DNA of 53,365 nucleotides. Source: Bacillus sp. 522_BSPC (GTDB lineage Bacteria > Bacillota > Bacilli > Bacillales > Cytobacillaceae). The position numbers and the translations under genes were made by a program. The notes below the pieces were generated by a model. That model worked only from the letters and a program-made list of their open reading frames with translations. It was not told the DNA's origin and ran no database searches. Positions 1 through 53,365 of the stretch are shown piece by piece (the first letter of the stretch is position 1; every line of letters begins with the position of its first letter). The DNA lies in contig NZ_JVDT01000185.1 of assembly GCF_001076885.1 (NCBI RefSeq), positions 1 through 53,365 of the forward strand, given 5' to 3'.

Positions 1-39
1 CGCAGGAGGTCGCGGGTTCGAGTCCCGTCCGGACCGCCA
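1..39 (+). tRNA. tRNA-Asp, 3' part only
   Basis: The window starts inside a tRNA. What is seen is the 3' side of the anticodon stem (CGCAGG), the variable region, a T-arm with GGTTCGAGTCC, an acceptor strand ending GTCCGGACC, and an encoded GCCA end. This matches the 3' half of Bacillus tRNA-Asp (GUC) as I remember it. The anticodon itself lies outside the window, so the identity is inferred from the body sequence. Confidence 0.8.
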
Positions 40-154
40 TTTTTTCTTCCTATGCATTTACATATTTTATATACATTTATCTTATACATAATGAAGACAA
101 GTAAATAACGACCTTTGCTTAAATGTTAGAGCTAAGCATTTGTCACCATAGTTT

Positions 155-227
155 GGCTCAGTAGCTCAGTCGGTAGAGCAAAGGACTGAAAATCCTTGTG
201 TCGGCGGTTCGATTCCGTCCTGAGCCA
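155..227 (+). tRNA. tRNA-Phe (anticodon GAA)
   Basis: A complete 73-nt cloverleaf. The acceptor stem is GGCTCAG/CTGAGCC, the D-arm is GTAGCTCAGTCGGTAGAGC, the anticodon loop CTGAAAA carries GAA, and the T-arm contains GGTTCGATTCC. The discriminator base is A. The next bases are CCT, so the final CCA is not fully encoded and must be added after transcription, unlike the tRNA-Asp upstream. In Bacillus subtilis a small tRNA cluster likewise lies upstream of walR. Confidence 0.95.
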
Positions 228-243
228 CCTTGATTTTGTATTC

Positions 244-268
244 ACAACGAATGTTCGTTGTTTTTTTT
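244..268 (+). terminator. intrinsic terminator after tRNA-Phe
   Basis: A short perfect hairpin (ACAACGAA/TTCGTTGT) is followed by a run of eight T. It ends the tRNA transcript. Confidence 0.85.
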
Positions 269-521
269 ATGCCCAAATTATTTCCCTGTAAATAAACCGC
301 GAAAGATCCTTTCTATTACAAATCTCTGCATAACATGATAATAATACAACAATTTCATTACAATATAATAGCAAAACATTATTTCCTTTAAATATATGCT
401 AAAGTAAATGTATATGCCTTCTTCATAATAATCTTTATATATAAAGTGAATTACTAGCAGGGAGGGGAATTATTTTACTGTCTAGTGAAGAATAAGTAGA
501 GGCTATAATAGATAAAAAAAG

Positions 522-558
522 GACAAGGAAATCCATTCTAGGAAAGGATTTCCTTGTC
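522..558 (-). terminator. hairpin with minus-strand U-tract
   Basis: A 13-bp perfect stem (GACAAGGAAATCC with its complement) is separated by 11 bases. On the minus strand it is followed by CCTTTTTTTATC, the form of an intrinsic terminator. No minus-strand gene is seen to its right (559-1078), so it either ends an unseen small RNA or is a leftover. The rest of 269-660 shows no gene. Confidence 0.5.
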
Positions 559-674
559 AAAATTAAGGGAAAATGAAACTCATATATATAGACGATTATC
601 TAGTATAAAAGGTTTCAATAATTTAGCTATCTTCATTTGTATTTTTTTCTTATAGTAAAATGAGGCTCTTTCTA

Positions 675-706
675 TTGCTATACTATGAATTGAGGGCATA
701 TACAAT
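675..706 (+). promoter_or_regulatory. candidate sigma-A promoter of a mini-transcript
   Basis: TTGCTA at 675-680 is followed after 18 bases by TATACA at 699-704, overlapping TACAAT. It lies 25 to 30 bases before the ribosome binding site of the 15-codon reading frame at 730. The match is moderate, and the call rests partly on the RBS, short frame and terminator that follow. Confidence 0.35.
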
Positions 707-729
707 AGCCTAAAAAGGATGTTTCGATA

Positions 730-777
730 ATGAATGATGCAGGGAGATTTCCCATGCATTGGAATGAAGTAGAATAA
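730..777 (+). CDS. candidate 15-residue leader-type peptide
   Basis: ATG at 730 follows AAAAAGGA at 712-719 and opens a 15-codon frame reading MNDAGRFPMHWNEVE, ending with TAA at 775-777. A strong terminator hairpin starts 15 bases after the stop and a promoter-like sequence lies just upstream. The unit (promoter, RBS, short frame, terminator) therefore looks complete and about 110 nt long. It lies between the tRNA cluster and the walRK operon. No function is known to me. It could be an attenuator leader, a small peptide gene or a small RNA in which the reading frame is accidental. Confidence 0.35.
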   Translation: MNDAGRFPMHWNEVE

Positions 778-791
778 TCGGAAATGGTAAC

Positions 792-816
792 CCTCTCTTA
801 TAGAGGGATTTTTTAA
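792..816 (+). terminator. intrinsic terminator
   Basis: The stem CCCTCT/AGAGGG with a 5-base loop is followed by ATTTTTTAA. It lies directly behind the 15-codon frame. Confidence 0.7.
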
Positions 817-837
817 TCCTCAATGGATGAAAGATTC

Positions 838-872
838 AGTGGGCTTATAGAGAAAGCTTCACTGTCTTTTTT
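838..872 (+). terminator. second terminator-like hairpin before walR
   Basis: CAGTG...CTT pairs with AAG...CACTG, with wobble pairs and one bulge, and is followed by TCTTTTTTATT. With the hairpin at 792 it forms a tandem stop, insulating walR from upstream transcription. The 200 bases from here to walR contain no gene and presumably the walR promoter. Confidence 0.5.
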
Positions 873-1078
873 ATTTGTGGCTATTTAGAGGATAAAGCAA
901 TGATGAGAAAGTAGTCATCAAGCGATCTAAACAAAGAGGATAAAGCTAACGTATCACTAAACTTATAATAGAAAAAAAGTGATTATATAAATTTAAAATG
1001 GTAAAGTAGACAGTAGAAGTAAACAATAAAAGTATGGAAGTTACGATAGATAAACTTTGATAGAAGGAGAATACCTGA

Positions 1079-1789
1079 ATGAATAAAAAGATTTTAGTTG
1101 TAGATGATGAAAAACCAATTGCAGATATTCTGCAATTTAATTTAAAGAAAGAAGGCTTCGAAGTGTATTGTGCTTATGATGGCAATGAAGCCCTAGAGAA
1201 AGTGGAAGAAATCCAGCCAGATTTAGTATTGCTTGATATTATGCTTCCGCAAAGAGATGGCATGGAAGTATGTCGTGAAGTCAGAAAGAAATATGAAATG
1301 CCCATCATTATGTTAACGGCAAAGGATTCAGAAATAGATAAGGTTTTAGGGCTAGAATTAGGTGCAGATGACTATGTGACAAAGCCTTTTAGTACAAGAG
1401 AGTTAATTGCACGTGTAAAAGCAAATCTTAGACGACATCAGCAAGTTTCATCTGCTGCAGAAGAAGAAAAAGAAACGAATGAAATTGAAGTTGGTTCCCT
1501 TATTATTCATCCAGATGCTTACATCGTTTCAAAAAGAGGCGAAATGATCGAGCTAACGCATCGTGAGTTTGAATTACTTTATTATTTAGCAAAACATATA
1601 GGACAAGTTATGACTAGAGAGCACTTGCTTCAAACAGTATGGGGCTATGACTACTATGGTGATGTACGAACAGTCGATGTAACGGTAAGAAGATTAAGAG
1701 AAAAGATTGAAGATAATCCTAGTCATCCGACTTGGATCGTGACAAGAAGAGGCGTTGGCTACTATTTAAGAAATCCTGAGCAGGAGTAA
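1079..1789 (+). CDS. walR: WalR (YycF) OmpR-family response regulator
   Basis: WalR is the response regulator of the WalRK two-component system, which controls peptidoglycan hydrolases and is essential in most Firmicutes. The 236-residue protein has a receiver domain (about 3-115) with the acidic pair D9/D10, phosphoacceptor D53 in [10 protein letters not shown]80 and K102, followed by an OmpR/PhoB winged helix (about 135-232) ending with [21 protein letters not shown] precedes the ATG. It is first in the walR-walK-walH-walI-walJ series, 8 bases before walK. Both the near-complete match to the known family and the gene order support the call. Confidence 0.97.
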
Positions 1790-1797
1790 ATTTATTA

Positions 1798-3627
1798 ATG
1801 AAAAAAGTAAGTTTTTTTCGTTCTATTCATTTGAAGCTTGTATTAGTTATTGTTTTGCTTATTCTTATTTCTATTCAAATAATTGGGGTTTATTTTGTAA
1901 AAACCCTACAAACAACGCTATTAGACAGTTTTAAAATATCGATTCAAGAGAAAGTAAATATTTTATCTATCTATTTAGAAGAGCAGCTCGTAAAGGAACG
2001 ATTTGTTGAAAACGGTGATTCAACATTAGAGGAAGATATCAAAAGAATTTTAAGTGATAATAATTCATCTGATATTAAAGAAATCAGAGTTGTTAATAGT
2101 AATGGCATTATCGTTGGAACCTCTGATCCGGAAAACCAACATTTGGTCGGCCAGAAAATGGTTGATGTTTCGGTAAGGAGAGTTCTCTCAAACTCCTCTC
2201 AACCGGATAATCCAATTAAGCAGAAAAACGGTGAGAAAATCTATGAGCTGATTACGCCTATAAAAACAAATGGGGATGAAATAGTCGGAGCCATTTATTT
2301 AGAGGGCAAGATTGAGAATGTCTATAAACAAATTGATAAGATCAATCAAATCTTTCAAAAAGGAACGATTATCACTTTATTTGTAACGGCAATATTAGGA
2401 GTCTTATTAGCAAGAACGATTACAAAGCCTATTTCAGATATGCAAAAGCATGCCTTTGCTTTATCGAAGGGGAATTTCTCCAGAAAGGTTAAAGTATATG
2501 GTTTTGATGAGATTGGACAATTAGCAATCACGTTTAATAATTTAACAAAGAAGCTTCAAGAATCACAGGCAACAACAGAAAGTGAGCGGCGAAAATTATC
2601 ATCTGTTTTAGCCTATATGACAGATGGAGTAATTGCAACAGATCGAAAAGGGCGAATTATTCTTATAAATGAGCCAGCTGCAAAGATGCTAGATGTTTCA
2701 CGTGAAACAGTACTCTCGGAGCCAATTATTAATCTCCTTGATCTTAATGGGAAATATACATTTGAGGAGCTATTGGAGGAAAGAGAATCGGTTATTTTGG
2801 ATTATAGTACTCATTATGAGCCATATATTTTACGGGCTAATTTTTCGGTTATACAAAAAGAGACAGGGTTTGTTAATGGTTTGATTACGGTCCTCCATGA
2901 TATTACGGAGCAGGAAAAAATTGATATGGAAAGAAAAGAATTTGTAGCGAATGTTTCCCATGAATTGCGTACCCCGTTAACTACGATGCGCAGTTATGTA
3001 GAAGCTTTATATGATGGAGCTTGGAAAGATGAAGAATTGGCTCCAAAATTCTTAAATGTCACCCAAAATGAGACCGAGAGAATGATACGCTTAGTAAATG
3101 ACTTATTGCAGCTTTCTAAATTAGATAGCCGTGATTATCAGTTAAATAAAGAACTTGTTGATTTTATCGTTTTTTATAATCGAATTATTGACCGTTTTGA
3201 ATTGACGAAACAACAAAATGTTAGCTTCATAAGAAAATTGCCAAAGAAAGCAGCATTTGTTGAAATTGATGAAGATAAATTAACACAAGTACTAGATAAT
3301 ATAATTTCCAATGCAATGAAGTACTCTCCTGAAGGTGGAAACATTACCTTCTCCATTAAGGAACAGGAACAGCAAATAATCGTAAGTGTATCAGATAATG
3401 GTGTTGGTATACCGAAAGAAAATATTGATAAAATATTTGATCGTTTCTATCGTGTTGATAAAGCGAGAACACGAAAGCTCGGTGGAACTGGACTTGGCCT
3501 TGCAATCGCAAAAGAAATGGTAGAAGCACATGGGGGAAGAATTTGGGCATCCAGTAAAGAAGGCAAAGGAACAAAAATATCTTTCACCCTACCGTATATT
3601 CAATCTGAAGAGGATGATTGGGGATGA
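1798..3627 (+). CDS. walK: WalK (YycG) sensor histidine kinase
   Basis: WalK is the membrane sensor kinase that phosphorylates WalR. The 609 residues contain an N-terminal membrane helix (about 12-33), an extracytoplasmic PAS-like sensor region, a second helix (about 185-205), a HAMP domain beginning around ARTITKPI, and a cytoplasmic PAS domain (about 265-370). HisKA follows with phosphoacceptor H388 in FVANVSHELRTPLTT, and then HATPase_c with the N, G1 (DNGVGI) and G2 (GGTGLGLAI) boxes. The length is usual for the family. The stop overlaps the walH start (ATGA), indicating translational coupling. Confidence 0.97.
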   Translation: MKKVSFFRSIHLKLVLVIVLLILISIQIIGVYFVKTLQTTLLDSFKISIQEKVNILSIYLEEQLVKERFVENGDSTLEEDIKRILSDNNSSDIKEIRVVNSNGIIVGTSDPENQHLVGQKMVDVSVRRVLSNSSQPDNPIKQKNGEKIYELITPIKTNGDEIVGAIYLEGKIENVYKQIDKINQIFQKGTIITLFVTAILGVLLARTITKPISDMQKHAFALSKGNFSRKVKVYGFDEIGQLAITFNNLTKKLQESQATTESERRKLSSVLAYMTDGVIATDRKGRIILINEPAAKMLDVSRETVLSEPIINLLDLNGKYTFEELLEERESVILDYSTHYEPYILRANFSVIQKETGFVNGLITVLHDITEQEKIDMERKEFVANVSHELRTPLTTMRSYVEALYDGAWKDEELAPKFLNVTQNETERMIRLVNDLLQLSKLDSRDYQLNKELVDFIVFYNRIIDRFELTKQQNVSFIRKLPKKAAFVEIDEDKLTQVLDNIISNAMKYSPEGGNITFSIKEQEQQIIVSVSDNGVGIPKENIDKIFDRFYRVDKARTRKLGGTGLGLAIAKEMVEAHGGRIWASSKEGKGTKISFTLPYIQSEEDDWG

Positions 3628-4934
3628 AATATGAGAGTGTAAAAAGCGGTATTTTAATCTTTCTCGTAGCTTTAAGTGTGTTATTATATTATCTCCTTTG
3701 GACAGATCAGGGTGGGGAATTTGATTCAATTGGTAGTGGGTCAACTACTGCTCTGGAGGAATTAGGAGAAACAAAGGAAGTAAGTGAAGTTGTAAAGCCA
3801 GACGGAATTTACCAACACATAGATGGGAATCATTATGGTACAATTTCAAGGGAAGAAATAGATTCTATTATCCAGAAGCTTAAAGAATTTGAGTATGGAG
3901 ATTTTCGTAATATAACTTCAAAAGTAGAAAGTGTAGCAAGCTTTTTAGAAGAGCAGGATAATAGTTTGGAAATAAGATTTCCAGGACAAGTTCCTTTTCG
4001 AATTTACAAAGATATTTTAAGAGTAGATCAGGATAATTCCTTTGATTTTGATACGATTTTGTTTTCATATAAGGATGGAAAGGTTTATTTTCTGTCTAAA
4101 GAAACGGGGAAAGTATATGAAACATCGGTACGATCGAAATATGTTGAGGAACTGAATCAATTTAAAGATAGTGTCTTTAAGGAAAAAACAGTGTATTCTA
4201 CCTATTTTTCGTATAAACCAAATGATCAGTATTTAATTTACTTACCTAGTGAGAAAAGGGAAGTCAATAAATACAAATATTTTACGAGACAAATCGAATC
4301 TATTCGATTGAAAAGAGCATTATTTACTAATCCTAGTATCGCCCAAAAAGAAATTTTAACAAATTGGGAAGAGTATACAGACGATTCGGGTTTACTTAGA
4401 ATATATAAAGATACCCATATTGTCAGCTTCTTTAAACCTTCTGGCATTTCGAACGAAACGATTCAGAAGCATATCATTAATAATAGTATCGATCTAATCA
4501 ATCAGAGAGGTGGCTGGATTAATGACTATTTATATGTGGGACGAGATGAAGACAGAAAGATAACCTTTCGTTTATACAACACAAATGGAATGCCTGTGTT
4601 TAATTTGAAAACAGAACTATCTGATATTCGTTTGTTCTGGGAAAATAATAAGGCGAAGCGCCTTTTAACTAGTAATTTAATTATTATTAATACAACTACT
4701 CCGTTTGATTTTTCAAAAGAGACGGTTTCATCAGGAGAAGAGGTTTTACAATATCTCCAAAATAATAAAAAGTTAAAGACAGAAAAACTCCAGAATATTG
4801 TGATGGGATATGATATGCAGGTCGATTCGCAAAATATCGTTTCCTTAGAACCAACCTGGTTTTACCAATATGATAATAAATGGTATACCTTATATTCGGA
4901 AGGAACAGGAGGCAACTTAGATGGACTGGAGTAA
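3624..4934 (+). CDS. walH: WalH (YycH) regulator of WalK
   Basis: WalH is a membrane-anchored accessory protein that works with WalI to modulate WalK (inhibitory in B. subtilis). The protein has an N-terminal membrane segment (about 8-25, LIFLVALSVLLYYLL) and an otherwise extracytoplasmic body ending in LEPTWFYQYDNKWYTLY. The ATG at 3624 overlaps the walK stop as ATGA; a TTG two codons earlier is possible but less likely. The gene overlaps walI by 14 bases. The assignment rests on position and on the single-helix, YycH-like architecture. Confidence 0.92.
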   Translation: MKYESVKSGILIFLVALSVLLYYLLWTDQGGEFDSIGSGSTTALEELGETKEVSEVVKPDGIYQHIDGNHYGTISREEIDSIIQKLKEFEYGDFRNITSKVESVASFLEEQDNSLEIRFPGQVPFRIYKDILRVDQDNSFDFDTILFSYKDGKVYFLSKETGKVYETSVRSKYVEELNQFKDSVFKEKTVYSTYFSYKPNDQYLIYLPSEKREVNKYKYFTRQIESIRLKRALFTNPSIAQKEILTNWEEYTDDSGLLRIYKDTHIVSFFKPSGISNETIQKHIINNSIDLINQRGGWINDYLYVGRDEDRKITFRLYNTNGMPVFNLKTELSDIRLFWENNKAKRLLTSNLIIINTTTPFDFSKETVSSGEEVLQYLQNNKKLKTEKLQNIVMGYDMQVDSQNIVSLEPTWFYQYDNKWYTLYSEGTGGNLDGLE

Positions 4935-5721
4935 GATAAAGACCATATTTATTATTGCCTTCTTAATATTGGATGTATATCTAATTTATGAATATATAAA
5001 GATTAAAGAATACCAACGGGCGGATGACTATACAACAGAGCCAACGACCAATACGCTTTCACGGTTAGGAATTAAATATGATAAAGAAAAGCTTCCAGTC
5101 AATAACCAAAAGGATCAATATTTATCAGCGAAGTCGAAGAAATTCACGGATGATGAGATCAAAAAGATGGAAAAAGGGCTATTAAGTGGTCAAGAAATTA
5201 CCGTAAGAGATAGCATATATCTTCAAGCAGTGTTAGTGGAGCCAATTAGTATTAAAGAAGATTTTGACCCAGAGGAGTTAACTGAATTTCTGTTTAATCA
5301 AGTGCTTAACGGTTCAGAGTATCGCTTTTGGGAAAAGAGTGGGAATACCATTACGTATTATCAACAGCATGCTGGAAAGACATTATATCGAAATCCAAAG
5401 GGTGAAATTACCTTTAATGTAAATGAAGAGAACAAAATCGTTTCCTATAACCAGACGTATTTGGAAAAAATTCAAGAAATGGATGAAAAAGAAAACATTA
5501 TTCAGCCGTTGGATGTTATTCTGAACTTATTTACAAATAACTTCATAGAAAGTGATTCGTATGTAAGCTATGTAGAATTAGGCTATTATACACAGCTTGA
5601 TACATCTGCACAATTGCTTGCTCCAACTTGGAAAGTAACAGTGGATGAAGAAGACTTTTATGTAAATGCTTTGGACGGGGCAGTTATTCAACCAGAAACA
5701 GAGGAAATGAAATTGGAGTGA
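4921..5721 (+). CDS. walI: WalI (YycI) regulator of WalK
   Basis: A 266-residue partner of WalH. It has a single N-terminal membrane helix (about 7-25, [19 protein letters not shown]), then an extracytoplasmic domain of the YycI type ending with a PepSY-like fold region around [38 protein letters not shown] lies inside the end of walH. It lies 7 bases before walJ and in the conserved order of the operon. Confidence 0.92.
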
Positions 5722-5728
5722 GAGAAAA

Positions 5729-6517
5729 ATGCGGTTTAGTGTTCTCGCAAGTGGCAGTACAGGAAATGCCATCTTTGTTGAAACAGAAGATCATTCCTTT
5801 TTAGTTGATGCTGGATTAAGCGGAAAGCAAATGGAAGGCTTATTTCAAGGCATTGAACGGAAAATGAGTGATTTAAAAGGGATATTAGTGACACATGAGC
5901 ATAGTGACCATATTAAAGGGGTAGGAATTGTTGCAAGAAAATATAAATTACCTATCTATGCAAATGAAAAAACGTGGAAAGCAATGGATCCCTTAATCGG
6001 CGAAATTCCCACAGAGCAGAAATTTCAATTTGATATGGAAACCGTTAAGACATTTGGCAATTTATCCATTGAATCCTTTGGCGTATCCCATGATGCGGCA
6101 GAGCCAATGTTTTATGTATTCCATGAAGGAGAGAAAAAGCTCGTACTAATCACAGATACAGGTTATGTTAGTGATCGAATGAAAGGAATCATTTCCAATG
6201 CAGATTCCTATGTGTTTGAAAGCAACCATGATGTGCAGATGCTGAGGATGGGAAAATATCCATGGAATATTAAAAGACGTATTTTAAGCGATGTAGGGCA
6301 TGTCTGTAATGAAGATGCAGCAATTGCAATGAGCGAGGTAATTGGAGATCGCACAAAGCATATTTATCTTGCTCACCTAAGCTTAGATAATAATATGAAG
6401 GATTTAGCCAGAATGTCAGTTGGACAGACATTGGAAAGCCGTGGAGTCGGGTTAGGGGAACAGGTTACTTTATTTGATACAGATCCTAGAATACCGACAA
6501 AAATGATGGCAATATAA
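5729..6517 (+). CDS. walJ: WalJ (YycJ) metallo-beta-lactamase-fold nuclease
   Basis: A 262-residue metallo-beta-lactamase-fold protein. The signature HEHSDHIKG (motif THEHSDH, about 55-61) supplies metal-binding His and Asp residues, and further ligands lie in DTGYV and in LAHLSLDN near the end. YycJ/WalJ has 5'-to-3' exonuclease activity and is linked to mismatch repair and cell-wall/division coordination in Bacilli. The start has GAGTGAGAGAAA upstream. It is the last gene of the wal operon, followed 11 bases later by a terminator hairpin. Confidence 0.93.
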
Positions 6518-6527
6518 GTGGATAAAA

Positions 6528-6558
6528 AAAGCGGATACTTGGTTATTCGCTTTTTTTT
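6528..6558 (+). terminator. terminator of the wal operon
   Basis: The stem AAAGCGGATA/TATTCGCTTT is followed by more T residues. It separates walJ from htrA. Confidence 0.75.
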
Positions 6559-6711
6559 ATGGAAAAATGGAAGTATGCTATCAACGCTTTTGGGTATCAT
6601 ATGGTGAAAACATCTCTAAGTAGTTCGTTTGTTTTTTTAAAAAAAAGGAAAAATAATAAAGAATATGTTAGAAAAGTATTTAGATAATGTCTGTAGAAAG
6701 GAATGAAGCTT

Positions 6712-7914
6712 GTGGAATATGATTATGGTAATCGGGGAGATGGACCAAAGAGAGGCTCAAGAAAGGGATATTTCTTCTCTGGATTTATTGGTGCAATTAT
6801 TGGTGCAGTACTTGTTTTATTAATTAGCCCACGGTTAACAGATTTAGCGATTCTTCCGAATAAGGAAGAAAGCGGGAGTGTGATAAGCAATTCGGAAGGG
6901 GTAAAAACGCAGAATGTCTCATTGAATGTCGAAACAGATGTCACAAAGGCAGTTGATAAAGCAGCTGATTCAGTTGTTGGAATTACCAATCTGCAGTCCT
7001 CTAATTTCTGGGCAGATGAAACGACGGCAGAAGAGGCTGGTACAGGTTCAGGTGTTATATATAAAAAAAGTGATGGCAAGGCATATATTGTCACAAATAA
7101 TCATGTCGTGCAAGGTGCGACAGAGCTAGAGGTTACTTTATCAAACGGAAAGAAAATTAGTGCGGAACTAATTGGTGCTGATATTTGGACAGATTTAGCA
7201 GTAGTCGAAGTAGATGCAAGCGAAATAACAAAGATAGCGGAATTTGGTAATTCAGATACGCTGAAAGCAGGTGAACCTGTCATTGCAATTGGTAATCCAT
7301 TAGGGTTAACCTTTTCTGGATCGGTTACACAAGGAATTGTTTCCGGATTAGAAAGAACGATTCCAGTTGATATTAATGAGGACGGGACACCAGATTGGCA
7401 ATCAGAGGTTATTCAAACAGATACTGCTATTAACCCAGGAAATAGTGGTGGAGCCCTTGTTAATATTGAAGGTCAACTTATCGGTATCAATAGTATGAAA
7501 ATTGCCGAATCTGCTGTAGAAGGGATTGGGCTTGCGATACCAATTAATTCAGCGATACCAATTATTGAAGATTTAGAAGAACATGGAGAAGTACAAAGAC
7601 CCTACATGGGAGTTGAGTTGCAATCTGTTAGCGATATTCCGGGCTACTATCAGCAGGAAGCATTAAAGTTACCAGAGGATGTCACTACAGGTGTAGCAAT
7701 TAAAGATGTTTCACCAAATTCACCAGCTCAAAAAGCAGGATTAAAAGAGCTAGATGTTATTGTGGAACTAGATGGCAAAGAAATAGTGGACTTAATTGAT
7801 TTAAGAAAGCATTTATATAATGAAAAGAAAATTGGCGATTCCATGGAAGTAAAATATTATCGCAATGGAAAGTTAGAAACAGCAGAGCTAACGTTATCGG
7901 AAGATCAAATGTAA
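6712..7914 (+). CDS. HtrA/DegP-family membrane serine protease
   Basis: An envelope quality-control serine protease. A short cytoplasmic head is followed by one membrane helix (about 22-42, GFIGAIIGAVLVLLISP), a trypsin-like domain with the catalytic triad H131 (TNNHVV), D161 (DLAVV) and S245 (NPGNSGGAL), and a C-terminal PDZ domain (about 295-395). The GTG at 6712 (MEYDYG) has AGAAAGGA about 9 bases upstream; the ATG at 6703 would be only 1-2 bases from that RBS, so GTG is preferred. In B. subtilis an HtrA paralogue (YycK/HtrC) also follows walJ. It has its own transcription unit with terminators on both sides. Confidence 0.92.
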   Translation: MEYDYGNRGDGPKRGSRKGYFFSGFIGAIIGAVLVLLISPRLTDLAILPNKEESGSVISNSEGVKTQNVSLNVETDVTKAVDKAADSVVGITNLQSSNFWADETTAEEAGTGSGVIYKKSDGKAYIVTNNHVVQGATELEVTLSNGKKISAELIGADIWTDLAVVEVDASEITKIAEFGNSDTLKAGEPVIAIGNPLGLTFSGSVTQGIVSGLERTIPVDINEDGTPDWQSEVIQTDTAINPGNSGGALVNIEGQLIGINSMKIAESAVEGIGLAIPINSAIPIIEDLEEHGEVQRPYMGVELQSVSDIPGYYQQEALKLPEDVTTGVAIKDVSPNSPAQKAGLKELDVIVELDGKEIVDLIDLRKHLYNEKKIGDSMEVKYYRNGKLETAELTLSEDQM

Positions 7915-7920
7915 AAAAGA

Positions 7921-7962
7921 AAAGTAGAGCAAAACTGACAAAAGTTTTGCTCTACTTTTTTA
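7921..7962 (+). terminator. strong terminator after htrA
   Basis: A 16-bp perfect stem (AAAGTAGAGCAAAACT and its complement, 6-base loop) runs into TTTTTTATT. Confidence 0.9.
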
Positions 7963-8023
7963 TTAAAAGAGAATTAAAAGAGAATAAGGAGAAATATTTT
8001 TTTCCAAAAATAATGAAGTTGTT

Positions 8024-8412
8024 TGTGGATAAGGTCTTATCGTGAAAAGTAAATGAATTTTGTTAGAGTGGTTGCAGTTTTTGGGTAGAATGATAAGATG
8101 GAATGTGGATAACTAATAATTGGATTAGAAAAAATGATTATCCACAATTATTTTTAGAAAAATGAAAAAAGCAATCGCTAAAAGGAGAAGGAAAAATGAT
8201 TTATAGTTGTGCTGAACACGTTGATATAGCAATAGATTCTGTAGTAAATGAGTTTGAAACATTTCCGATTTTGGAACAAATTTCAGATAAAGAAAAGTTA
8301 TCAACAACCTGTGAATATTGTAAAAATAACGCCATATATATGGTGGCGAACAAGTGATTCCATACTATATGTGGATTAAAAATGTGGATATGTGGATAAC
8401 TTATGTGGATAT
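8024..8412. promoter_or_regulatory. cluster of DnaA-box-like sites
   Basis: Four perfect copies of TGTGGATAA/TTATCCACA lie at 8024-8032, 8104-8112, 8138-8146 (inverted) and 8391-8399. Three one-mismatch copies lie at 8370-8378, 8383-8391 and 8404-8412. They flank the small gene at 8196, and the last four are packed within 43 bases directly before rlmH. TTATCCACA is the canonical bacterial DnaA box. Their role here (replication control, DnaA titration or regulation of rlmH) is inferred. The stretches 7963-8195 and 8358-8437 hold no other gene. Confidence 0.6.
8196..8357 (+). CDS. CxxH/CxxC mini-protein (BA_5709-like)
   Basis: A 53-residue protein with RBS AAAAGGAGAAGG before its ATG. Cys5/His8 (SCAEH) and Cys39/Cys42 (CEYC) form a CxxH...CxxC pattern expected to bind one zinc. 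A family of such short proteins, named after B. anthracis BA_5709, is known to lie next to rlmH in Bacillus. Function is unknown. Confidence 0.85.
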   Translation: MIYSCAEHVDIAIDSVVNEFETFPILEQISDKEKLSTTCEYCKNNAIYMVANK

Positions 8413-8437
8413 CTTGTTTGTAAAGTGAGGAAAGCAT

Positions 8438-8917
8438 GTGAATATCTCAATTGTTACAGTTGGAAAATTAAAAGAAAAATACTTAAAGCTTGGAATCGAA
8501 GAATATACAAAAAGACTTTCAAGCTATTCTAAAATAGAAATCATTGAAGTTCCAGACGAAAAAGCACCAGAAATCTTAAGTGATGCAGAAATGCTGCAAG
8601 TAAAGAAAAAAGAAGGCGAACGAATCCTTGCCAAAGTCCCAGCTGATGCACATGTTATCGCACTAGCTATAGAAGGTAAGCAAAAGTCTTCAGAGGAGCT
8701 AGCCGATACCATTGATAAGCTAGGGACATATGGAAAAAGCAAGGTTACTTTTATTATTGGTGGATCTTTGGGGCTTAGTGATGAGGTGCTAAAGAGAGCA
8801 GATGATAAGCTTTCGTTTAGTAGGATGACGTTTCCTCATCAGTTGATGCGGTTGATTTTGGTGGAGCAGGTTTATCGGGCTTTTCGGATTAATAGGGGTG
8901 AACCGTATCATAAATAA
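8438..8917 (+). CDS. rlmH: RlmH, 23S rRNA pseudouridine-1915 N3-methyltransferase
   Basis: A SPOUT-class methyltransferase that modifies 23S rRNA position 1915 on the assembled ribosome. Residues 1-159 are full length, with the SAM-binding knot segments [11 protein letters not shown] and the conserved C-terminus [10 protein letters not shown]. Start is GTG at 8438 with GTGAGGAAAG upstream. The last 21 bases are the attachment site of the element that follows, but the coding sequence remains complete after insertion. Position and sequence correspond to orfX/rlmH, the SCC insertion gene of staphylococci. Confidence 0.97.
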
Positions 8918-10576
8918 GGGTAAAAGGTTAAGGGAAGCAAGTGCCTCCCTATACATATCTTCCTTAGATATTTGGCTAATTATGGAGTGATCAATCGGTG
9001 CAATGCAGTTGATGTGATCCATACTATTCAGGAGAACACTTGCACTGCCTTGTAACGCCTCAATGGTAAAGTCAAACATCAGATTAATTTGTGTAATTTG
9101 TCTCCCTTCCTTGAAGGATACTCTTTCCTTGGTTATTTGGATATCCTTAACAAAAAGAGCGAGCAGTTCTTTTTTCTCTGCAGCGTCTGCTCGCTCTAAT
9201 ATGGAGTCAAGGTTCTTTAGAAGCTGTTTGAGTGCGTCTGCATCGACAGGGTCTTTGCTGACATTTAGAAGCTGTTTTTTGACATGTTCAATACGTTCTT
9301 CTATGTTAAGGAGGAAATCCTTCTGCTCCTTCATTTTCTTTTTGTAGATGTCTCGTAGTTCTGGATCATCCATTAGTAGAGAGACGAGATTATCCAGTTG
9401 CTTTTCTGTCTTTTGCTTACTTGATACAAGTCGATTTAGTTCTTCTTGAAGTGGACGTTCAGCATCAGAACGTTCTTCGTTCATCTTTTCAACTAATCGT
9501 TCAATGAAATAAGGGAGAGTTACGACACGGTTCAGCTCGTCAAGGACATATTTTTCTGCCTTATCTGCATTAATGGAGTGAGCTTGGCAAACCGTCCGTC
9601 CTTTATTTTTATATTGACCACATTGATACATTCGATAGACCTTCCCATTTTCGCCTTTTGACTTTGCAGCAACCATTCCATATCCGCAGCTTGGGCATCT
9701 AAGCAGTCTACCTAAGAAGTATGGTTTAGCAGATTGTGCGGGTCTGCGTGAGCGTTTTTGTAATTTCTCCTGGACTTGATTCCATTATGATGCCTCTATG
9801 ATTGGGGTATGTGTACCATCTACCAGTACAGGATCCGGATTCTTTCCTTGTCGTCGTCTTTCTGACCAATTCTCATGCTGATTAAAACGAATCTTCCCAA
9901 TATACATGGGATTATTTAAAATTGTTTTAACAGAAATAGTCGAGAATTCCTTATTCTTTTTTGTTTTAATACCACGTTTATTTAAGTCATACGCTATCTT
10001 CTTAAAACCATATCCTTTGTCTGCGAGGTTAAATATATCCTGCACAACTGCAGCCTCTTCCTCATTGACCACAAGCTCTTTATCAATAACATTGTATCCA
10101 AATACAATACCTCCATTCCACTTACCTTGCTTCGCTCGTTGATTCATGCCCATTTTGACACGATCAATAATAGTTGATCGTTCCATTTCGGATATTGAGC
10201 TAAGTACGGTATAGAACATCTTGCCTCCCGGAGTAGATGTATCAATACTTTCGGAGTAACTCATAAGCTGAACGTTATGACGTTCTAATGTCTCAATGAT
10301 CTCAAGAGAATCCCTTGTTTTACGAGCAAGTCGGTCAAGTTTGTAAGTAATCACTGCATCAAACTTGGTGTCTTTAGCATCTCTTAATAATCTTAGCATT
10401 TGGGGTCTGCCCTCAATACTTTTTCCACTGCGACCTTCATCAATATACTCATCGATGATTTGTATATTACGATGCTTCGCATAATCTCGAAGCAGTTGTT
10501 TCTGTGCTTCAATACTGTAACCTTCTGATGCTTGCTCTTCTGTACTTACGCGGGCGTAAATGACTCCTGTTAACAT
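8789..10576 (-). pseudogene. large serine recombinase, split by one stop codon
   Basis: The first part (10576-9788) has a resolvase/invertase domain with catalytic S11 in YARVSTEEQ, R residues in DRLARKTRD, and the start of the Recombinase domain (KGYGFKKIAYDLNKRGI). A single in-frame TAA at 9785-9787 interrupts it after TPIIEAS. The same frame then resumes with WNQVQEKLQ, a zinc ribbon (CPSCGYGM...CGQYKNKGRTVC) and a long coiled coil (about 9540-9240). Leu (TTA) would fit the stopped codon. RBS TAAGGAGG precedes the ATG. The element's share ends near 8918; beyond that the frame runs antisense into rlmH for 43 codons. It is the likely integrase at the rlmH site, inactive unless the stop is read through, suppressed or a sequencing error. 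Confidence 0.85.
8897..8917 (+). other. attL of the SCC-like element (rlmH 3' end)
   Basis: The core GAACCGTATCATAAATAA encodes GEPYHK-stop. It recurs at 34709-34729 with two differences in 21 bases, both synonymous, and more loosely at 50449-50469. This matches the known SCC insertion logic at the end of rlmH. The exact crossover dinucleotide cannot be told from the sequence. Confidence 0.85.
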
Positions 10577-10605
10577 GTAAATCCTCCTTAAAATAGAAAA
10601 GACAC

Positions 10606-10740
10606 TTATGCCTCTTCCTTTTTAGCTTCTTTTTCAACAGACTTTACGAGTACTGAGACAAACTGGTTTATAAATGCATCCCGTTTGTGTTCTTCCTGTT
10701 CAAGTGTTTCAACTAGATTATGTATCTGTATATCTTTCAT
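10606..10740 (-). CDS. 44-residue unknown protein between regulator and recombinase
   Basis: The ATG at 10740 has AAAGGAGAAAGTCA upstream, a strong RBS. The product is charged and helical (MKDIQIHNLVETLEQEEHKR at the start, KSVEKEAKKEEA at the end) with no recognisable domain. It lies 29 bases before the recombinase start and 31 bases after the XRE gene on the same strand, so it is probably co-transcribed. A small helper such as a directionality factor or antirepressor is possible but unsupported. Confidence 0.65.
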   Translation of the reverse strand: MKDIQIHNLVETLEQEEHKRDAFINQFVSVLVKSVEKEAKKEEA

Positions 10741-10771
10741 TGACTTTCTCCTTTATTAAGAGCTGTATTCG

Positions 10772-11449
10772 TTATTTTTCATCTGACAGTAAAGAGAGTA
10801 GTTCCTCAGCTGATAGAGATTTCTCAATTCCATCTAATAAGTCACTTGCTTCAACAAATGGATGTAAAGCATTTTCCTTATTAAAAGCTTCATTTTTTAA
10901 CTTAGATGTCTCAAATATAAGTCTGGATGTGAGATGAAATATATCATTATGTGAAATATCTTCTTTTAAACGAACATGAAGCAAAGGAGTAACAGATTGC
11001 TTATCATAGCAGTGGTACAGTAAAAGGCCTTTTGTGTCATTAAAAGCAAAGTAATCCTCTACGTCATCCTCATGACTTTGATCCTTATCATTTTCCGTAT
11101 CATCATCTTCCAGGAAAAAATCCTCATCATCTATATAAGTAATATCAGGTTTACCAATAGAAAATAAGTTCTCTTCTCCTTGATAGAATTCATCGGTAAC
11201 TGAATCAAGTGGTACTCTATACTCCCTCGTTAGCTTGTGGACTAGAAGAAATGAAGGGTTTTTAGAATCACCTCTTTCAATTGCTGAGATAGACTGAGGA
11301 GTAACTCCAAGACGAGATCCAAGAGAAGTTATTGTGTAATCAGATCCTTGATATTGCACCATATGTTGTCTAAAAAAACGGAGTCTACCACCTAAATTAG
11401 AGTCCTTTAAGTATTGAAAATCGTAAGAACTAATATAAATTCCGGACAT
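10772..11449 (-). CDS. XRE-family regulator of the recombinase operon
   Basis: The N-terminal helix-turn-helix (about 15-75) is of the Cro/CI type (YTITSLGSRLGVTPQSISAIERGDS), followed by a long acidic middle (EDFFLEDDDTENDKDQSHEDDVEDY) and a C-terminal helical part. The start at 11449 (MSGIYIS) follows CATAGGAGGTAATTGC; an earlier ATG 28 codons upstream lacks an RBS. It is divergent from the winged-helix gene at 11559 with 109 bases between them, and leads the operon containing the small protein and the recombinase. It probably controls both directions. No peptidase motif (HExxH, as in ImmA) is present. Confidence 0.75.
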   Translation of the reverse strand: MSGIYISSYDFQYLKDSNLGGRLRFFRQHMVQYQGSDYTITSLGSRLGVTPQSISAIERGDSKNPSFLLVHKLTREYRVPLDSVTDEFYQGEENLFSIGKPDITYIDDEDFFLEDDDTENDKDQSHEDDVEDYFAFNDTKGLLLYHCYDKQSVTPLLHVRLKEDISHNDIFHLTSRLIFETSKLKNEAFNKENALHPFVEASDLLDGIEKSLSAEELLSLLSDEK

Positions 11450-11558
11450 GCAATTACCTCCTATGAGATTATTTCTTGCTTCTAGGATAGCATTGTAGTA
11501 ATATAAATGCAAATATAATTTAATGTTATCCATTATATTTTAAATGAGGAGGGGTAGT

Positions 11559-12374
11559 ATGAGTATTCAGCTATCTAAAAATACATTTTTTGTCGATCGT
11601 ACAGTCTTCGGTACTACATTTCCTGAATTAAAAGGTGACCGACTAAGAATCTATCTGCTCATGTGCAGAGTAGTTGGAACAAACCCCAATGGTTCCTTCT
11701 TTATGAGCTTAGATTCAACTGCTAAGGAAGTTAACATCTCTATGAAACTCACTAGAAATGCCATTGAGTGGCTTTGTAGGAATTTCTTTATTAAAAAAGT
11801 CGGAAGCCGATGCCAAGTTAATGTTTATAAAGTAATGGTTGTCCCCGATTATCACTTGCCTACTGACACGTATTATTCAAACGAGCAGATTCAACGAGAT
11901 CGGGTTACAATGAAAAGCACTCAAAATGGTTACTGTGAGTTTCCAATTGAGGTAATGCAAGGATCTATCTTAAGAAATCAGACTAAATGGACAGACAGGA
12001 GGGTCAAGCTTTTAGGACAACTTTACCTTTATCACTGGATTGATATATACGGTGGTGTTGATCCAGAGGCTGCTCATTTTAAAAACAATACGATGCATAT
12101 AAGTGAACTCCTTACCTATACATTAGGTTGTCACACAAATGATATTAAACATATCGTCAAGTGGCTCCAAAGAGAAGGTTATTTAACTAGAGTTAAAACC
12201 GTATATAGAGAAAATCAAAATTCTTGTCATAAAGAATTACAATTTATTGGTGATGCAATAAAGACTAATCAGCAACCTGGTGATTTTCTTATAGATGTAA
12301 TTAGACTCACCTGTATCCCCGACTTAAAACTGAACGATGCACAAAACAGGACAGGAGGAAAGCTTGCAGTATGA
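11559..12374 (+). CDS. winged-helix DNA-binding protein of the element
   Basis: A 271-residue protein starting MSIQLSKNTFF, with GAGGAGGGG before the ATG. Two segments look like winged helices: about 45-90 (MSLDSTAKEVNISMKLTRNA...FFIKKV) and about 185-225 (HISELLTYTLGCHTNDIKHI...GYLTRV). This is the layout of plasmid or phage replication initiators or regulators. The gene overlaps the RusA-like gene by ATGA, so they are translated together. The role (replication initiation or transcription control of the excised element) is inferred. Confidence 0.5.
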   Translation: MSIQLSKNTFFVDRTVFGTTFPELKGDRLRIYLLMCRVVGTNPNGSFFMSLDSTAKEVNISMKLTRNAIEWLCRNFFIKKVGSRCQVNVYKVMVVPDYHLPTDTYYSNEQIQRDRVTMKSTQNGYCEFPIEVMQGSILRNQTKWTDRRVKLLGQLYLYHWIDIYGGVDPEAAHFKNNTMHISELLTYTLGCHTNDIKHIVKWLQREGYLTRVKTVYRENQNSCHKELQFIGDAIKTNQQPGDFLIDVIRLTCIPDLKLNDAQNRTGGKLAV

Positions 12375-13147
12375 AACAGGCAAACCCGTTACACCCACCA
12401 GAGTTAAAGATAAAAGAAAATCAAGCGGGAATGATTATGCAGTTAATACACGAGCCAAAAACACTAGAAAGGCCGTCTACAAATGATAAATTGATCCAAT
12501 ATCATTCCATGATGTATTTTCAACAGTTAATAATGAAAAAGGCACGTGCAGCACTTAGAGCAAAATCCCTCTCTATATTCAAAAATGACATAGCAGTAGA
12601 AATAGAAATTGTATCTGTTCAGTCACCTAATTCACTCAAACTAGAGTTAGTCTTGAAGTCGATCTTCGATGCATTAAATAAAAGCGTAATAACAGATGAT
12701 CATTTAATATCAAACGCTCAAGTATGGCTATATAGCGGGCAGAAGCGCTATCCTAAAACTAAAATTCATGTAAGAGTTGAAGATTTAGCTACTAGGGACT
12801 ACTTTCACTTTTCTTGTGAGATACCTGCTATTGAGAAAAGAGAAGCAGTTACATATAACATTGCTTCGACCATGCATCGCCACGCCTCGAGTGCAGCGGA
12901 GATAAAATTGATCGAGCAAGCTTTTTCTAATCTGCAAACGGGCTCTACCAAACAACATGAAATATGTCATATGCTCTTCCTGACAAGCGATCCTAAAAAG
13001 GATGTCGATAATATGCTTCTCATGTATATAGATGTATTACGTAGACAAGGCTACTTGAGTCGTGCTGATAACATCGGAATTGGCATGTACAAAAGACATG
13101 TAGACAAGAGTGATGAGCGGGTACATATTAACCTTGTATCCAAGTGA
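12371..13147 (+). CDS. tandem RusA-like Holliday-junction resolvase homologue
   Basis: The 258 residues hold two RusA-like halves. The first (about 65-140) has LELVLKSIFDALNK...TDDHLI and a following beta-rich segment (AQVWLYSGQKRYPKTKIHVRVE). The second (about 200-258) has DVDNMLLMYIDVLRRQGYL...IGIGMYKRHVDKSDERVHINL. In E. coli RusA the catalytic Asp residues are in a D-x-D-N motif and a later D-D. Here the first half keeps D109/D110 but lost D-x-D, and the second keeps D211/D213 but lost D-D (R231/A232). A composite active site is possible. The start overlaps the upstream gene (ATGA) with AGGAGGAAAG as RBS. A RusA-type enzyme would resolve recombination or replication intermediates of the element. 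Confidence 0.55.
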   Translation: MKQANPLHPPELKIKENQAGMIMQLIHEPKTLERPSTNDKLIQYHSMMYFQQLIMKKARAALRAKSLSIFKNDIAVEIEIVSVQSPNSLKLELVLKSIFDALNKSVITDDHLISNAQVWLYSGQKRYPKTKIHVRVEDLATRDYFHFSCEIPAIEKREAVTYNIASTMHRHASSAAEIKLIEQAFSNLQTGSTKQHEICHMLFLTSDPKKDVDNMLLMYIDVLRRQGYLSRADNIGIGMYKRHVDKSDERVHINLVSK

Positions 13148-13511
13148 AATGCGTATAGAAAGAACCTATATGTACCAAGTGATAAAAGAAGATTTTACAC
13201 TGTACATTGGGCAAGGAATGACAGAGTGTGTATAGATCAAAAATGAGCTATTGTTTTGAAGGTAAGTAAAAAAATCTTTCAATTCAATGTTACAATTTCG
13301 ATGTGTAAGGGATTAATACATAGTAAAACAGTATTTTGAACAACTAGATTTATTTGTATTGCAAAGGTTATTTACAAGGAAACCTGTTATATCAACGTTT
13401 AGGCATGGTTTAATGGTGGGGTTAACAGAGAAAAACGCCACTATCTTTAAAGTTAGCCCATTAAGCAAAAGATAAGAGACAGCAACAATCACTGTCTCTA
13501 TCTGATATATC
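13148..13511. other. intergenic stretch with one hairpin
   Basis: About 360 bases with no supported gene, between convergent genes. A hairpin at 13475-13499 (AGAGACAG/CTGTCTCT, 9-base loop) probably ends the radC-like gene on the minus strand (tail TATCTTTTGC) and may serve both directions. Nothing else is recognised. Confidence 0.6.
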
Positions 13512-14120
13512 TTATAAATATCCTTTTTCCTTTAAGGATACATATGACTGGGCACCTACGATGATATGATCTAAGACATCAATTCCAAGAATTTTCCCAG
13601 CCTCACTTAACCTTTTAGTTACTTCGATATCTTCACGACTAGGATCCGGCTGGCCTGATGGATGGTTATGTGCGACGATGGCACTTGCGCAGCTGCGACG
13701 GATTAAGTGTTTAAATGTTTCGCGCGGATGTACAATGGATGCATTCAATGATCCAATAAAGACAGTCTCTTTGAAGATGATCTCATTTTTTGTATTTAAT
13801 CCTAGAACCACAAAATGCTCTTGGCTAAGGTACTTCATTTCATTAAGGTAATTATAAGCATCTTCAGGTGAGCGAATGGTAAAACGGCTTTCAACAGGAC
13901 ATGGATTCATACGTGCGAGCTTTAACGCAGATAAGATTTGTTTAGCTTTTACTTTGCCGATACCATCGATTTGTAGTAACTCCTCCTCTGTAACATCAAG
14001 TAATTCCTGAATAGAAGGATACCTAGTGAAGATTTCGTTTACGACATAGCCATCTTCCTTTTCACGAATAGTTGAGGCCAGCAATAGTTTAAAAGTAACT
14101 TTATCAAATATGTTGTTCAT
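13512..14120 (-). CDS. RadC/YeeS-like JAB (MPN+) domain protein
   Basis: A 202-residue protein. The N-terminal helix-hairpin-helix (about 35-70, EEELLQIDGIGKVKAKQILSA) is followed by a RadC-type JAB domain with the metal motif AHNHPSGQPDPSRED. The start at 14120 (MNNIFDK) has TTGGAGGAAC upstream; the ATG five codons earlier has no RBS. RadC-like proteins are common on mobile elements, but despite the historical name their role in DNA repair is unproven. It is separated from the gene upstream by terminators, so it is its own unit. A broken relative occurs at 35337. Confidence 0.85.
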   Translation of the reverse strand: MNNIFDKVTFKLLLASTIREKEDGYVVNEIFTRYPSIQELLDVTEEELLQIDGIGKVKAKQILSALKLARMNPCPVESRFTIRSPEDAYNYLNEMKYLSQEHFVVLGLNTKNEIIFKETVFIGSLNASIVHPRETFKHLIRRSCASAIVAHNHPSGQPDPSREDIEVTKRLSEAGKILGIDVLDHIIVGAQSYVSLKEKGYL

Positions 14121-14149
14121 TATATGTTCCTCCAATTAGTTTAGTAGAA

Positions 14150-14180
14150 ATAAAAAAGGAGAGACGATGATCGTCCCTCC
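14150..14180 (-). terminator. minus-strand terminator
   Basis: On the minus strand GGAGGGACGA pairs with TCGTCTCTCC and is followed by TTTTTTATTTC. It lies between the gene at 14313 and radC. Confidence 0.75.
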
Positions 14181-14275
14181 AATTGAGTGAATGCTTTTGA
14201 TGCGATATACTGTTGTTAAGAATTCTAGTTGTAGATGAGTTCATTGGCGGATGAATTCATCTATTTTTGTGCAAT

Positions 14276-14311
14276 AAAAAAGCCCATCGACTGCAGATGC
14301 AATCCATGAGC
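14276..14311 (-). terminator. minus-strand terminator directly after the 14313 gene
   Basis: An imperfect stem (AGCTCATGGATTGCA with TGCAGTCGATGGGCT) is followed by TTTTTTAT on the minus strand. It starts right behind the stop codon of the upstream gene. Confidence 0.6.
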
Positions 14312-14312
14312 T

Positions 14313-15083
14313 TCATTTATTATATTGTTGCTTATCCAATTCTTTTAGCTCCTTAGAGACATCCTTTAACTGAAGTAAGTCTTGAATGAAACTAGATGCC
14401 TGCTTTTTTGTTAGTTTTGTGCTGTGATCGACTTGGTACATCATCTGCATCATCTCTTTTGCAACTTCGGGACGCATATTGAGTTCAGCGACGATGCGGA
14501 AAATTGTCTGTAACTGGTACTTTGTTGCTAGTTCGTCACCTCCTTTAATTGATAGTTGTTTTGGAAAATCTTCGATGTCTTGTGTGAAGATACCACTAGA
14601 ACGAGTTGCTGATAATACTGCATCAATCAATGCCCGTTTCTTTGCCATCTTCAAAACGGTGTTGACGATGGTAAATGGATTCTGCTGTTGGAAGGCAGCT
14701 TCTTTGCTATTGCATGATCCAAGTCCTTCAGCCTCGATAATGCCATTATCCTTTCGTATAAGTGTCATCTTTACTTCATAAGCAAATATACCAGTATTCC
14801 ATTGTTCGATGCGGTTGACCACGTCAACGGACTTTGAAAACCCAAAAACATCACAAAGTTTTTCAGCACCCGGCTTTAACAATGTTGGCTTAGAGAATCC
14901 ATCTACCATACCATAGTCAATTCCTTTTACCATTACATCGTCAACGAATGTTTGAAGTTCCTCAATACGACGTTTCGATTCTGAAGAGGAAACAACGACG
15001 TTAGGTAATGAAGATCCATTAGAGCTGTTACTACTAGAGAATGGCACGATGTTACTTATTGTTGAATGTTTATCTGTCTTCAT
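14313..15083 (-). CDS. conserved mobile-element protein, possible recombination function
   Basis: A 256-residue protein starting MKTDKHSTIS; GAAAGGAGGTGAAAA lies directly before this ATG. After a Ser/Asn-rich linker (about 12-40) comes a conserved block, GIDYGMVDGFSKPTLLKPGA and then EKLCDVFGFSKSVDV, followed by YEVKMTLIRKDNGIIEAEGLGSCNSKE and VNTVLKMAKKRALIDAVLSAT. I know this block from uncharacterised phage and element proteins near recombination genes. The motif VLKMAKKRALIDAV recalls single-strand annealing proteins of the Erf/Rad52 type, but this is not certain. It follows the 15109 gene on the same strand with 25 bases between. Confidence 0.5.
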   Translation of the reverse strand: MKTDKHSTISNIVPFSSSNSSNGSSLPNVVVSSSESKRRIEELQTFVDDVMVKGIDYGMVDGFSKPTLLKPGAEKLCDVFGFSKSVDVVNRIEQWNTGIFAYEVKMTLIRKDNGIIEAEGLGSCNSKEAAFQQQNPFTIVNTVLKMAKKRALIDAVLSATRSSGIFTQDIEDFPKQLSIKGGDELATKYQLQTIFRIVAELNMRPEVAKEMMQMMYQVDHSTKLTKKQASSFIQDLLQLKDVSKELKELDKQQYNK

Positions 15084-15108
15084 ATGATTTTCACCTCCTT
15101 TCAATGAA

Positions 15109-15627
15109 TTAGGATCTTTTTTGAATTAAATCCGCCAATTTTACTAAACCTTCCGATGTTTTATGAATAAGTAATTTGCCTGATTGATGACTAAGCTGAT
15201 TTCCTTTGCTAATAGTTTTGTTAGAAATCAATGTTGCCTTCGATACCATACTGTGTGCTGATTGAATTAATTTATCGAGATTGTGGATCACATTTAACAA
15301 AATGTCTTCACCTTTAGTTTCCATCGTAGCTGCAGCATCCTTTAATGCATTACCTATACGATCGTTCAATGAATCGTGAGTATTGAGTTCATCCTCATTC
15401 AGAGATTCAATTTCTTCTATAGCTATTTGGAGCTTACTTCTACTAACAAGTAAATGAGATAGCTTTACATAATCATTAGCCTCAATTGCACCAGCTACAT
15501 CTTCTGAGATAGAAGCATGTTTGTTTAATAGAATCTCGTGAATTTCTTTAAGCTCGAGAAAGGATTCACTTTTCTCCGTAAATAATCCTAATTTGAGTTG
15601 CTGCTCTTGCCATACATTTTCCTTCAT
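15109..15627 (-). CDS. helical unknown protein, 172 residues
   Basis: Almost entirely alpha-helical by composition (for example LLNVIHNLDKLIQSAHSMVS), with no motif I recognise. RBS TAGGAGGAAATC precedes the ATG. It is the second gene of a three-gene minus-strand group (15876 to 14313) and may assist the conserved protein downstream. Confidence 0.55.
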   Translation of the reverse strand: MKENVWQEQQLKLGLFTEKSESFLELKEIHEILLNKHASISEDVAGAIEANDYVKLSHLLVSRSKLQIAIEEIESLNEDELNTHDSLNDRIGNALKDAAATMETKGEDILLNVIHNLDKLIQSAHSMVSKATLISNKTISKGNQLSHQSGKLLIHKTSEGLVKLADLIQKRS

Positions 15628-15672
15628 AAGAGATTTCCTCCTAATTAATGTTTTTGTAAAAGATAACTCCTA

Positions 15673-15876
15673 TTATTTGTTGAAGTAGTGATAACCCTTT
15701 AAGGTCAGCTTTAGTAGTAAGCCTTCTGATTTGCTTCTCTTAAGGAGAATTAAGTCAGCATCTTCAAGTTTTAGAAGATTTACTTTTTGGATGTCGTACT
15801 TTGCTAGAAACCTAGCGGGAACCCATTTGTTTAGTTCCTTTGCCTTTAATAGAATTTTTACTAATGACTGATTCAT
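15673..15876 (-). CDS. small winged-helix-like protein, 67 residues
   Basis: RBS GAAAGGAGGATAATG lies before the ATG. The sequence has the rhythm of a compact helix-turn-helix (KELNKWVPARFLAKYDIQKVNLLKLEDADLI) followed by a beta wing (KRSKSEGLLLKLTLKGYHYF). No family name is known to me. It is first in the minus-strand group and could regulate it. Confidence 0.5.
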   Translation of the reverse strand: MNQSLVKILLKAKELNKWVPARFLAKYDIQKVNLLKLEDADLILLKRSKSEGLLLKLTLKGYHYFNK

Positions 15877-15931
15877 CTCATTATCCTCCTTTCGTATACG
15901 CTCCTCTCACCACGCATGTCGTCTCTGTAAA

Positions 15932-15969
15932 ACAAAAAACCGCCGTCTATCTCAATGGATAAACAACGG
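15932..15969 (-). terminator. minus-strand terminator upstream of the 67-residue gene
   Basis: On the minus-strand RNA CCGUUGUUUAUC pairs fully, with three wobbles, with GAUAGACGGCGG, and is followed by TTTTTTG. On the plus strand the stem has mismatches, so the minus orientation is the functional one. No gene lies between it and the BREX promoter (15970-16066), suggesting a short antisense or small RNA. That region also has a small GGGTGGGTACCCCC palindrome. Confidence 0.5.
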
Positions 15970-16066
15970 TTCATATAAAAGGGGTGGGGCATGAAACGGG
16001 TGGGTACCCCCTTACATAGATAAAACGTGGAGCTGCAAGAAATTTTTGTATATTTTTCCATCCCTA

Positions 16067-16095
16067 TTGAGTTACTAAAGTACTAGAGATAAAAT
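16067..16095 (+). promoter_or_regulatory. candidate sigma-A promoter of the BREX operon
   Basis: TTGAGT (16067-16072) and TAAAAT (16090-16095) are separated by 17 bases, about 45 bases before the first gene. It is the only good match in the gap that opens the long plus-strand operon. Confidence 0.55.
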
Positions 16096-16138
16096 AAAGA
16101 TAAAGTATAAAAAAAGTAAGAGTATTGAGGTGGCTTCC

Positions 16139-16384
16139 GTGGAAGTTAAACTATTTCAGAAAACACAGAGAGATTTAGCAGGATCGATTAATTTTGTGAT
16201 AGATAAATATTGGAATGACGAGATAGACGAAACGAAAATGATTGAATTGATTCAAAAGTTGTATATAACTAATACGCGCAAATTTGTTAAAAATGGTAAG
16301 TATACAACCATTATTCGTCAACAATGTGGAAAGAGAAGACTTGAAGTCGTTGATCAAGTTCTTAATCAAACTAACGTCATTTAA
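16139..16384 (+). CDS. small unknown protein leading the BREX operon
   Basis: About 81 residues (MEVKLFQKTQRDLAGSINFV...), basic, with no known catalytic motif. GTG at 16139 has GAGGTG six bases upstream; a GTG at 16130 is an alternative with a poorer RBS. The stop is 23 bases before brxA, so it is probably co-transcribed. Small uncharacterised proteins are known in front of BREX operons in Firmicutes; a regulator or accessory role is inferred from position only. Confidence 0.6.
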   Translation: MEVKLFQKTQRDLAGSINFVIDKYWNDEIDETKMIELIQKLYITNTRKFVKNGKYTTIIRQQCGKRRLEVVDQVLNQTNVI

Positions 16385-16407
16385 GAAGGTAAGGTGAAGG
16401 AATATAT

Positions 16408-17010
16408 ATGGAATATTCCGCAGGATTTACGAAGGAAAAATGGTCTGAAAATGAGATTGAAGTTGTTTTAAAGCTCATGTCACAAGGAAAAGTAAAAAAA
16501 GAAATATTAGATGAAGTAATGGAGCAAAATTCATTTCAGTTAAGGAGTCCAGTAAGTATTAAAAATCGCTTTAATATGGTCTACAATCGAGCAGCTGTCT
16601 TTGACGATGTAATGAAGAAACACTTTTTAAACGCAAGCGACTATGATCGGAAGGCAATGACATTATACTCATTTTTAAAAGTATATCGAATACCATTAGA
16701 GTTTTACTTAGAAGTTCTTGTATTTAAGTATGAACAGCAGGAGCCTTTATACAGTAATGACTTTCACTATTTCTTTGAAGGGAAAGCTAATGTAAGTGAA
16801 AAAGTCAGTCGTTGGAGACCCGAAACCATCAAGCGACTTGTTAGTTCATTGGTATTGTTTTTCAGGGATTCAAAGATGATTGATAAGATTGAACCAACAA
16901 AGTACCAAGTTAAACCGATATATATGAGTCAGTCATTAAAAACATATGCTGAGAGGAATGCCCCTCTATTATATTCTTTTACAATTCTAGAAAAGGTGAA
17001 TGAAGAATGA
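16408..17010 (+). CDS. brxA: BrxA (DUF1819)
   Basis: A 200-residue protein of the BrxA/DUF1819 type, recognised from its size, the segment LYSFLKVYRIPLEFYLEVLVFKY and its position as the first core BREX gene. BrxA has a DNA-binding helical fold in studied systems and is needed for full defence in some of them. The gene overlaps brxB by 4 bases (ATGA), so the two are translationally coupled. AAGGTAAGGTGAAGG precedes the start. Confidence 0.88.
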   Translation: MEYSAGFTKEKWSENEIEVVLKLMSQGKVKKEILDEVMEQNSFQLRSPVSIKNRFNMVYNRAAVFDDVMKKHFLNASDYDRKAMTLYSFLKVYRIPLEFYLEVLVFKYEQQEPLYSNDFHYFFEGKANVSEKVSRWRPETIKRLVSSLVLFFRDSKMIDKIEPTKYQVKPIYMSQSLKTYAERNAPLLYSFTILEKVNEE

Positions 17011-17555
17011 AATCGACGTATGAACGATTAGAACAAATGGAAAAGCGGATTCAACAAGATAGCTTTACAAATCCAAGAGGGATTGGAAGTGACATTCCTC
17101 ATTTTGTCTTAGACTATCCTCCTGAAGATGAATTACAAGTTCGTGTATACATAAAGAACATGTTGAAACGAGCCAAAATGGAAATCAAAGAAGTAAATTT
17201 ATTTGAATTTCTCCTTTCATTTTTTGATGAAGATGAGTTGGAAGAACTATTTGAAATGGAAGAAGAGGAAGGATTACAAGGTTTGATTGATGTATTCGAA
17301 CCGATATTAAATGAAAGCAATACAATGATCCAACAATTTAAAGACATAACAGAAAATGCGGATCTTATTTTTATTACTGGGGTTGGTTCAGCGCATCCAT
17401 TTTTGCGGTCGAGTCAATTACTAAAAGCCATCTCTAGTAAAGGTTATAAAAAACCAATCATATTATTCTATCCGGGTGAATTTACAGGATTACGATTAAA
17501 ACTATTTGGCATTCTTGACTATGAAGATGACTATCAATTATCACGTATTTCCTAG
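17007..17555 (+). CDS. brxB: BrxB (DUF1788)
   Basis: A 182-residue DUF1788 protein: an N-terminal helical part, an acidic stretch (FFDEDELEELFEMEEEEG) and a C-terminal Rossmann-like part with DLIFITGVGSAHPFLRSS and KKPIILFYPGEFTG. BrxB is a small core BREX component thought to bridge the larger subunits; its biochemical role is not settled. It lies between brxA (4-base overlap) and brxC (11-base gap). Confidence 0.9.
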   Translation: MKSTYERLEQMEKRIQQDSFTNPRGIGSDIPHFVLDYPPEDELQVRVYIKNMLKRAKMEIKEVNLFEFLLSFFDEDELEELFEMEEEEGLQGLIDVFEPILNESNTMIQQFKDITENADLIFITGVGSAHPFLRSSQLLKAISSKGYKKPIILFYPGEFTGLRLKLFGILDYEDDYQLSRIS

Positions 17556-17566
17556 GGGGTAGGGAC

Positions 17567-20500
17567 ATGAAAATTAAAGATTTATTTTTAAAAGATATAT
17601 TCCGTCCAATTAATAACGTTGTTCAAGCTGAACAAATGGATGAAAAAACAATTGAAAATGAATTGGATGAGTATGTATTAACAGAAGAAAGCGAACATTA
17701 CTTAGAACGTTTTTATCGTAATTATCTTGCCGTTTATAATCAGCCATCAACTAAAGTTGGGGTTTGGATATCGGGTTTCTTTGGATCCGGAAAGTCTCAC
17801 TTTTTAAAAATCTTATCTTATTTGTTACATAACCAAACGATTTCAGGTAGAACACCTGCAGATTACTTCAAAGATAAAACAAAGAATCCAGAGTTGCTTA
17901 AAATGATGGAAGAAGTATCTGCAAAAAGAACAGATGCCTTGTTATTTAATATTGATTCAAGATCAACATCCTCTTCTAAAGATGCAGAGAAAGAACGTAT
18001 AATTGAAGTTTTCTTACGAGTGTTTAATAATCATTTAGGATATTCAGATACATTGTGGGTTGCTGAAATGGAACGTCAATTAGATGATGACGGAAATTAT
18101 GAATCCTTTAAGCAAGCCATTTACGACCAACAAGGAAAGCCATGGGAAGAATTTCGATTAAAAATATTATTACGTAAGAGAAAGGTTATACAAGCACTTG
18201 AATCGGTCGGCTATGATCAAGATACAGCAGAGACGTTCTTTGACATGAGTAGAGAATGGTTCTCTATTGACGCACAGCGAGTAGCTGAATTAGTAGCAGA
18301 TTATTGTAAAAAACAAGGCCCGGATTATCGAATTGTATTTCTTGCAGATGAAGTAGGACAGTATATCGGTAATAATACGAGTTTAATGCTTAACTTGCAA
18401 ACGATAACGGAAAAACTCGGTGACTTATGTCAAGGTCAAGCATGGGTAATTGTAACATCACAAGAAAAACTAGAAGCAACTGTTTCAGATCTTGATAGTA
18501 CGAAAGACTTTTCAAAAATCCAAGGACGATTTGAAACAAAAATCAATTTATCCAGTGCGAATACAGATGAAGTTATCAAAAAACGTTTGTTAGAAAAAGA
18601 AGACGTTGGTGCAGATACATTAAAAACGATTCATGATCAAGAAGGAAAATTAATTCATAATCGTTTAGCGTTTGATAAGCAAAATACACAATTACGTTCA
18701 GGGTATCGTTCAATAGATGAATTTGTATCATTTTATCCTTTTGTTCCTTATCAAATAGAGTTATTACAAAAGATCTTCACGAAAATCCGTAATTTAGGAG
18801 AAGGTGGACAGCACACTTCACGTGGTGAACGTTCATTACTAAAAGCATTTCAGGAAGCAGCACAATTAAATGCTGAGGAACCTATCGATAATATGGTAAC
18901 CATGGCGGAATTTTATCCTTCTATACGTGATTATTTAGAATCATCAATCACCAGTACAATTACAAGAGCTCAGGATCGAGCGAGAAATAATGAAGGTTTA
19001 GAAGAATATGACGTGAAGGTTTTGCAAGTGCTTTATCTAATCAAAGGGATTGATGATATAAAATCCACACCTAGTAATATTGCAACCCTTATGGTTGAAA
19101 CAGTTTATGATGAACGCCAACCTTTAGAGTATCGCATAAAAGAATCCTTGAACCGACTTCAAATGGCAATGTTCATTGAACAACATGCAGATGGGTCATA
19201 CTCATTCTTATCAGATGAAGAACAAGAAATTAATCGTGAAATACGTGTAGAAGAATATAATACAGCTTCTGTTAAAGAACGGTTAGGTAACCTCTTTTTC
19301 AATGTGATGTATCGTCATACCAAGTATGAATACAAGTATAAAGAGCAAACCAAACACTTTGATTACAATAAACGATTTGATAATTACGTGAAAGGTCAGA
19401 TGAATCATGAATTAACGATGCAAGTGTTCTCTGAAGGCATGACAGATTCAGAAGCAGCGTTACAAGCTAACTCTGGTCATTTAATTATTCTTTTAGACAA
19501 AGACCTTGTCGCTGAAGCAGAAAGTGCTTTAGCCTATATTCAACAAGTGGATAGCTATGTACGTCGCAAACAGTCAAGCACGACTAGCCAGCAGCAGAAG
19601 AGAATCTTTGATGCAAAAATTGCTGAAGTTGATGAATATGCAGATAAGGCAGAAGAATTATTAAACAAAGCGTGTGAGAAAGCAGAATTTTATATCCAAG
19701 GTCAACGTCGTGATTTTAATGGGGCTTTTGAAAGTAAAGTTAACCAAGCTATGGATATGCTAATTCGCAACACATATACAAAATTTCATTATATTGAGGA
19801 GCCTATTTCATTTAAAAATAGTAAAAATGAGTGGATGCAAGTTGCGGAGAATCTAGGTCAACAAAGCTTATTTAGTGACTTAAACAAAAATGCAATTGAT
19901 GAAGTCAAGCACTTTGTAGAGGAACTTGAACGTTCCCATGACCAAAGAACATTAAAACAAGTTGTACAAAAATATAAGGCTGTTCCATATGGGTGGGAGG
20001 AACAAGATACCATTGGTATTCTAATGGGATTAATGAATGCTGGAAAAGTTCGTTTCACTTATGCGGGTGAAGCCTTTAACCCTAACTCTAATCAATTCTA
20101 TGACCGACTAGAAAAGATTTCAGAACGTGATCGTATTGTTGTTTTACCAATCGTTGAAATGGATTATCAAGTGAAACAAGAGCTTATTGCACTAGTCCGT
20201 GATTTCTTTTCGAATACACAAACATATGACACGTATGACGCTTATGAAGAAGTTATACGCGAAAAGATTGACGAAGAATTTGTACAACCGATTGAAAAGA
20301 TTCGAGGGAGAAGACGTCAACAGGATTCAACAAGTGAGTATCCGTACCCAGGTGAAAGTGATATACGAACAATTGTAAATGGTACTCAAAAATTACTAAC
20401 TATCCGTGATCCCGAACAATTCTGTCGTATGTTTATTCAATATGAAGATGATATAGAAAACTGGTATGACATTTTAGAGATACTCCAAGGATTCTATGAG

Positions 20501-21130
20501 GGAAATCCTATCGTTAAATTTGACGAAGCGGTTCAAGCTCTGAAAGACCATAAGCAAGACTTAGAAATCATCCATAATGAAGAATTAGAAGAAACAGCTC
20601 AACGAATGAAACACATTTTACTACAGGAAGAACCAACAAAAGAAATTAGTCAATTACCTAAGTTGATAGATGTTCTGAAGAATCTAATTCAGGAAGAAAC
20701 CAATAAACAAAAACAGGCGGTAATGGTTCAATCGGAAAAAGCATTGAAGCAACTTGAAAACTTAATAGATCAATATCGTCAAAATGAAAGCATTTTAGAA
20801 TATATTCAATCACAAAAAAATCAAGCCACTCAGCTTTATGAAAAAATTAAGAAGAGTGAACGTATATCAAGCGCTCGAATCAATCAACAACAGCTTAGTG
20901 AGTTAGTTGAAGCAACAAAAGTAAAATCACGTCAGATGTTCAATGATTTAATAGATGACACAGATAAAGTGAAGAGGCAACCGAAGAAAATTACAGAGCA
21001 AGAATTGTATACCTCTTTCTTTAGTCAGTTAGATACAATTGAGTCCGAAGAAGACTTAGAACGTGCTATTGAATCCTTGAAGAAAAGTCTATTAAAAGAA
21101 TTACAAACACACTATTTCGTAAAATCATAA
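17567..21130 (+). CDS. brxC: BrxC (PglY-like) AAA+ ATPase
   Basis: 1187 residues, the size usual for BrxC. Walker A is GFFGSGKS (70-77), and a Walker-B-like segment IVFLADEVGQYIGN sits near 254-264. Further AAA+ features and long helical/coiled-coil regions follow in the C-terminal third (about 1010-1150). BrxC is a large ATPase required for both host methylation and phage exclusion in type 1 BREX. RBS AGGGGGTAGG lies just before the ATG. The 50-base gap to pglX is the largest before the pglX-pglZ junction. Confidence 0.93.
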   Translation: MKIKDLFLKDIFRPINNVVQAEQMDEKTIENELDEYVLTEESEHYLERFYRNYLAVYNQPSTKVGVWISGFFGSGKSHFLKILSYLLHNQTISGRTPADYFKDKTKNPELLKMMEEVSAKRTDALLFNIDSRSTSSSKDAEKERIIEVFLRVFNNHLGYSDTLWVAEMERQLDDDGNYESFKQAIYDQQGKPWEEFRLKILLRKRKVIQALESVGYDQDTAETFFDMSREWFSIDAQRVAELVADYCKKQGPDYRIVFLADEVGQYIGNNTSLMLNLQTITEKLGDLCQGQAWVIVTSQEKLEATVSDLDSTKDFSKIQGRFETKINLSSANTDEVIKKRLLEKEDVGADTLKTIHDQEGKLIHNRLAFDKQNTQLRSGYRSIDEFVSFYPFVPYQIELLQKIFTKIRNLGEGGQHTSRGERSLLKAFQEAAQLNAEEPIDNMVTMAEFYPSIRDYLESSITSTITRAQDRARNNEGLEEYDVKVLQVLYLIKGIDDIKSTPSNIATLMVETVYDERQPLEYRIKESLNRLQMAMFIEQHADGSYSFLSDEEQEINREIRVEEYNTASVKERLGNLFFNVMYRHTKYEYKYKEQTKHFDYNKRFDNYVKGQMNHELTMQVFSEGMTDSEAALQANSGHLIILLDKDLVAEAESALAYIQQVDSYVRRKQSSTTSQQQKRIFDAKIAEVDEYADKAEELLNKACEKAEFYIQGQRRDFNGAFESKVNQAMDMLIRNTYTKFHYIEEPISFKNSKNEWMQVAENLGQQSLFSDLNKNAIDEVKHFVEELERSHDQRTLKQVVQKYKAVPYGWEEQDTIGILMGLMNAGKVRFTYAGEAFNPNSNQFYDRLEKISERDRIVVLPIVEMDYQVKQELIALVRDFFSNTQTYDTYDAYEEVIREKIDEEFVQPIEKIRGRRRQQDSTSEYPYPGESDIRTIVNGTQKLLTIRDPEQFCRMFIQYEDDIENWYDILEILQGFYEGNPIVKFDEAVQALKDHKQDLEIIHNEELEETAQRMKHILLQEEPTKEISQLPKLIDVLKNLIQEETNKQKQAVMVQSEKALKQLENLIDQYRQNESILEYIQSQKNQATQLYEKIKKSERISSARINQQQLSELVEATKVKSRQMFNDLIDDTDKVKRQPKKITEQELYTSFFSQLDTIESEEDLERAIESLKKSLLKELQTHYFVKS

Positions 21131-21180
21131 AATCATGGGGTAGATGAACAATCTGCTCCTCTACATATAGGGGTGAAACA

Positions 21181-24100
21181 ATGAATAAGGCGGAATTAAA
21201 GAAATTTGCTGTAGAAGCTAGACGTGACTTAATTGATAAAGTTTCATTAAAAGCAGAACAATATGGTATTACCAAGGATAATCAAGAATTAAAGATTGAA
21301 GAAAACTATGGACAATTATTTGTGAACGAACAGCCTTATCTGATAGAAAGAAAACATGCCTTTCAAACGTTACAACAACGCTTAAGTATTGTGGGTTATG
21401 AACAGCTTGTTGAGGAAGTTGCATATACATGGTTTAACCGAATTATTGCTATTCGTTATATGGAAGTGAACAATTATTTACCCGATCGAGTAAATGTATT
21501 ATCGAGTAGTACAGGTAAAAACGAGCCAGATATTTTACTTCAATATGAAACGATGAACCTTGATGTGGATCATCGACAAATAAATGAATGGATACAAAAA
21601 GGTGAGAGTGAACAAGCTTATCGTACATTATTTGTTGCTCAATGCAATAGCCTGAATAAACTATTACCTTTCTTATTTGAAAAAATTGATGATTTTACAG
21701 AACTATTATTACCAGACTATTTATTAGATCAGGAATCTATTATACGTAAAATTGTAAATGATTTATCTGATGAAAACTTTTTCCAGCTTAATGAAGATGG
21801 TTCTCGCTCAGATAATGTTGAAGTATTGGGTTGGCTTTATCAATACTACATGTCTGAAAAGAAGGAGCAGGTTGGTGGACTAAGAAACAATGCTGTTAAG
21901 AAAGAAGATCTTCCTGTTGTCACACAGTTATTTACACCAAAGTGGATTGTCCAATATATGGTACAAAACTCTTTAGGAAAACTATATGACGAAAAATATG
22001 AAGACAACCAATTGTCTCAAAAGTGGAAGTATTATTTAAAACATGAAGAAAATCACCATTTGTACCCTGAGTTCGAATCATTAGAGGATTTGAAAATTAT
22101 GGATCCAGCATGTGGATCTGGTCATATCCTTATATACGCTTTTGAAATGTTATATGACATGTATGAAGAAGCGGGATATCCATCAAGAGAAATTCCACAG
22201 TTAATCTTAGAAAAAAACTTGTATGGACTAGATATTGATAAACGAGCTCAACAAATTGCGAACTTTGCATTGCTGATGAAGGCTGCCGAAAAACAACCAC
22301 GTTTTATCTCAAGATTAAGTCGAAAAGGTCAAAGTCCCAAGCTAAATGTTTATGAAATTGTAGATGCTGATCAATCTTTATCAGATGAAGCTATTGATTA
22401 TTTTGCTGAAAATGAGACCGATAAAGATTTAATCAATGAATTACTAAATCAATTTGAGAATGGAAAACAATTTGGTTCGTTGATAGATCCAATCGAAATT
22501 CCTTATGAAGAATGGATTAATCGAATATATGGTCTAGAGAATCAAAAAAATGATTTGATTGATGAAGCCAATTTAAATGAATTAAAAGAAAAACTATTAC
22601 CTGTGTTAGAACAAGCATTATTAATGTTTCAAAAAAATGATGTGATTGTAACAAATCCTCCATATCATAACAAATATAATTCTGTGCTAAAGCAGTTTAT
22701 GAATAGAGAGTTTGCTGATTACAAGTCTGACCTATATTCTGCCTTTATTTTTAGATCAGTACAAATGACAAAAGTAAATGGATATTCAGCTTTAATGACT
22801 CCTTACACATGGATGTTTATATCAACTCATGAAAAATTAAGAAGTTTTCTTTTAAATAATTCAATTATTTCTAGCCTAGTTCAATTAGAATACTCTGCGT
22901 TTGAAGAAGCAACAGTTCCAATTTGTTCCTTTGTAATACACAATCAAATAGAAAATAGCGTTGGAGAGTATGTTAAATTATCAAATTTTAAAGGGCCAGA
23001 AATACAGCCAATAAAAGTTAAAGAAGCAGCATTAAATAGACATGTAGAATTTAGATATCAGAGAAAATCGAATTCTTTTATAGATATTCCAAGTGCACCT
23101 ATAGCATTTTGGGTTACTGAAAAAATTCTTCAATTATTTAGAAGCGGTTTAACGCTTCATCAAAAGACAATATCGGATGGTCAAACAAAGACTGGGAATA
23201 ATGATAAATTTTTACGTTACGTTTGGGAAGTAAATAAATTAAAAGTTAACAAAAAGTGGGTTATACATGTAAAAGGTGGCCCCTTTAGAAGATGGTCAGG
23301 TAATGTAGAGTGGTTAATTGATTGGAGTAAAGAAGCTAGAGATCATTATAGGAAAGATAAAGTAGCTAGAATAATTCCAGAATATTTATGGTATAAACCG
23401 GGTATCTGTTGGACAATGATAGGGTCTACTTCATCTAAGGGTTTTAGATATGTAAAGGAAGGTTATACATTTAATTTAGCTGCTCCTACATTATTTTTTA
23501 ATAATGATGATGAACTTTTTTATACTTTGGGTTTGTTAAATACAAAAGTGGCTGAAAATATTATAAATCTAATTAATGGAACTTTGAATTTAAATGTACA
23601 AGATGTAAGGAATATTCCTCTGATTATAGATGATGATTATAAGGATGTTGTAAATATAGTTAAAAGTAATATAGAAATATCGGATAAAGATTGGAACTCT
23701 TTCGAAACATCATGGGATTTTACTAAGCATCCATTTTTAGTAGGTTTGGTAAAAGATCCAAGTTTGCTTTTTAAATCTTTTGCGAATTGGCAAAAAGAAA
23801 CTGAAAATCGCTTTTATAATTTAAAAGAAAATGAAGAAAAATTAAATAATTTCTTTATTGGTCTGTATGGTTTGCAAGAAGAATTAACAAATGGAATAGA
23901 GAACGAAAAGGTTACTGTTTCAATAGCTGATCGCGAAAGAGAATCCAAATCTTTTTTATCTTACTTCATTGGTTGTGTCATGGGGCGTTATTCTTTAGAT
24001 GTTGAAGGTCTTGTTTATGCAGGTGGTAAGTTTGACGAATCTATATATAAGACATTTAAGCCCAATAAGGACGAACTCATTCAAATTACTGATGAACATT

Positions 24101-24654
24101 ATTTTGATAATGATATTATTGTGCGTTTACGTGAGTTTTTATCTATAGCATTTAGTCCAGAGACTGTAGATGAAAATATGCAATGGTTAGCAGAATCGTT
24201 AACAATGAAGAAAAATGAGTCGCCGGAAGAGCGGTTACGCCGTTATTTCTTAGATGAGTTTTTCAACGATCACTGTAAAACGTATCAAAAGCGACCAGTT
24301 TATTGGTTAGTGGACTCCGGAAAACAAAAAGGGTTACGTACACTTATTTATATGCATCGTTATCAACCTGATACGATGGCAACAATTCGTTTTGAACATT
24401 TACAAGAGATTCAATCTAAATATCAAAATGAAATTGATATGATTGATACACGTTTAGCTAATCCAAGTTTGTCGCCAGCTGATAAGCGTAGTCTTGAGAA
24501 ATCAAAAGCAGTATATCAGAAAAAAATAGAGGAACTACAAGAATTTGATAAGAAATTAGCTACTTATGCTAATGAACAAATTGCTATTGATTTAGATGAA
24601 GGTGTCAAAGTAAACTATGCCGAGTTTAATGATGTCCTAGCAAAGATCAAGTAA
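21181..24654 (+). CDS. pglX: PglX (BrxX) adenine-specific DNA methyltransferase
   Basis: 1157 residues. The SAM-binding motif DPACGSG is at 308-314 and the catalytic NPPY at 492-495, the signature of N6-adenine methyltransferases. The central part (about 500-900) is the likely target-recognition region and is visibly more AT-rich and irregular than the ends. PglX methylates a short non-palindromic BREX motif on host DNA and is also needed for defence. The gene is intact here; PglX is known to be phase-variable elsewhere. It ends at an inverted repeat shared with the gap to pglZ. Confidence 0.95.
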   Translation: MNKAELKKFAVEARRDLIDKVSLKAEQYGITKDNQELKIEENYGQLFVNEQPYLIERKHAFQTLQQRLSIVGYEQLVEEVAYTWFNRIIAIRYMEVNNYLPDRVNVLSSSTGKNEPDILLQYETMNLDVDHRQINEWIQKGESEQAYRTLFVAQCNSLNKLLPFLFEKIDDFTELLLPDYLLDQESIIRKIVNDLSDENFFQLNEDGSRSDNVEVLGWLYQYYMSEKKEQVGGLRNNAVKKEDLPVVTQLFTPKWIVQYMVQNSLGKLYDEKYEDNQLSQKWKYYLKHEENHHLYPEFESLEDLKIMDPACGSGHILIYAFEMLYDMYEEAGYPSREIPQLILEKNLYGLDIDKRAQQIANFALLMKAAEKQPRFISRLSRKGQSPKLNVYEIVDADQSLSDEAIDYFAENETDKDLINELLNQFENGKQFGSLIDPIEIPYEEWINRIYGLENQKNDLIDEANLNELKEKLLPVLEQALLMFQKNDVIVTNPPYHNKYNSVLKQFMNREFADYKSDLYSAFIFRSVQMTKVNGYSALMTPYTWMFISTHEKLRSFLLNNSIISSLVQLEYSAFEEATVPICSFVIHNQIENSVGEYVKLSNFKGPEIQPIKVKEAALNRHVEFRYQRKSNSFIDIPSAPIAFWVTEKILQLFRSGLTLHQKTISDGQTKTGNNDKFLRYVWEVNKLKVNKKWVIHVKGGPFRRWSGNVEWLIDWSKEARDHYRKDKVARIIPEYLWYKPGICWTMIGSTSSKGFRYVKEGYTFNLAAPTLFFNNDDELFYTLGLLNTKVAENIINLINGTLNLNVQDVRNIPLIIDDDYKDVVNIVKSNIEISDKDWNSFETSWDFTKHPFLVGLVKDPSLLFKSFANWQKETENRFYNLKENEEKLNNFFIGLYGLQEELTNGIENEKVTVSIADRERESKSFLSYFIGCVMGRYSLDVEGLVYAGGKFDESIYKTFKPNKDELIQITDEHYFDNDIIVRLREFLSIAFSPETVDENMQWLAESLTMKKNESPEERLRRYFLDEFFNDHCKTYQKRPVYWLVDSGKQKGLRTLIYMHRYQPDTMATIRFEHLQEIQSKYQNEIDMIDTRLANPSLSPADKRSLEKSKAVYQKKIEELQEFDKKLATYANEQIAIDLDEGVKVNYAEFNDVLAKIK

Positions 24655-24684
24655 GCGAAAGAGGGGATATTCTCCTCTTTCGCT
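24654..24684 (+). promoter_or_regulatory. perfect hairpin between pglX and pglZ
   Basis: A 14-bp perfect stem (AGCGAAAGAGGGGA and complement, 3-base loop) starts at the last base of the pglX stop. The tail CTTTACATAAA is U-poor, so complete termination is doubtful. It could stabilise the pglX mRNA end or reduce transcription of pglZ and the genes behind it. Confidence 0.6.
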
Positions 24685-24705
24685 TTACATAAAGAGGTGG
24701 AAACC

Positions 24706-27198
24706 GTGAATGTCATTGAAAAGCTAAAAGAGAAAATACAACAAGAGAAGAAATTTAAAGAACGATTGATTGTATTTTGGTATGACCCTCAATCACAAGT
24801 AAGTGTTGGGGAATTAAAAGAACAGTTAGGCGACATTGAGATAAGGCGACTAACAAACCATAATTCATTTCAGTTAAAAGTAGAGATTGAAATTCAACGA
24901 ACAACAGAGTCATTTTTAATATACTCGGATGAAGCAAAACCAAATGATAAAGATAACATGCTATTAGATATATTGTCATACAGTACTGAATTTAAAGCAG
25001 ATGAAACTGCAATGTTATCAGAAGAGTTACAAGTATCAGATCAGGTATTACGTCCAATAATGGAACGATATCCTTTGTTCTTTGATAGTAAAGATAGGAA
25101 AAGACGACTAATTAAAATATTGCCAAAGGATTCCGACAACTATCAATTCGAACTAAGTATGATGGCTGTCTTAGTAAAGGCTTCTGTGCCCGATATACGT
25201 ATGATGACACGTCAACTGCTTTTAAATGGGCTACATTTGGAAGAAAATGATTTATTAAAACAATTAGAACGTAACTATTCATTAGAACGAACTTTAGAAT
25301 TTGTTGGCCGCCACTTTGGTGTAACACTAGAGCGGGATAATGAACCTTTATTACAACTGTTAAATGTTCTCATTTATCAACACTTTCGACAGAATGCTGG
25401 TTTTACTGTTGATGATTGGGAAGCTAAATGGGCATCGTCATCACCTAACATTTGTGCATTATTTGTTGAAGAGTGGTTACAACACGATGGAGAAGTGCTT
25501 GAAGATCATATTAAAGAATGGGAAAAAATGCATCAAGTAAGAGATGTGTTTACAAAGCGCGACATAGAAAACTACCAGCTAGTTGAAACGTTCCCGGTTG
25601 TTGATGCACTGATCATTGAAAAATGTATCGATGAATTGATTCATCAAACAATCCATGCAGATGAACGGCTATCTTTAATTGAGGAAAGATTACAAACGTA
25701 TTGGGGATCAAAAGGTAAACTAAAAGACCTTTATGAAACTCTATTTGAAGCAATTCGGATTGAAAAGCTAAGACCTGTTGTTAATCGTATTCATCAACAT
25801 GAAGATTTTTATGAAAATTATACAGAATATCTATATGAAATTGATAATGCTTACCGTCGTTTTATGCATCATTTTACACGCCTAGATGCGAAAGAAATGA
25901 TTGAAGAAATTGCTAATTACTTAACGAATTGGTACGAAAATGAATACCTACGTCGAATCTCAGAGGAAATGAATTTCAGGTTGCAAGATGGATATGTATC
26001 CAAACTAATGCCTCAACGAACATTTTTTTCTAAGGTTATTCTTCCTATCTTGGAAAGGGAACAAACGAGAATATTCGTTATTATATCAGATGCCTTGAGA
26101 TACGAGGCGGCATATGAACTTTATGGAAAATTAAAAGAACGAGAAAATGGAAAATCAAGTATTAATCCTATGGTAGCAAGTTATCCAACGTATACGCAAT
26201 TAGGGATGGCATCTTTATTACCTCATAAGGAACTTGAAGCAGATGAAAAGAAAGGTATCTTGGCTGATGGACAATCGACGAAAGGCCTCGATAATCGACG
26301 TCGCATTTTACAGTCAGTTGAGCCACATTCTGAAGTGTTAAAGTTAAAGGAACTTTTGGATATGAAAACAAGTGAAGTTGACCAAGTGTTGAAAGGTAAA
26401 AGATTAGTATATTTATATCATGATCACATCGATGCTCTTGGTGATTCAGCAAAGTCAGAACGAGAGACATATAGAGCAGTACATCAAGCGATTTCGGATT
26501 TAGAATATGCAGTTGATCGATTATCACGTCTTCAAGCGAAACGTATTTTTATCACAGCAGATCATGGATTTTTATTCCAATTTAAACAAATTGAAAGCCA
26601 TGGCAAGATACCAGCTGTTGAAGGACAAGTTATGGATCATAATCGTCGTTTTGCTATAGGGCACAATTTATCAGTTCCAGAAGGTTCGATTAAATTAAAT
26701 GAACGACAATCATCATTACAAAATGTTGAAGTTGTTTTGGCCAAAAGTATTAATAGATTTAAAACCGGTGGGGGTCTTCAGTTTATTCATGGTGGAGCCT
26801 TACCACAGGAGGCGGTAGTCCCTTTAATAGATTACCGTCGTATTGAAGCAGGAAAACCTGTTGATATTGCAGTTGCAATGATTAATAAAGTAATTACAAA
26901 TTATCGTATTCCGGTTTCCTTCTATCAAGAGCAAAGTATTGCAGACAACTATACTTCACGAAAAATTAATATAGCTTTTTACCAAGGTGATGAACGAATC
27001 TCTAATGAAGTAGAACTCGTATTTGATCTAAAGGGAGAAAATCGCGACCGTAATAGGCAAGTAATATTTAACTTAGTCGAAAAGCATTACAAGATAGGTG
27101 AAACATGCATCTTAAGAGTAGAGACTGTGACCAAGAAAGGTAATGAGCCATACTTGGAAGAAGAATTTACCTTACGATTATATGAAGCATTATATTAA
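24706..27198 (+). CDS. pglZ: PglZ (BrxZ) alkaline-phosphatase-superfamily protein
   Basis: About 830 residues with a PglZ domain in the second half. It has ERE...FVIISDALRYEAAYEL (about 450-470), the metal/active-site segment FITADHGFLFQ (about 614-624) and a C-terminal immunoglobulin-like region. Related type 1 PglZ proteins act as metal-dependent nucleases. The GTG at 24706 follows AGAGGTGG; the GTG at 24697 sits inside that RBS and is less likely. The next gene starts 19 bases on. Confidence 0.92.
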   Translation: MNVIEKLKEKIQQEKKFKERLIVFWYDPQSQVSVGELKEQLGDIEIRRLTNHNSFQLKVEIEIQRTTESFLIYSDEAKPNDKDNMLLDILSYSTEFKADETAMLSEELQVSDQVLRPIMERYPLFFDSKDRKRRLIKILPKDSDNYQFELSMMAVLVKASVPDIRMMTRQLLLNGLHLEENDLLKQLERNYSLERTLEFVGRHFGVTLERDNEPLLQLLNVLIYQHFRQNAGFTVDDWEAKWASSSPNICALFVEEWLQHDGEVLEDHIKEWEKMHQVRDVFTKRDIENYQLVETFPVVDALIIEKCIDELIHQTIHADERLSLIEERLQTYWGSKGKLKDLYETLFEAIRIEKLRPVVNRIHQHEDFYENYTEYLYEIDNAYRRFMHHFTRLDAKEMIEEIANYLTNWYENEYLRRISEEMNFRLQDGYVSKLMPQRTFFSKVILPILEREQTRIFVIISDALRYEAAYELYGKLKERENGKSSINPMVASYPTYTQLGMASLLPHKELEADEKKGILADGQSTKGLDNRRRILQSVEPHSEVLKLKELLDMKTSEVDQVLKGKRLVYLYHDHIDALGDSAKSERETYRAVHQAISDLEYAVDRLSRLQAKRIFITADHGFLFQFKQIESHGKIPAVEGQVMDHNRRFAIGHNLSVPEGSIKLNERQSSLQNVEVVLAKSINRFKTGGGLQFIHGGALPQEAVVPLIDYRRIEAGKPVDIAVAMINKVITNYRIPVSFYQEQSIADNYTSRKINIAFYQGDERISNEVELVFDLKGENRDRNRQVIFNLVEKHYKIGETCILRVETVTKKGNEPYLEEEFTLRLYEALY

Positions 27199-27216
27199 GT
27201 CAAAAAGGAAACGGGG

Positions 27217-30200
27217 GTGTTACTTTTGCTTAAAAAAGGTGAAATTGTTGGAGCATCTTTCTGGCCAGAAGCAGTTCAAATTAAACATGTTGAAAGCATA
27301 GATGATGATTTATATTTAGTAGAAGCTGTTGGGCGAGAGTCTAATCAATTCTTTGAAAACTATCTTGAGAAACATCAATTACAAGAAGTTGAACGTTATT
27401 CTGATGAAGATGCTTCAGATCAATTGAGAGATAGATTTCAACATTACTTACAATATTATGTGTTGCGAACAGAGAAAGAATACTCACAGTCCCGTGCCCG
27501 TGGAAATAAGAACATGATTCCTTTACCACACCAAATCGAAGCGGTTTATAGCAAAATGCTACAGGCGCCCCAAGTCCGTTATCTATTAGCTGATGATCCT
27601 GGTGCAGGTAAAACGATAATGTCGGGTATGCTTATCCGTGAATTAAAGGCACGAAACATGATTCGAAAGTCTTTGATTTTAGTACCACCTCTTGTATTGA
27701 AGCAGTGGCAAACGGAATTAAAGGAAAAATTCAATGAAGACTTCTTAATTATTACACGTTCCTATTTGGATGCTTCAGGTGAACTGAATCCGTTTGATAT
27801 GCATCAGCAAGTCATTGCATCAATGTACTGGGCGTCTAGAGAAGATATAAAAAACATGATTATTAACTCGCAGTTTGATTTAGTCATAGTCGATGAAGCC
27901 CATAAAATGGCTGCGTATACAGTAGGTCAAAAGAAACGCAAAGTGAAGCGGACAAAGATGTTCCAACTAGGCGAAAATTTGTTGAGACACACTGAGCATG
28001 CTCTTCTATTGACAGCAACACCTCACAAAGGGGATAAAGAAAACTTTCGTCATTTGATGAGTTTGATCGATCACGATATCTTCTCGCAACTTAATAGGAG
28101 TGATTCAATTTTAGAGAAGAGTAATCCATATGTTATCCGTCGACTAAAAGAAAATATGGTTAACTTTGATGGAACTCCTCTATTTCCGAAACGTACAACG
28201 ACAACGTTAGGGTTTGACTTGAGTCCAGCAGAATCTGATTTGTATGAAGCTGTAACAGAATATGTAAGACATCACTTTAACCGCGCAAAACAGAATAATA
28301 AACCAAATGTTGCTTTTGCAATGATGATATTACAACGTCGATTAAGTTCATCTGTTGAAGCAATATATTTATCACTTGTACGTCGTAAAGAACGACTGCA
28401 GAAAGCGTTAGAAACAGGGCAAAAAGTTAAACAGATGATATTGGATTACGAAGACTATGAAGATAGTTCTCTCGAAGAACAGGAATTGCTTGAGGAGTAT
28501 GCTGAAGGCGAATACGAAGAACTAGATTTAGATGAATTACAAGTAGAGATTGAAATGCTGGATCAACTAATTCGTAAGGCAAATGTCATCAGGCAAAGCC
28601 AAAATGAGCGCAAGTATCTTGAACTTGAGAAGACACTATTTGGTGCAAGTGGCTTGTTGGCACAAGATGAGAAGATTTTAATTTTTACTGAATCTAAAGA
28701 CACACTTAATTATCTTGAGAAGAAATTGAAAGCATACGTTCCAAAGATAGCCAAAATTGTTGGTGACTTTTCTATGGATAGACGTCAAGAAGAGGTTGAG
28801 AAGTTTCGAAATGATGTGCAAATCATGATTGCTACAGATGCTGGAGGAGAATCAATTAACCTGCAATTTTGTAACCAAATGGTTAACTATGATATTCCTT
28901 GGAATCCTAATCGTTTGGAACAACGTATGGGGCGTATTCACCGTATTGGACAGAAAAATGAAGTCTTTGTATTTAACCTTGTTGCCACAAATACACGTGA
29001 AGGTGACGTATTAATTCGACTACTAACAAAGATGGAGCAAATGCGTGAAGATCTTGGACAAGATCTTGTGTATGATTTTATAGGTGAAGTTCTTGAGGAT
29101 CGCCAAGCTGATTTATCTTCGGTGATGGAACAAGCGATCTCTGGCCGAGAAGATTTAGACGAGATTATTGCAAAAATGGAAAAAACATTATCCGAAGAAC
29201 ACAAGCGTTTATTAGAACTCGCTCAAAATGAACGTTTAGATGATAACTTTGACTTACCTGGTGCAAAGCTGTCCTTTGATGAAGTATCAATAAACAGCAT
29301 TCCTAATCGGTTTTACGGACAATTTGTGATTGATGGATTAAAAAACACAAGAACTAGATTAAATATTTCTGCGGATCAGACAACTGCCCGTATTGATCGT
29401 TTTCCAAAGCGAATTCGTGATTTTGCACGTGATCATAAATTGATGTTTAATTTTGATGATTCCATACGTTTTGCTTTATCATCATCGAAAGTCTCAAATT
29501 CAATACCGATGATTGAAAATGATAATCCTTTGTTTAATTTAGTGATGAAACTGACAGCGAAAGAAATGCAGCAAGCTGTACTTCCTTTTTATGAAGTGAA
29601 GACATCAATCCCAGAATCTATGACAATGGAATTAAATCAATTAACAATTGTGGACGGTAATGGGCGAGAACTTGAGCAAAAGCTAATGCTGACGGGTAAA
29701 CGTAGTAATAGTGAATTTATAGAAATATCACCATATTTACTTTTTAATCAAGCATTGAATGTAATAAATACGTATGACTCTGAAGAGCAGGAAATTAAGC
29801 GACATGTAATTAAACATGCTAGGAAACAATTAAGGTCTATTCAACGTAAACGTGAAGAGTATGCAAATAAAAAGAGAGTCTTCTTGAGAAAGTCCTTCGA
29901 TGATCAAATGGAAACCTTACAAGATCGATTAAAGAGGTATCAAGAAGAAAATGTTGAAGGTAAAAACAGTGCTTTAATTAATCAAACTTACGCACAAATA
30001 GATGAAATGGAAGATCGGAGCAAAGAACGTTTAACTGAAATTGATCGTGAGCGATCGATTCAATTAAAGCCAGTAAAAAGGATAGCTCAATTTAGAATTG
30101 AACCAAATGGTAATGCTAATGGCCGTGTAATACCAGAAGACTATTTGGCAATGATTGAAGATTATGAATTAAGGCAAGGAAGAATCAATGTAAGGGTACA

Positions 30201-30405
30201 ACAAGCATTTGGGTTAGTAGATTTCATCAGCGTGGAAGCGGGTGGTGAAAGTCGACTTATTGTGATTACGGACGATATACATCAATTTAAGGAGCAGTTG
30301 ATAGAGGAAGACTATAATGCAATTAAGAGTCGCGTATTTGTGTATGAAGTAAGAGAAAAACAGATAGTAGAATATCAATTAGACCAAGGCTTGATGTTTG
30401 TTTAA
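27217..30405 (+). CDS. SNF2-type helicase (BrxHII/DrmD-like) in the BREX operon
   Basis: 1062 residues. The N-terminal extension is followed by helicase motif I DDPGAGKT (about 124-131), motif II VDEAH (about 224-228), motif III LTATPHKG, and a C-terminal RecA domain with IATDAGGESINLQ and the SNF2 signature QRMGRIHRIGQ (about 566-576). The C-terminal 450 residues are charged and helical. Such helicases appear as BrxHII in some BREX types and as DrmD in DISARM. Here it occupies the slot after pglZ where type 1 operons have brxL. It probably translocates on DNA during phage recognition. GTG at 27217 or TTG at 27226 could be the start. Confidence 0.88.
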   Translation: MLLLLKKGEIVGASFWPEAVQIKHVESIDDDLYLVEAVGRESNQFFENYLEKHQLQEVERYSDEDASDQLRDRFQHYLQYYVLRTEKEYSQSRARGNKNMIPLPHQIEAVYSKMLQAPQVRYLLADDPGAGKTIMSGMLIRELKARNMIRKSLILVPPLVLKQWQTELKEKFNEDFLIITRSYLDASGELNPFDMHQQVIASMYWASREDIKNMIINSQFDLVIVDEAHKMAAYTVGQKKRKVKRTKMFQLGENLLRHTEHALLLTATPHKGDKENFRHLMSLIDHDIFSQLNRSDSILEKSNPYVIRRLKENMVNFDGTPLFPKRTTTTLGFDLSPAESDLYEAVTEYVRHHFNRAKQNNKPNVAFAMMILQRRLSSSVEAIYLSLVRRKERLQKALETGQKVKQMILDYEDYEDSSLEEQELLEEYAEGEYEELDLDELQVEIEMLDQLIRKANVIRQSQNERKYLELEKTLFGASGLLAQDEKILIFTESKDTLNYLEKKLKAYVPKIAKIVGDFSMDRRQEEVEKFRNDVQIMIATDAGGESINLQFCNQMVNYDIPWNPNRLEQRMGRIHRIGQKNEVFVFNLVATNTREGDVLIRLLTKMEQMREDLGQDLVYDFIGEVLEDRQADLSSVMEQAISGREDLDEIIAKMEKTLSEEHKRLLELAQNERLDDNFDLPGAKLSFDEVSINSIPNRFYGQFVIDGLKNTRTRLNISADQTTARIDRFPKRIRDFARDHKLMFNFDDSIRFALSSSKVSNSIPMIENDNPLFNLVMKLTAKEMQQAVLPFYEVKTSIPESMTMELNQLTIVDGNGRELEQKLMLTGKRSNSEFIEISPYLLFNQALNVINTYDSEEQEIKRHVIKHARKQLRSIQRKREEYANKKRVFLRKSFDDQMETLQDRLKRYQEENVEGKNSALINQTYAQIDEMEDRSKERLTEIDRERSIQLKPVKRIAQFRIEPNGNANGRVIPEDYLAMIEDYELRQGRINVRVQQAFGLVDFISVEAGGESRLIVITDDIHQFKEQLIEEDYNAIKSRVFVYEVREKQIVEYQLDQGLMFV

Positions 30406-30419
30406 TGAGGAGGATTACA

Positions 30420-31400
30420 ATGAAGAGATGGTGGATGATACGTGCTGGTGATGATAATGAGTTGATACCAGTATGGAAAGAAGAGAGTATAGCATCTATT
30501 GGATGGCCACAATTAGGTGATCCCAAAGAATATCGATCAAAAGAAGATATGGTTTCAAAAGCCGATGACGTTTATTCTGAAAGTAAACCTAATACAAGAC
30601 GGAGTTGGATAAATCAAGTATGGCGTTTCAGTAGAGAAATAAAAAAAGGTGATAGAGTCATAACTTACTCTAAAGAGACAAGGGAATATATTGTGGGTAC
30701 TGTAACAGAATCACATTTTTATGATGAATCTGTTGGTAATCCAGCTTACCCAAACAATATTAAAGTTGAATGGGAAGAAATTACCGTTGAAAGAGATTTA
30801 TTATCACAAGCAGCTAAAAATAGTTTAGGTTCAGTATTAACTGTATTTCGTGTAGATGAGTGGGGAAATGAAATTGAGCAATTATTAGAGCACCCTTTTA
30901 TTGAGCCTGAGGAAACCGGTGAAGTTGAAGAAAGTGAAATCATTGAAGACCTAGTTAATAAAGCCTTAGTCATGGTACAAGACAAAGTAGATAAGCTTGA
31001 TCCATGGCAAATGCAAGAGTTAGTAGGAGGACTCTTACAAGCTATGGGATATAACGTTCAGGTAAGTCCCAAAGGGCCAGATGGAGGAGTAGATGTATTA
31101 GCATATAAAGATGCTTTTGGTTTTGAAAAGCCTATTATCAAAGTGCAAGTAAAACATAGGAAATCATCAGCAGGCGCACCTGAAATTCAACAATTACTAG
31201 GTGCTAATCCTATTGATGCTAATAGTTTGTTTGTATCTACAGGTGGATTTACCTCTCAGGCAGAAGCGGTAGCTAGACATAATTCTGTTAGGTTGGTAGA
31301 TTTGGAACAATTAGTTGACTTAGTTGTGAAGTGGTATGAGAATATGCCGAATGATGTAAGAGCATTGTTGCCGTTACAGAAGATGTATGTGCCTGAATGA
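30420..31400 (+). CDS. Mrr-type restriction endonuclease with PUA/EVE-like N-terminus
   Basis: 326 residues from the ATG at 30420, which has GAGGAGG six bases upstream. The N-terminal part (about 1-145) resembles PUA/EVE-type modified-base readers (MKRWWMIRAGDD...IASIGW...KKGDRVITYS). A C-terminal Mrr-cat nuclease follows, with D225 in GPDGGVDVLA and Q243-x-K245 in KVQVKHR, the PD-(D/E)xK-like active site. The family typically cuts DNA with modified bases. Its presence as the last gene coupled to a BREX operon suggests a second layer against phages whose modifications escape BREX. Confidence 0.82.
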   Translation: MKRWWMIRAGDDNELIPVWKEESIASIGWPQLGDPKEYRSKEDMVSKADDVYSESKPNTRRSWINQVWRFSREIKKGDRVITYSKETREYIVGTVTESHFYDESVGNPAYPNNIKVEWEEITVERDLLSQAAKNSLGSVLTVFRVDEWGNEIEQLLEHPFIEPEETGEVEESEIIEDLVNKALVMVQDKVDKLDPWQMQELVGGLLQAMGYNVQVSPKGPDGGVDVLAYKDAFGFEKPIIKVQVKHRKSSAGAPEIQQLLGANPIDANSLFVSTGGFTSQAEAVARHNSVRLVDLEQLVDLVVKWYENMPNDVRALLPLQKMYVPE

Positions 31401-31423
31401 TAATTAAAAAGGACTGATTAATT

Positions 31424-31807
31424 ATGGAGTGGATTACTGTTGTAGTATCATCTCTTTTTTCCGGTATTATTGGTATTGTTATTTCAAATTTGTATCACAA
31501 AAGGTCTGTTAAGAAGAAACAAAAATATGACTTATTAGAACAGATGATGGGGAATCGTTTTGATTTAACCGGGGATAAATTTTCTGAGGCATTAAATAAA
31601 GTTTTTATTGTATTTAATGATTCTCAACAGGTTTTAGAGGCTTTAAAGTCCTTTCATGAAAGTGTCAGTGGCAAACATAAGGAACCTGAAGTTATTGATC
31701 AAAGACTTCTTGAATTATTTAAGTCAATGTGTGATAACTTGAAAATTGATACAAGGATTTTAACTGATAGCTTTTATTTAAAGGCATTTAATATAAAAAA
31801 CAAATAA
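31424..31807 (+). CDS. small membrane protein next to the TIR gene
   Basis: 127 residues with one N-terminal membrane helix (about 4-23, ITVVVSSLFSGIIGIVISNL), a basic stop-transfer (HKRSVKKKQK), and a cytoplasmic helical domain with LLEQMMGNRFDLTGDKFSEALNKVFIVFNDS. The domain looks like a conserved family of unknown function (perhaps DUF6680; not certain). RBS AAAAAGGACTG. It lies 23 bases after the Mrr gene and 81 bases before the TIR gene, possibly a membrane partner of the TIR protein. Confidence 0.6.
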   Translation: MEWITVVVSSLFSGIIGIVISNLYHKRSVKKKQKYDLLEQMMGNRFDLTGDKFSEALNKVFIVFNDSQQVLEALKSFHESVSGKHKEPEVIDQRLLELFKSMCDNLKIDTRILTDSFYLKAFNIKNK

Positions 31808-31888
31808 CGCAGCAGAAATCGCCATTCTGTCATATTGGAAATTAGAATGTTGGGTCAGGAACAATTACTATATAAAGCAGGTGAAATA

Positions 31889-32731
31889 ATGACAGTCAGC
31901 GAATCTAGTTTAAAAAGAACTATAAAAAAAGATAGTGATCTTACTGGTAAATTGGTTACTGTAAGAAAAAAGCGAGATGACGAAGCAAAGAAAATTCAAA
32001 CCCTAACCAAAAAGAGAAATCTAGTAAAATCAGATTTACAAAGATTAGAACGATACCAGAAAAACCTGCTAAAGTATGAAAAAGAAATGACACAGATAAT
32101 GGAACAAAAACGTAAAAATAATGATGATATCAATAGATATAAAGAAAGAGTAGATAAGGAACAGAAACGGGAATATAATAAAATGCTGAAATCCATTCAA
32201 TCTCAGACAAGCATGAATGAAGACTATATGAACAGTGTTTCGGAAATATCAGAAAAGATAAACCAATTGGCAGAAGATGTTAAACATACCGCTGCTGAAA
32301 AAGAGATTATTGAATTTGATGTGTTTTTGTCCCATTCAAGCCTTGATAAAGAAGACTATGTTACAGAGTTGTCAGAAAAACTAAGCGAAAAAGGGTTAAA
32401 AGTTTTTGAAGATGTCAAAGTTTTTAAAATAGGACAAAGTCAAACAGACATGATGAATATGGGTATTTTAAACTCAAGATTCGTTGTTGTTTTTCTATCC
32501 GCTAACTTTATTAAGAGTGGTTGGTCTGACTATGAATTCAAAAGCTTTTTAAACCGTGAGATTAATGAAAAGAGAATAATAATATTGCCAATATGGCATA
32601 ACATATCAGTTGAAGATATCCGCCAATATAACCCATATTTAGTAGATAAATTTGCATTAAGTACTAATAAATTTACGATAGATGAAATTGTAGAACATAT
32701 TTTTGGTGTGGTTAACATGTCCAAGGAATAA
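31889..32731 (+). CDS. coiled-coil TIR-domain protein (candidate NADase effector)
   Basis: 280 residues. A long N-terminal coiled coil (about 10-130) rich in K/E/R is followed by a C-terminal TIR domain (about 142-270): FDVFLSHSSLDK, GLKVFEDVKVFKIGQS, ILNSRFVVVFLSANFIKSGWS, with a glutamate (E216 in WSDYEF) at the place of the catalytic residue of TIR NAD-cleaving enzymes. The ATG at 31889 has GCAGGTGAAAT upstream; an earlier TTG at 31835 lacks an RBS. TIR proteins in defence islands cause abortive responses by depleting NAD. How this one is triggered is unknown. Confidence 0.8.
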   Translation: MTVSESSLKRTIKKDSDLTGKLVTVRKKRDDEAKKIQTLTKKRNLVKSDLQRLERYQKNLLKYEKEMTQIMEQKRKNNDDINRYKERVDKEQKREYNKMLKSIQSQTSMNEDYMNSVSEISEKINQLAEDVKHTAAEKEIIEFDVFLSHSSLDKEDYVTELSEKLSEKGLKVFEDVKVFKIGQSQTDMMNMGILNSRFVVVFLSANFIKSGWSDYEFKSFLNREINEKRIIILPIWHNISVEDIRQYNPYLVDKFALSTNKFTIDEIVEHIFGVVNMSKE

Positions 32732-32815
32732 GATTTATTGATTAATGCTTACTCATAGTTAACTTTATGGATACTAATCATAAAATTTAAATTTGTGTAG
32801 GAGGAGGTGGTATAG

Positions 32816-34507
32816 ATGATATCTAAAGATGAAGTTCACCGTCTAATAGACAAGCTAGAAACATATATTGCTGATGACCTTGAATCACAACAATTAGATT
32901 TTAAGCAATGGATTACAAGAAGTTTTGATGACAACATTAAGTTGATGTTGAAAATGGCTGTATGTATGGCCAATGGTGGTGGCGGAAGTGTTGTATTTGG
33001 AGTTGCGGATAAAGTAAAAGGGAGATCTAATGCTATATTAGGTGTTCCGCAAGATGTGGATACCATAATACTTCAAAAAAGAATTTATGAAAAGACAGAT
33101 CCTCATCTAACTCCAGTGTTTGAGGATATTGCTGTACCAGAAGGAACAAAGCGCTTACTGTTGATGAATGTGTACCCAGGTATACCGCCTTATACTACAA
33201 CTGATGGCTCGGCAACGATAAGACAAGGTAAGGATTGCATTCCTTATACAGGCTCATTGAGGCGTAAAATGATGGATACTTCATCCCAAATGGATTTTAC
33301 AGCTGAAATTATTCATGAAGATTGGAAAAGTCTATTCTCTCATTCTGCAATGGAACGTGTGCGCGAAATTATGTCGAGGGAAAGGGTTGATGAACATCTT
33401 TTGTCATTGTCCGATGAAGAATTATTAAGATCAATCGGAGCATTAAAAGATAGTTATTTTACAAAAGGTTCATTATTACTTGTCGGGAAACCGGAGGCTA
33501 TTTCTAAATTTATTCCTCAACATAAATGGTCTTATAGAAAGATGATTAGTGACACAGATTATTCACTCAGGGACGATGGAACACATGCTATTCCCGTAGC
33601 ATTATATGAACTGGAACGATATATTGCCGTTGATAATCCAATGGTAACTGTTGAATCTGGACTTGTGCACCCTGAGTTTAGCACATATCCGACGATTGCA
33701 CTTAGGGAAGCATTACTCAACGCATTTGGTCATCGCGATTATCGAATGACTGGTACTATTATGTTAAAGCAATTTAAGGACAAGCTAATACTAACAAACC
33801 CAGGGGAGTTTGTCGGTGGTATTACACCTCAAAATATTCTCCATCATCCTCCAGTAGCGAGGAATAATCACTTAATGGATTTGTTAGATAGATTAAAATT
33901 GGTCAATCGTTCAAACTTGGGTGTATCAAGGATTTTTCGGTCTTTATTAGTTGAAGGAAAAGAACCACCTATCTATAGGGAAGTTGGCAGTAACATTGAG
34001 CTTACCTTTATCTCTTCACCTTTGAATAAGAATTTTAAAAACTTGATTGATCAAATGACAAAAGATAATCATCACATTGATGTTGACCACTTGCTTATTT
34101 TGCAATATTTAATAAGACATGAAGAAATTGATACTTCTGTTGCTGCTGATGTAGCTCAAAGAAGTATAGAACAGGCTCGTGAACTACTAAGCAGGATGCA
34201 TAATGAATTTAACTTATTAGAATCTATTGGTCGTGGAAAAGGAAGATACTTCACTCTCTCACGTAATGCTTATGAAATGTTAAAAGGTGAAATGAAATAT
34301 GAACGGCAGCAAAGTTTGGATAAAGAAGCAGTCAAAATCCGAATCCTATCTATTTTAAAAACAGATCGAAGCCTAACGAATAAGGAAATAAGGCAGTTAA
34401 CAGGGATGAACCGTAAACAAGTTCAACGTTTAATACAGGAACTAGAACCTGATGGTGTGAAGGTTATAGGAAGAGGAGCGGGAACAAAATATATCTATTC
34501 ACCCTAA
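32816..34507 (+). CDS. AlbA/Schlafen-like ATPase with winged helix
   Basis: 563 residues. The N-terminal AlbA_2 (Schlafen-like) DNA-binding domain (about 15-120, LDFKQWI...MANGGGGSVVFGVAD) is followed by an HATPase_c_4-like region (about 295-385, REALLNAFGHRDYR...NPGEFVGGIT) and C-terminal winged helices (about 410-460, and 505-550 with LTNKEIRQLTGMNRKQVQRL). Proteins of this build are often regulators or defence-associated ATPases. RBS GTAGGAGGAGGTGG. It is last in the cargo block, 85 bases after the TIR gene, and ends before a strong terminator. Confidence 0.75.
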   Translation: MISKDEVHRLIDKLETYIADDLESQQLDFKQWITRSFDDNIKLMLKMAVCMANGGGGSVVFGVADKVKGRSNAILGVPQDVDTIILQKRIYEKTDPHLTPVFEDIAVPEGTKRLLLMNVYPGIPPYTTTDGSATIRQGKDCIPYTGSLRRKMMDTSSQMDFTAEIIHEDWKSLFSHSAMERVREIMSRERVDEHLLSLSDEELLRSIGALKDSYFTKGSLLLVGKPEAISKFIPQHKWSYRKMISDTDYSLRDDGTHAIPVALYELERYIAVDNPMVTVESGLVHPEFSTYPTIALREALLNAFGHRDYRMTGTIMLKQFKDKLILTNPGEFVGGITPQNILHHPPVARNNHLMDLLDRLKLVNRSNLGVSRIFRSLLVEGKEPPIYREVGSNIELTFISSPLNKNFKNLIDQMTKDNHHIDVDHLLILQYLIRHEEIDTSVAADVAQRSIEQARELLSRMHNEFNLLESIGRGKGRYFTLSRNAYEMLKGEMKYERQQSLDKEAVKIRILSILKTDRSLTNKEIRQLTGMNRKQVQRLIQELEPDGVKVIGRGAGTKYIYSP

Positions 34508-34511
34508 AATA

Positions 34512-34602
34512 GGGACAAAATGGGACAATTATTGGATCTTAATACATTAGTATTTAAATACTAATGGGAAATGGGGACAAAAATAGGGACATAATAGGGA
34601 CA
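34512..34602. repeat. GGGACA repeats flanking a 20-bp palindrome
   Basis: Five GGGACA copies (starting 34512, 34522, 34574, 34586, 34597) surround the perfect palindrome ATTAGTATTTAAATACTAAT at 34546-34565. All lie between the last cargo gene and the right attachment site. The arrangement resembles protein-binding iterons. A role in excision, replication or regulation is inferred. Confidence 0.5.
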
Positions 34603-34620
34603 TTATTAGAAATAATAATC

Positions 34621-34669
34621 AGACGAGGTAGAGCCTTATTTACAATAGTGGCTTTACCACGTCTTTTTA
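34621..34669 (+). terminator. terminator at the right end of the defence block
   Basis: AGACGAGGTAGAGCC pairs with GGCTTTACCACGTCT (13 of 15 bases) with a 14-base loop, and is followed by TTTTTAA. Confidence 0.85.
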
Positions 34670-34708
34670 ATTTAGTAAATAATATTAGTTTACCCTATCC
34701 AACGTTAC

Positions 34709-34729
34709 GGTGAACCGTACCATAAGTAA
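34709..34729 (+). other. attR of the BREX element (internal att site)
   Basis: The core GAACCGTACCATAAGTAA matches the rlmH end at 8897-8917 in 19 of 21 bases. It still encodes GEPYHK-stop because both differences are synonymous. It is the junction between the first and second segments of the island. Confidence 0.85.
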
Positions 34730-34741
34730 TAAAAGAGGTCT

Positions 34742-35330
34742 CTAATTTTTAAAAATTCGGCTTTTGTGGCATCGAACCCCAAAAAGCCGACCGATCCATA
34801 GCTTCGCATGAATCGGAAAGCTCCATCTCGTTAAGCTGCAGGCAGCTGGAACGGATGGAGCTTTTCCTTTGGCCGCTTCCGGCATCGAGCCGGCGGCTGC
34901 CAGCCGGTGCTGATCCCTTCGGGATTTTCTCGCCCCGGGGGCGCCTGGACCAAGTGTTTCATGGCCTGTCGGCATCGAACCCTTGGCCAAGAGGCGGTCT
35001 CAAGCCTTACTGCCTGAACGACCGCCTCGCTCGGACCGAAAGACTCCTTCTTTGTTCTCCCCATTATAATGAGTAGGCTTATGACCGAGTGAAGGGCTGG
35101 CGCCAGGCAAACAAAATCGGCAAAGCCAAGTTAGGCTAAGGGCAGATGAAAAATCAGGAAACGCTTTTTAACTCCCCCTAAGTCATTGGGCTTCACTGAT
35201 TTTGAACGACAGCAGGCAAAGATCAGGCCTGCTGTCTATGCCTGACTGGCGAGTTCGCTTCTTCGTAAGCGAACCCTTCACACGGTTTGCGTCCATCATT
35301 GCTTCCTTATCAAACAAAGAAAGGAAGTGT
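34742..35330. other. GC-rich hairpin-dense region, possible structured RNA or origin
   Basis: This stretch is far richer in G and C than its neighbours and is almost a chain of hairpins: GCTCCATC/GATGGAGC around 34818-34861, CCGGCATCGAGCCGG (34878), ATCCCTTCGGGAT (34913), CGCCCCGGGGGCG (34930), GAGGCGGTC/GACCGCCTC (34990-35028), GACAGCAGGC/GCCTGCTGTC (about 35209-35238) and GTTCGCTT/AAGCGAAC (about 35252-35273). GGCATCGAACC-like words occur three times (34768, 34880, 34970). Open frames here lack RBSs and have odd composition, so I do not call genes. Imported DNA is likely. Confidence 0.5.
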
Positions 35331-35336
35331 TAAAAA

Positions 35337-35827
35337 TGGAAAAAAGTTTACGAAATTCAACGCATTAAGCAAATTATTCAAGAGGTAGAAGGCGGCGAAC
35401 AGTACACCGTATGCAGCCTGAAGATGGTGCGAAAGCCGCAGCAAAGTTTATTGGGGATGAGGATCGCGAGGTATTCTTTGTCATGTGCCTGAACACGAAA
35501 AATCGCATTGTAGCTGTTCATCGCTGTCATGTTGGGAGCCTGAACGCCAGTATTGTGTCACCGAGAGAAGTGTTCAAGTCTGCCATTCTGAACAACATTT
35601 CTTCCATAATTGTCAGTCACCAGCATCCTTCAGGAGACGTTTATCCATCCAGAGAAGATATAGAGGTTACGAAGCGACTGGCAGAATGCGGCAGCATCTT
35701 AGGAATCGAGGTTCTGGATCATCTTATCGTGAACGATAAAGATGATTATTACAGCATGAAGGAAAAGAGGAAATATTTAAGGGCAGGAGGAAGGGGGCAA
35801 CCTCTTCTTCTTCTTTTTTTATCATGA
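35337..35827 (+). pseudogene. RadC-like JAB protein, two frameshifts
   Basis: RBS AGAAAGGAAGTG precedes ATG at 35337. The A-run after ATGGAAAA has one base too many: dropping it gives MEKVYEIQRIKQIIQEVEGG. A second shift of one base near 35420 is needed to enter the main frame, PEDGAKAAAKFIGDEDREVFFV, GSLNASIVSPREVFKS, and the JAB motif SHQHPSGDVYPSRED, with C-terminus YYSMKEK. The metal-binding His and Asp residues are still present. Similarity to the intact copy at 13512 is clear in LNTKN, GSLNASIV and SREDIEVTKRL, but the two have diverged. It probably no longer makes the full protein. Confidence 0.75.
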
Positions 35828-36172
35828 AGTTTCGGCTAGCAGGGGAATTGAACTCAGCTAGCCGAGCTTCATCAGCAGGAAACGCTGATGAAGCAAGAAA
35901 ATAACCTAAGTGTTACCCTTATACTCTTTTATTTCTTCAAAGTAAAAGAAATCAGTTATAAGAGGGCCTTTGAAATTAAATCTTATTGTTCTTTCAGAGT
36001 AGGAGCCGAATGTATATTTCTATCTAATCAGTTCAAACTAAAAGTGCAGAGTAAGGTCGGGGCCACTTCCAGGTGACTCGTTTAAGCTCCGCTCCTTGCG
36101 CGCATACCCCAACGGTCCCTCTCCTCATTTAGCTTGGCGGTCGACCAGAAGGAAAGAAAACAGATTTCATCA
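35828..36172. other. intergenic stretch with hairpins, no gene
   Basis: Two hairpins follow the broken radC: CGGCTAGC/GCTAGCCG (about 35832-35862) and GCTTCATCAGC/GCTGATGAAGC (about 35867-35895). The rest has mixed composition, with a C-rich patch at 36080-36125. No frame with an RBS is seen. Confidence 0.5.
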
Positions 36173-37711
36173 CTAAGAAAATTTCCATATCATCACGGCA
36201 AGTCTGACATTCAAATTGTAGGGAAATTCTTCAAAATTATTACCTATTATACTATTTATTTTTTTCTTCCGATTCATTAAAGTATTTCGATGAATGAAAA
36301 GGTTCTCTAAGACAAGTTGGGTATCCTCCACAAACAGAATTGTTTCGAGTGTATGTAAAAGGTCTGATTGATGATCACGATCATAATCAATAAGTGGACC
36401 GATTGTTTTGATAACCAATTCTTTCATAGATGGATTATCACGGTATTCTTTAAAAAAACGAAGGAAAATAAGGGAGTCAATACTTAAATAAAGGTTATGA
36501 AATTGTACCTTTTTTAACATATCAATACTTTCTTCAATCTCCGTATATTTATCGGCTAGATTCCTGCAATAGGGACTTAGAGGTGAATAAATCATCATCA
36601 TTTCAATCGCCAGTTCCTTGACCTTCTCAGCAATTTTTCCATGAATTGAATCGGAAGGCTCTGAAGTGTTTTTTATTAAAAAAATCAACTGTTCTTTTTT
36701 AGCATAGAAATAATAATCAGCTGAATTGAATTTTTTCGGTAAGTCTTTAGATTCTTCTAAATTGAAAGTATGGACGACTAATAGTTCAGAAACTAGCGTT
36801 AAATCGATGCCTAGTTTATATCCTTTCTCCAACTGCATGGAAGTGATCGTTCGTGAAGTTAAGATATCTTCATAGAAATTTTTCTTGTGTATTTGCTTCG
36901 TTTCAGCAATTTTTCGTTCCTCTTGTATTTTTAACGCAAAGCCCAATGAAATATGATGGAGTGCGGTAATATGTCCTTCATGAAACTTAATATTTTGGTC
37001 AATGGTGATGAGGTAACCCTCTATTTGTGATTCGAAAAAAATAGGTTGAAAGACCACTTTATTATCGTTTAAAAATGTTAGATGGCCTGAATAATTGGTT
37101 TCTATCTTTTTCTTTAAAAATTTATCTTCGATTAAAGGTTGGATGTGCTTATAAATAGTTTGATCCCCAGCTACAAAGTGAAAATCTGGTTGGACTAAAC
37201 AAATGGGGTTTCCAAGTATGTTACTAGCAGCAAGGCATATCTCAGTAAGGTCCTGACCGCGAATAAGGACATCAATTAATTCCTTCTGGACGTGAAAAAG
37301 ATAGGAGAGTTGATTGGATTCTTTCATACTATTTGCTTTCAGAATGGGTGAAATAATATCGATATAAGGAATATGCTCCGGAAACAGGATAATGGGAATT
37401 TCGAGTAAATCTGCTTTTTCGATGACGGTCGAATCTAGTCGAGAAATATACTTTTCAGTCCGCAAAATCGCAAGGGCTGAACTTCCCGCCTCGCTCATTT
37501 GATCCAACAACATTAATTGTCGTGAGGGGTTATTGGAGAAATGAGAGAAGGCAGTTAAAAATAGTTCCGATCCTTTGAAATATAGATGAGAGTCAGGTAT
37601 TTCTATCACACTGACATGCTCAATTTCTTTATCCAACCCATTCCGGCCTGCCACAACGGTTCCATGCTTAAGTCCACATATTTCTATCGCTTCACTGACT
37701 TTAATCCCCAA
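36173..37711 (-). CDS. PucR-family transcriptional regulator
   Basis: 512 residues. The N-terminal PucR domain (about 5-125: EAIEICGLKHGTVVAGRNGLD...VIEIPDSHLYFKGSELFLTAF) is followed by a GAF-like middle and a C-terminal PucR-type helix-turn-helix (about 450-508: TLETILFVEDTQLVLENLFIHRNTLMNRKKKI). PucR proteins respond to purine-catabolism or related nitrogen compounds. It starts at TTG 37711 with AAGGAGGG seven bases upstream. Being divergent to the nitroreductase/permease/hydantoinase cluster, it is the likely local regulator. Confidence 0.88.
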   Translation of the reverse strand: MGIKVSEAIEICGLKHGTVVAGRNGLDKEIEHVSVIEIPDSHLYFKGSELFLTAFSHFSNNPSRQLMLLDQMSEAGSSALAILRTEKYISRLDSTVIEKADLLEIPIILFPEHIPYIDIISPILKANSMKESNQLSYLFHVQKELIDVLIRGQDLTEICLAASNILGNPICLVQPDFHFVAGDQTIYKHIQPLIEDKFLKKKIETNYSGHLTFLNDNKVVFQPIFFESQIEGYLITIDQNIKFHEGHITALHHISLGFALKIQEERKIAETKQIHKKNFYEDILTSRTITSMQLEKGYKLGIDLTLVSELLVVHTFNLEESKDLPKKFNSADYYFYAKKEQLIFLIKNTSEPSDSIHGKIAEKVKELAIEMMMIYSPLSPYCRNLADKYTEIEESIDMLKKVQFHNLYLSIDSLIFLRFFKEYRDNPSMKELVIKTIGPLIDYDRDHQSDLLHTLETILFVEDTQLVLENLFIHRNTLMNRKKKINSIIGNNFEEFPYNLNVRLAVMIWKFS

Positions 37712-37726
37712 ATTAAGCCCTCCTTA

Positions 37727-37741
37727 TGTGCATCTTGCACA
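37727..37741. promoter_or_regulatory. inverted repeat in the pucR leader (candidate operator)
   Basis: TGTGCA-TCT-TGCACA is a perfect 6+3+6 palindrome just upstream of the pucR RBS. It is in the right place for autoregulation. The whole divergent gap 37712-37937 is very AT-rich and must hold promoters in both directions, but I cannot place them confidently. Confidence 0.4.
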
Positions 37742-37937
37742 ACTATTTTACCAAAACACTATAATTTCTGACAATATGAAATATTTAGAATATAAACTAT
37801 AATGATAATTATAATATTAAAAATTATTATTCTACTCGGATTATTTACATTAGTTAAGTGACGTATTCCAATCTACTAAAAAAATAAGATGGTTCCTCCT
37901 ATTTAAAAGATGATAGCAATGAAAGGAGTGTTCGTAA

Positions 37938-38507
37938 TTGAGTAAAAGTGAAAGTCTATCACTATTAGAAACCATGAACGAAATCGTCAACATAAGGAGT
38001 TACGACGAGGAACAAATCCCGCAACAAGTGGAAGACGACCTATTATATGCCTTTTCAATTGGCCCCTCATCTGGAAATGCACAACCTTGGGAATTACTGG
38101 TGGTTGAAAACGAGACTCAGCGGTTAAAAGTAGTTGAGGCAACACTTGGTCCTGATTTAACAAAGGATAGTTATGGTGGACAGGAGTGGGTGAAGGATGC
38201 ACCGTTTGTCTGTGTTGTGATGCTTGAAAAGAGGAGAGCCTTTGCACGAATTGGAGAAAGAGGATATATGGTAGGAACTCAGGATATTGCGTTTGCTATA
38301 CAAAACTTTCGTTTGATGGCTCAAACTCATCAATTAAGGACCGCATGTGTAAGAGAATTGGATCTGGAATTATTAAAAAAGAAACTTGAACTTCCGTGGT
38401 ATTTGGAGCCAGTGGCTATTTTAACGGCGGGGTATGGGAATAGAGAAAAGGGGCTTCCACCTCGGTTAGGAGTGGCTGAAATTGTTAAAAGGGGGAGTTG
38501 GTTTTGA
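37938..38507 (+). CDS. nitroreductase-family FMN protein 1
   Basis: 189 residues with the family pattern: N-terminal IRSYDEEQIP, GPSSGNAQPWELLVVEN (FMN-binding loop), then DIAFAIQNFRLMAQTHQLRTACVR and a C-terminal ILTAGYGNREKG. It starts at TTG with GAAAGGAGTG upstream. It overlaps the second nitroreductase by four bases (TTGA). Such flavoproteins reduce nitro groups, enones or aldehydes with NAD(P)H. Two unlike paralogues in tandem suggest a heterodimer or two successive reductions; the substrate is unknown. Confidence 0.85.
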   Translation: MSKSESLSLLETMNEIVNIRSYDEEQIPQQVEDDLLYAFSIGPSSGNAQPWELLVVENETQRLKVVEATLGPDLTKDSYGGQEWVKDAPFVCVVMLEKRRAFARIGERGYMVGTQDIAFAIQNFRLMAQTHQLRTACVRELDLELLKKKLELPWYLEPVAILTAGYGNREKGLPPRLGVAEIVKRGSWF

Positions 38508-39112
38508 TTCAGCTCACACAAGCAGTCCCTGTCATATATGAGCGGTCAAGTACTCGAGGCTTTCAAAAAAAAAGCATTCCTGAGGACCTCCTAAAAGAAA
38601 TCTTAACAGCGGGTACAATGGCACCTAATAGTGGAAATATGCAACCATGGGAATTCATTGTTATTAATACACCAGAGATGAAAGAAAAAGTGGTTGAGAC
38701 TACATACGCTGGGTATTACTCAAAAGGTGCTAGCAATCAACATTGGATTAAAGATGCAGGAGTCATTATTGTAGTATGCACGAATTTTAAACGGACAATT
38801 GCTGCATATGGTGAAGATGGGAACCTATGGGCACAGCTAGATACATCTGCCGCGATTCAAAATATGCTGTTAACAGCAACAGCGCTAGGACTCGGTGGCT
38901 GTTGGATCGGTGGATTTAACCGTGAAAATGTGAAAAAGCTTTTTAATATCCCACCATATGTGACCCCAATTAGTATTGTTCCTTTAGGGTATGCGTCTAG
39001 GAAGTTCGATAATAAAGCAAGAATTCCTGTAGACCTGATTACGCATAAGAACCAATATAATGTTCCATTTTTTAAAGTTTGTAAAACAACGGAAAGCCTT
39101 ATTAAAAATTAA
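38504..39112 (+). CDS. nitroreductase-family FMN protein 2
   Basis: 202 residues from the TTG at 38504 (MIQLTQAVPVI), with GGGGGAG upstream. It has YERSSTRGFQKKSIP, TMAPNSGNMQPWEFIVINTP for FMN, LDTSAAIQNMLLTATALGLGGCWIGGF and a C-terminal ISIVPLGYAS, typical of the family. The stop codon TAA is the last three bases of the 8-bp target duplication of the following insertion sequence, so the coding sequence is intact but its operon is cut directly behind it. Confidence 0.85.
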   Translation: MIQLTQAVPVIYERSSTRGFQKKSIPEDLLKEILTAGTMAPNSGNMQPWEFIVINTPEMKEKVVETTYAGYYSKGASNQHWIKDAGVIIVVCTNFKRTIAAYGEDGNLWAQLDTSAAIQNMLLTATALGLGGCWIGGFNRENVKKLFNIPPYVTPISIVPLGYASRKFDNKARIPVDLITHKNQYNVPFFKVCKTTESLIKN

Positions 39113-40952
39113 GGTAGTGTCAAAAGATCTATGAAAACTAACTAGGTGTGTAGGTTCTCTTCTACTTATTAGGTGGAAAGGCCACGCAATCGCCCTTGAC
39201 AAACACGCCAATGGTTTGACTAGTGTTTAACAAGGGCGAAGGGAACAAAAGAAGGCATACCAAATAAGCCCTTGGTTCTTTCCATTTTAAACCATTGACC
39301 AGTTCGGTTTGTCAAGAGTTCGCTCCGCCGATTGCTTATTTAGCCTAAGGGCTCAGCTAAACAAAAAGTTAGGCGGCTCTCTGCTCCACTATCCATTGTT
39401 GAGCTAATCCAATGAGCTTTGTCCAACGTGCAGGCATAGTAGGAAGCCCCTTAAGCTCAGGATTCACCACAGGCACTTTCCCTTCTAATGCGGCATGAGG
39501 GCGTAGAAAGTTAAAGTAAGCCGTAAATAAGGTGACGTAAGAAACGGAACCCTGTTCAGAGCCGAATCCATGAGTAGAGCGATAATTGCCCTTAAAGGTA
39601 CGATTTAGTCTCTCAATAATTTGTTTCAGCGGTCTCAATTCAGTAGAAACTGGGTCCTCATTCGTTAATCCGATGACCTGTTTTACATCGAATGAAATAC
39701 CGTGTTGAGCGAAAAAGTGTTGGGCTAAAAGGTAGATTGGATTCCCATCTACCACAAATGTCAAATTTTCTGGAATCTCTTTCATCTTTATCAAGACCTC
39801 ATCAATCGCTCGGATAGCTGTCGCCGTGTCGCGATTAGGCGACACTGGATACGAAAGAATAATCTTTTTCACGGCGTCAAAAAAGAAAAAAAGATAGTGC
39901 CATCGGCCATTTACTTTGATATAAGTTTCGTCACCGCAGAATTGGTCAGAAAGCTCATAAGGATAATAATCCACATAAGGTTTAAGCAACAAAGATACGC
40001 TATTTTCGTAGTTCAATATGGTCTGATGAGAAATCATCACTCCGTGAACGTCTTGCATAATGGCAGCTGTCTTACGGGCTGAAAGACCATAGTTTACATG
40101 ATAGGTCAAGATCAGACCTAATGTATGTGGTGATGCATAAATCCTTGATAAGTCAACGGCTGGCAACTCTGGTGATTCCTTTGATAACGGTTGAAAATCG
40201 ATATAAAACTGCCGGTAAATGTATCTTAATTTAAAGGCTTGAGGGTTCTTTTTAAATCGTTTCTTCTCTTTGGAAGACATGCCGTTTAGTTTCTTTTGAT
40301 AATAGGGACAGTCATTGTTTTTACACTTGAATACATGAAAATCTTTTCTTTCCTTAATCTTCTCAAGAGTTTTGGAACAATGAGGACATTTTAGAATAGC
40401 CTCTTTTGAAAAACGATTTTTATCGCTGAAAAGGCAGGTACAGACTTTGCATTGATACTGACCTTTGTCTCCATTGTTGGCATACAAGTAATCTGATGGA
40501 GCACCACACTTTGGACAGAACATAGATTTAGGTACTGTAACTTTTGAACTCTTACGCCTTTGAACAGGTTTAAGAGGCTTACCTTTCTTCTCTAGGTACT
40601 CAGCGAGAAGGACTTGATAATCAAGCTTTTCTGGCACTTCAATGATGGGAAGATCATCTACCTGGAGTTTTTGATAAGGTTTATTCACCGGCTGTTCTGT
40701 TGGCTTATCAAACATACTTTTACCGATTAATAGGGTAAGTAATGTTCGAATTAATTGTTCTTGAAAGTTTATAAAAGATAATAAATAGGTTATAATTTGA
40801 GGGTACAAATTGTCACTTCCTTTATTTAGGATTCTAGTGTCGTGGGTAACCTCACTATTACCTAAATTTCAGGGGGTGGCAATTTTTTTGCTTATAAAGC
40901 CCTCCAACAAGGTATTTTATAGCCTATTTCTTATAAAAGTTTTGACAATACG
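39113..40952 (-). mobile_element. insertion sequence, 1840 bp, with 8-bp target duplication
   Basis: The ends are imperfect inverted repeats (GGTAGTGTCAAAAG on the left, CGTATTGTCAAAAC read inwards from the right). Directly outside are identical copies of AAAATTAA (39105-39112 and 40953-40960), the target duplication. It contains one transposase gene, and 250 bases of noncoding DNA on its left side with several inverted segments. The 8-bp duplication agrees with IS6-like and related DDE families. The right end carries TTGACA pointing outward (40942-40947). Confidence 0.85.
39369..40808 (-). CDS. DDE transposase with zinc ribbons
   Basis: 479 residues. The N-terminal region has cysteine pairs for zinc ribbons (CPKC at 98-101, C120/C123, CPHC at 142-145, then C162/C167). 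The DDE/rve catalytic core has D293 (CGDETYIKV), D354 (FVVDGNP) and E399 (IIERLNRTFK), with a C-terminal FLRPHAAL typical of IS6/IS240-type cores. It starts at a TTG with AAAGGAAGTG upstream. The reading frame is complete, so the element may be active. The exact IS family name cannot be given without a search. Confidence 0.85.
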   Translation of the reverse strand: MYPQIITYLLSFINFQEQLIRTLLTLLIGKSMFDKPTEQPVNKPYQKLQVDDLPIIEVPEKLDYQVLLAEYLEKKGKPLKPVQRRKSSKVTVPKSMFCPKCGAPSDYLYANNGDKGQYQCKVCTCLFSDKNRFSKEAILKCPHCSKTLEKIKERKDFHVFKCKNNDCPYYQKKLNGMSSKEKKRFKKNPQAFKLRYIYRQFYIDFQPLSKESPELPAVDLSRIYASPHTLGLILTYHVNYGLSARKTAAIMQDVHGVMISHQTILNYENSVSLLLKPYVDYYPYELSDQFCGDETYIKVNGRWHYLFFFFDAVKKIILSYPVSPNRDTATAIRAIDEVLIKMKEIPENLTFVVDGNPIYLLAQHFFAQHGISFDVKQVIGLTNEDPVSTELRPLKQIIERLNRTFKGNYRSTHGFGSEQGSVSYVTLFTAYFNFLRPHAALEGKVPVVNPELKGLPTMPARWTKLIGLAQQWIVEQRAA

Positions 40953-40975
40953 AAAATTAAAAAAGGAGTGATTTT

Positions 40976-42259
40976 ATGGGAAAAGTACAAGGAGATTACG
41001 TTTCAGAACCAGTACCAGAGAGTGCCCGAAGACCATGGTGGGAAATCACATTTGTAACTTCAGGATTTTGTCTTGCCGTATCGGGTATGTTTGCAGGTGC
41101 TGCACTGTCAACGGGAATGTCATTAGGTAGTGTTATCATCACGATTCTTATAGGAAATCTATTGTTGACATTATTTGGTGGATTTATGGGTGCAATTGGT
41201 GCAAAAACGGGGGTAGCTACCTCGATGCTTGCCAAGCATGCCTTTGGAAAGTCAGGATCGATTATCATTAGTTTGATCTTTGCGATTACATTAATTGGTT
41301 GGTTTTCGGTCCAAGCTGGATTTTTCGGGCAAACCATTCATGCGATGTTACCAAATGGTGGGTTTATTACTTCCTCAACAGCGGCATCCGCTTGGGGAGG
41401 CGCATTAATGATTCTAACCGCCTTCATCGGCTATAAAGCAATCAGGGTATTAAGTAATATTGCTATTCCACTGTTACTGATTTTGTCCATAGTGGGAGTA
41501 TCTTTAGCAGTGTCTGGTTCAGGGGGGTGGGGAGGTCTAACCGTAGAAGTACTTCAACCAATATCCATCATGGAAGGAATTGTTATTGTTGTCGGTACAT
41601 TTGCTGTTGGAGCAGTCGTACAGCCTGATATTTCAAGATTTGCTCGATCTTCAAAGGATTCTTGGATTGCGATGACGGTTGGAATGTTTATTGCCAATGG
41701 GTTTATTGTCTTTGCAGGTGCAGTCACATCGCTAGCAATGGGAACAGGAGACTTACCAGCTGCTATGCTGCAGTTAGGGTTAGGTATCCCGGCGATTCTA
41801 ATTTTAATTGCTGCTCAATGGACAAGTAATGACAGTAATCTATATTCGTCGTCACTTTCCTTTGCGAATATTCTGAATATGAAGCGTTCAAAAATTGTTC
41901 TTTTTGTTGGTGTTGTCGGGACGATTATGGGTGCAGCTGGAATCGCTGATTATTTTGTCGGCTTTTTAAGTACCCTTGGTGTCCTCATTCCTCCTATTGC
42001 AGGGGTGATGATTGCCGATTACTTTGTCGTAAATAAGGAGAAATATAAATTTAGTCAAGATGTTCGCTACCAACAAGTAAAGTGGAAAGCTCTTGTTGCT
42101 TGGATACTTGGTGTAGCAGGTGGAGTTTTTATATCCTGGGGGATTTCTTCCTTAAATGGGATCCTTATTTCATTTATTGCTCTAGTCGTTCTGAATCGAC
42201 TTGGGGAGAAAACAGATGTACAAGCTAACACATTAACGAATAAGGAAGAAAATATTTAA
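40976..42259 (+). CDS. NCS1/CodB-type cytosine or purine permease
   Basis: 427 residues with about 12 membrane helices and the NCS1 hallmark at the N-terminus (VPESARRPWWEITFVTSGFCLAVSGMFAGAALSTG). The family imports cytosine, allantoin, hydantoins and related heterocycles with H+ or Na+. AAAAAAGGAGTG is intact directly behind the insertion sequence. Before that insertion the start lay 15 bases after the second nitroreductase, so both belonged to one operon. The substrate is probably the compound handled by the two genes downstream. Confidence 0.87.
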   Translation: MGKVQGDYVSEPVPESARRPWWEITFVTSGFCLAVSGMFAGAALSTGMSLGSVIITILIGNLLLTLFGGFMGAIGAKTGVATSMLAKHAFGKSGSIIISLIFAITLIGWFSVQAGFFGQTIHAMLPNGGFITSSTAASAWGGALMILTAFIGYKAIRVLSNIAIPLLLILSIVGVSLAVSGSGGWGGLTVEVLQPISIMEGIVIVVGTFAVGAVVQPDISRFARSSKDSWIAMTVGMFIANGFIVFAGAVTSLAMGTGDLPAAMLQLGLGIPAILILIAAQWTSNDSNLYSSSLSFANILNMKRSKIVLFVGVVGTIMGAAGIADYFVGFLSTLGVLIPPIAGVMIADYFVVNKEKYKFSQDVRYQQVKWKALVAWILGVAGGVFISWGISSLNGILISFIALVVLNRLGEKTDVQANTLTNKEENI

Positions 42260-42272
42260 AAGAGGTGTTCAT

Positions 42273-43394
42273 ATGGCTCGTTTAATAGGTGTAGAAGAAA
42301 TTGAATCATTAGCAATTGGTGCAGCAGTGTTAGGAACAGGTGGTGGGGGAGATCCTCATATTGGAAAATTAATGGCTCAAGAAGCGATAAAGGAGTGTGG
42401 ACCTGTTACTTTATTGGATCCTAGTGAAGTCCCTGAGGATGCCCTTTGTGTTCCTGTCGCCATGATGGGTGCACCAACCGTCTTTGTTGAAAAAATTCCT
42501 AATGGAGATGAAGCCCTTCATTCATTACGTAGATTAGAAGAATATCTGGGAAAAAAGGCTTTTGCTGTCATGCCAATGGAGTGTGGGGGGCTCAATTCAA
42601 CGATTCCATTTGTCGTAGCAGCACGAGCAGGGCTCCCAATTGTTGATGCGGATGGAATGGGGAGAGCCTTCCCTGAATTACAGATGGAAACCTTTGGTGT
42701 TTATGGTGTTTCCGGAACTCCGATGGTAATTACAGATGAGCGAGGTAATTGGAGTCTCCTAAACACGGTGGACAATTGGATGATGGAACATATTTCACGT
42801 GGTATTGCCATTCGTATGGGTGGAGTTGGCCATATTGCTGAATACCCGATGACCGGAGATGAAATGAGAAGAACTTCTATTTTTCATACCGTTACATTAG
42901 GGATTGAATTGGGGAAAGCAGTCTCAGAGTCTGGTAAGAGAAAGCTATCCCCTCTTATTGCGATGGAAGAAGCCTTGGTCAATTCTAATTACGGGAAACC
43001 TATTATTCTCTTTGAAGCAAAGATTACAGATGTAGATAGATCGACAACGGACGGGTTTGCGAAGGGTACAGTTACCTTAGAAGGGATCAACAAAGATGAA
43101 GGACATGAATTTATCGTAGATTTTCAAAATGAAAACCTCATTGCTTATAAGGGAGAGCAAATCTTGGCGACCGTTCCAGATTTAATTACATTCCTTGATT
43201 TAGAAACCTTTAAGCCATTAACGACCGAGGCATTAAGATATGGGTACCGTGTCTCTTGCCTAGCAATTCCAACTCCTCCAATCATGAGAACAGAAGAAGC
43301 ACTAAAAGTATGGGGACCAAAATATTTTGGTTACGACGTCCCATTTAAACCTGTGGAAAAACTGAATGAAGGGATGATGTTGAATGGAAAGTAA
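42273..43394 (+). CDS. DUF917-family protein
   Basis: 373 residues of the DUF917 type, seen from VEEIESLAIGAAVLGTGGGGDPHIGK at the N-terminus (in two parts: IESLAIGAAVLG and TGGGGDP), MPMECGGLNST and a central GIAIRMGGVGHIAEYPMTGDE region. A characterised relative is an S-methyl-thiohydantoin desulfurase. DUF917 genes regularly lie beside hydantoinase/oxoprolinase genes, as here. It starts 13 bases after the permease with AAAAGAGGTG and overlaps the next gene by 11 bases. Confidence 0.85.
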   Translation: MARLIGVEEIESLAIGAAVLGTGGGGDPHIGKLMAQEAIKECGPVTLLDPSEVPEDALCVPVAMMGAPTVFVEKIPNGDEALHSLRRLEEYLGKKAFAVMPMECGGLNSTIPFVVAARAGLPIVDADGMGRAFPELQMETFGVYGVSGTPMVITDERGNWSLLNTVDNWMMEHISRGIAIRMGGVGHIAEYPMTGDEMRRTSIFHTVTLGIELGKAVSESGKRKLSPLIAMEEALVNSNYGKPIILFEAKITDVDRSTTDGFAKGTVTLEGINKDEGHEFIVDFQNENLIAYKGEQILATVPDLITFLDLETFKPLTTEALRYGYRVSCLAIPTPPIMRTEEALKVWGPKYFGYDVPFKPVEKLNEGMMLNGK

Positions 43395-44967
43395 TATATA
43401 CAAAATCGGAGTAGATGTGGGGGGTACAAATACCGACGCAGTCATACTGGATCAACATGACCAGGTATTATCAGCGGTCAAATCTCCGACTACAAGTGAT
43501 GTACAGAGCGGGATTTTTAATAGTATTAAGAAAGTACTAGAATTATCGCAAATTAATGTAAAAGATGTCGCGTATGTGTCATTAGGAACCACTCATGCAA
43601 CAAACGCAATTATCCGTAGAAAAGACCTTTCGAAAGTCGCGGTTGTTCGTATTTGTTTGCCGGCTGGAAAAGGTGTCGCTCCTATGGCTGGCTGGGATGA
43701 ATCCCTCATTCATGCCATGAATGCTAAATCGTTCTTAATTCATGGTGGCTTTGAGTATGACGGACGACCACTGTCAGGCGAGCTACTAGATGAAGAAGAA
43801 TGCAAAAACATTCTGAGCGACGTTAAAGTGAGTGGATATAATGCCATTGCTGTCAGCAGCATTTTCTCACCAGCGAAGGATCTCCATGAAAAAGAATTTG
43901 CCAAGCTTGCTCATGAGTATCTTGGGGAAGACTTCCCTGTCACGCTATCTTCTGAAATTGGAAGTTTAGGATTATTGGAGAGGGAAAACTCTGCCATCTT
44001 AAATGCAAGTGTCGTAGCTGTTGCTAAGAAAGCTGCAAACGGATTGGTAGAGGCACTTAAGCAGCTTGGCATTACGGGGAAGGTCTTTTTTGCTCAAAAC
44101 GATGGGACCTTAATGGCTTTAGAACATGCGATTAAATATCCAGTCCTTACAATTGGATCAGGTCCTACCAATAGTACAAGGGGCGCTGCATACTTGTCTA
44201 ATTTGAAAAACTGTATTGTTGCCGACATCGGAGGAACTTCCACAGATGTAGGGATCCTTGTTAACGGTTTTCCACGTCAATCAGCCTTAGCTGTTGAAGT
44301 AGGAGGAGTATTAACAAACTTCCGGATGCCTGACTTGATTTCTATTGGCCTTGGTGGAGGTAGTATTGTCACTTTTGAAGGTGATGATATCCAAATTGGT
44401 CCGGATAGTGTTGGTTATCAAATTAAAGAGAAAGCGATTAGTTTTGGAGGAGATGTCTTAACTACTACAGATATTGCCATTGCATCTGGCGTTGCGCAAA
44501 TAGACGATCCGGATTGTGACCCAACAAGACTTCAATCTCTCGATCCAGACCTCGTGCAAAGAGCGATGGAAAAGATTCAACAGATGGTGATGGACACTTG
44601 TGAGAAAATTAAAACGTCCCCTGAACCGCTTCCAATTGTGTTAGTTGGTGGGGGAAGCGTAATTATGCCAACGGATACAAATGGCTCAGTTGATTTGATC
44701 AAACCTGAACACTTTGGCTGTGCGAATGCCCTTGGAGCGGCAATTGCAGATGCGAGTGGTGAGGTAGATGGCTTATGGCCAATGGAAGACACGTCAAGAG
44801 ACGAGGTTATTCAAAAAGCCAAGGTTCGAGCGATCGAGAAAGCCATTAGTATGGGGGCAAAAGAGGATTCTACGGAAATTGTAGATTTAGAAGCTGTCCC
44901 ATTGTCATACCTACCAGGAAATGTACTGCGGGTTAAGGCAAAGGCTGCTGGACCCCTTCAGTTATAA
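43384..44967 (+). CDS. hydantoinase/oxoprolinase-type A subunit
   Basis: 527 residues with actin-like ATPase phosphate loops: VDVGGTNTDAVILD at the N-terminus and VADIGGTSTDVGIL near 278. These fit the HyuA/oxoprolinase family, which uses ATP to open cyclic amides. The B subunit normally paired with HyuA is absent; a DUF917 partner takes its place, a known alternative pairing. The start overlaps the DUF917 gene. With the permease it forms a module for importing and opening a hydantoin-like ring. Confidence 0.88.
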   Translation: MESNIYKIGVDVGGTNTDAVILDQHDQVLSAVKSPTTSDVQSGIFNSIKKVLELSQINVKDVAYVSLGTTHATNAIIRRKDLSKVAVVRICLPAGKGVAPMAGWDESLIHAMNAKSFLIHGGFEYDGRPLSGELLDEEECKNILSDVKVSGYNAIAVSSIFSPAKDLHEKEFAKLAHEYLGEDFPVTLSSEIGSLGLLERENSAILNASVVAVAKKAANGLVEALKQLGITGKVFFAQNDGTLMALEHAIKYPVLTIGSGPTNSTRGAAYLSNLKNCIVADIGGTSTDVGILVNGFPRQSALAVEVGGVLTNFRMPDLISIGLGGGSIVTFEGDDIQIGPDSVGYQIKEKAISFGGDVLTTTDIAIASGVAQIDDPDCDPTRLQSLDPDLVQRAMEKIQQMVMDTCEKIKTSPEPLPIVLVGGGSVIMPTDTNGSVDLIKPEHFGCANALGAAIADASGEVDGLWPMEDTSRDEVIQKAKVRAIEKAISMGAKEDSTEIVDLEAVPLSYLPGNVLRVKAKAAGPLQL

Positions 44968-44983
44968 TCAATGAAAAAGAAGG

Positions 44984-45023
44984 AGAGAATGATTCCTCTT
45001 AATTTGGAATCATTCTCTTTTTA
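44984..45023 (+). terminator. terminator of the permease/hydantoinase operon
   Basis: A 13-bp perfect stem (AGAGAATGATTCC and its complement) with a 9-base loop is followed by TTTTTAT. Confidence 0.9.
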
Positions 45024-45096
45024 TCCCTAGAAAATGTTTTTTGTTGTGCGTAGTGAATGACAAACAGCAATTTTTTCAGAAAAGGAGTTAGCTATC

Positions 45097-45192
45097 TTGA
45101 AAATATTCGATTTACATTCTGATATATTTACAGATATTGCGATTAGCAGTTATGTTCACAGTGACTCCCCGGAATTTGTCGAATATGGATAG
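45097..45192 (+). pseudogene. N-terminal stub of an M19 membrane dipeptidase
   Basis: TTG at 45097 follows AAAAGGAGTTAG. The first 14 codons read LKIFDLHSDIFTDIA, the start of M19 (renal-type) dipeptidases with the metal-binding HxD. After codon 16 the frame enters a MITE-like repeat and stops at 45192. The remainder of the gene is missing from the window, so the repeat or a deletion with it destroyed the gene. It had probably been part of the catabolic locus, 130 bases behind the hydantoinase gene. Confidence 0.6.
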
Positions 45193-45406
45193 AGAGTGTG
45201 ACTACGTGAATTTGCTAAATGAAATAGCAGCTAACCTATTCTAAAATGTCTATTCGGAAAATAGTTTTTTGTAAAATCTGAGAAAAGAAACAATCCTAAA
45301 TAGGCGTTTTTACAGTAGCTATATTTATTAAACAATAATCGTAAACTTATATGTTATGGACTGTGTAACATTTATGTGAAACAAGGTTTTCTGGGGAGTC
45401 ACTGTG
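45157..45406. repeat. MITE-like repeat, copy 1 (best preserved)
   Basis: The 250-bp unit is bounded by perfect 14-bp inverted repeats, CACAGTGACTCCCC at 45157 and its complement at 45393-45406. The AT-rich interior has no gene. Similarity to the other copies extends a little left (from AGTTATGTT). Copies 2 and 3 lie at 46137 and 48479. No transposase is present, so movement would need one in trans. Confidence 0.7.
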
Positions 45407-45416
45407 GCAAAGATTA

Positions 45417-45728
45417 CTATAGTGTGTCCTTACTTTTTTTAAAACGTTTCCATATCAAGGGCACTAAATTAATGAAAATAATGTACACAAATACTAGGAT
45501 CATATAAATCCAAAATAAGAGGGTGATGGTGTCTTGCCATTTATTTAACTCTAATTGAGTAACTGTTATAACTAGTATTAAGAACACAACTGCTAATCCT
45601 ATTAATATCCCCATAACAGTGTAGCGTAGTTTTTTAAATGTCATTTTGTCAATCCCTTCATTAAACATGAGACACATATTCTCCGTAATAATCTCCTGTA
45701 CTTGCAGTAAATTCTCTTTGTTTTCCAT
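45417..45728 (-). CDS. small membrane protein of unknown function
   Basis: 103 residues from the ATG at 45728 (MENKENLLQ), preceded by TGAGGATAATT. A cytoplasmic helical head is followed by two membrane helices (VMGILIGLAVVFLILVITV and LLFWIYMILVFVYIIFINLV) and a basic tail (KRFKKSK). It ends 11 bases from the inverted repeat of MITE copy 1. No family recognised. Confidence 0.6.
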   Translation of the reverse strand: MENKENLLQVQEIITENMCLMFNEGIDKMTFKKLRYTVMGILIGLAVVFLILVITVTQLELNKWQDTITLLFWIYMILVFVYIIFINLVPLIWKRFKKSKDTL

Positions 45729-45740
45729 AATTATCCTCAT

Positions 45741-46136
45741 AAGTATATACTGAATTCGATAGCCTCAGTATTTAACTGAGGAATTGGCAGCACTTGAACT
45801 GTACGGGCAATGTTACAGAAAAGAGTCGAGATAAACGAACAAACGGCACTAAAATTTTCTTCATAAATTCCTCTTTTAATTATTTTAAGTGGAGGTTGTT
45901 ATGAAGGGGCATTTTTATGTAACCGATTACACTTCTATGTTATCATAGGAAAATATTATTTCAATAAAAGATACCGAATAATATCCTGTTTCTAAACGAA
46001 ATCGCATAAACAAATGGATATTCGATAACCAAATCCCCGTCTTTTGGTAAGTTTTATTTTATTATGGTTTTCCTCCATGATGCCATTGGAAAGGGGGAGA
46101 ACGCCAACACCCTCCCCTGAAGAATACCTTCATAAA
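45741..46136. other. intergenic stretch before MITE copy 2
   Basis: About 400 bases without a supported gene. A 60-codon frame from 46044 has no RBS and runs into the repeat, so I leave it out. No terminator or promoter can be placed with confidence. Confidence 0.5.
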
Positions 46137-46400
46137 GTTATATTCGCATTGACTCCTCGGATTTTGTTGAAGATTGACAAAGAGTGTTACTACAAGAATT
46201 TGCTAAATGAAATAGCAGCTAATTGATTCAGAATGTCTATTAGGAAAGTAGTTTTTTGAAAAATCTGAGAAAATAAAAACCAATCCTAAATAGGCTTTTT
46301 AACAGTCAGCTTTATTTATTAAACAATATTCGGAGCGGTCTATGATATGAATGTACAACATTTATGTGAAACAATATCTTCCGTGGAATCACTGACTGAG
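46137..46400. repeat. MITE-like repeat, copy 2
   Basis: Clear similarity to copy 1 along its whole length, for example AATTTGCTAAATGAAATAGC, CAATCCTAAATAGGC and ACATTTATGTGAAACAA. The terminal repeats have decayed (CATTGACTCCTCGG at left, GTGGAATCACTGA at right). It lies 80 bases before the sigma factor gene and probably contributes to its upstream region. Confidence 0.65.
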
Positions 46401-46480
46401 AATCATCCCTAAAAAAATAAATTTTAACCAATAAAAGAGGAGTCTGAAACGTCTTGTATGTGAAAGGAGGCTTAAGTAAA

Positions 46481-46990
46481 ATGGGTCAAACGAGTTTGCA
46501 TCAATCAGATACATCCATAGATAACATCGAAGAGTTTAAGAAATTGTTCAGTGAATATAAGAAGCATGTGTTTGCAATTGCACTTTCTATACTAAGAGAC
46601 TTTGAATTGTCTGAAGATGTGTTACAGGAAGTGTATATTAAACTTTTTCAGCATATGAAACATAATGAGATAACAAATGTTAAAGCGTGGCTTACTAGCG
46701 TATCTCGAAACACAGCATTAGATCTGTATCGAAAGAAAAAGCGGGAACTAACAGGTTTTGACAATGATTATTTTGAACATGTGCAATATCTTTCGGGCGA
46801 TCCTTTAGAAAAAATGATTTTATCTAAATACTTGGAATTGCTTGATTGCGAGGAAAGGCAGATTGTCATCTTGAAGGACATCTCGGGTATGAAGCACAGA
46901 GAAATCGCCAAAATCGTTGAAATGCCTTTGGGAACAGTACTTTGGAAGTATAGTTTAGCTCTAAAAAAACTTAGAAAAGGTATAGAGTAA
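46481..46990 (+). CDS. ECF-type RNA polymerase sigma factor
   Basis: 169 residues from the ATG at 46481 (MGQTSLHQ), with AAAGGAGG 13 bases upstream; an in-frame TTG nine codons earlier precedes that RBS. Region 2 has KHVFAIALSILRDFELSEDVLQEVYIKLFQH and VKAWLTSVSRNTALDLYRKKKRE. Region 4 has DCEERQIVILKDISGMKHREIAKIVEMPLGTVLWKYSLALKKLRKG, both typical of extracytoplasmic-function sigma factors. It lies 12 bases before its anti-sigma partner. Confidence 0.9.
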   Translation: MGQTSLHQSDTSIDNIEEFKKLFSEYKKHVFAIALSILRDFELSEDVLQEVYIKLFQHMKHNEITNVKAWLTSVSRNTALDLYRKKKRELTGFDNDYFEHVQYLSGDPLEKMILSKYLELLDCEERQIVILKDISGMKHREIAKIVEMPLGTVLWKYSLALKKLRKGIE

Positions 46991-47002
46991 GGAGGATTTC
47001 TG

Positions 47003-48472
47003 ATGAAGAAAGATAAAATATTGAAGCATTTGGACAATGCTATTGAAAAGCAAGTGCCAGATGTTTGGGATGAAATAGAGACTCAGATACATAAAGCGGA
47101 AAAACTAGGCAATGGAGAAAAGGTTGTTAGACTAAGTAATGTTAGTACCCAAAACAAAAAAGTAACTCTTTATAAAAGAATTTCATTAGCTGCAGTAGTT
47201 GGCTTAATTGTTGCTATTATGTTCACTTTTACTCCTGTTTTAGCAACTATTCAAGAGGTATATGATAAAATCTTTTCGAGTAAGCATATTGATGATACCG
47301 GTGTAAGAACGGCAATTAATCTAGGGAATGGTCAAGCTGTTAATCAAACATTTTATGATAAAAAATATGATATAACCGTGCATTTTGAGAGTGTAATGAC
47401 GGATGATAAGGAGACAAAACTTCTATTGACCTATCAAAGTGATAATACAGATTTAAAAAACGTTTATATTGATTTGTTTGAGGGTGAAAGTTCGATCAAC
47501 CTGATAGTCGGAAATCAACAAAAGAAATTAGGTTCTGTAGGTTGGGGAAGTAGATATTACGATAGTAAAGAAAACAAGGTGGCTGAAGCCCTATCTTTTG
47601 CTTCAGTAAAAGAATATGAAGGACAGGACATTCGTTTAGAAATTGAAAACTTGACAATATATGATGATAAAAACGGACCTAGTATGGTTCAAACAATTTG
47701 GCCTATTGATTTTAAGCTTGCTAAATCAGCCATCTCAGATAGAGAAACTGTAGAAGTAAATAAAGAATTCACTTTTAGACAAGAAACATACAAGATTAAG
47801 CAGATAGAATTTTCGCAGCTAGAAACAAGAGTGGTCGTTACTATACCACCTAATCCAAATGCCGTGCAGAACATGGATGGAATACAAACTAGAGTAATGA
47901 GTAAATTGGAACATAAATTTCTTGATGCAAGAAAAATAGATAAGGAATATGGTTATATCGTTGATGAAAAAAAATCGGGTGTATTTTTGAAATCAGCTGG
48001 TGAACGAGTTGATCCAATTTTTAGTAAGGGTGAAGTAGAAGGTGCAGAAGATGAGTACATTATGATTTTTGCTCCGGTTAAAAATCGACAAGACTGTATT
48101 CTTGAAATCGGTGACGATATTAAAATACCACTCATTGGTAGTGGAACTGCAACTTTAGAAAAACAATCCGAAGATAGTGAAAAACAAATTATAGACGAAG
48201 TGTTAGCTGAAAATGGATATACAGCAGAACCACTTTCACATGATGAAATGAAAGAAATAGATTTATATCTTAAAAAATATCAATCCGAATTTTCAATCGA
48301 CAGAACAGTAATAGGAAAATTGAAAAATCATGAAAATTCTAAAATGATAGAAGTTTCCATATCACAATCATCAGATATTCTTACTGAAATTCAAGCTGAA
48401 AATCCAGAAGAAGCTGAAAAAACTAGAAAAGAAAATGGGTTATCTTTCATTCCGATTTATTTAACGAACTGA
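47003..48472 (+). CDS. DUF4179-type anti-sigma factor
   Basis: 489 residues. A short cytoplasmic N-terminus (about 1-50: KHLDNAIEKQVPDVWDEIETQIHK) would hold the sigma factor. One membrane helix (about 56-78, LAAVVGLIVAIMFTFTPVLATI) and a large extracytoplasmic DUF4179-like region follow. RBS TAAGGAGGATTTC. The order sigma then anti-sigma with a close gap is the standard arrangement. The signal sensed is unknown. Confidence 0.82.
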   Translation: MKKDKILKHLDNAIEKQVPDVWDEIETQIHKAEKLGNGEKVVRLSNVSTQNKKVTLYKRISLAAVVGLIVAIMFTFTPVLATIQEVYDKIFSSKHIDDTGVRTAINLGNGQAVNQTFYDKKYDITVHFESVMTDDKETKLLLTYQSDNTDLKNVYIDLFEGESSINLIVGNQQKKLGSVGWGSRYYDSKENKVAEALSFASVKEYEGQDIRLEIENLTIYDDKNGPSMVQTIWPIDFKLAKSAISDRETVEVNKEFTFRQETYKIKQIEFSQLETRVVVTIPPNPNAVQNMDGIQTRVMSKLEHKFLDARKIDKEYGYIVDEKKSGVFLKSAGERVDPIFSKGEVEGAEDEYIMIFAPVKNRQDCILEIGDDIKIPLIGSGTATLEKQSEDSEKQIIDEVLAENGYTAEPLSHDEMKEIDLYLKKYQSEFSIDRTVIGKLKNHENSKMIEVSISQSSDILTEIQAENPEEAEKTRKENGLSFIPIYLTN

Positions 48473-48478
48473 GAAATA

Positions 48479-48592
48479 AGTTATGTTCACAGGGACTCCC
48501 CGGAATTTGTCGAATATTGATAGTGAGTGTAACTATATGAATTGTTAAACTGAAATAGTAGCTAATTTATTCTAAAATGTCTGTTCGGAAAA
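48479..48592. repeat. MITE-like repeat, copy 3 (left part only)
   Basis: This copy starts AGTTATGTTCACAG-GGACTCCCC, nearly identical to the left end of copy 1, and stays similar to TTCTAAAATGTCTGTTCGGAAAA. Then it breaks off, so the right half and right terminal repeat are missing. It follows the anti-sigma stop by six bases. The remaining gap to 48724 is AT-rich with no gene. Confidence 0.65.
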
Positions 48593-48723
48593 ATGGAAAT
48601 AGTAGGAAATTTAAATTATCAGTATAAATTGATTAAAACAGAAAAAATTGAAATCTTTTACATGTGTAATTAGAATCCATATGTTAATATTAATTAAACA
48701 ATAAGTTAAAGGACCGAATATAA

Positions 48724-49595
48724 ATGTTAAAGGATATCAGTGATTGGGAACTAGTGGGCTATGGTGGGAAAAGTACACTCGAAAAGGAGGAGTTACGTTC
48801 TCCAAATCGAATAGATTATTTGATTAAATATCCAAGAGAGTTTGATGAAGGTGTTTCTTGGGAAGATCTTACTGAATTAATTGCTGCTAAAATTGGTACA
48901 CTTTGCGGTCTTGAAATGATGAAAGTTGAAATGGTAATAAGAAAGGGGAAGAGGGGGTGTCTTTTACGTAATTTTGTAAAAGAGCACAATGCAATGATGG
49001 CTGAAGAAGGTGGTTCCCTTTTGCCTAGTCTAGTGGACGGTTATCAAGAATTATTAGAGTCACCTCTGAAAAACATTGAATTAATTGAATATGGATTCAA
49101 ATTTATGGAGAAATTTCCTTATTGGTCCGCGATGAAATCTGAATTTATTAATTTACAATTATTCGATGTCCTAATTGGCAATCAAGATCGACATCCGTTT
49201 AATTGGACATTGCTGTTTTTACATTCAGGAGTGAAATTTTCTCCAATATATGATAATGGTGCCTCCTTAGGCTTCCGTTTTGACGATACTAAACTTGCAT
49301 ACATGTTGTCCAATGAACAGGAGTTGAACAAATATACTAACAAAACAAGAGTAAAAGCAGGTATATTTGAAAAGAAAAAGTCAAAGCTAGAGATTTGATC
49401 ATATATATTAGTTCTCAATATCCAGTTGAATTTAATAATGGTGTAAAGATGTTAGAGGACTTTGACATGAAGCAATATACTATTTTTATAAAATCATTAA
49501 GTATTCTAAGTGAAACACAAAAGAAGTGGTTAACGAATCTAATACCTTTTCGAAGGGGAAAAATATTAGATTGGGTAGGAAGGGGTGAAGAATAA
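48724..49595 (+). pseudogene. HipA-like kinase with a -1 frameshift
   Basis: The first frame (48724-49398) carries a HipA C-terminal-type kinase core: LFDVLIGNQDRHPFNWTLL with catalytic N/D residues and FSPIYDNGASLGFRFDD as the metal loop. It ends early at LEI-stop. A second frame runs on from there to 49595 (LIIYISSQYPVEF...GKILDWVG). Restoring one A in the run GAAAAGAAAAAG near 49375 joins them (EKKKVKARDLIIYI) into about 290 residues. It is a broken gene, a phase-variable A-run or a sequencing error. HipA-like kinases act as toxins or regulators. The stop is one base before the HIRAN gene. Confidence 0.7.
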
Positions 49596-49596
49596 T

Positions 49597-50343
49597 ATGA
49601 GCAACGTTCACACATTATTAGTTGTTTGGCAAGATACGAAAAGTCGGTTGTATTATCACGTAGGAACTTTATCTTATTATAATGATCAATACGAGTTTGC
49701 TTATACAAACTACGGAACAGGTCATCGAAAACTTAAAGATGCATTAGATAATGGCTACATGTTGCATCCTGCATTTCCTGATGCAAATAAGATATATCAG
49801 TCAAAAAAACTATTTCCAGCATTTGATCGTCGATTGCCTTCCCCTGATCGTTCCGATTTTAAGGCAATCATGTCTGATTTGCGTTTAAACGAAAACTCTA
49901 CAAAAATGGATTTTTTACAACAAACACGTGGTCGACTTGCTAATGATACCTATTCTTTTGAGCAGCCACTACGTCGAGAAAATGATGGGAAATTTTACTC
50001 TAGCTTTTTTGTTCATGGAATGCGATATCAAAACCTTCCAGAAGAATGGCCAACATGGTTAGCCGTTAATGAACAAGTAAAGTTAATACAAGAGCCAACT
50101 AATCCTCATGACACTCATGCTGTTGGAATTTTTACTCAAGGAGGGAAACATTTAGGTTATGTCCCTGGTTTTTATAGTAAAGCCATCTTTTCATTATTAT
50201 CATATAATGCGACGCCAGAGGTTCGAGTAATTTATATTAATGAAAAGTCAACTCCACATTGGTGGCTTAAATTAAACTTTGAATGTAAAGTTCCTTCTAT
50301 TCAATTATCTGCTTCATCAGAAGTATTGTCTGTGATGCAATAA
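49597..50343 (+). CDS. HIRAN-domain protein
   Basis: 248 residues. The N-terminal half (about 1-110: HTLLVVWQDTKSRLYYHVGTL...YEFAYTNYG...LHPAFPD) resembles the N-terminal module of HipA-type proteins. The C-terminal part is a HIRAN domain (about 125-235: SSFFVHGMRYQN, EPTNPHDTHAVGIFT, LGYVPGFYSKAI). HIRAN domains bind DNA ends or damaged DNA. ATG at 49597 is one base after the kinase frame, with AAGGGGTGAAG upstream. This suggests a HipA-like module split over two proteins, possibly a toxin/regulator pair. Confidence 0.75.
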   Translation: MSNVHTLLVVWQDTKSRLYYHVGTLSYYNDQYEFAYTNYGTGHRKLKDALDNGYMLHPAFPDANKIYQSKKLFPAFDRRLPSPDRSDFKAIMSDLRLNENSTKMDFLQQTRGRLANDTYSFEQPLRRENDGKFYSSFFVHGMRYQNLPEEWPTWLAVNEQVKLIQEPTNPHDTHAVGIFTQGGKHLGYVPGFYSKAIFSLLSYNATPEVRVIYINEKSTPHWWLKLNFECKVPSIQLSASSEVLSVMQ

Positions 50344-50360
50344 ACAAAATAGTTAAAACA

Positions 50361-50395
50361 AGCTCGTAAATCTAAATTGTTTAGAGGTACGGGCT
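50361..50395 (+). terminator. hairpin after the HIRAN gene
   Basis: AGCTCGTA...TAAA pairs with TTTA...TACGGGCT. The U-tract is weak (AATTATATACTTTT). It probably ends the kinase/HIRAN transcript. Confidence 0.45.
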
Positions 50396-50448
50396 AATTA
50401 TATACTTTTAAAGTAAGTTAATGAAATGGCGTCCCTTTCCAACTTTAC

Positions 50449-50469
50449 GTTGAAACCTATCATAAGTAA
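50449..50469 (+). other. third rlmH-end-like att site (outer right end)
   Basis: The core GAAACCTATCATAAGTAA matches the rlmH site in 17 of 21 bases. It encodes VETYHK-stop in the same frame as RlmH GEPYHK-stop. It lies in a gene-free gap after the HIRAN gene. It would be the distal end of the composite island. Confidence 0.6.
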
Positions 50470-50518
50470 ATAAGCTTTTGTTATAATAATTAGTATCAAA
50501 AACACCCTGGAGGCAAAT

Positions 50519-50998
50519 ATGCTATCATTTGAAGATAAACTAAAAATCATCGAATCGTTCCCCCAATTGGAACGAAAAAATGTGTCATTAAAACGTGTTA
50601 ATTTTCATTATCTGGAAAGTGGAAGTGACAAAAAGAACGTAGTGTATCACTTACATCCAAATGGAAATGGATTTGTGTATGCGGACAAGCTAAATGAGTA
50701 TGATACAGATGATAAAGGGATGGTGAATATTCGAGATTTTTCAGAGGAAGAATTAAGAGAAATTATCGAAAAATCTATTCAATCATTAGAACCTAATGCA
50801 CTAGAAGGAGAGACGATTGAAGAAGAAGCAATAGAAGAAGAAAAATGGGCTGACTCTGAAAATAATACGCTCCTCCTTCTTCAAGAAGAAGGGTTTTGGA
50901 ATATATATGCCGGAGTAAATTTAGAAAATAGTTTTTCAAGCTATATGGAAGCGCGTGAATATCTAAAAGAAGAAGGCTTTACCAAATCTAACATGTAA
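50519..50998 (+). CDS. unknown protein, 159 residues
   Basis: The ATG has CCTGGAGGCAAAT upstream. The product is acidic, with a compact N-terminal domain (LKRVNFHYLESGSDKKNVVYHLHPNGNGFVYA...) and an acidic linker (ETIEEEAIEEEKW). A repeat of short helical type follows. No known family. It is the first gene to the right of the outer att site and is followed by a terminator, so it is a single-gene unit. Confidence 0.7.
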   Translation: MLSFEDKLKIIESFPQLERKNVSLKRVNFHYLESGSDKKNVVYHLHPNGNGFVYADKLNEYDTDDKGMVNIRDFSEEELREIIEKSIQSLEPNALEGETIEEEAIEEEKWADSENNTLLLLQEEGFWNIYAGVNLENSFSSYMEAREYLKEEGFTKSNM

Positions 50999-51020
50999 GA
51001 ATTATAGGAAAGACAGGATA

Positions 51021-51051
51021 GCCATACTCCTAATCAAGAGTATGGCATTTT
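51021..51051 (+). terminator. terminator
   Basis: The stem GCCATACTC/GAGTATGGC with an 8-base loop is followed by ATTTTGAG. Confidence 0.7.
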
Positions 51052-51109
51052 GAGATTGAAAAAATGGAACAGCTAAAGGGGCTTATCCAAAAAAAGGGAG
51101 AGAAAGAAC

Positions 51110-52066
51110 TTGAGCCAAAATAGTGTAGTGCCAAACACCTTTTTATATACATTTAATTATGCTGAAGAAGAAGAGCATTTATGTAAATTGGAAGTTCGTT
51201 CCCTATTTCGCGCTAACTTATATGCCTTTATATTAGAGAGCAGGATGAATGTAGACCCAAGTAGGAGTCCTTTTATAAAAGGAAAAATAGAAGTTCTATT
51301 TAAGGGTGATACGTTGGAAGATTTATTAAAAAAGGTTGAAGCCATGCCTGCGTGGAATAGTACTTATAAGGTAATTGGCATCAACTATCGAGATATAGAT
51401 CCCCTAGATAAAATGGGTTTTGAAGAAAGGAAAGCGATCGCTAGACAAGTTGGATGCCTCATTCCAGGTGTAGCGAATCTACAACATCCTGAGATAGTTT
51501 TCGCGATTACCAAGTTAAAAGGAAAATGGTATTTCGGATGCTATTCGGAAAACCAAGGTATTTGGCTTATTCATCAACAAAAGCCTCACAATTACTCAAC
51601 GGCATTAAATACAAGAGTGGCCAGAGCACTAGTGAATATTGCGGTTCCAGAATTAACGGGTGTTAAGGTGATTGATCCATGCTGTGGCATCGGGACAGTA
51701 TTGGTAGAGGGCTTATCGATGGGAGTTAATATAACAGGTAGTGACAACAATCCTTTAGTAATGAAAGGCATTCGTAATAATCTCGCACATTTTGACCTTT
51801 CTGGACCAGTATTCTTAAGAGATATCAGAGACATAACAGAAATGTATGATGTTGCCATTATAGACATGCCTTATAACCTTTGCTCCGTCGTGTCAGATAA
51901 GGAAAAATTTGAAATGCTTCAATGCGCACGTCGCTTTGCGAAAAAAATGGTCGTCGTGACAACGGAAGATATAGATGAAATACTAAATGAAGTAGGTTTT
52001 GAAATAGTAGATCGGTGTGAAGTTAAAAAGGGGAAGTTTATACGCCAAATAATTGTTTGTTGTTAA
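51110..52066 (+). CDS. Trm11/TrmG10-like SAM-dependent methyltransferase
   Basis: 318 residues starting at TTG 51110 with AAGGGAGAG upstream. The C-terminal Rossmann methyltransferase has the SAM-binding motif VIDPCCGIGTVLVEGL and the catalytic IIDMPYNL (a variant of D/N-PP-Y). This is the layout of UPF0020/Trm11-type RNA guanine-N2 methyltransferases, with a short THUMP-like or unknown N-terminal part. A tRNA or rRNA substrate is likely. The DMPY motif replaces the usual DPPY. A terminator follows at 52158. Confidence 0.78.
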   Translation: MSQNSVVPNTFLYTFNYAEEEEHLCKLEVRSLFRANLYAFILESRMNVDPSRSPFIKGKIEVLFKGDTLEDLLKKVEAMPAWNSTYKVIGINYRDIDPLDKMGFEERKAIARQVGCLIPGVANLQHPEIVFAITKLKGKWYFGCYSENQGIWLIHQQKPHNYSTALNTRVARALVNIAVPELTGVKVIDPCCGIGTVLVEGLSMGVNITGSDNNPLVMKGIRNNLAHFDLSGPVFLRDIRDITEMYDVAIIDMPYNLCSVVSDKEKFEMLQCARRFAKKMVVVTTEDIDEILNEVGFEIVDRCEVKKGKFIRQIIVCC

Positions 52067-52157
52067 TGCATGGGGATGGAATCAAAGAAATTTTCCATTT
52101 AGAAGGGAAAGATTGTTTACTATTTTTTCGATTAAGTAAAACAGAAATCATCATAAC

Positions 52158-52205
52158 AAAACAGTATTCCTCGGTCAATTTGAGGAATGCTGTTTTGTTT
52201 TTTTA
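52158..52205 (+). terminator. strong terminator after the methyltransferase gene
   Basis: AAACAGTATTCCTC pairs with GAGGAATGCTGTTT (one mismatch) and is followed by TGTTTTTTTATT. Confidence 0.9.
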
Positions 52206-52363
52206 TTCTTGGAAAACTCACTATTATGCGGATAAGTTCATGCCATATTTTAATAGTTAAAAAGAAATTACTTCGAAAGTAGCTGTGAATAAATAGTTAT
52301 AATTGTTAAACTATTAATAATATCATGAATTATCTTCCATTTAATCCTATAGGAGGGAAGAAG

Positions 52364-53224
52364 ATGCAGCGAAAAGAAAACATGGCTTCAAATCAGGAAG
52401 TAGAATCGAATCAAAACCAGAAATTTGAGATTCAAGAAATGCTAGTACAGGAACTAGATATAGCAAAAGCAACCTATTTAGAGTACAGCAATAACCACGC
52501 TTATTATGAAGAGAATAGAGACAAAGAAATGAAACAAACATATTATAAAGATAGCTCGCTTGATAGAAAAACGATGCATGAGTTACTAGAAAAAACACAT
52601 CAAAATAAGTTAGGTTATGCACCTCATCGTTATGTTTATCCATGGGTCGATCTTAATGAGAATGGGAAACTTAAAAGTATTTATTCAGGGAAGGAAATGG
52701 ATCCGCTAGCTGTTATAGAAAAGGATATTCGTATGCTTGAAGAGACAGGTATTAATAGTAATAGTTTATCCGATAAGGTCACGTTAAACTGTGAGCATGT
52801 AGTACCTCAGTCTTGGTTTGATAAACGTCAGCCAATGAGAGGGGATTTACATCATTTATTTGCCTGTGATCCCTCGTGTAACAGCCGCCGTGGAAACAGC
52901 CCTTATGCGGATTTTCCTGACTATGTTCCAGAAAGCTCTATTTTAGGTATACAGGAAGGCTGTGGAAAGGCGGATGAAGGGAAGTTTGAACCTGAATATG
53001 GAAAGGGAATTGTTGCGAGAGCAACCTTTTATTTTATGACTCGATATATTGGAATAATGGACAATAATCTAGTAAATCTGGAGGTTTTACTAGAGTGGCA
53101 TCAGAAATTTCCGGTATCTTTGTATGAAAAACATCGTAACCTTGCTATCTATGACTTACAGGGAAATCGGAATCCATATATTGATTTTCCAGAGCTTGCA
53201 GAGAGATGGATATATGAAAAGTAA
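52364..53224 (+). CDS. endonuclease I family (His-Me finger) nuclease
   Basis: 286 residues from the ATG at 52364, with TAGGAGGGAAG upstream; the earlier ATG at 52325 lacks an RBS. The signature NCEHVVPQSWF, then MRGDLHHLFACDPSCNSRRGN, is that of the EndA/NucM endonuclease I family (His-Me finger, Mg2+-dependent, cutting DNA with little specificity). Most family members have a signal peptide, but none is seen here. The N-terminus is polar and Q/E-rich, so the protein is probably cytoplasmic or exported by another route. Confidence 0.85.
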   Translation: MQRKENMASNQEVESNQNQKFEIQEMLVQELDIAKATYLEYSNNHAYYEENRDKEMKQTYYKDSSLDRKTMHELLEKTHQNKLGYAPHRYVYPWVDLNENGKLKSIYSGKEMDPLAVIEKDIRMLEETGINSNSLSDKVTLNCEHVVPQSWFDKRQPMRGDLHHLFACDPSCNSRRGNSPYADFPDYVPESSILGIQEGCGKADEGKFEPEYGKGIVARATFYFMTRYIGIMDNNLVNLEVLLEWHQKFPVSLYEKHRNLAIYDLQGNRNPYIDFPELAERWIYEK

Positions 53225-53239
53225 ATCAATCTCCATTTG

Positions 53240-53272
53240 AGAGAAGAGTTTAAATAGATTCTCTCTTTTATA
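53240..53272 (+). terminator. terminator after the nuclease gene
   Basis: GAGAGAA pairs with TTCTCTC and is followed by TTTTAT. Confidence 0.7.
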
Positions 53273-53290
53273 AGGCCCCATAGTTAGTTT

Positions 53291-53307
53291 AGAGGCTGGG
53301 ACAAAAC
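53291..53307. repeat. possible start of a mobile repeat at the window edge
   Basis: AGAGGCTGGGACAAAAC resembles a word found at the ends of some Firmicute insertion sequences and intergenic repeats, from memory. The window ends 58 bases later, so the second end cannot be examined. Confidence 0.25.
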
Positions 53308-53365
53308 TAAATAACTAGTCATTAAAGACGAACAATCTTTAATTTAGCTCTTAAATAAAGCTACT

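Follow-up and report, generated by a model that had tools for sequence, protein, structure and literature searches.

The window that we analysed, a stretch of 53,365 nt from Bacillus sp. 522_BSPC (GCF_001076885.1, NZ_JVDT01000185.1, positions 1-53,365), encodes a type 1 BREX core without brxL, in which the gene of a RapA-like Swi2/Snf2 helicase occupies the brxL slot (Table 1). Gene order, sequence similarity and trees suggest that the locus probably represents a distinct brxL-less lineage of type 1 BREX in Bacilli, in which the helicase would do the restriction-phase job of BrxL and behind which lies portable cargo.

The operon and the type of its core

The eight ORFs of the operon (16130-31400) all lie on the forward strand, at the positions given by an earlier inspection of the DNA (hereafter the sequence-only reading). 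Profile matches confirm the gene order that it proposed, from the small protein through brxA, brxB, brxC, pglX and pglZ to the helicase and the nuclease. One of the two short gaps it reported, between helicase and nuclease, is indeed 14 nt when the methionine at 30420 is taken as the nuclease start, which agrees with 13 of 23 aligned homologues (whose own starts were chosen mechanically); the other, between pglZ and the helicase, is 18 nt and not 19. Motifs are intact in the helicase (Walker A at residue 129, DEAH at 226, motif VI at 569), the nuclease (DGGVD/QVK at 226/248), PglX and BrxC.

Table 1. Features of the BREX locus and its surroundings in the window.
Feature	Positions	Strand	Evidence
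rlmH, island insertion site	8438..8917	+	PF02590 204 bits
Large serine recombinase, read as two ORFs	8789..10576	-	Catalytic and Recombinase domains in 9785-10576; zinc ribbon in 8789-9676
rlmH 3' end, left attachment-like site	8900..8917	+	Repeat search
Small protein, TIGR04540 family, operon gene 1	16130..16384	+	NCBIfam TIGR04540 98 bits, cut-off 50
brxA	16408..17010	+	Pfam BrxA 145 bits
brxB	17007..17555	+	Pfam BrxB 106 bits
brxC, ATPase	17567..21130	+	NCBIfam BrxC 1074 bits, cut-off 400; Walker A at residue 70
pglX, predicted N6-adenine methyltransferase	21181..24654	+	BREX-1 PglX 1226 bits, cut-off 500; NPPY at 492
pglZ, type A	24697..27198	+	NCBIfam TIGR02687 (BREX-1 PglZ type A) 523 bits, cut-off 270
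RapA-like Swi2/Snf2 helicase, brxL slot	27217..30405	+	SNF2-related and Helicase_C domains; 1062 residues
Mrr-fold PD-(D/E)XK nuclease	30405 or 30420..31400	+	Mrr_cat 86.5 bits; PADLOC PDC-S02 463 bits
DUF6680 protein, cargo	31424..31807	+	PF20385 41 bits
TIR-domain protein, ThsB-like, cargo	31835..32731	+	PADLOC PDC-S66, domain profile
Schlafen AlbA_2 and HATPase_c_4 protein, cargo	32816..34507	+	Domain matches
rlmH 3'-end copy 2 (2 mismatches), probable right-hand boundary of the BREX island	34712..34729	+	Repeat search
rlmH 3'-end copy 3 (3 mismatches), probable boundary of a second, tandem island	50452..50469	+	Repeat search

The core is that of type 1 BREX. Profile searches identify brxA, brxB, brxC, a BREX-1 pglX and a type-A pglZ, the last two above their cut-offs in the comparison with curated BREX and DISARM profiles that the sequence-only reading had called for; the BREX type definitions are reportedly those of Goldfarb 2015. 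The first five genes, their order and the types of PglX and PglZ are shared with the canonical operon (brxA-brxB-brxC-pglX-pglZ-brxL), as is the small leader gene, present in 10 of 20 loci. The window differs from it by the lack of brxL, the helicase in the slot and a PglZ from a separate clade. The TIGR04540 gene is also first in some BrxL-type and type 3 operons.

Types 5 and 6 have a type-1-like core in which helicases stand in for BrxL (PMC12839542, in part), but the window proteins fall far under their cut-offs: PglX_5 scores 243 bits (cut-off 900), PglZ_5 56 (250), PglX_6 314 (900) and PglZ_6 83 (400). In addition, two haloarchaeal proteins that resemble BrxHII, the helicase of type 5, group apart from the window helicase. 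Type 6 is also marked by brxE, brxD and BrxHI, and BrxE and BrxD are not among the matches listed for the ten window genes scanned. Type 3 was rejected because the window PglX best matches BREX-1 PglX; its marker BrxF is not among the matches listed for the same ten genes, and a type 3 PglZ used as query has no match in positions 15001-35000.

The absence of brxL noted by the sequence-only reading holds for the locus and beyond it. Profile searches show no brxL as sixth gene of the operon. PF13337, the ATPase family of BrxL, has no match in the genome itself (291 contigs, called 100% complete), the same search giving matches in 2 of 14 control genomes. BrxL is found in 76% of type 1 systems according to the part of PMC12839542 used here. 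In quick trees, with SH-aLRT support only and long-branch warnings, the PglZ of the helicase-type loci and of one locus with neither helicase nor BrxL (L131) form one clade with support 100, and the BrxC tree groups the helicase-type cores weakly (support 34). The PglZ scores also separate, at 523-585 bits for helicase-type loci against 695-750 bits for the others.

Distribution and relatives of the helicase

We could read the gene context of 43 fetched helicase loci, which comprise 27 with a type 1 core and 16 with a type 3 core. These counts exclude a locus with 33% identity over half the helicase (L041) and one with the helicase in pieces and an unreadable context (L040), and merge duplicates (L064=L028, L037=L073, L199=L034, L200=L035, L201=L036). 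The recurrence of the gene order, which the sequence-only reading had proposed to tabulate, is clear: in 25/27 type 1 loci the helicase comes immediately behind pglZ. In the other two, one small ORF separates pglZ and helicase (L076) or the helicase follows a second pglX (L271). We found type-A PglZ in 33 of 397 genomes of the order; in the stretches fetched, 12 of these have the helicase, 15 a full BrxL, six neither in full and none both. Counted by locus, BrxL occurs in 0/23 helicase-type loci, and the helicase in 0/20 BrxL-side loci, 15 of which have a full BrxL. These counts, with the PglZ and helicase clades, bear out the view that the helicase sits in the brxL slot and that the arrangement recurs as a lineage of its own. 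The literature searched, including the part of PMC12839542 used here, yielded no description of a type 1 core with this helicase. The helicase matches 353 plasmid records at E 1e-15, all of them with less than 60% identity.

Some loci lack both genes in the stretch fetched: L131 in the helicase-type lineage and L115, L124, L127 and L129 on the BrxL side; L123 has a BrxL fragment only. The last gene may thus be dispensable. One could instead see in the window a degraded type 1 BREX, adrift since the loss of brxL and next to a helicase gene that has nothing to do with it; L131 does show that members can be without both genes, the recombinase beside the window locus is split, and the helicase is in pieces in some relatives (L079, L080, L270). 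We regard this as very unlikely given the place of the helicase directly behind pglZ in 25/27 type 1 loci, the intact motifs in the window, and helicase identities of 80-94% across 12 loci.

The same comparison shows that the identity of PglX falls to 21-64% at residues 601-900, with 76-96% at its ends (1-100 and 1001-1100; binned identity). Residues from about 600 to 900 are a hypervariable and presumably target-recognising part, and a variable PglX beside a conserved helicase is what one would expect if PglX, not the helicase, sets the target.

The helicase has SF2 motifs, and its best solved relative is RapA (E about 1e-49, with a family profile that includes three Hma rows). The sequence-only reading had linked it to BrxHII of types 3 and 5 or to DrmD of DISARM; the trees place it elsewhere. 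BREX-linked helicases form one clade (support 100), apart from BrxHII, Hma and DrmD, in which the type 3 copies are nested within the type 1 copies. The first tree left out 10 of 52 rows for size or near-identity; the second left out 14 of the same 52 and added 11, giving 49 rows. The 16 type 3 loci (brxF-brxC-pglXI-pglZ-brxA-helicase) resemble the window in having a helicase of this clade downstream of the core, but the core itself is another. Other type 3 loci (L213-L215) have BrxHII between pglXI and pglZ. The nearest helicases outside the clade are those of Hma and BREX-related type 1 (BR, DUF499) systems, which share the RapA-like core, but their partners are a DUF499 ATPase and another methylase, with no BrxC or PglZ seen beside them.

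The best PADLOC model for the helicase is PDLC02620 'DrmD' (1119 bits, no cut-off shown), and PglX scores 974 bits with DrmMI, as if the locus were DISARM-like or a BREX-DISARM hybrid. DrmD of DISARM and, by its description, ArmA of ARMADA are indeed RapA/BrxHII-like helicases beside a PglX-like methylase (PMC12458937, in part). However, the NCBIfam DrmD model gives the window helicase 360 bits, under its cut-off of 610. DrmD proteins encoded beside drmA (L273, L274) align to it at best with 28-29% identity over about 290 residues, and annotated DISARM DrmD form the most distant group of the helicase tree. No drmA, drmB or drmC is among the matches listed for the ten genes of 16130-32731 (the best 25 families for PglX and for the helicase), except a cross-hit of the helicase to DrmA, and no drmA/YprA partner was found at the locus. 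On these grounds, we rejected membership in DISARM as extremely improbable.

Nuclease, downstream cargo and the rlmH island

The gene behind the helicase encodes an Mrr-type PD-(D/E)XK nuclease domain, as in type IV restriction enzymes. Its N-terminus possibly holds a PUA/EVE-like domain (EVE match with E 0.0099 and 16.3 bits, under the cut-off of 23), and no solved relatives were found at E 0.01. The sequence-only reading took the nuclease for a defining part of the system, which is contradicted by homologues that occur freely apart from brx genes. The order sample contains 20 close homologues of nearly full length: four are at this helicase, one lies directly behind the brxL of a canonical type 1 operon (L128) and 15 are elsewhere, one of them 13 kb beyond that same operon; in six loci homologues adjoin type I or III restriction genes. 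In the stretches fetched, a close nuclease is missing from 12/23 helicase-type loci, from 12/12 type 3 loci and likewise from L264-L270. Given the homologues outside BREX and the absence from 12 of the 23 loci, we rejected the nuclease as a fixed part of BREX; its company elsewhere, including brxL and type I/III restriction genes, suggests portable cargo.

The same data bear on whether helicase and nuclease are one two-part effector, the real killer of the system, comparable to Hma/BR systems or to ZorD of Zorya. The two genes are neighbours with a gap of 14 nt, the closest helicases outside the clade are those of Hma/BR systems, and in 79% of taxa type 1 BR helicases bear an active nuclease domain (PMC12839542, in part). 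The nuclease scores 40 bits against the ZorD model, and more distant homologues lie after the helicase in L271 (30% identity) and about 9 kb past it in G160 (29%). Still, the many helicase loci without a close nuclease and the homologues beside brxL or other restriction genes make such an effector unlikely. As portable cargo, the nuclease would resemble BrxU/GmrSD, type IV enzymes added on behind type 1 BREX, but with an Mrr fold. GmrSD lies further downstream in L024, and a DUF6680 gene is also found 3' of the nuclease in L066.

As expected of an SCC-like element, the locus sits at the rlmH 3' end, with repeats of that end and a large serine recombinase. The rlmH 3' end has four matches in the window with at most three mismatches, against 0.04 expected, one of which sits within an ordinary upstream gene. 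Collinear similarity to five same-genus genomes begins at 50459-50494 and not further left (query from 34000 on). The best explanation is that the BREX block travels, or once travelled, as an SCC-like island with the 3' end of rlmH as its entry point, but the recombinase is in two pieces, making its present mobility doubtful. SCC-like islands at rlmH are known in Bacillales, with 3'-end repeats, large serine recombinases, tandem composites and conflict-gene cargo (PMC10061031, in part); the window copy differs by its split recombinase and by carrying a brxL-less BREX variant.

Proposed mechanism and significance

We infer the biochemical steps and functions of helicase-type BREX as follows. 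PglX, with BrxB, BrxC and PglZ, would methylate one motif in the host chromosome, and the same set would recognise unmethylated phage DNA. During restriction, the RapA-like helicase would act in place of BrxL, probably loaded onto unmethylated target DNA by a BrxC-PglX-PglZ complex. It would then translocate along DNA using ATP and either clear replication or transcription proteins or hand DNA over to PglZ for cleavage, and phage replication would stall as a result. Since translocation by Snf2 proteins often involves no unwinding, it is the position and the exclusivity of the helicase that argue for a BrxL-like role. The Mrr-fold nuclease, DUF6680, TIR and Schlafen genes would be exchangeable cargo. 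The nuclease most likely acts independently, in a type-IV-like manner, on modified DNA that escapes methylation-sensing systems; the suggestion of the sequence-only reading that phages whose DNA is modified are handled too is a reasonable one, given the Mrr fold.

RapA-like proteins remodel nucleoprotein, and the helicase might instead serve methylation or sensing, opening or scanning DNA for PglX while PglZ and the cargo nucleases kill. That PglZ is a nuclease (PMC12205998, in part) fits this scheme as well as the one above. Yet BrxL-type systems methylate without needing their last gene (PMC13326643, in part) and L131 keeps the core without the helicase, so we find a methylation-phase helicase quite unlikely.

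The presence of one helicase family on both type 1 and type 3 cores suggests an exchange of motors between BREX types. Tentatively, and with somewhat less than even confidence, we propose that BREX ends in an exchangeable motor for the restriction phase, and that one helicase family arose on a type 1 core, was plugged into type 3 and works with both. If so, methylation-sensing cores and motors would form a modular kit, and the loci described here would be a new BREX subtype whose helicases form a class of their own. PADLOC at present files this helicase under DISARM DrmD, a name by which DISARM calls in Bacilli could be misled. The nuclease would illustrate how portable type-IV-like cargo settles behind whichever methylation-based system occupies an island. 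The natural series of cores with BrxL, with the Snf2 helicase or with neither makes the role of BrxL testable: the restriction step would be whatever BrxL and the Snf2 helicase have in common.

The gene order of the locus and its type 1 core

Eight ORFs on one strand of the window (16130-31400) encode, in order, a small protein, BrxA, BrxB, BrxC, PglX, PglZ, a RapA-like Swi2/Snf2 helicase, and a nuclease, and the profile searches agree with this order, as already proposed by the sequence-only reading. The window is a complete contig, one of 291 in a genome of 5.14 Mb. Curated models class the core as type 1; those of types 5 and 6 were also tried, and both sets score far under their cut-offs. 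The reported absence of brxL held: profile searches found no BrxL at the locus, and a PF13337 search of the window's own genome gave zero matches. The core genes are those of type 1 BREX, with the helicase in the slot of brxL. Sequence motifs are preserved in the helicase, the nuclease, the methylase, and the BrxC ATPase.

The small protein (TIGR04540) heads three kinds of BREX operons (also in L111-L128, L075, and L080): it was found in 4 of the 23 loci combining a type 1 core and the helicase (many of these stretches stop before its position), 10 of 20 loci on the BrxL side, and 2 of 12 type 3 loci with the helicase. It looks like a shared leader or regulator. Downstream of the nuclease, the same strand encodes three further proteins; a DUF6680 gene also comes after the nuclease in locus L066.

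Features of the window and of related loci
Feature	Sequence	Positions	Remark
rlmH	window	8438-8917	
Copy of rlmH end (18 bases)	window	34712-34729	2 mismatches
Copy of rlmH end	window	50452-50469	3 mismatches
Match to rlmH end	window	4466	3 mismatches; within ordinary gene
TIGR04540 small protein	window	16130-16384	
BrxA, BrxB	window		named by Pfam
BrxC	window		1074 bits, cut-off 400
BREX-1 PglX	window		1226 bits, cut-off 500
BREX-1 PglZ type A	window		523 bits, cut-off 270
Helicase, 1062 residues	window	27217-30405 (+)	
Nuclease	window	30420-31400 (+)	Mrr-fold by Pfam, 86.5 bits
DUF6680, TIR, and Schlafen-HATPase proteins	window	31424-34507	
Repeat of ~75 bases	window	53291-53365	contig end
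Cas9-like protein	L125	15363-18614	HNH_4 and RuvC by Pfam
Cas9-like protein	L130	15363-18596	83% identical
Cas9-like protein	L123	13758-17018	HNH_4 and RuvC by Pfam

Recurrence and ancestry of the helicase

Tabulating gene orders revealed that the helicase recurs behind type 1 cores. A scan of genome contigs gave 18 helicase loci (L024-L041), and all 10 with a helicase at least 84% identical are ordered brxC, pglX, pglZ, helicase (brxC is cut short in L028). Among 397 genomes of the order (E 1e-120), 18 encode the helicase, 12 with type 1 and 6 with type 3 cores. The class-wide draw (358 genomes, E 1e-150) gave 10 matches, of which 8 were new: four of type 1 (L264, L265, L270, and L271, the latter ordered brxC, pglZ, pglX, a pglX split over two ORFs, helicase) and four of type 3 (L266-L269). 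The phylum-wide draw (348 genomes, own genome apart) gave three matches of at least 50% over most of the length, all of type 3, and a single 59% fragment of 290 residues. In total, the distinct loci with readable context comprise 27 of type 1 and 16 of type 3, leaving aside L041, whose helicase belongs to another family (33%), and L040, which has the helicase in pieces and no readable context. The type 3 label was checked with profiles in L043 (BrxF, BrxC, PglXI, PglZ, BrxA, then the helicase). For seven loci (L034-L036, the same loci as L199-L201, and L266-L269), it rests on similarity to the five L043 genes, or to as many of them as the locus contains, and for the remaining eight on type 3 PglZ similarity, gene order, and size. 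The distribution is patchy, since only one of 12 genomes of the same genus (G009, with a type 3 core) has a full-length homologue.

Type A PglZ scored above the cut-off in 33 of the 397 genomes. The helicase follows it in 12 loci; the other 21 include 15 with a full BrxL (Pfam matches in L114, L125, and L128, similarity in the others), one with a BrxL fragment (L123), four on the BrxL side with neither within the examined stretch (L115, L124, L127, and L129), and L131, whose core belongs to the helicase lineage but whose examined stretch also lacks both, making it a natural test case. Helicase and BrxL occur together in none of the stretches, the longest of which span 20 kb and one just 5.5 kb. 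The PglZ scores do not overlap, at 523-585 bits in the helicase lineage (L131 included) versus 695-750 in the others, and the PglZ tree unites this lineage (18 rows and L131) in a single clade (support 100). The BrxC tree likewise has one clade for the BrxL side (100), and groups the helicase side weakly (34). A Cas9-like protein of ~1085 residues is encoded behind brxL in L125 and L130, and behind the brxL fragment in L123.

The sequence-only reading had compared the helicase with BrxHII, mainly of types 3 and 5, and with DISARM DrmD; in the phylogeny, it belongs with neither. In a tree of 49 rows rooted on the DrmD of L273 and L274 (a quick tree with SH-aLRT support only, for which the program warned about long branches), the 31 BREX-linked helicases form a single clade (support 100, branch 1.5), which sits with Hma/BREX-related helicases (96), apart from canonical type 3 BrxHII and two haloarchaeal BrxHII-like proteins. 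With DrmD left out, a smaller tree, built in the same quick way, gives the same picture. Within the clade, 13 type 3 rows form one group (98) that joins 4 of the 18 type 1 rows (99); the simplest story suggested by these trees is that the helicase passed once from type 1 to type 3. Among solved proteins, RapA matches the family profile best.

The best PADLOC model for the helicase, PDLC02620, is named DrmD (1119 bits for the window protein, 1208 for that of L043, and 1641 for that of L037), but the best alignments of the helicase to two DrmD proteins annotated beside drmA (L273 and L274) reach 28-29% identity over ~290 residues. The NCBI DISARM DrmD model gives the window helicase 360 bits, under its cut-off of 610. 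We thus rejected DrmD, which also falls outside the clade. PDLC02620 is the best-scoring model for a helicase family that we found only at BREX cores, and DISARM calls in Bacilli resting on it may be wrong.

According to a 2026 survey (PMC12839542), BrxL is present in 76% of type 1 systems, helicases stand in for it in types 5 and 6, BrxHII occurs only in type 3 and in part of type 5, and the most frequent add-ons are PD-(D/E)XK nucleases, either standalone or fused. Types 5 and 6 thus likewise carry a helicase for brxL, but the PglX and PglZ of the window are far below their cut-offs. As far as its text was covered, the survey describes neither a type 1 core with this helicase nor the occurrence of this helicase at type 3 cores as well, and the words DISARM and DrmD are absent from its main text.

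A putative pair of islands at rlmH

Behind rlmH, the window has a large serine recombinase, split over two ORFs, and HTH and RadC genes. The last 18 bases of rlmH recur; matches at up to 3 mismatches total four in the window versus 0.04 expected. The copy at 50452-50469 is weak by itself, because the match at 4466 lies within an ordinary gene. Collinear similarity to five genomes of the genus starts at or just past this copy (50459, 50478, 50481, 50481, and 50494; the query began at 34000, and in G009 only repeated pieces match farther left). This flank is 8 kb from rlmH in G009 versus 41.5 kb in the window. Given these repeats, the start of the shared flank, and the distance in G009, the window most likely has two SCC-like islands in tandem (8438-50469), with the BREX block as the first. 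The second carries RadC, PucR-type, nitroreductase, and permease genes.

SCC-like islands at rlmH are described for other Bacillales (PMC10061031). Here, helicase and rlmH share a contig and are at most 50 kb apart in 11 of the 23 helicase-type loci (window, G013, G160, G194, G394, L024-L027, L031, and L032; distances taken by hand), and farther away or on a different contig in the other 12. A related recombinase adjoins rlmH in G012, G013, and G160. The genomes of L025 and L026 (G762 and G763) have two rlmH copies, separated by ~5 kb, on the upstream side of the BREX island. The repeat at the contig end has many copies in its own genome and in several of the same genus.

Variable PglX, mobile nuclease, and putative roles

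We compared, in bins of 100 residues, 14 PglX proteins from 13 loci with a helicase at least 80% identical (for L031, with its PglX split over two ORFs, on the first part only). Identity falls to 21-53% in residues 601-900 (one bin at 64%), and the ends are conserved (76-85% in 1-100, 89-96% in 1001-1100); four copies diverge already from residue 200 (38-43% in 201-300). In 12 of these loci, identity is 80-94% for the helicase, 82-97% for BrxC, and 72-91% for PglZ. This looks like a swapped target-recognition part, to whose motif the helicase would be indifferent. At least two pglX genes per operon occur in L028, L068, L121, L129, and L271; the two of L028 differ from residue 200 onward. Such pairs possibly confer double specificity.

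The nuclease, whose N-terminus has an EVE-like match below threshold, had been taken for an operon component, which its distribution argues against. A close homologue is present in 11 of the 23 helicase-type loci, all within the window's subgroup of 14, leaving 12 without one in the examined stretch, and in none of the stretches of 12 type 3 loci with the helicase. Of the eight new loci from the class-wide draw, L271 alone has a homologue (30%). A 1579-residue protein separates helicase and nuclease in L028. Near-full-length nucleases at least 60% identical occupy 20 places in 19 of the 397 genomes: three directly after the helicase (window included), one 5 kb beyond it (G394), one behind brxL of a canonical type 1 operon (L128, genome G300), and 15 elsewhere, including a second G300 copy 13 kb past the first. 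Four of these 15 follow type I restriction genes, immediately in L191-L193 and one gene further on in L183, and two follow type III genes, in L182 and, with one small ORF in between, in L187, as checked by Pfam in L182, L183, and L191 and by similarity in the others. For the remaining nine, the queries used revealed no clear partner from BREX or restriction systems, with weak exceptions in L190 (a short fragment resembling BrxL), L196 (a 30% methylase match), and L184 (a 26% helicase match). Genome G332 has the BREX with helicase and the nuclease on different contigs, G115 has the nuclease in two pieces ~1 Mb from its BREX, and G160 has a distant homologue (29%) ~9 kb past the helicase. Hence, the nuclease is found freely apart from brx genes and beside other restriction genes, and the helicase, in the loci covered, is not.

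In the parts of two studies bearing on this point (PMC13326643, PMC12205998), PglX, BrxB, BrxC, and PglZ are required for methylation and restriction, BrxL is dispensable for methylation, and PglZ is a nuclease. We infer from its position and its mutual exclusivity with BrxL that the helicase would take over the BrxL step, as an ATP-driven motor acting on unmethylated DNA, which it may unwind or may only translocate along. The nuclease is best read as a predicted independent, type-IV-like backstop.
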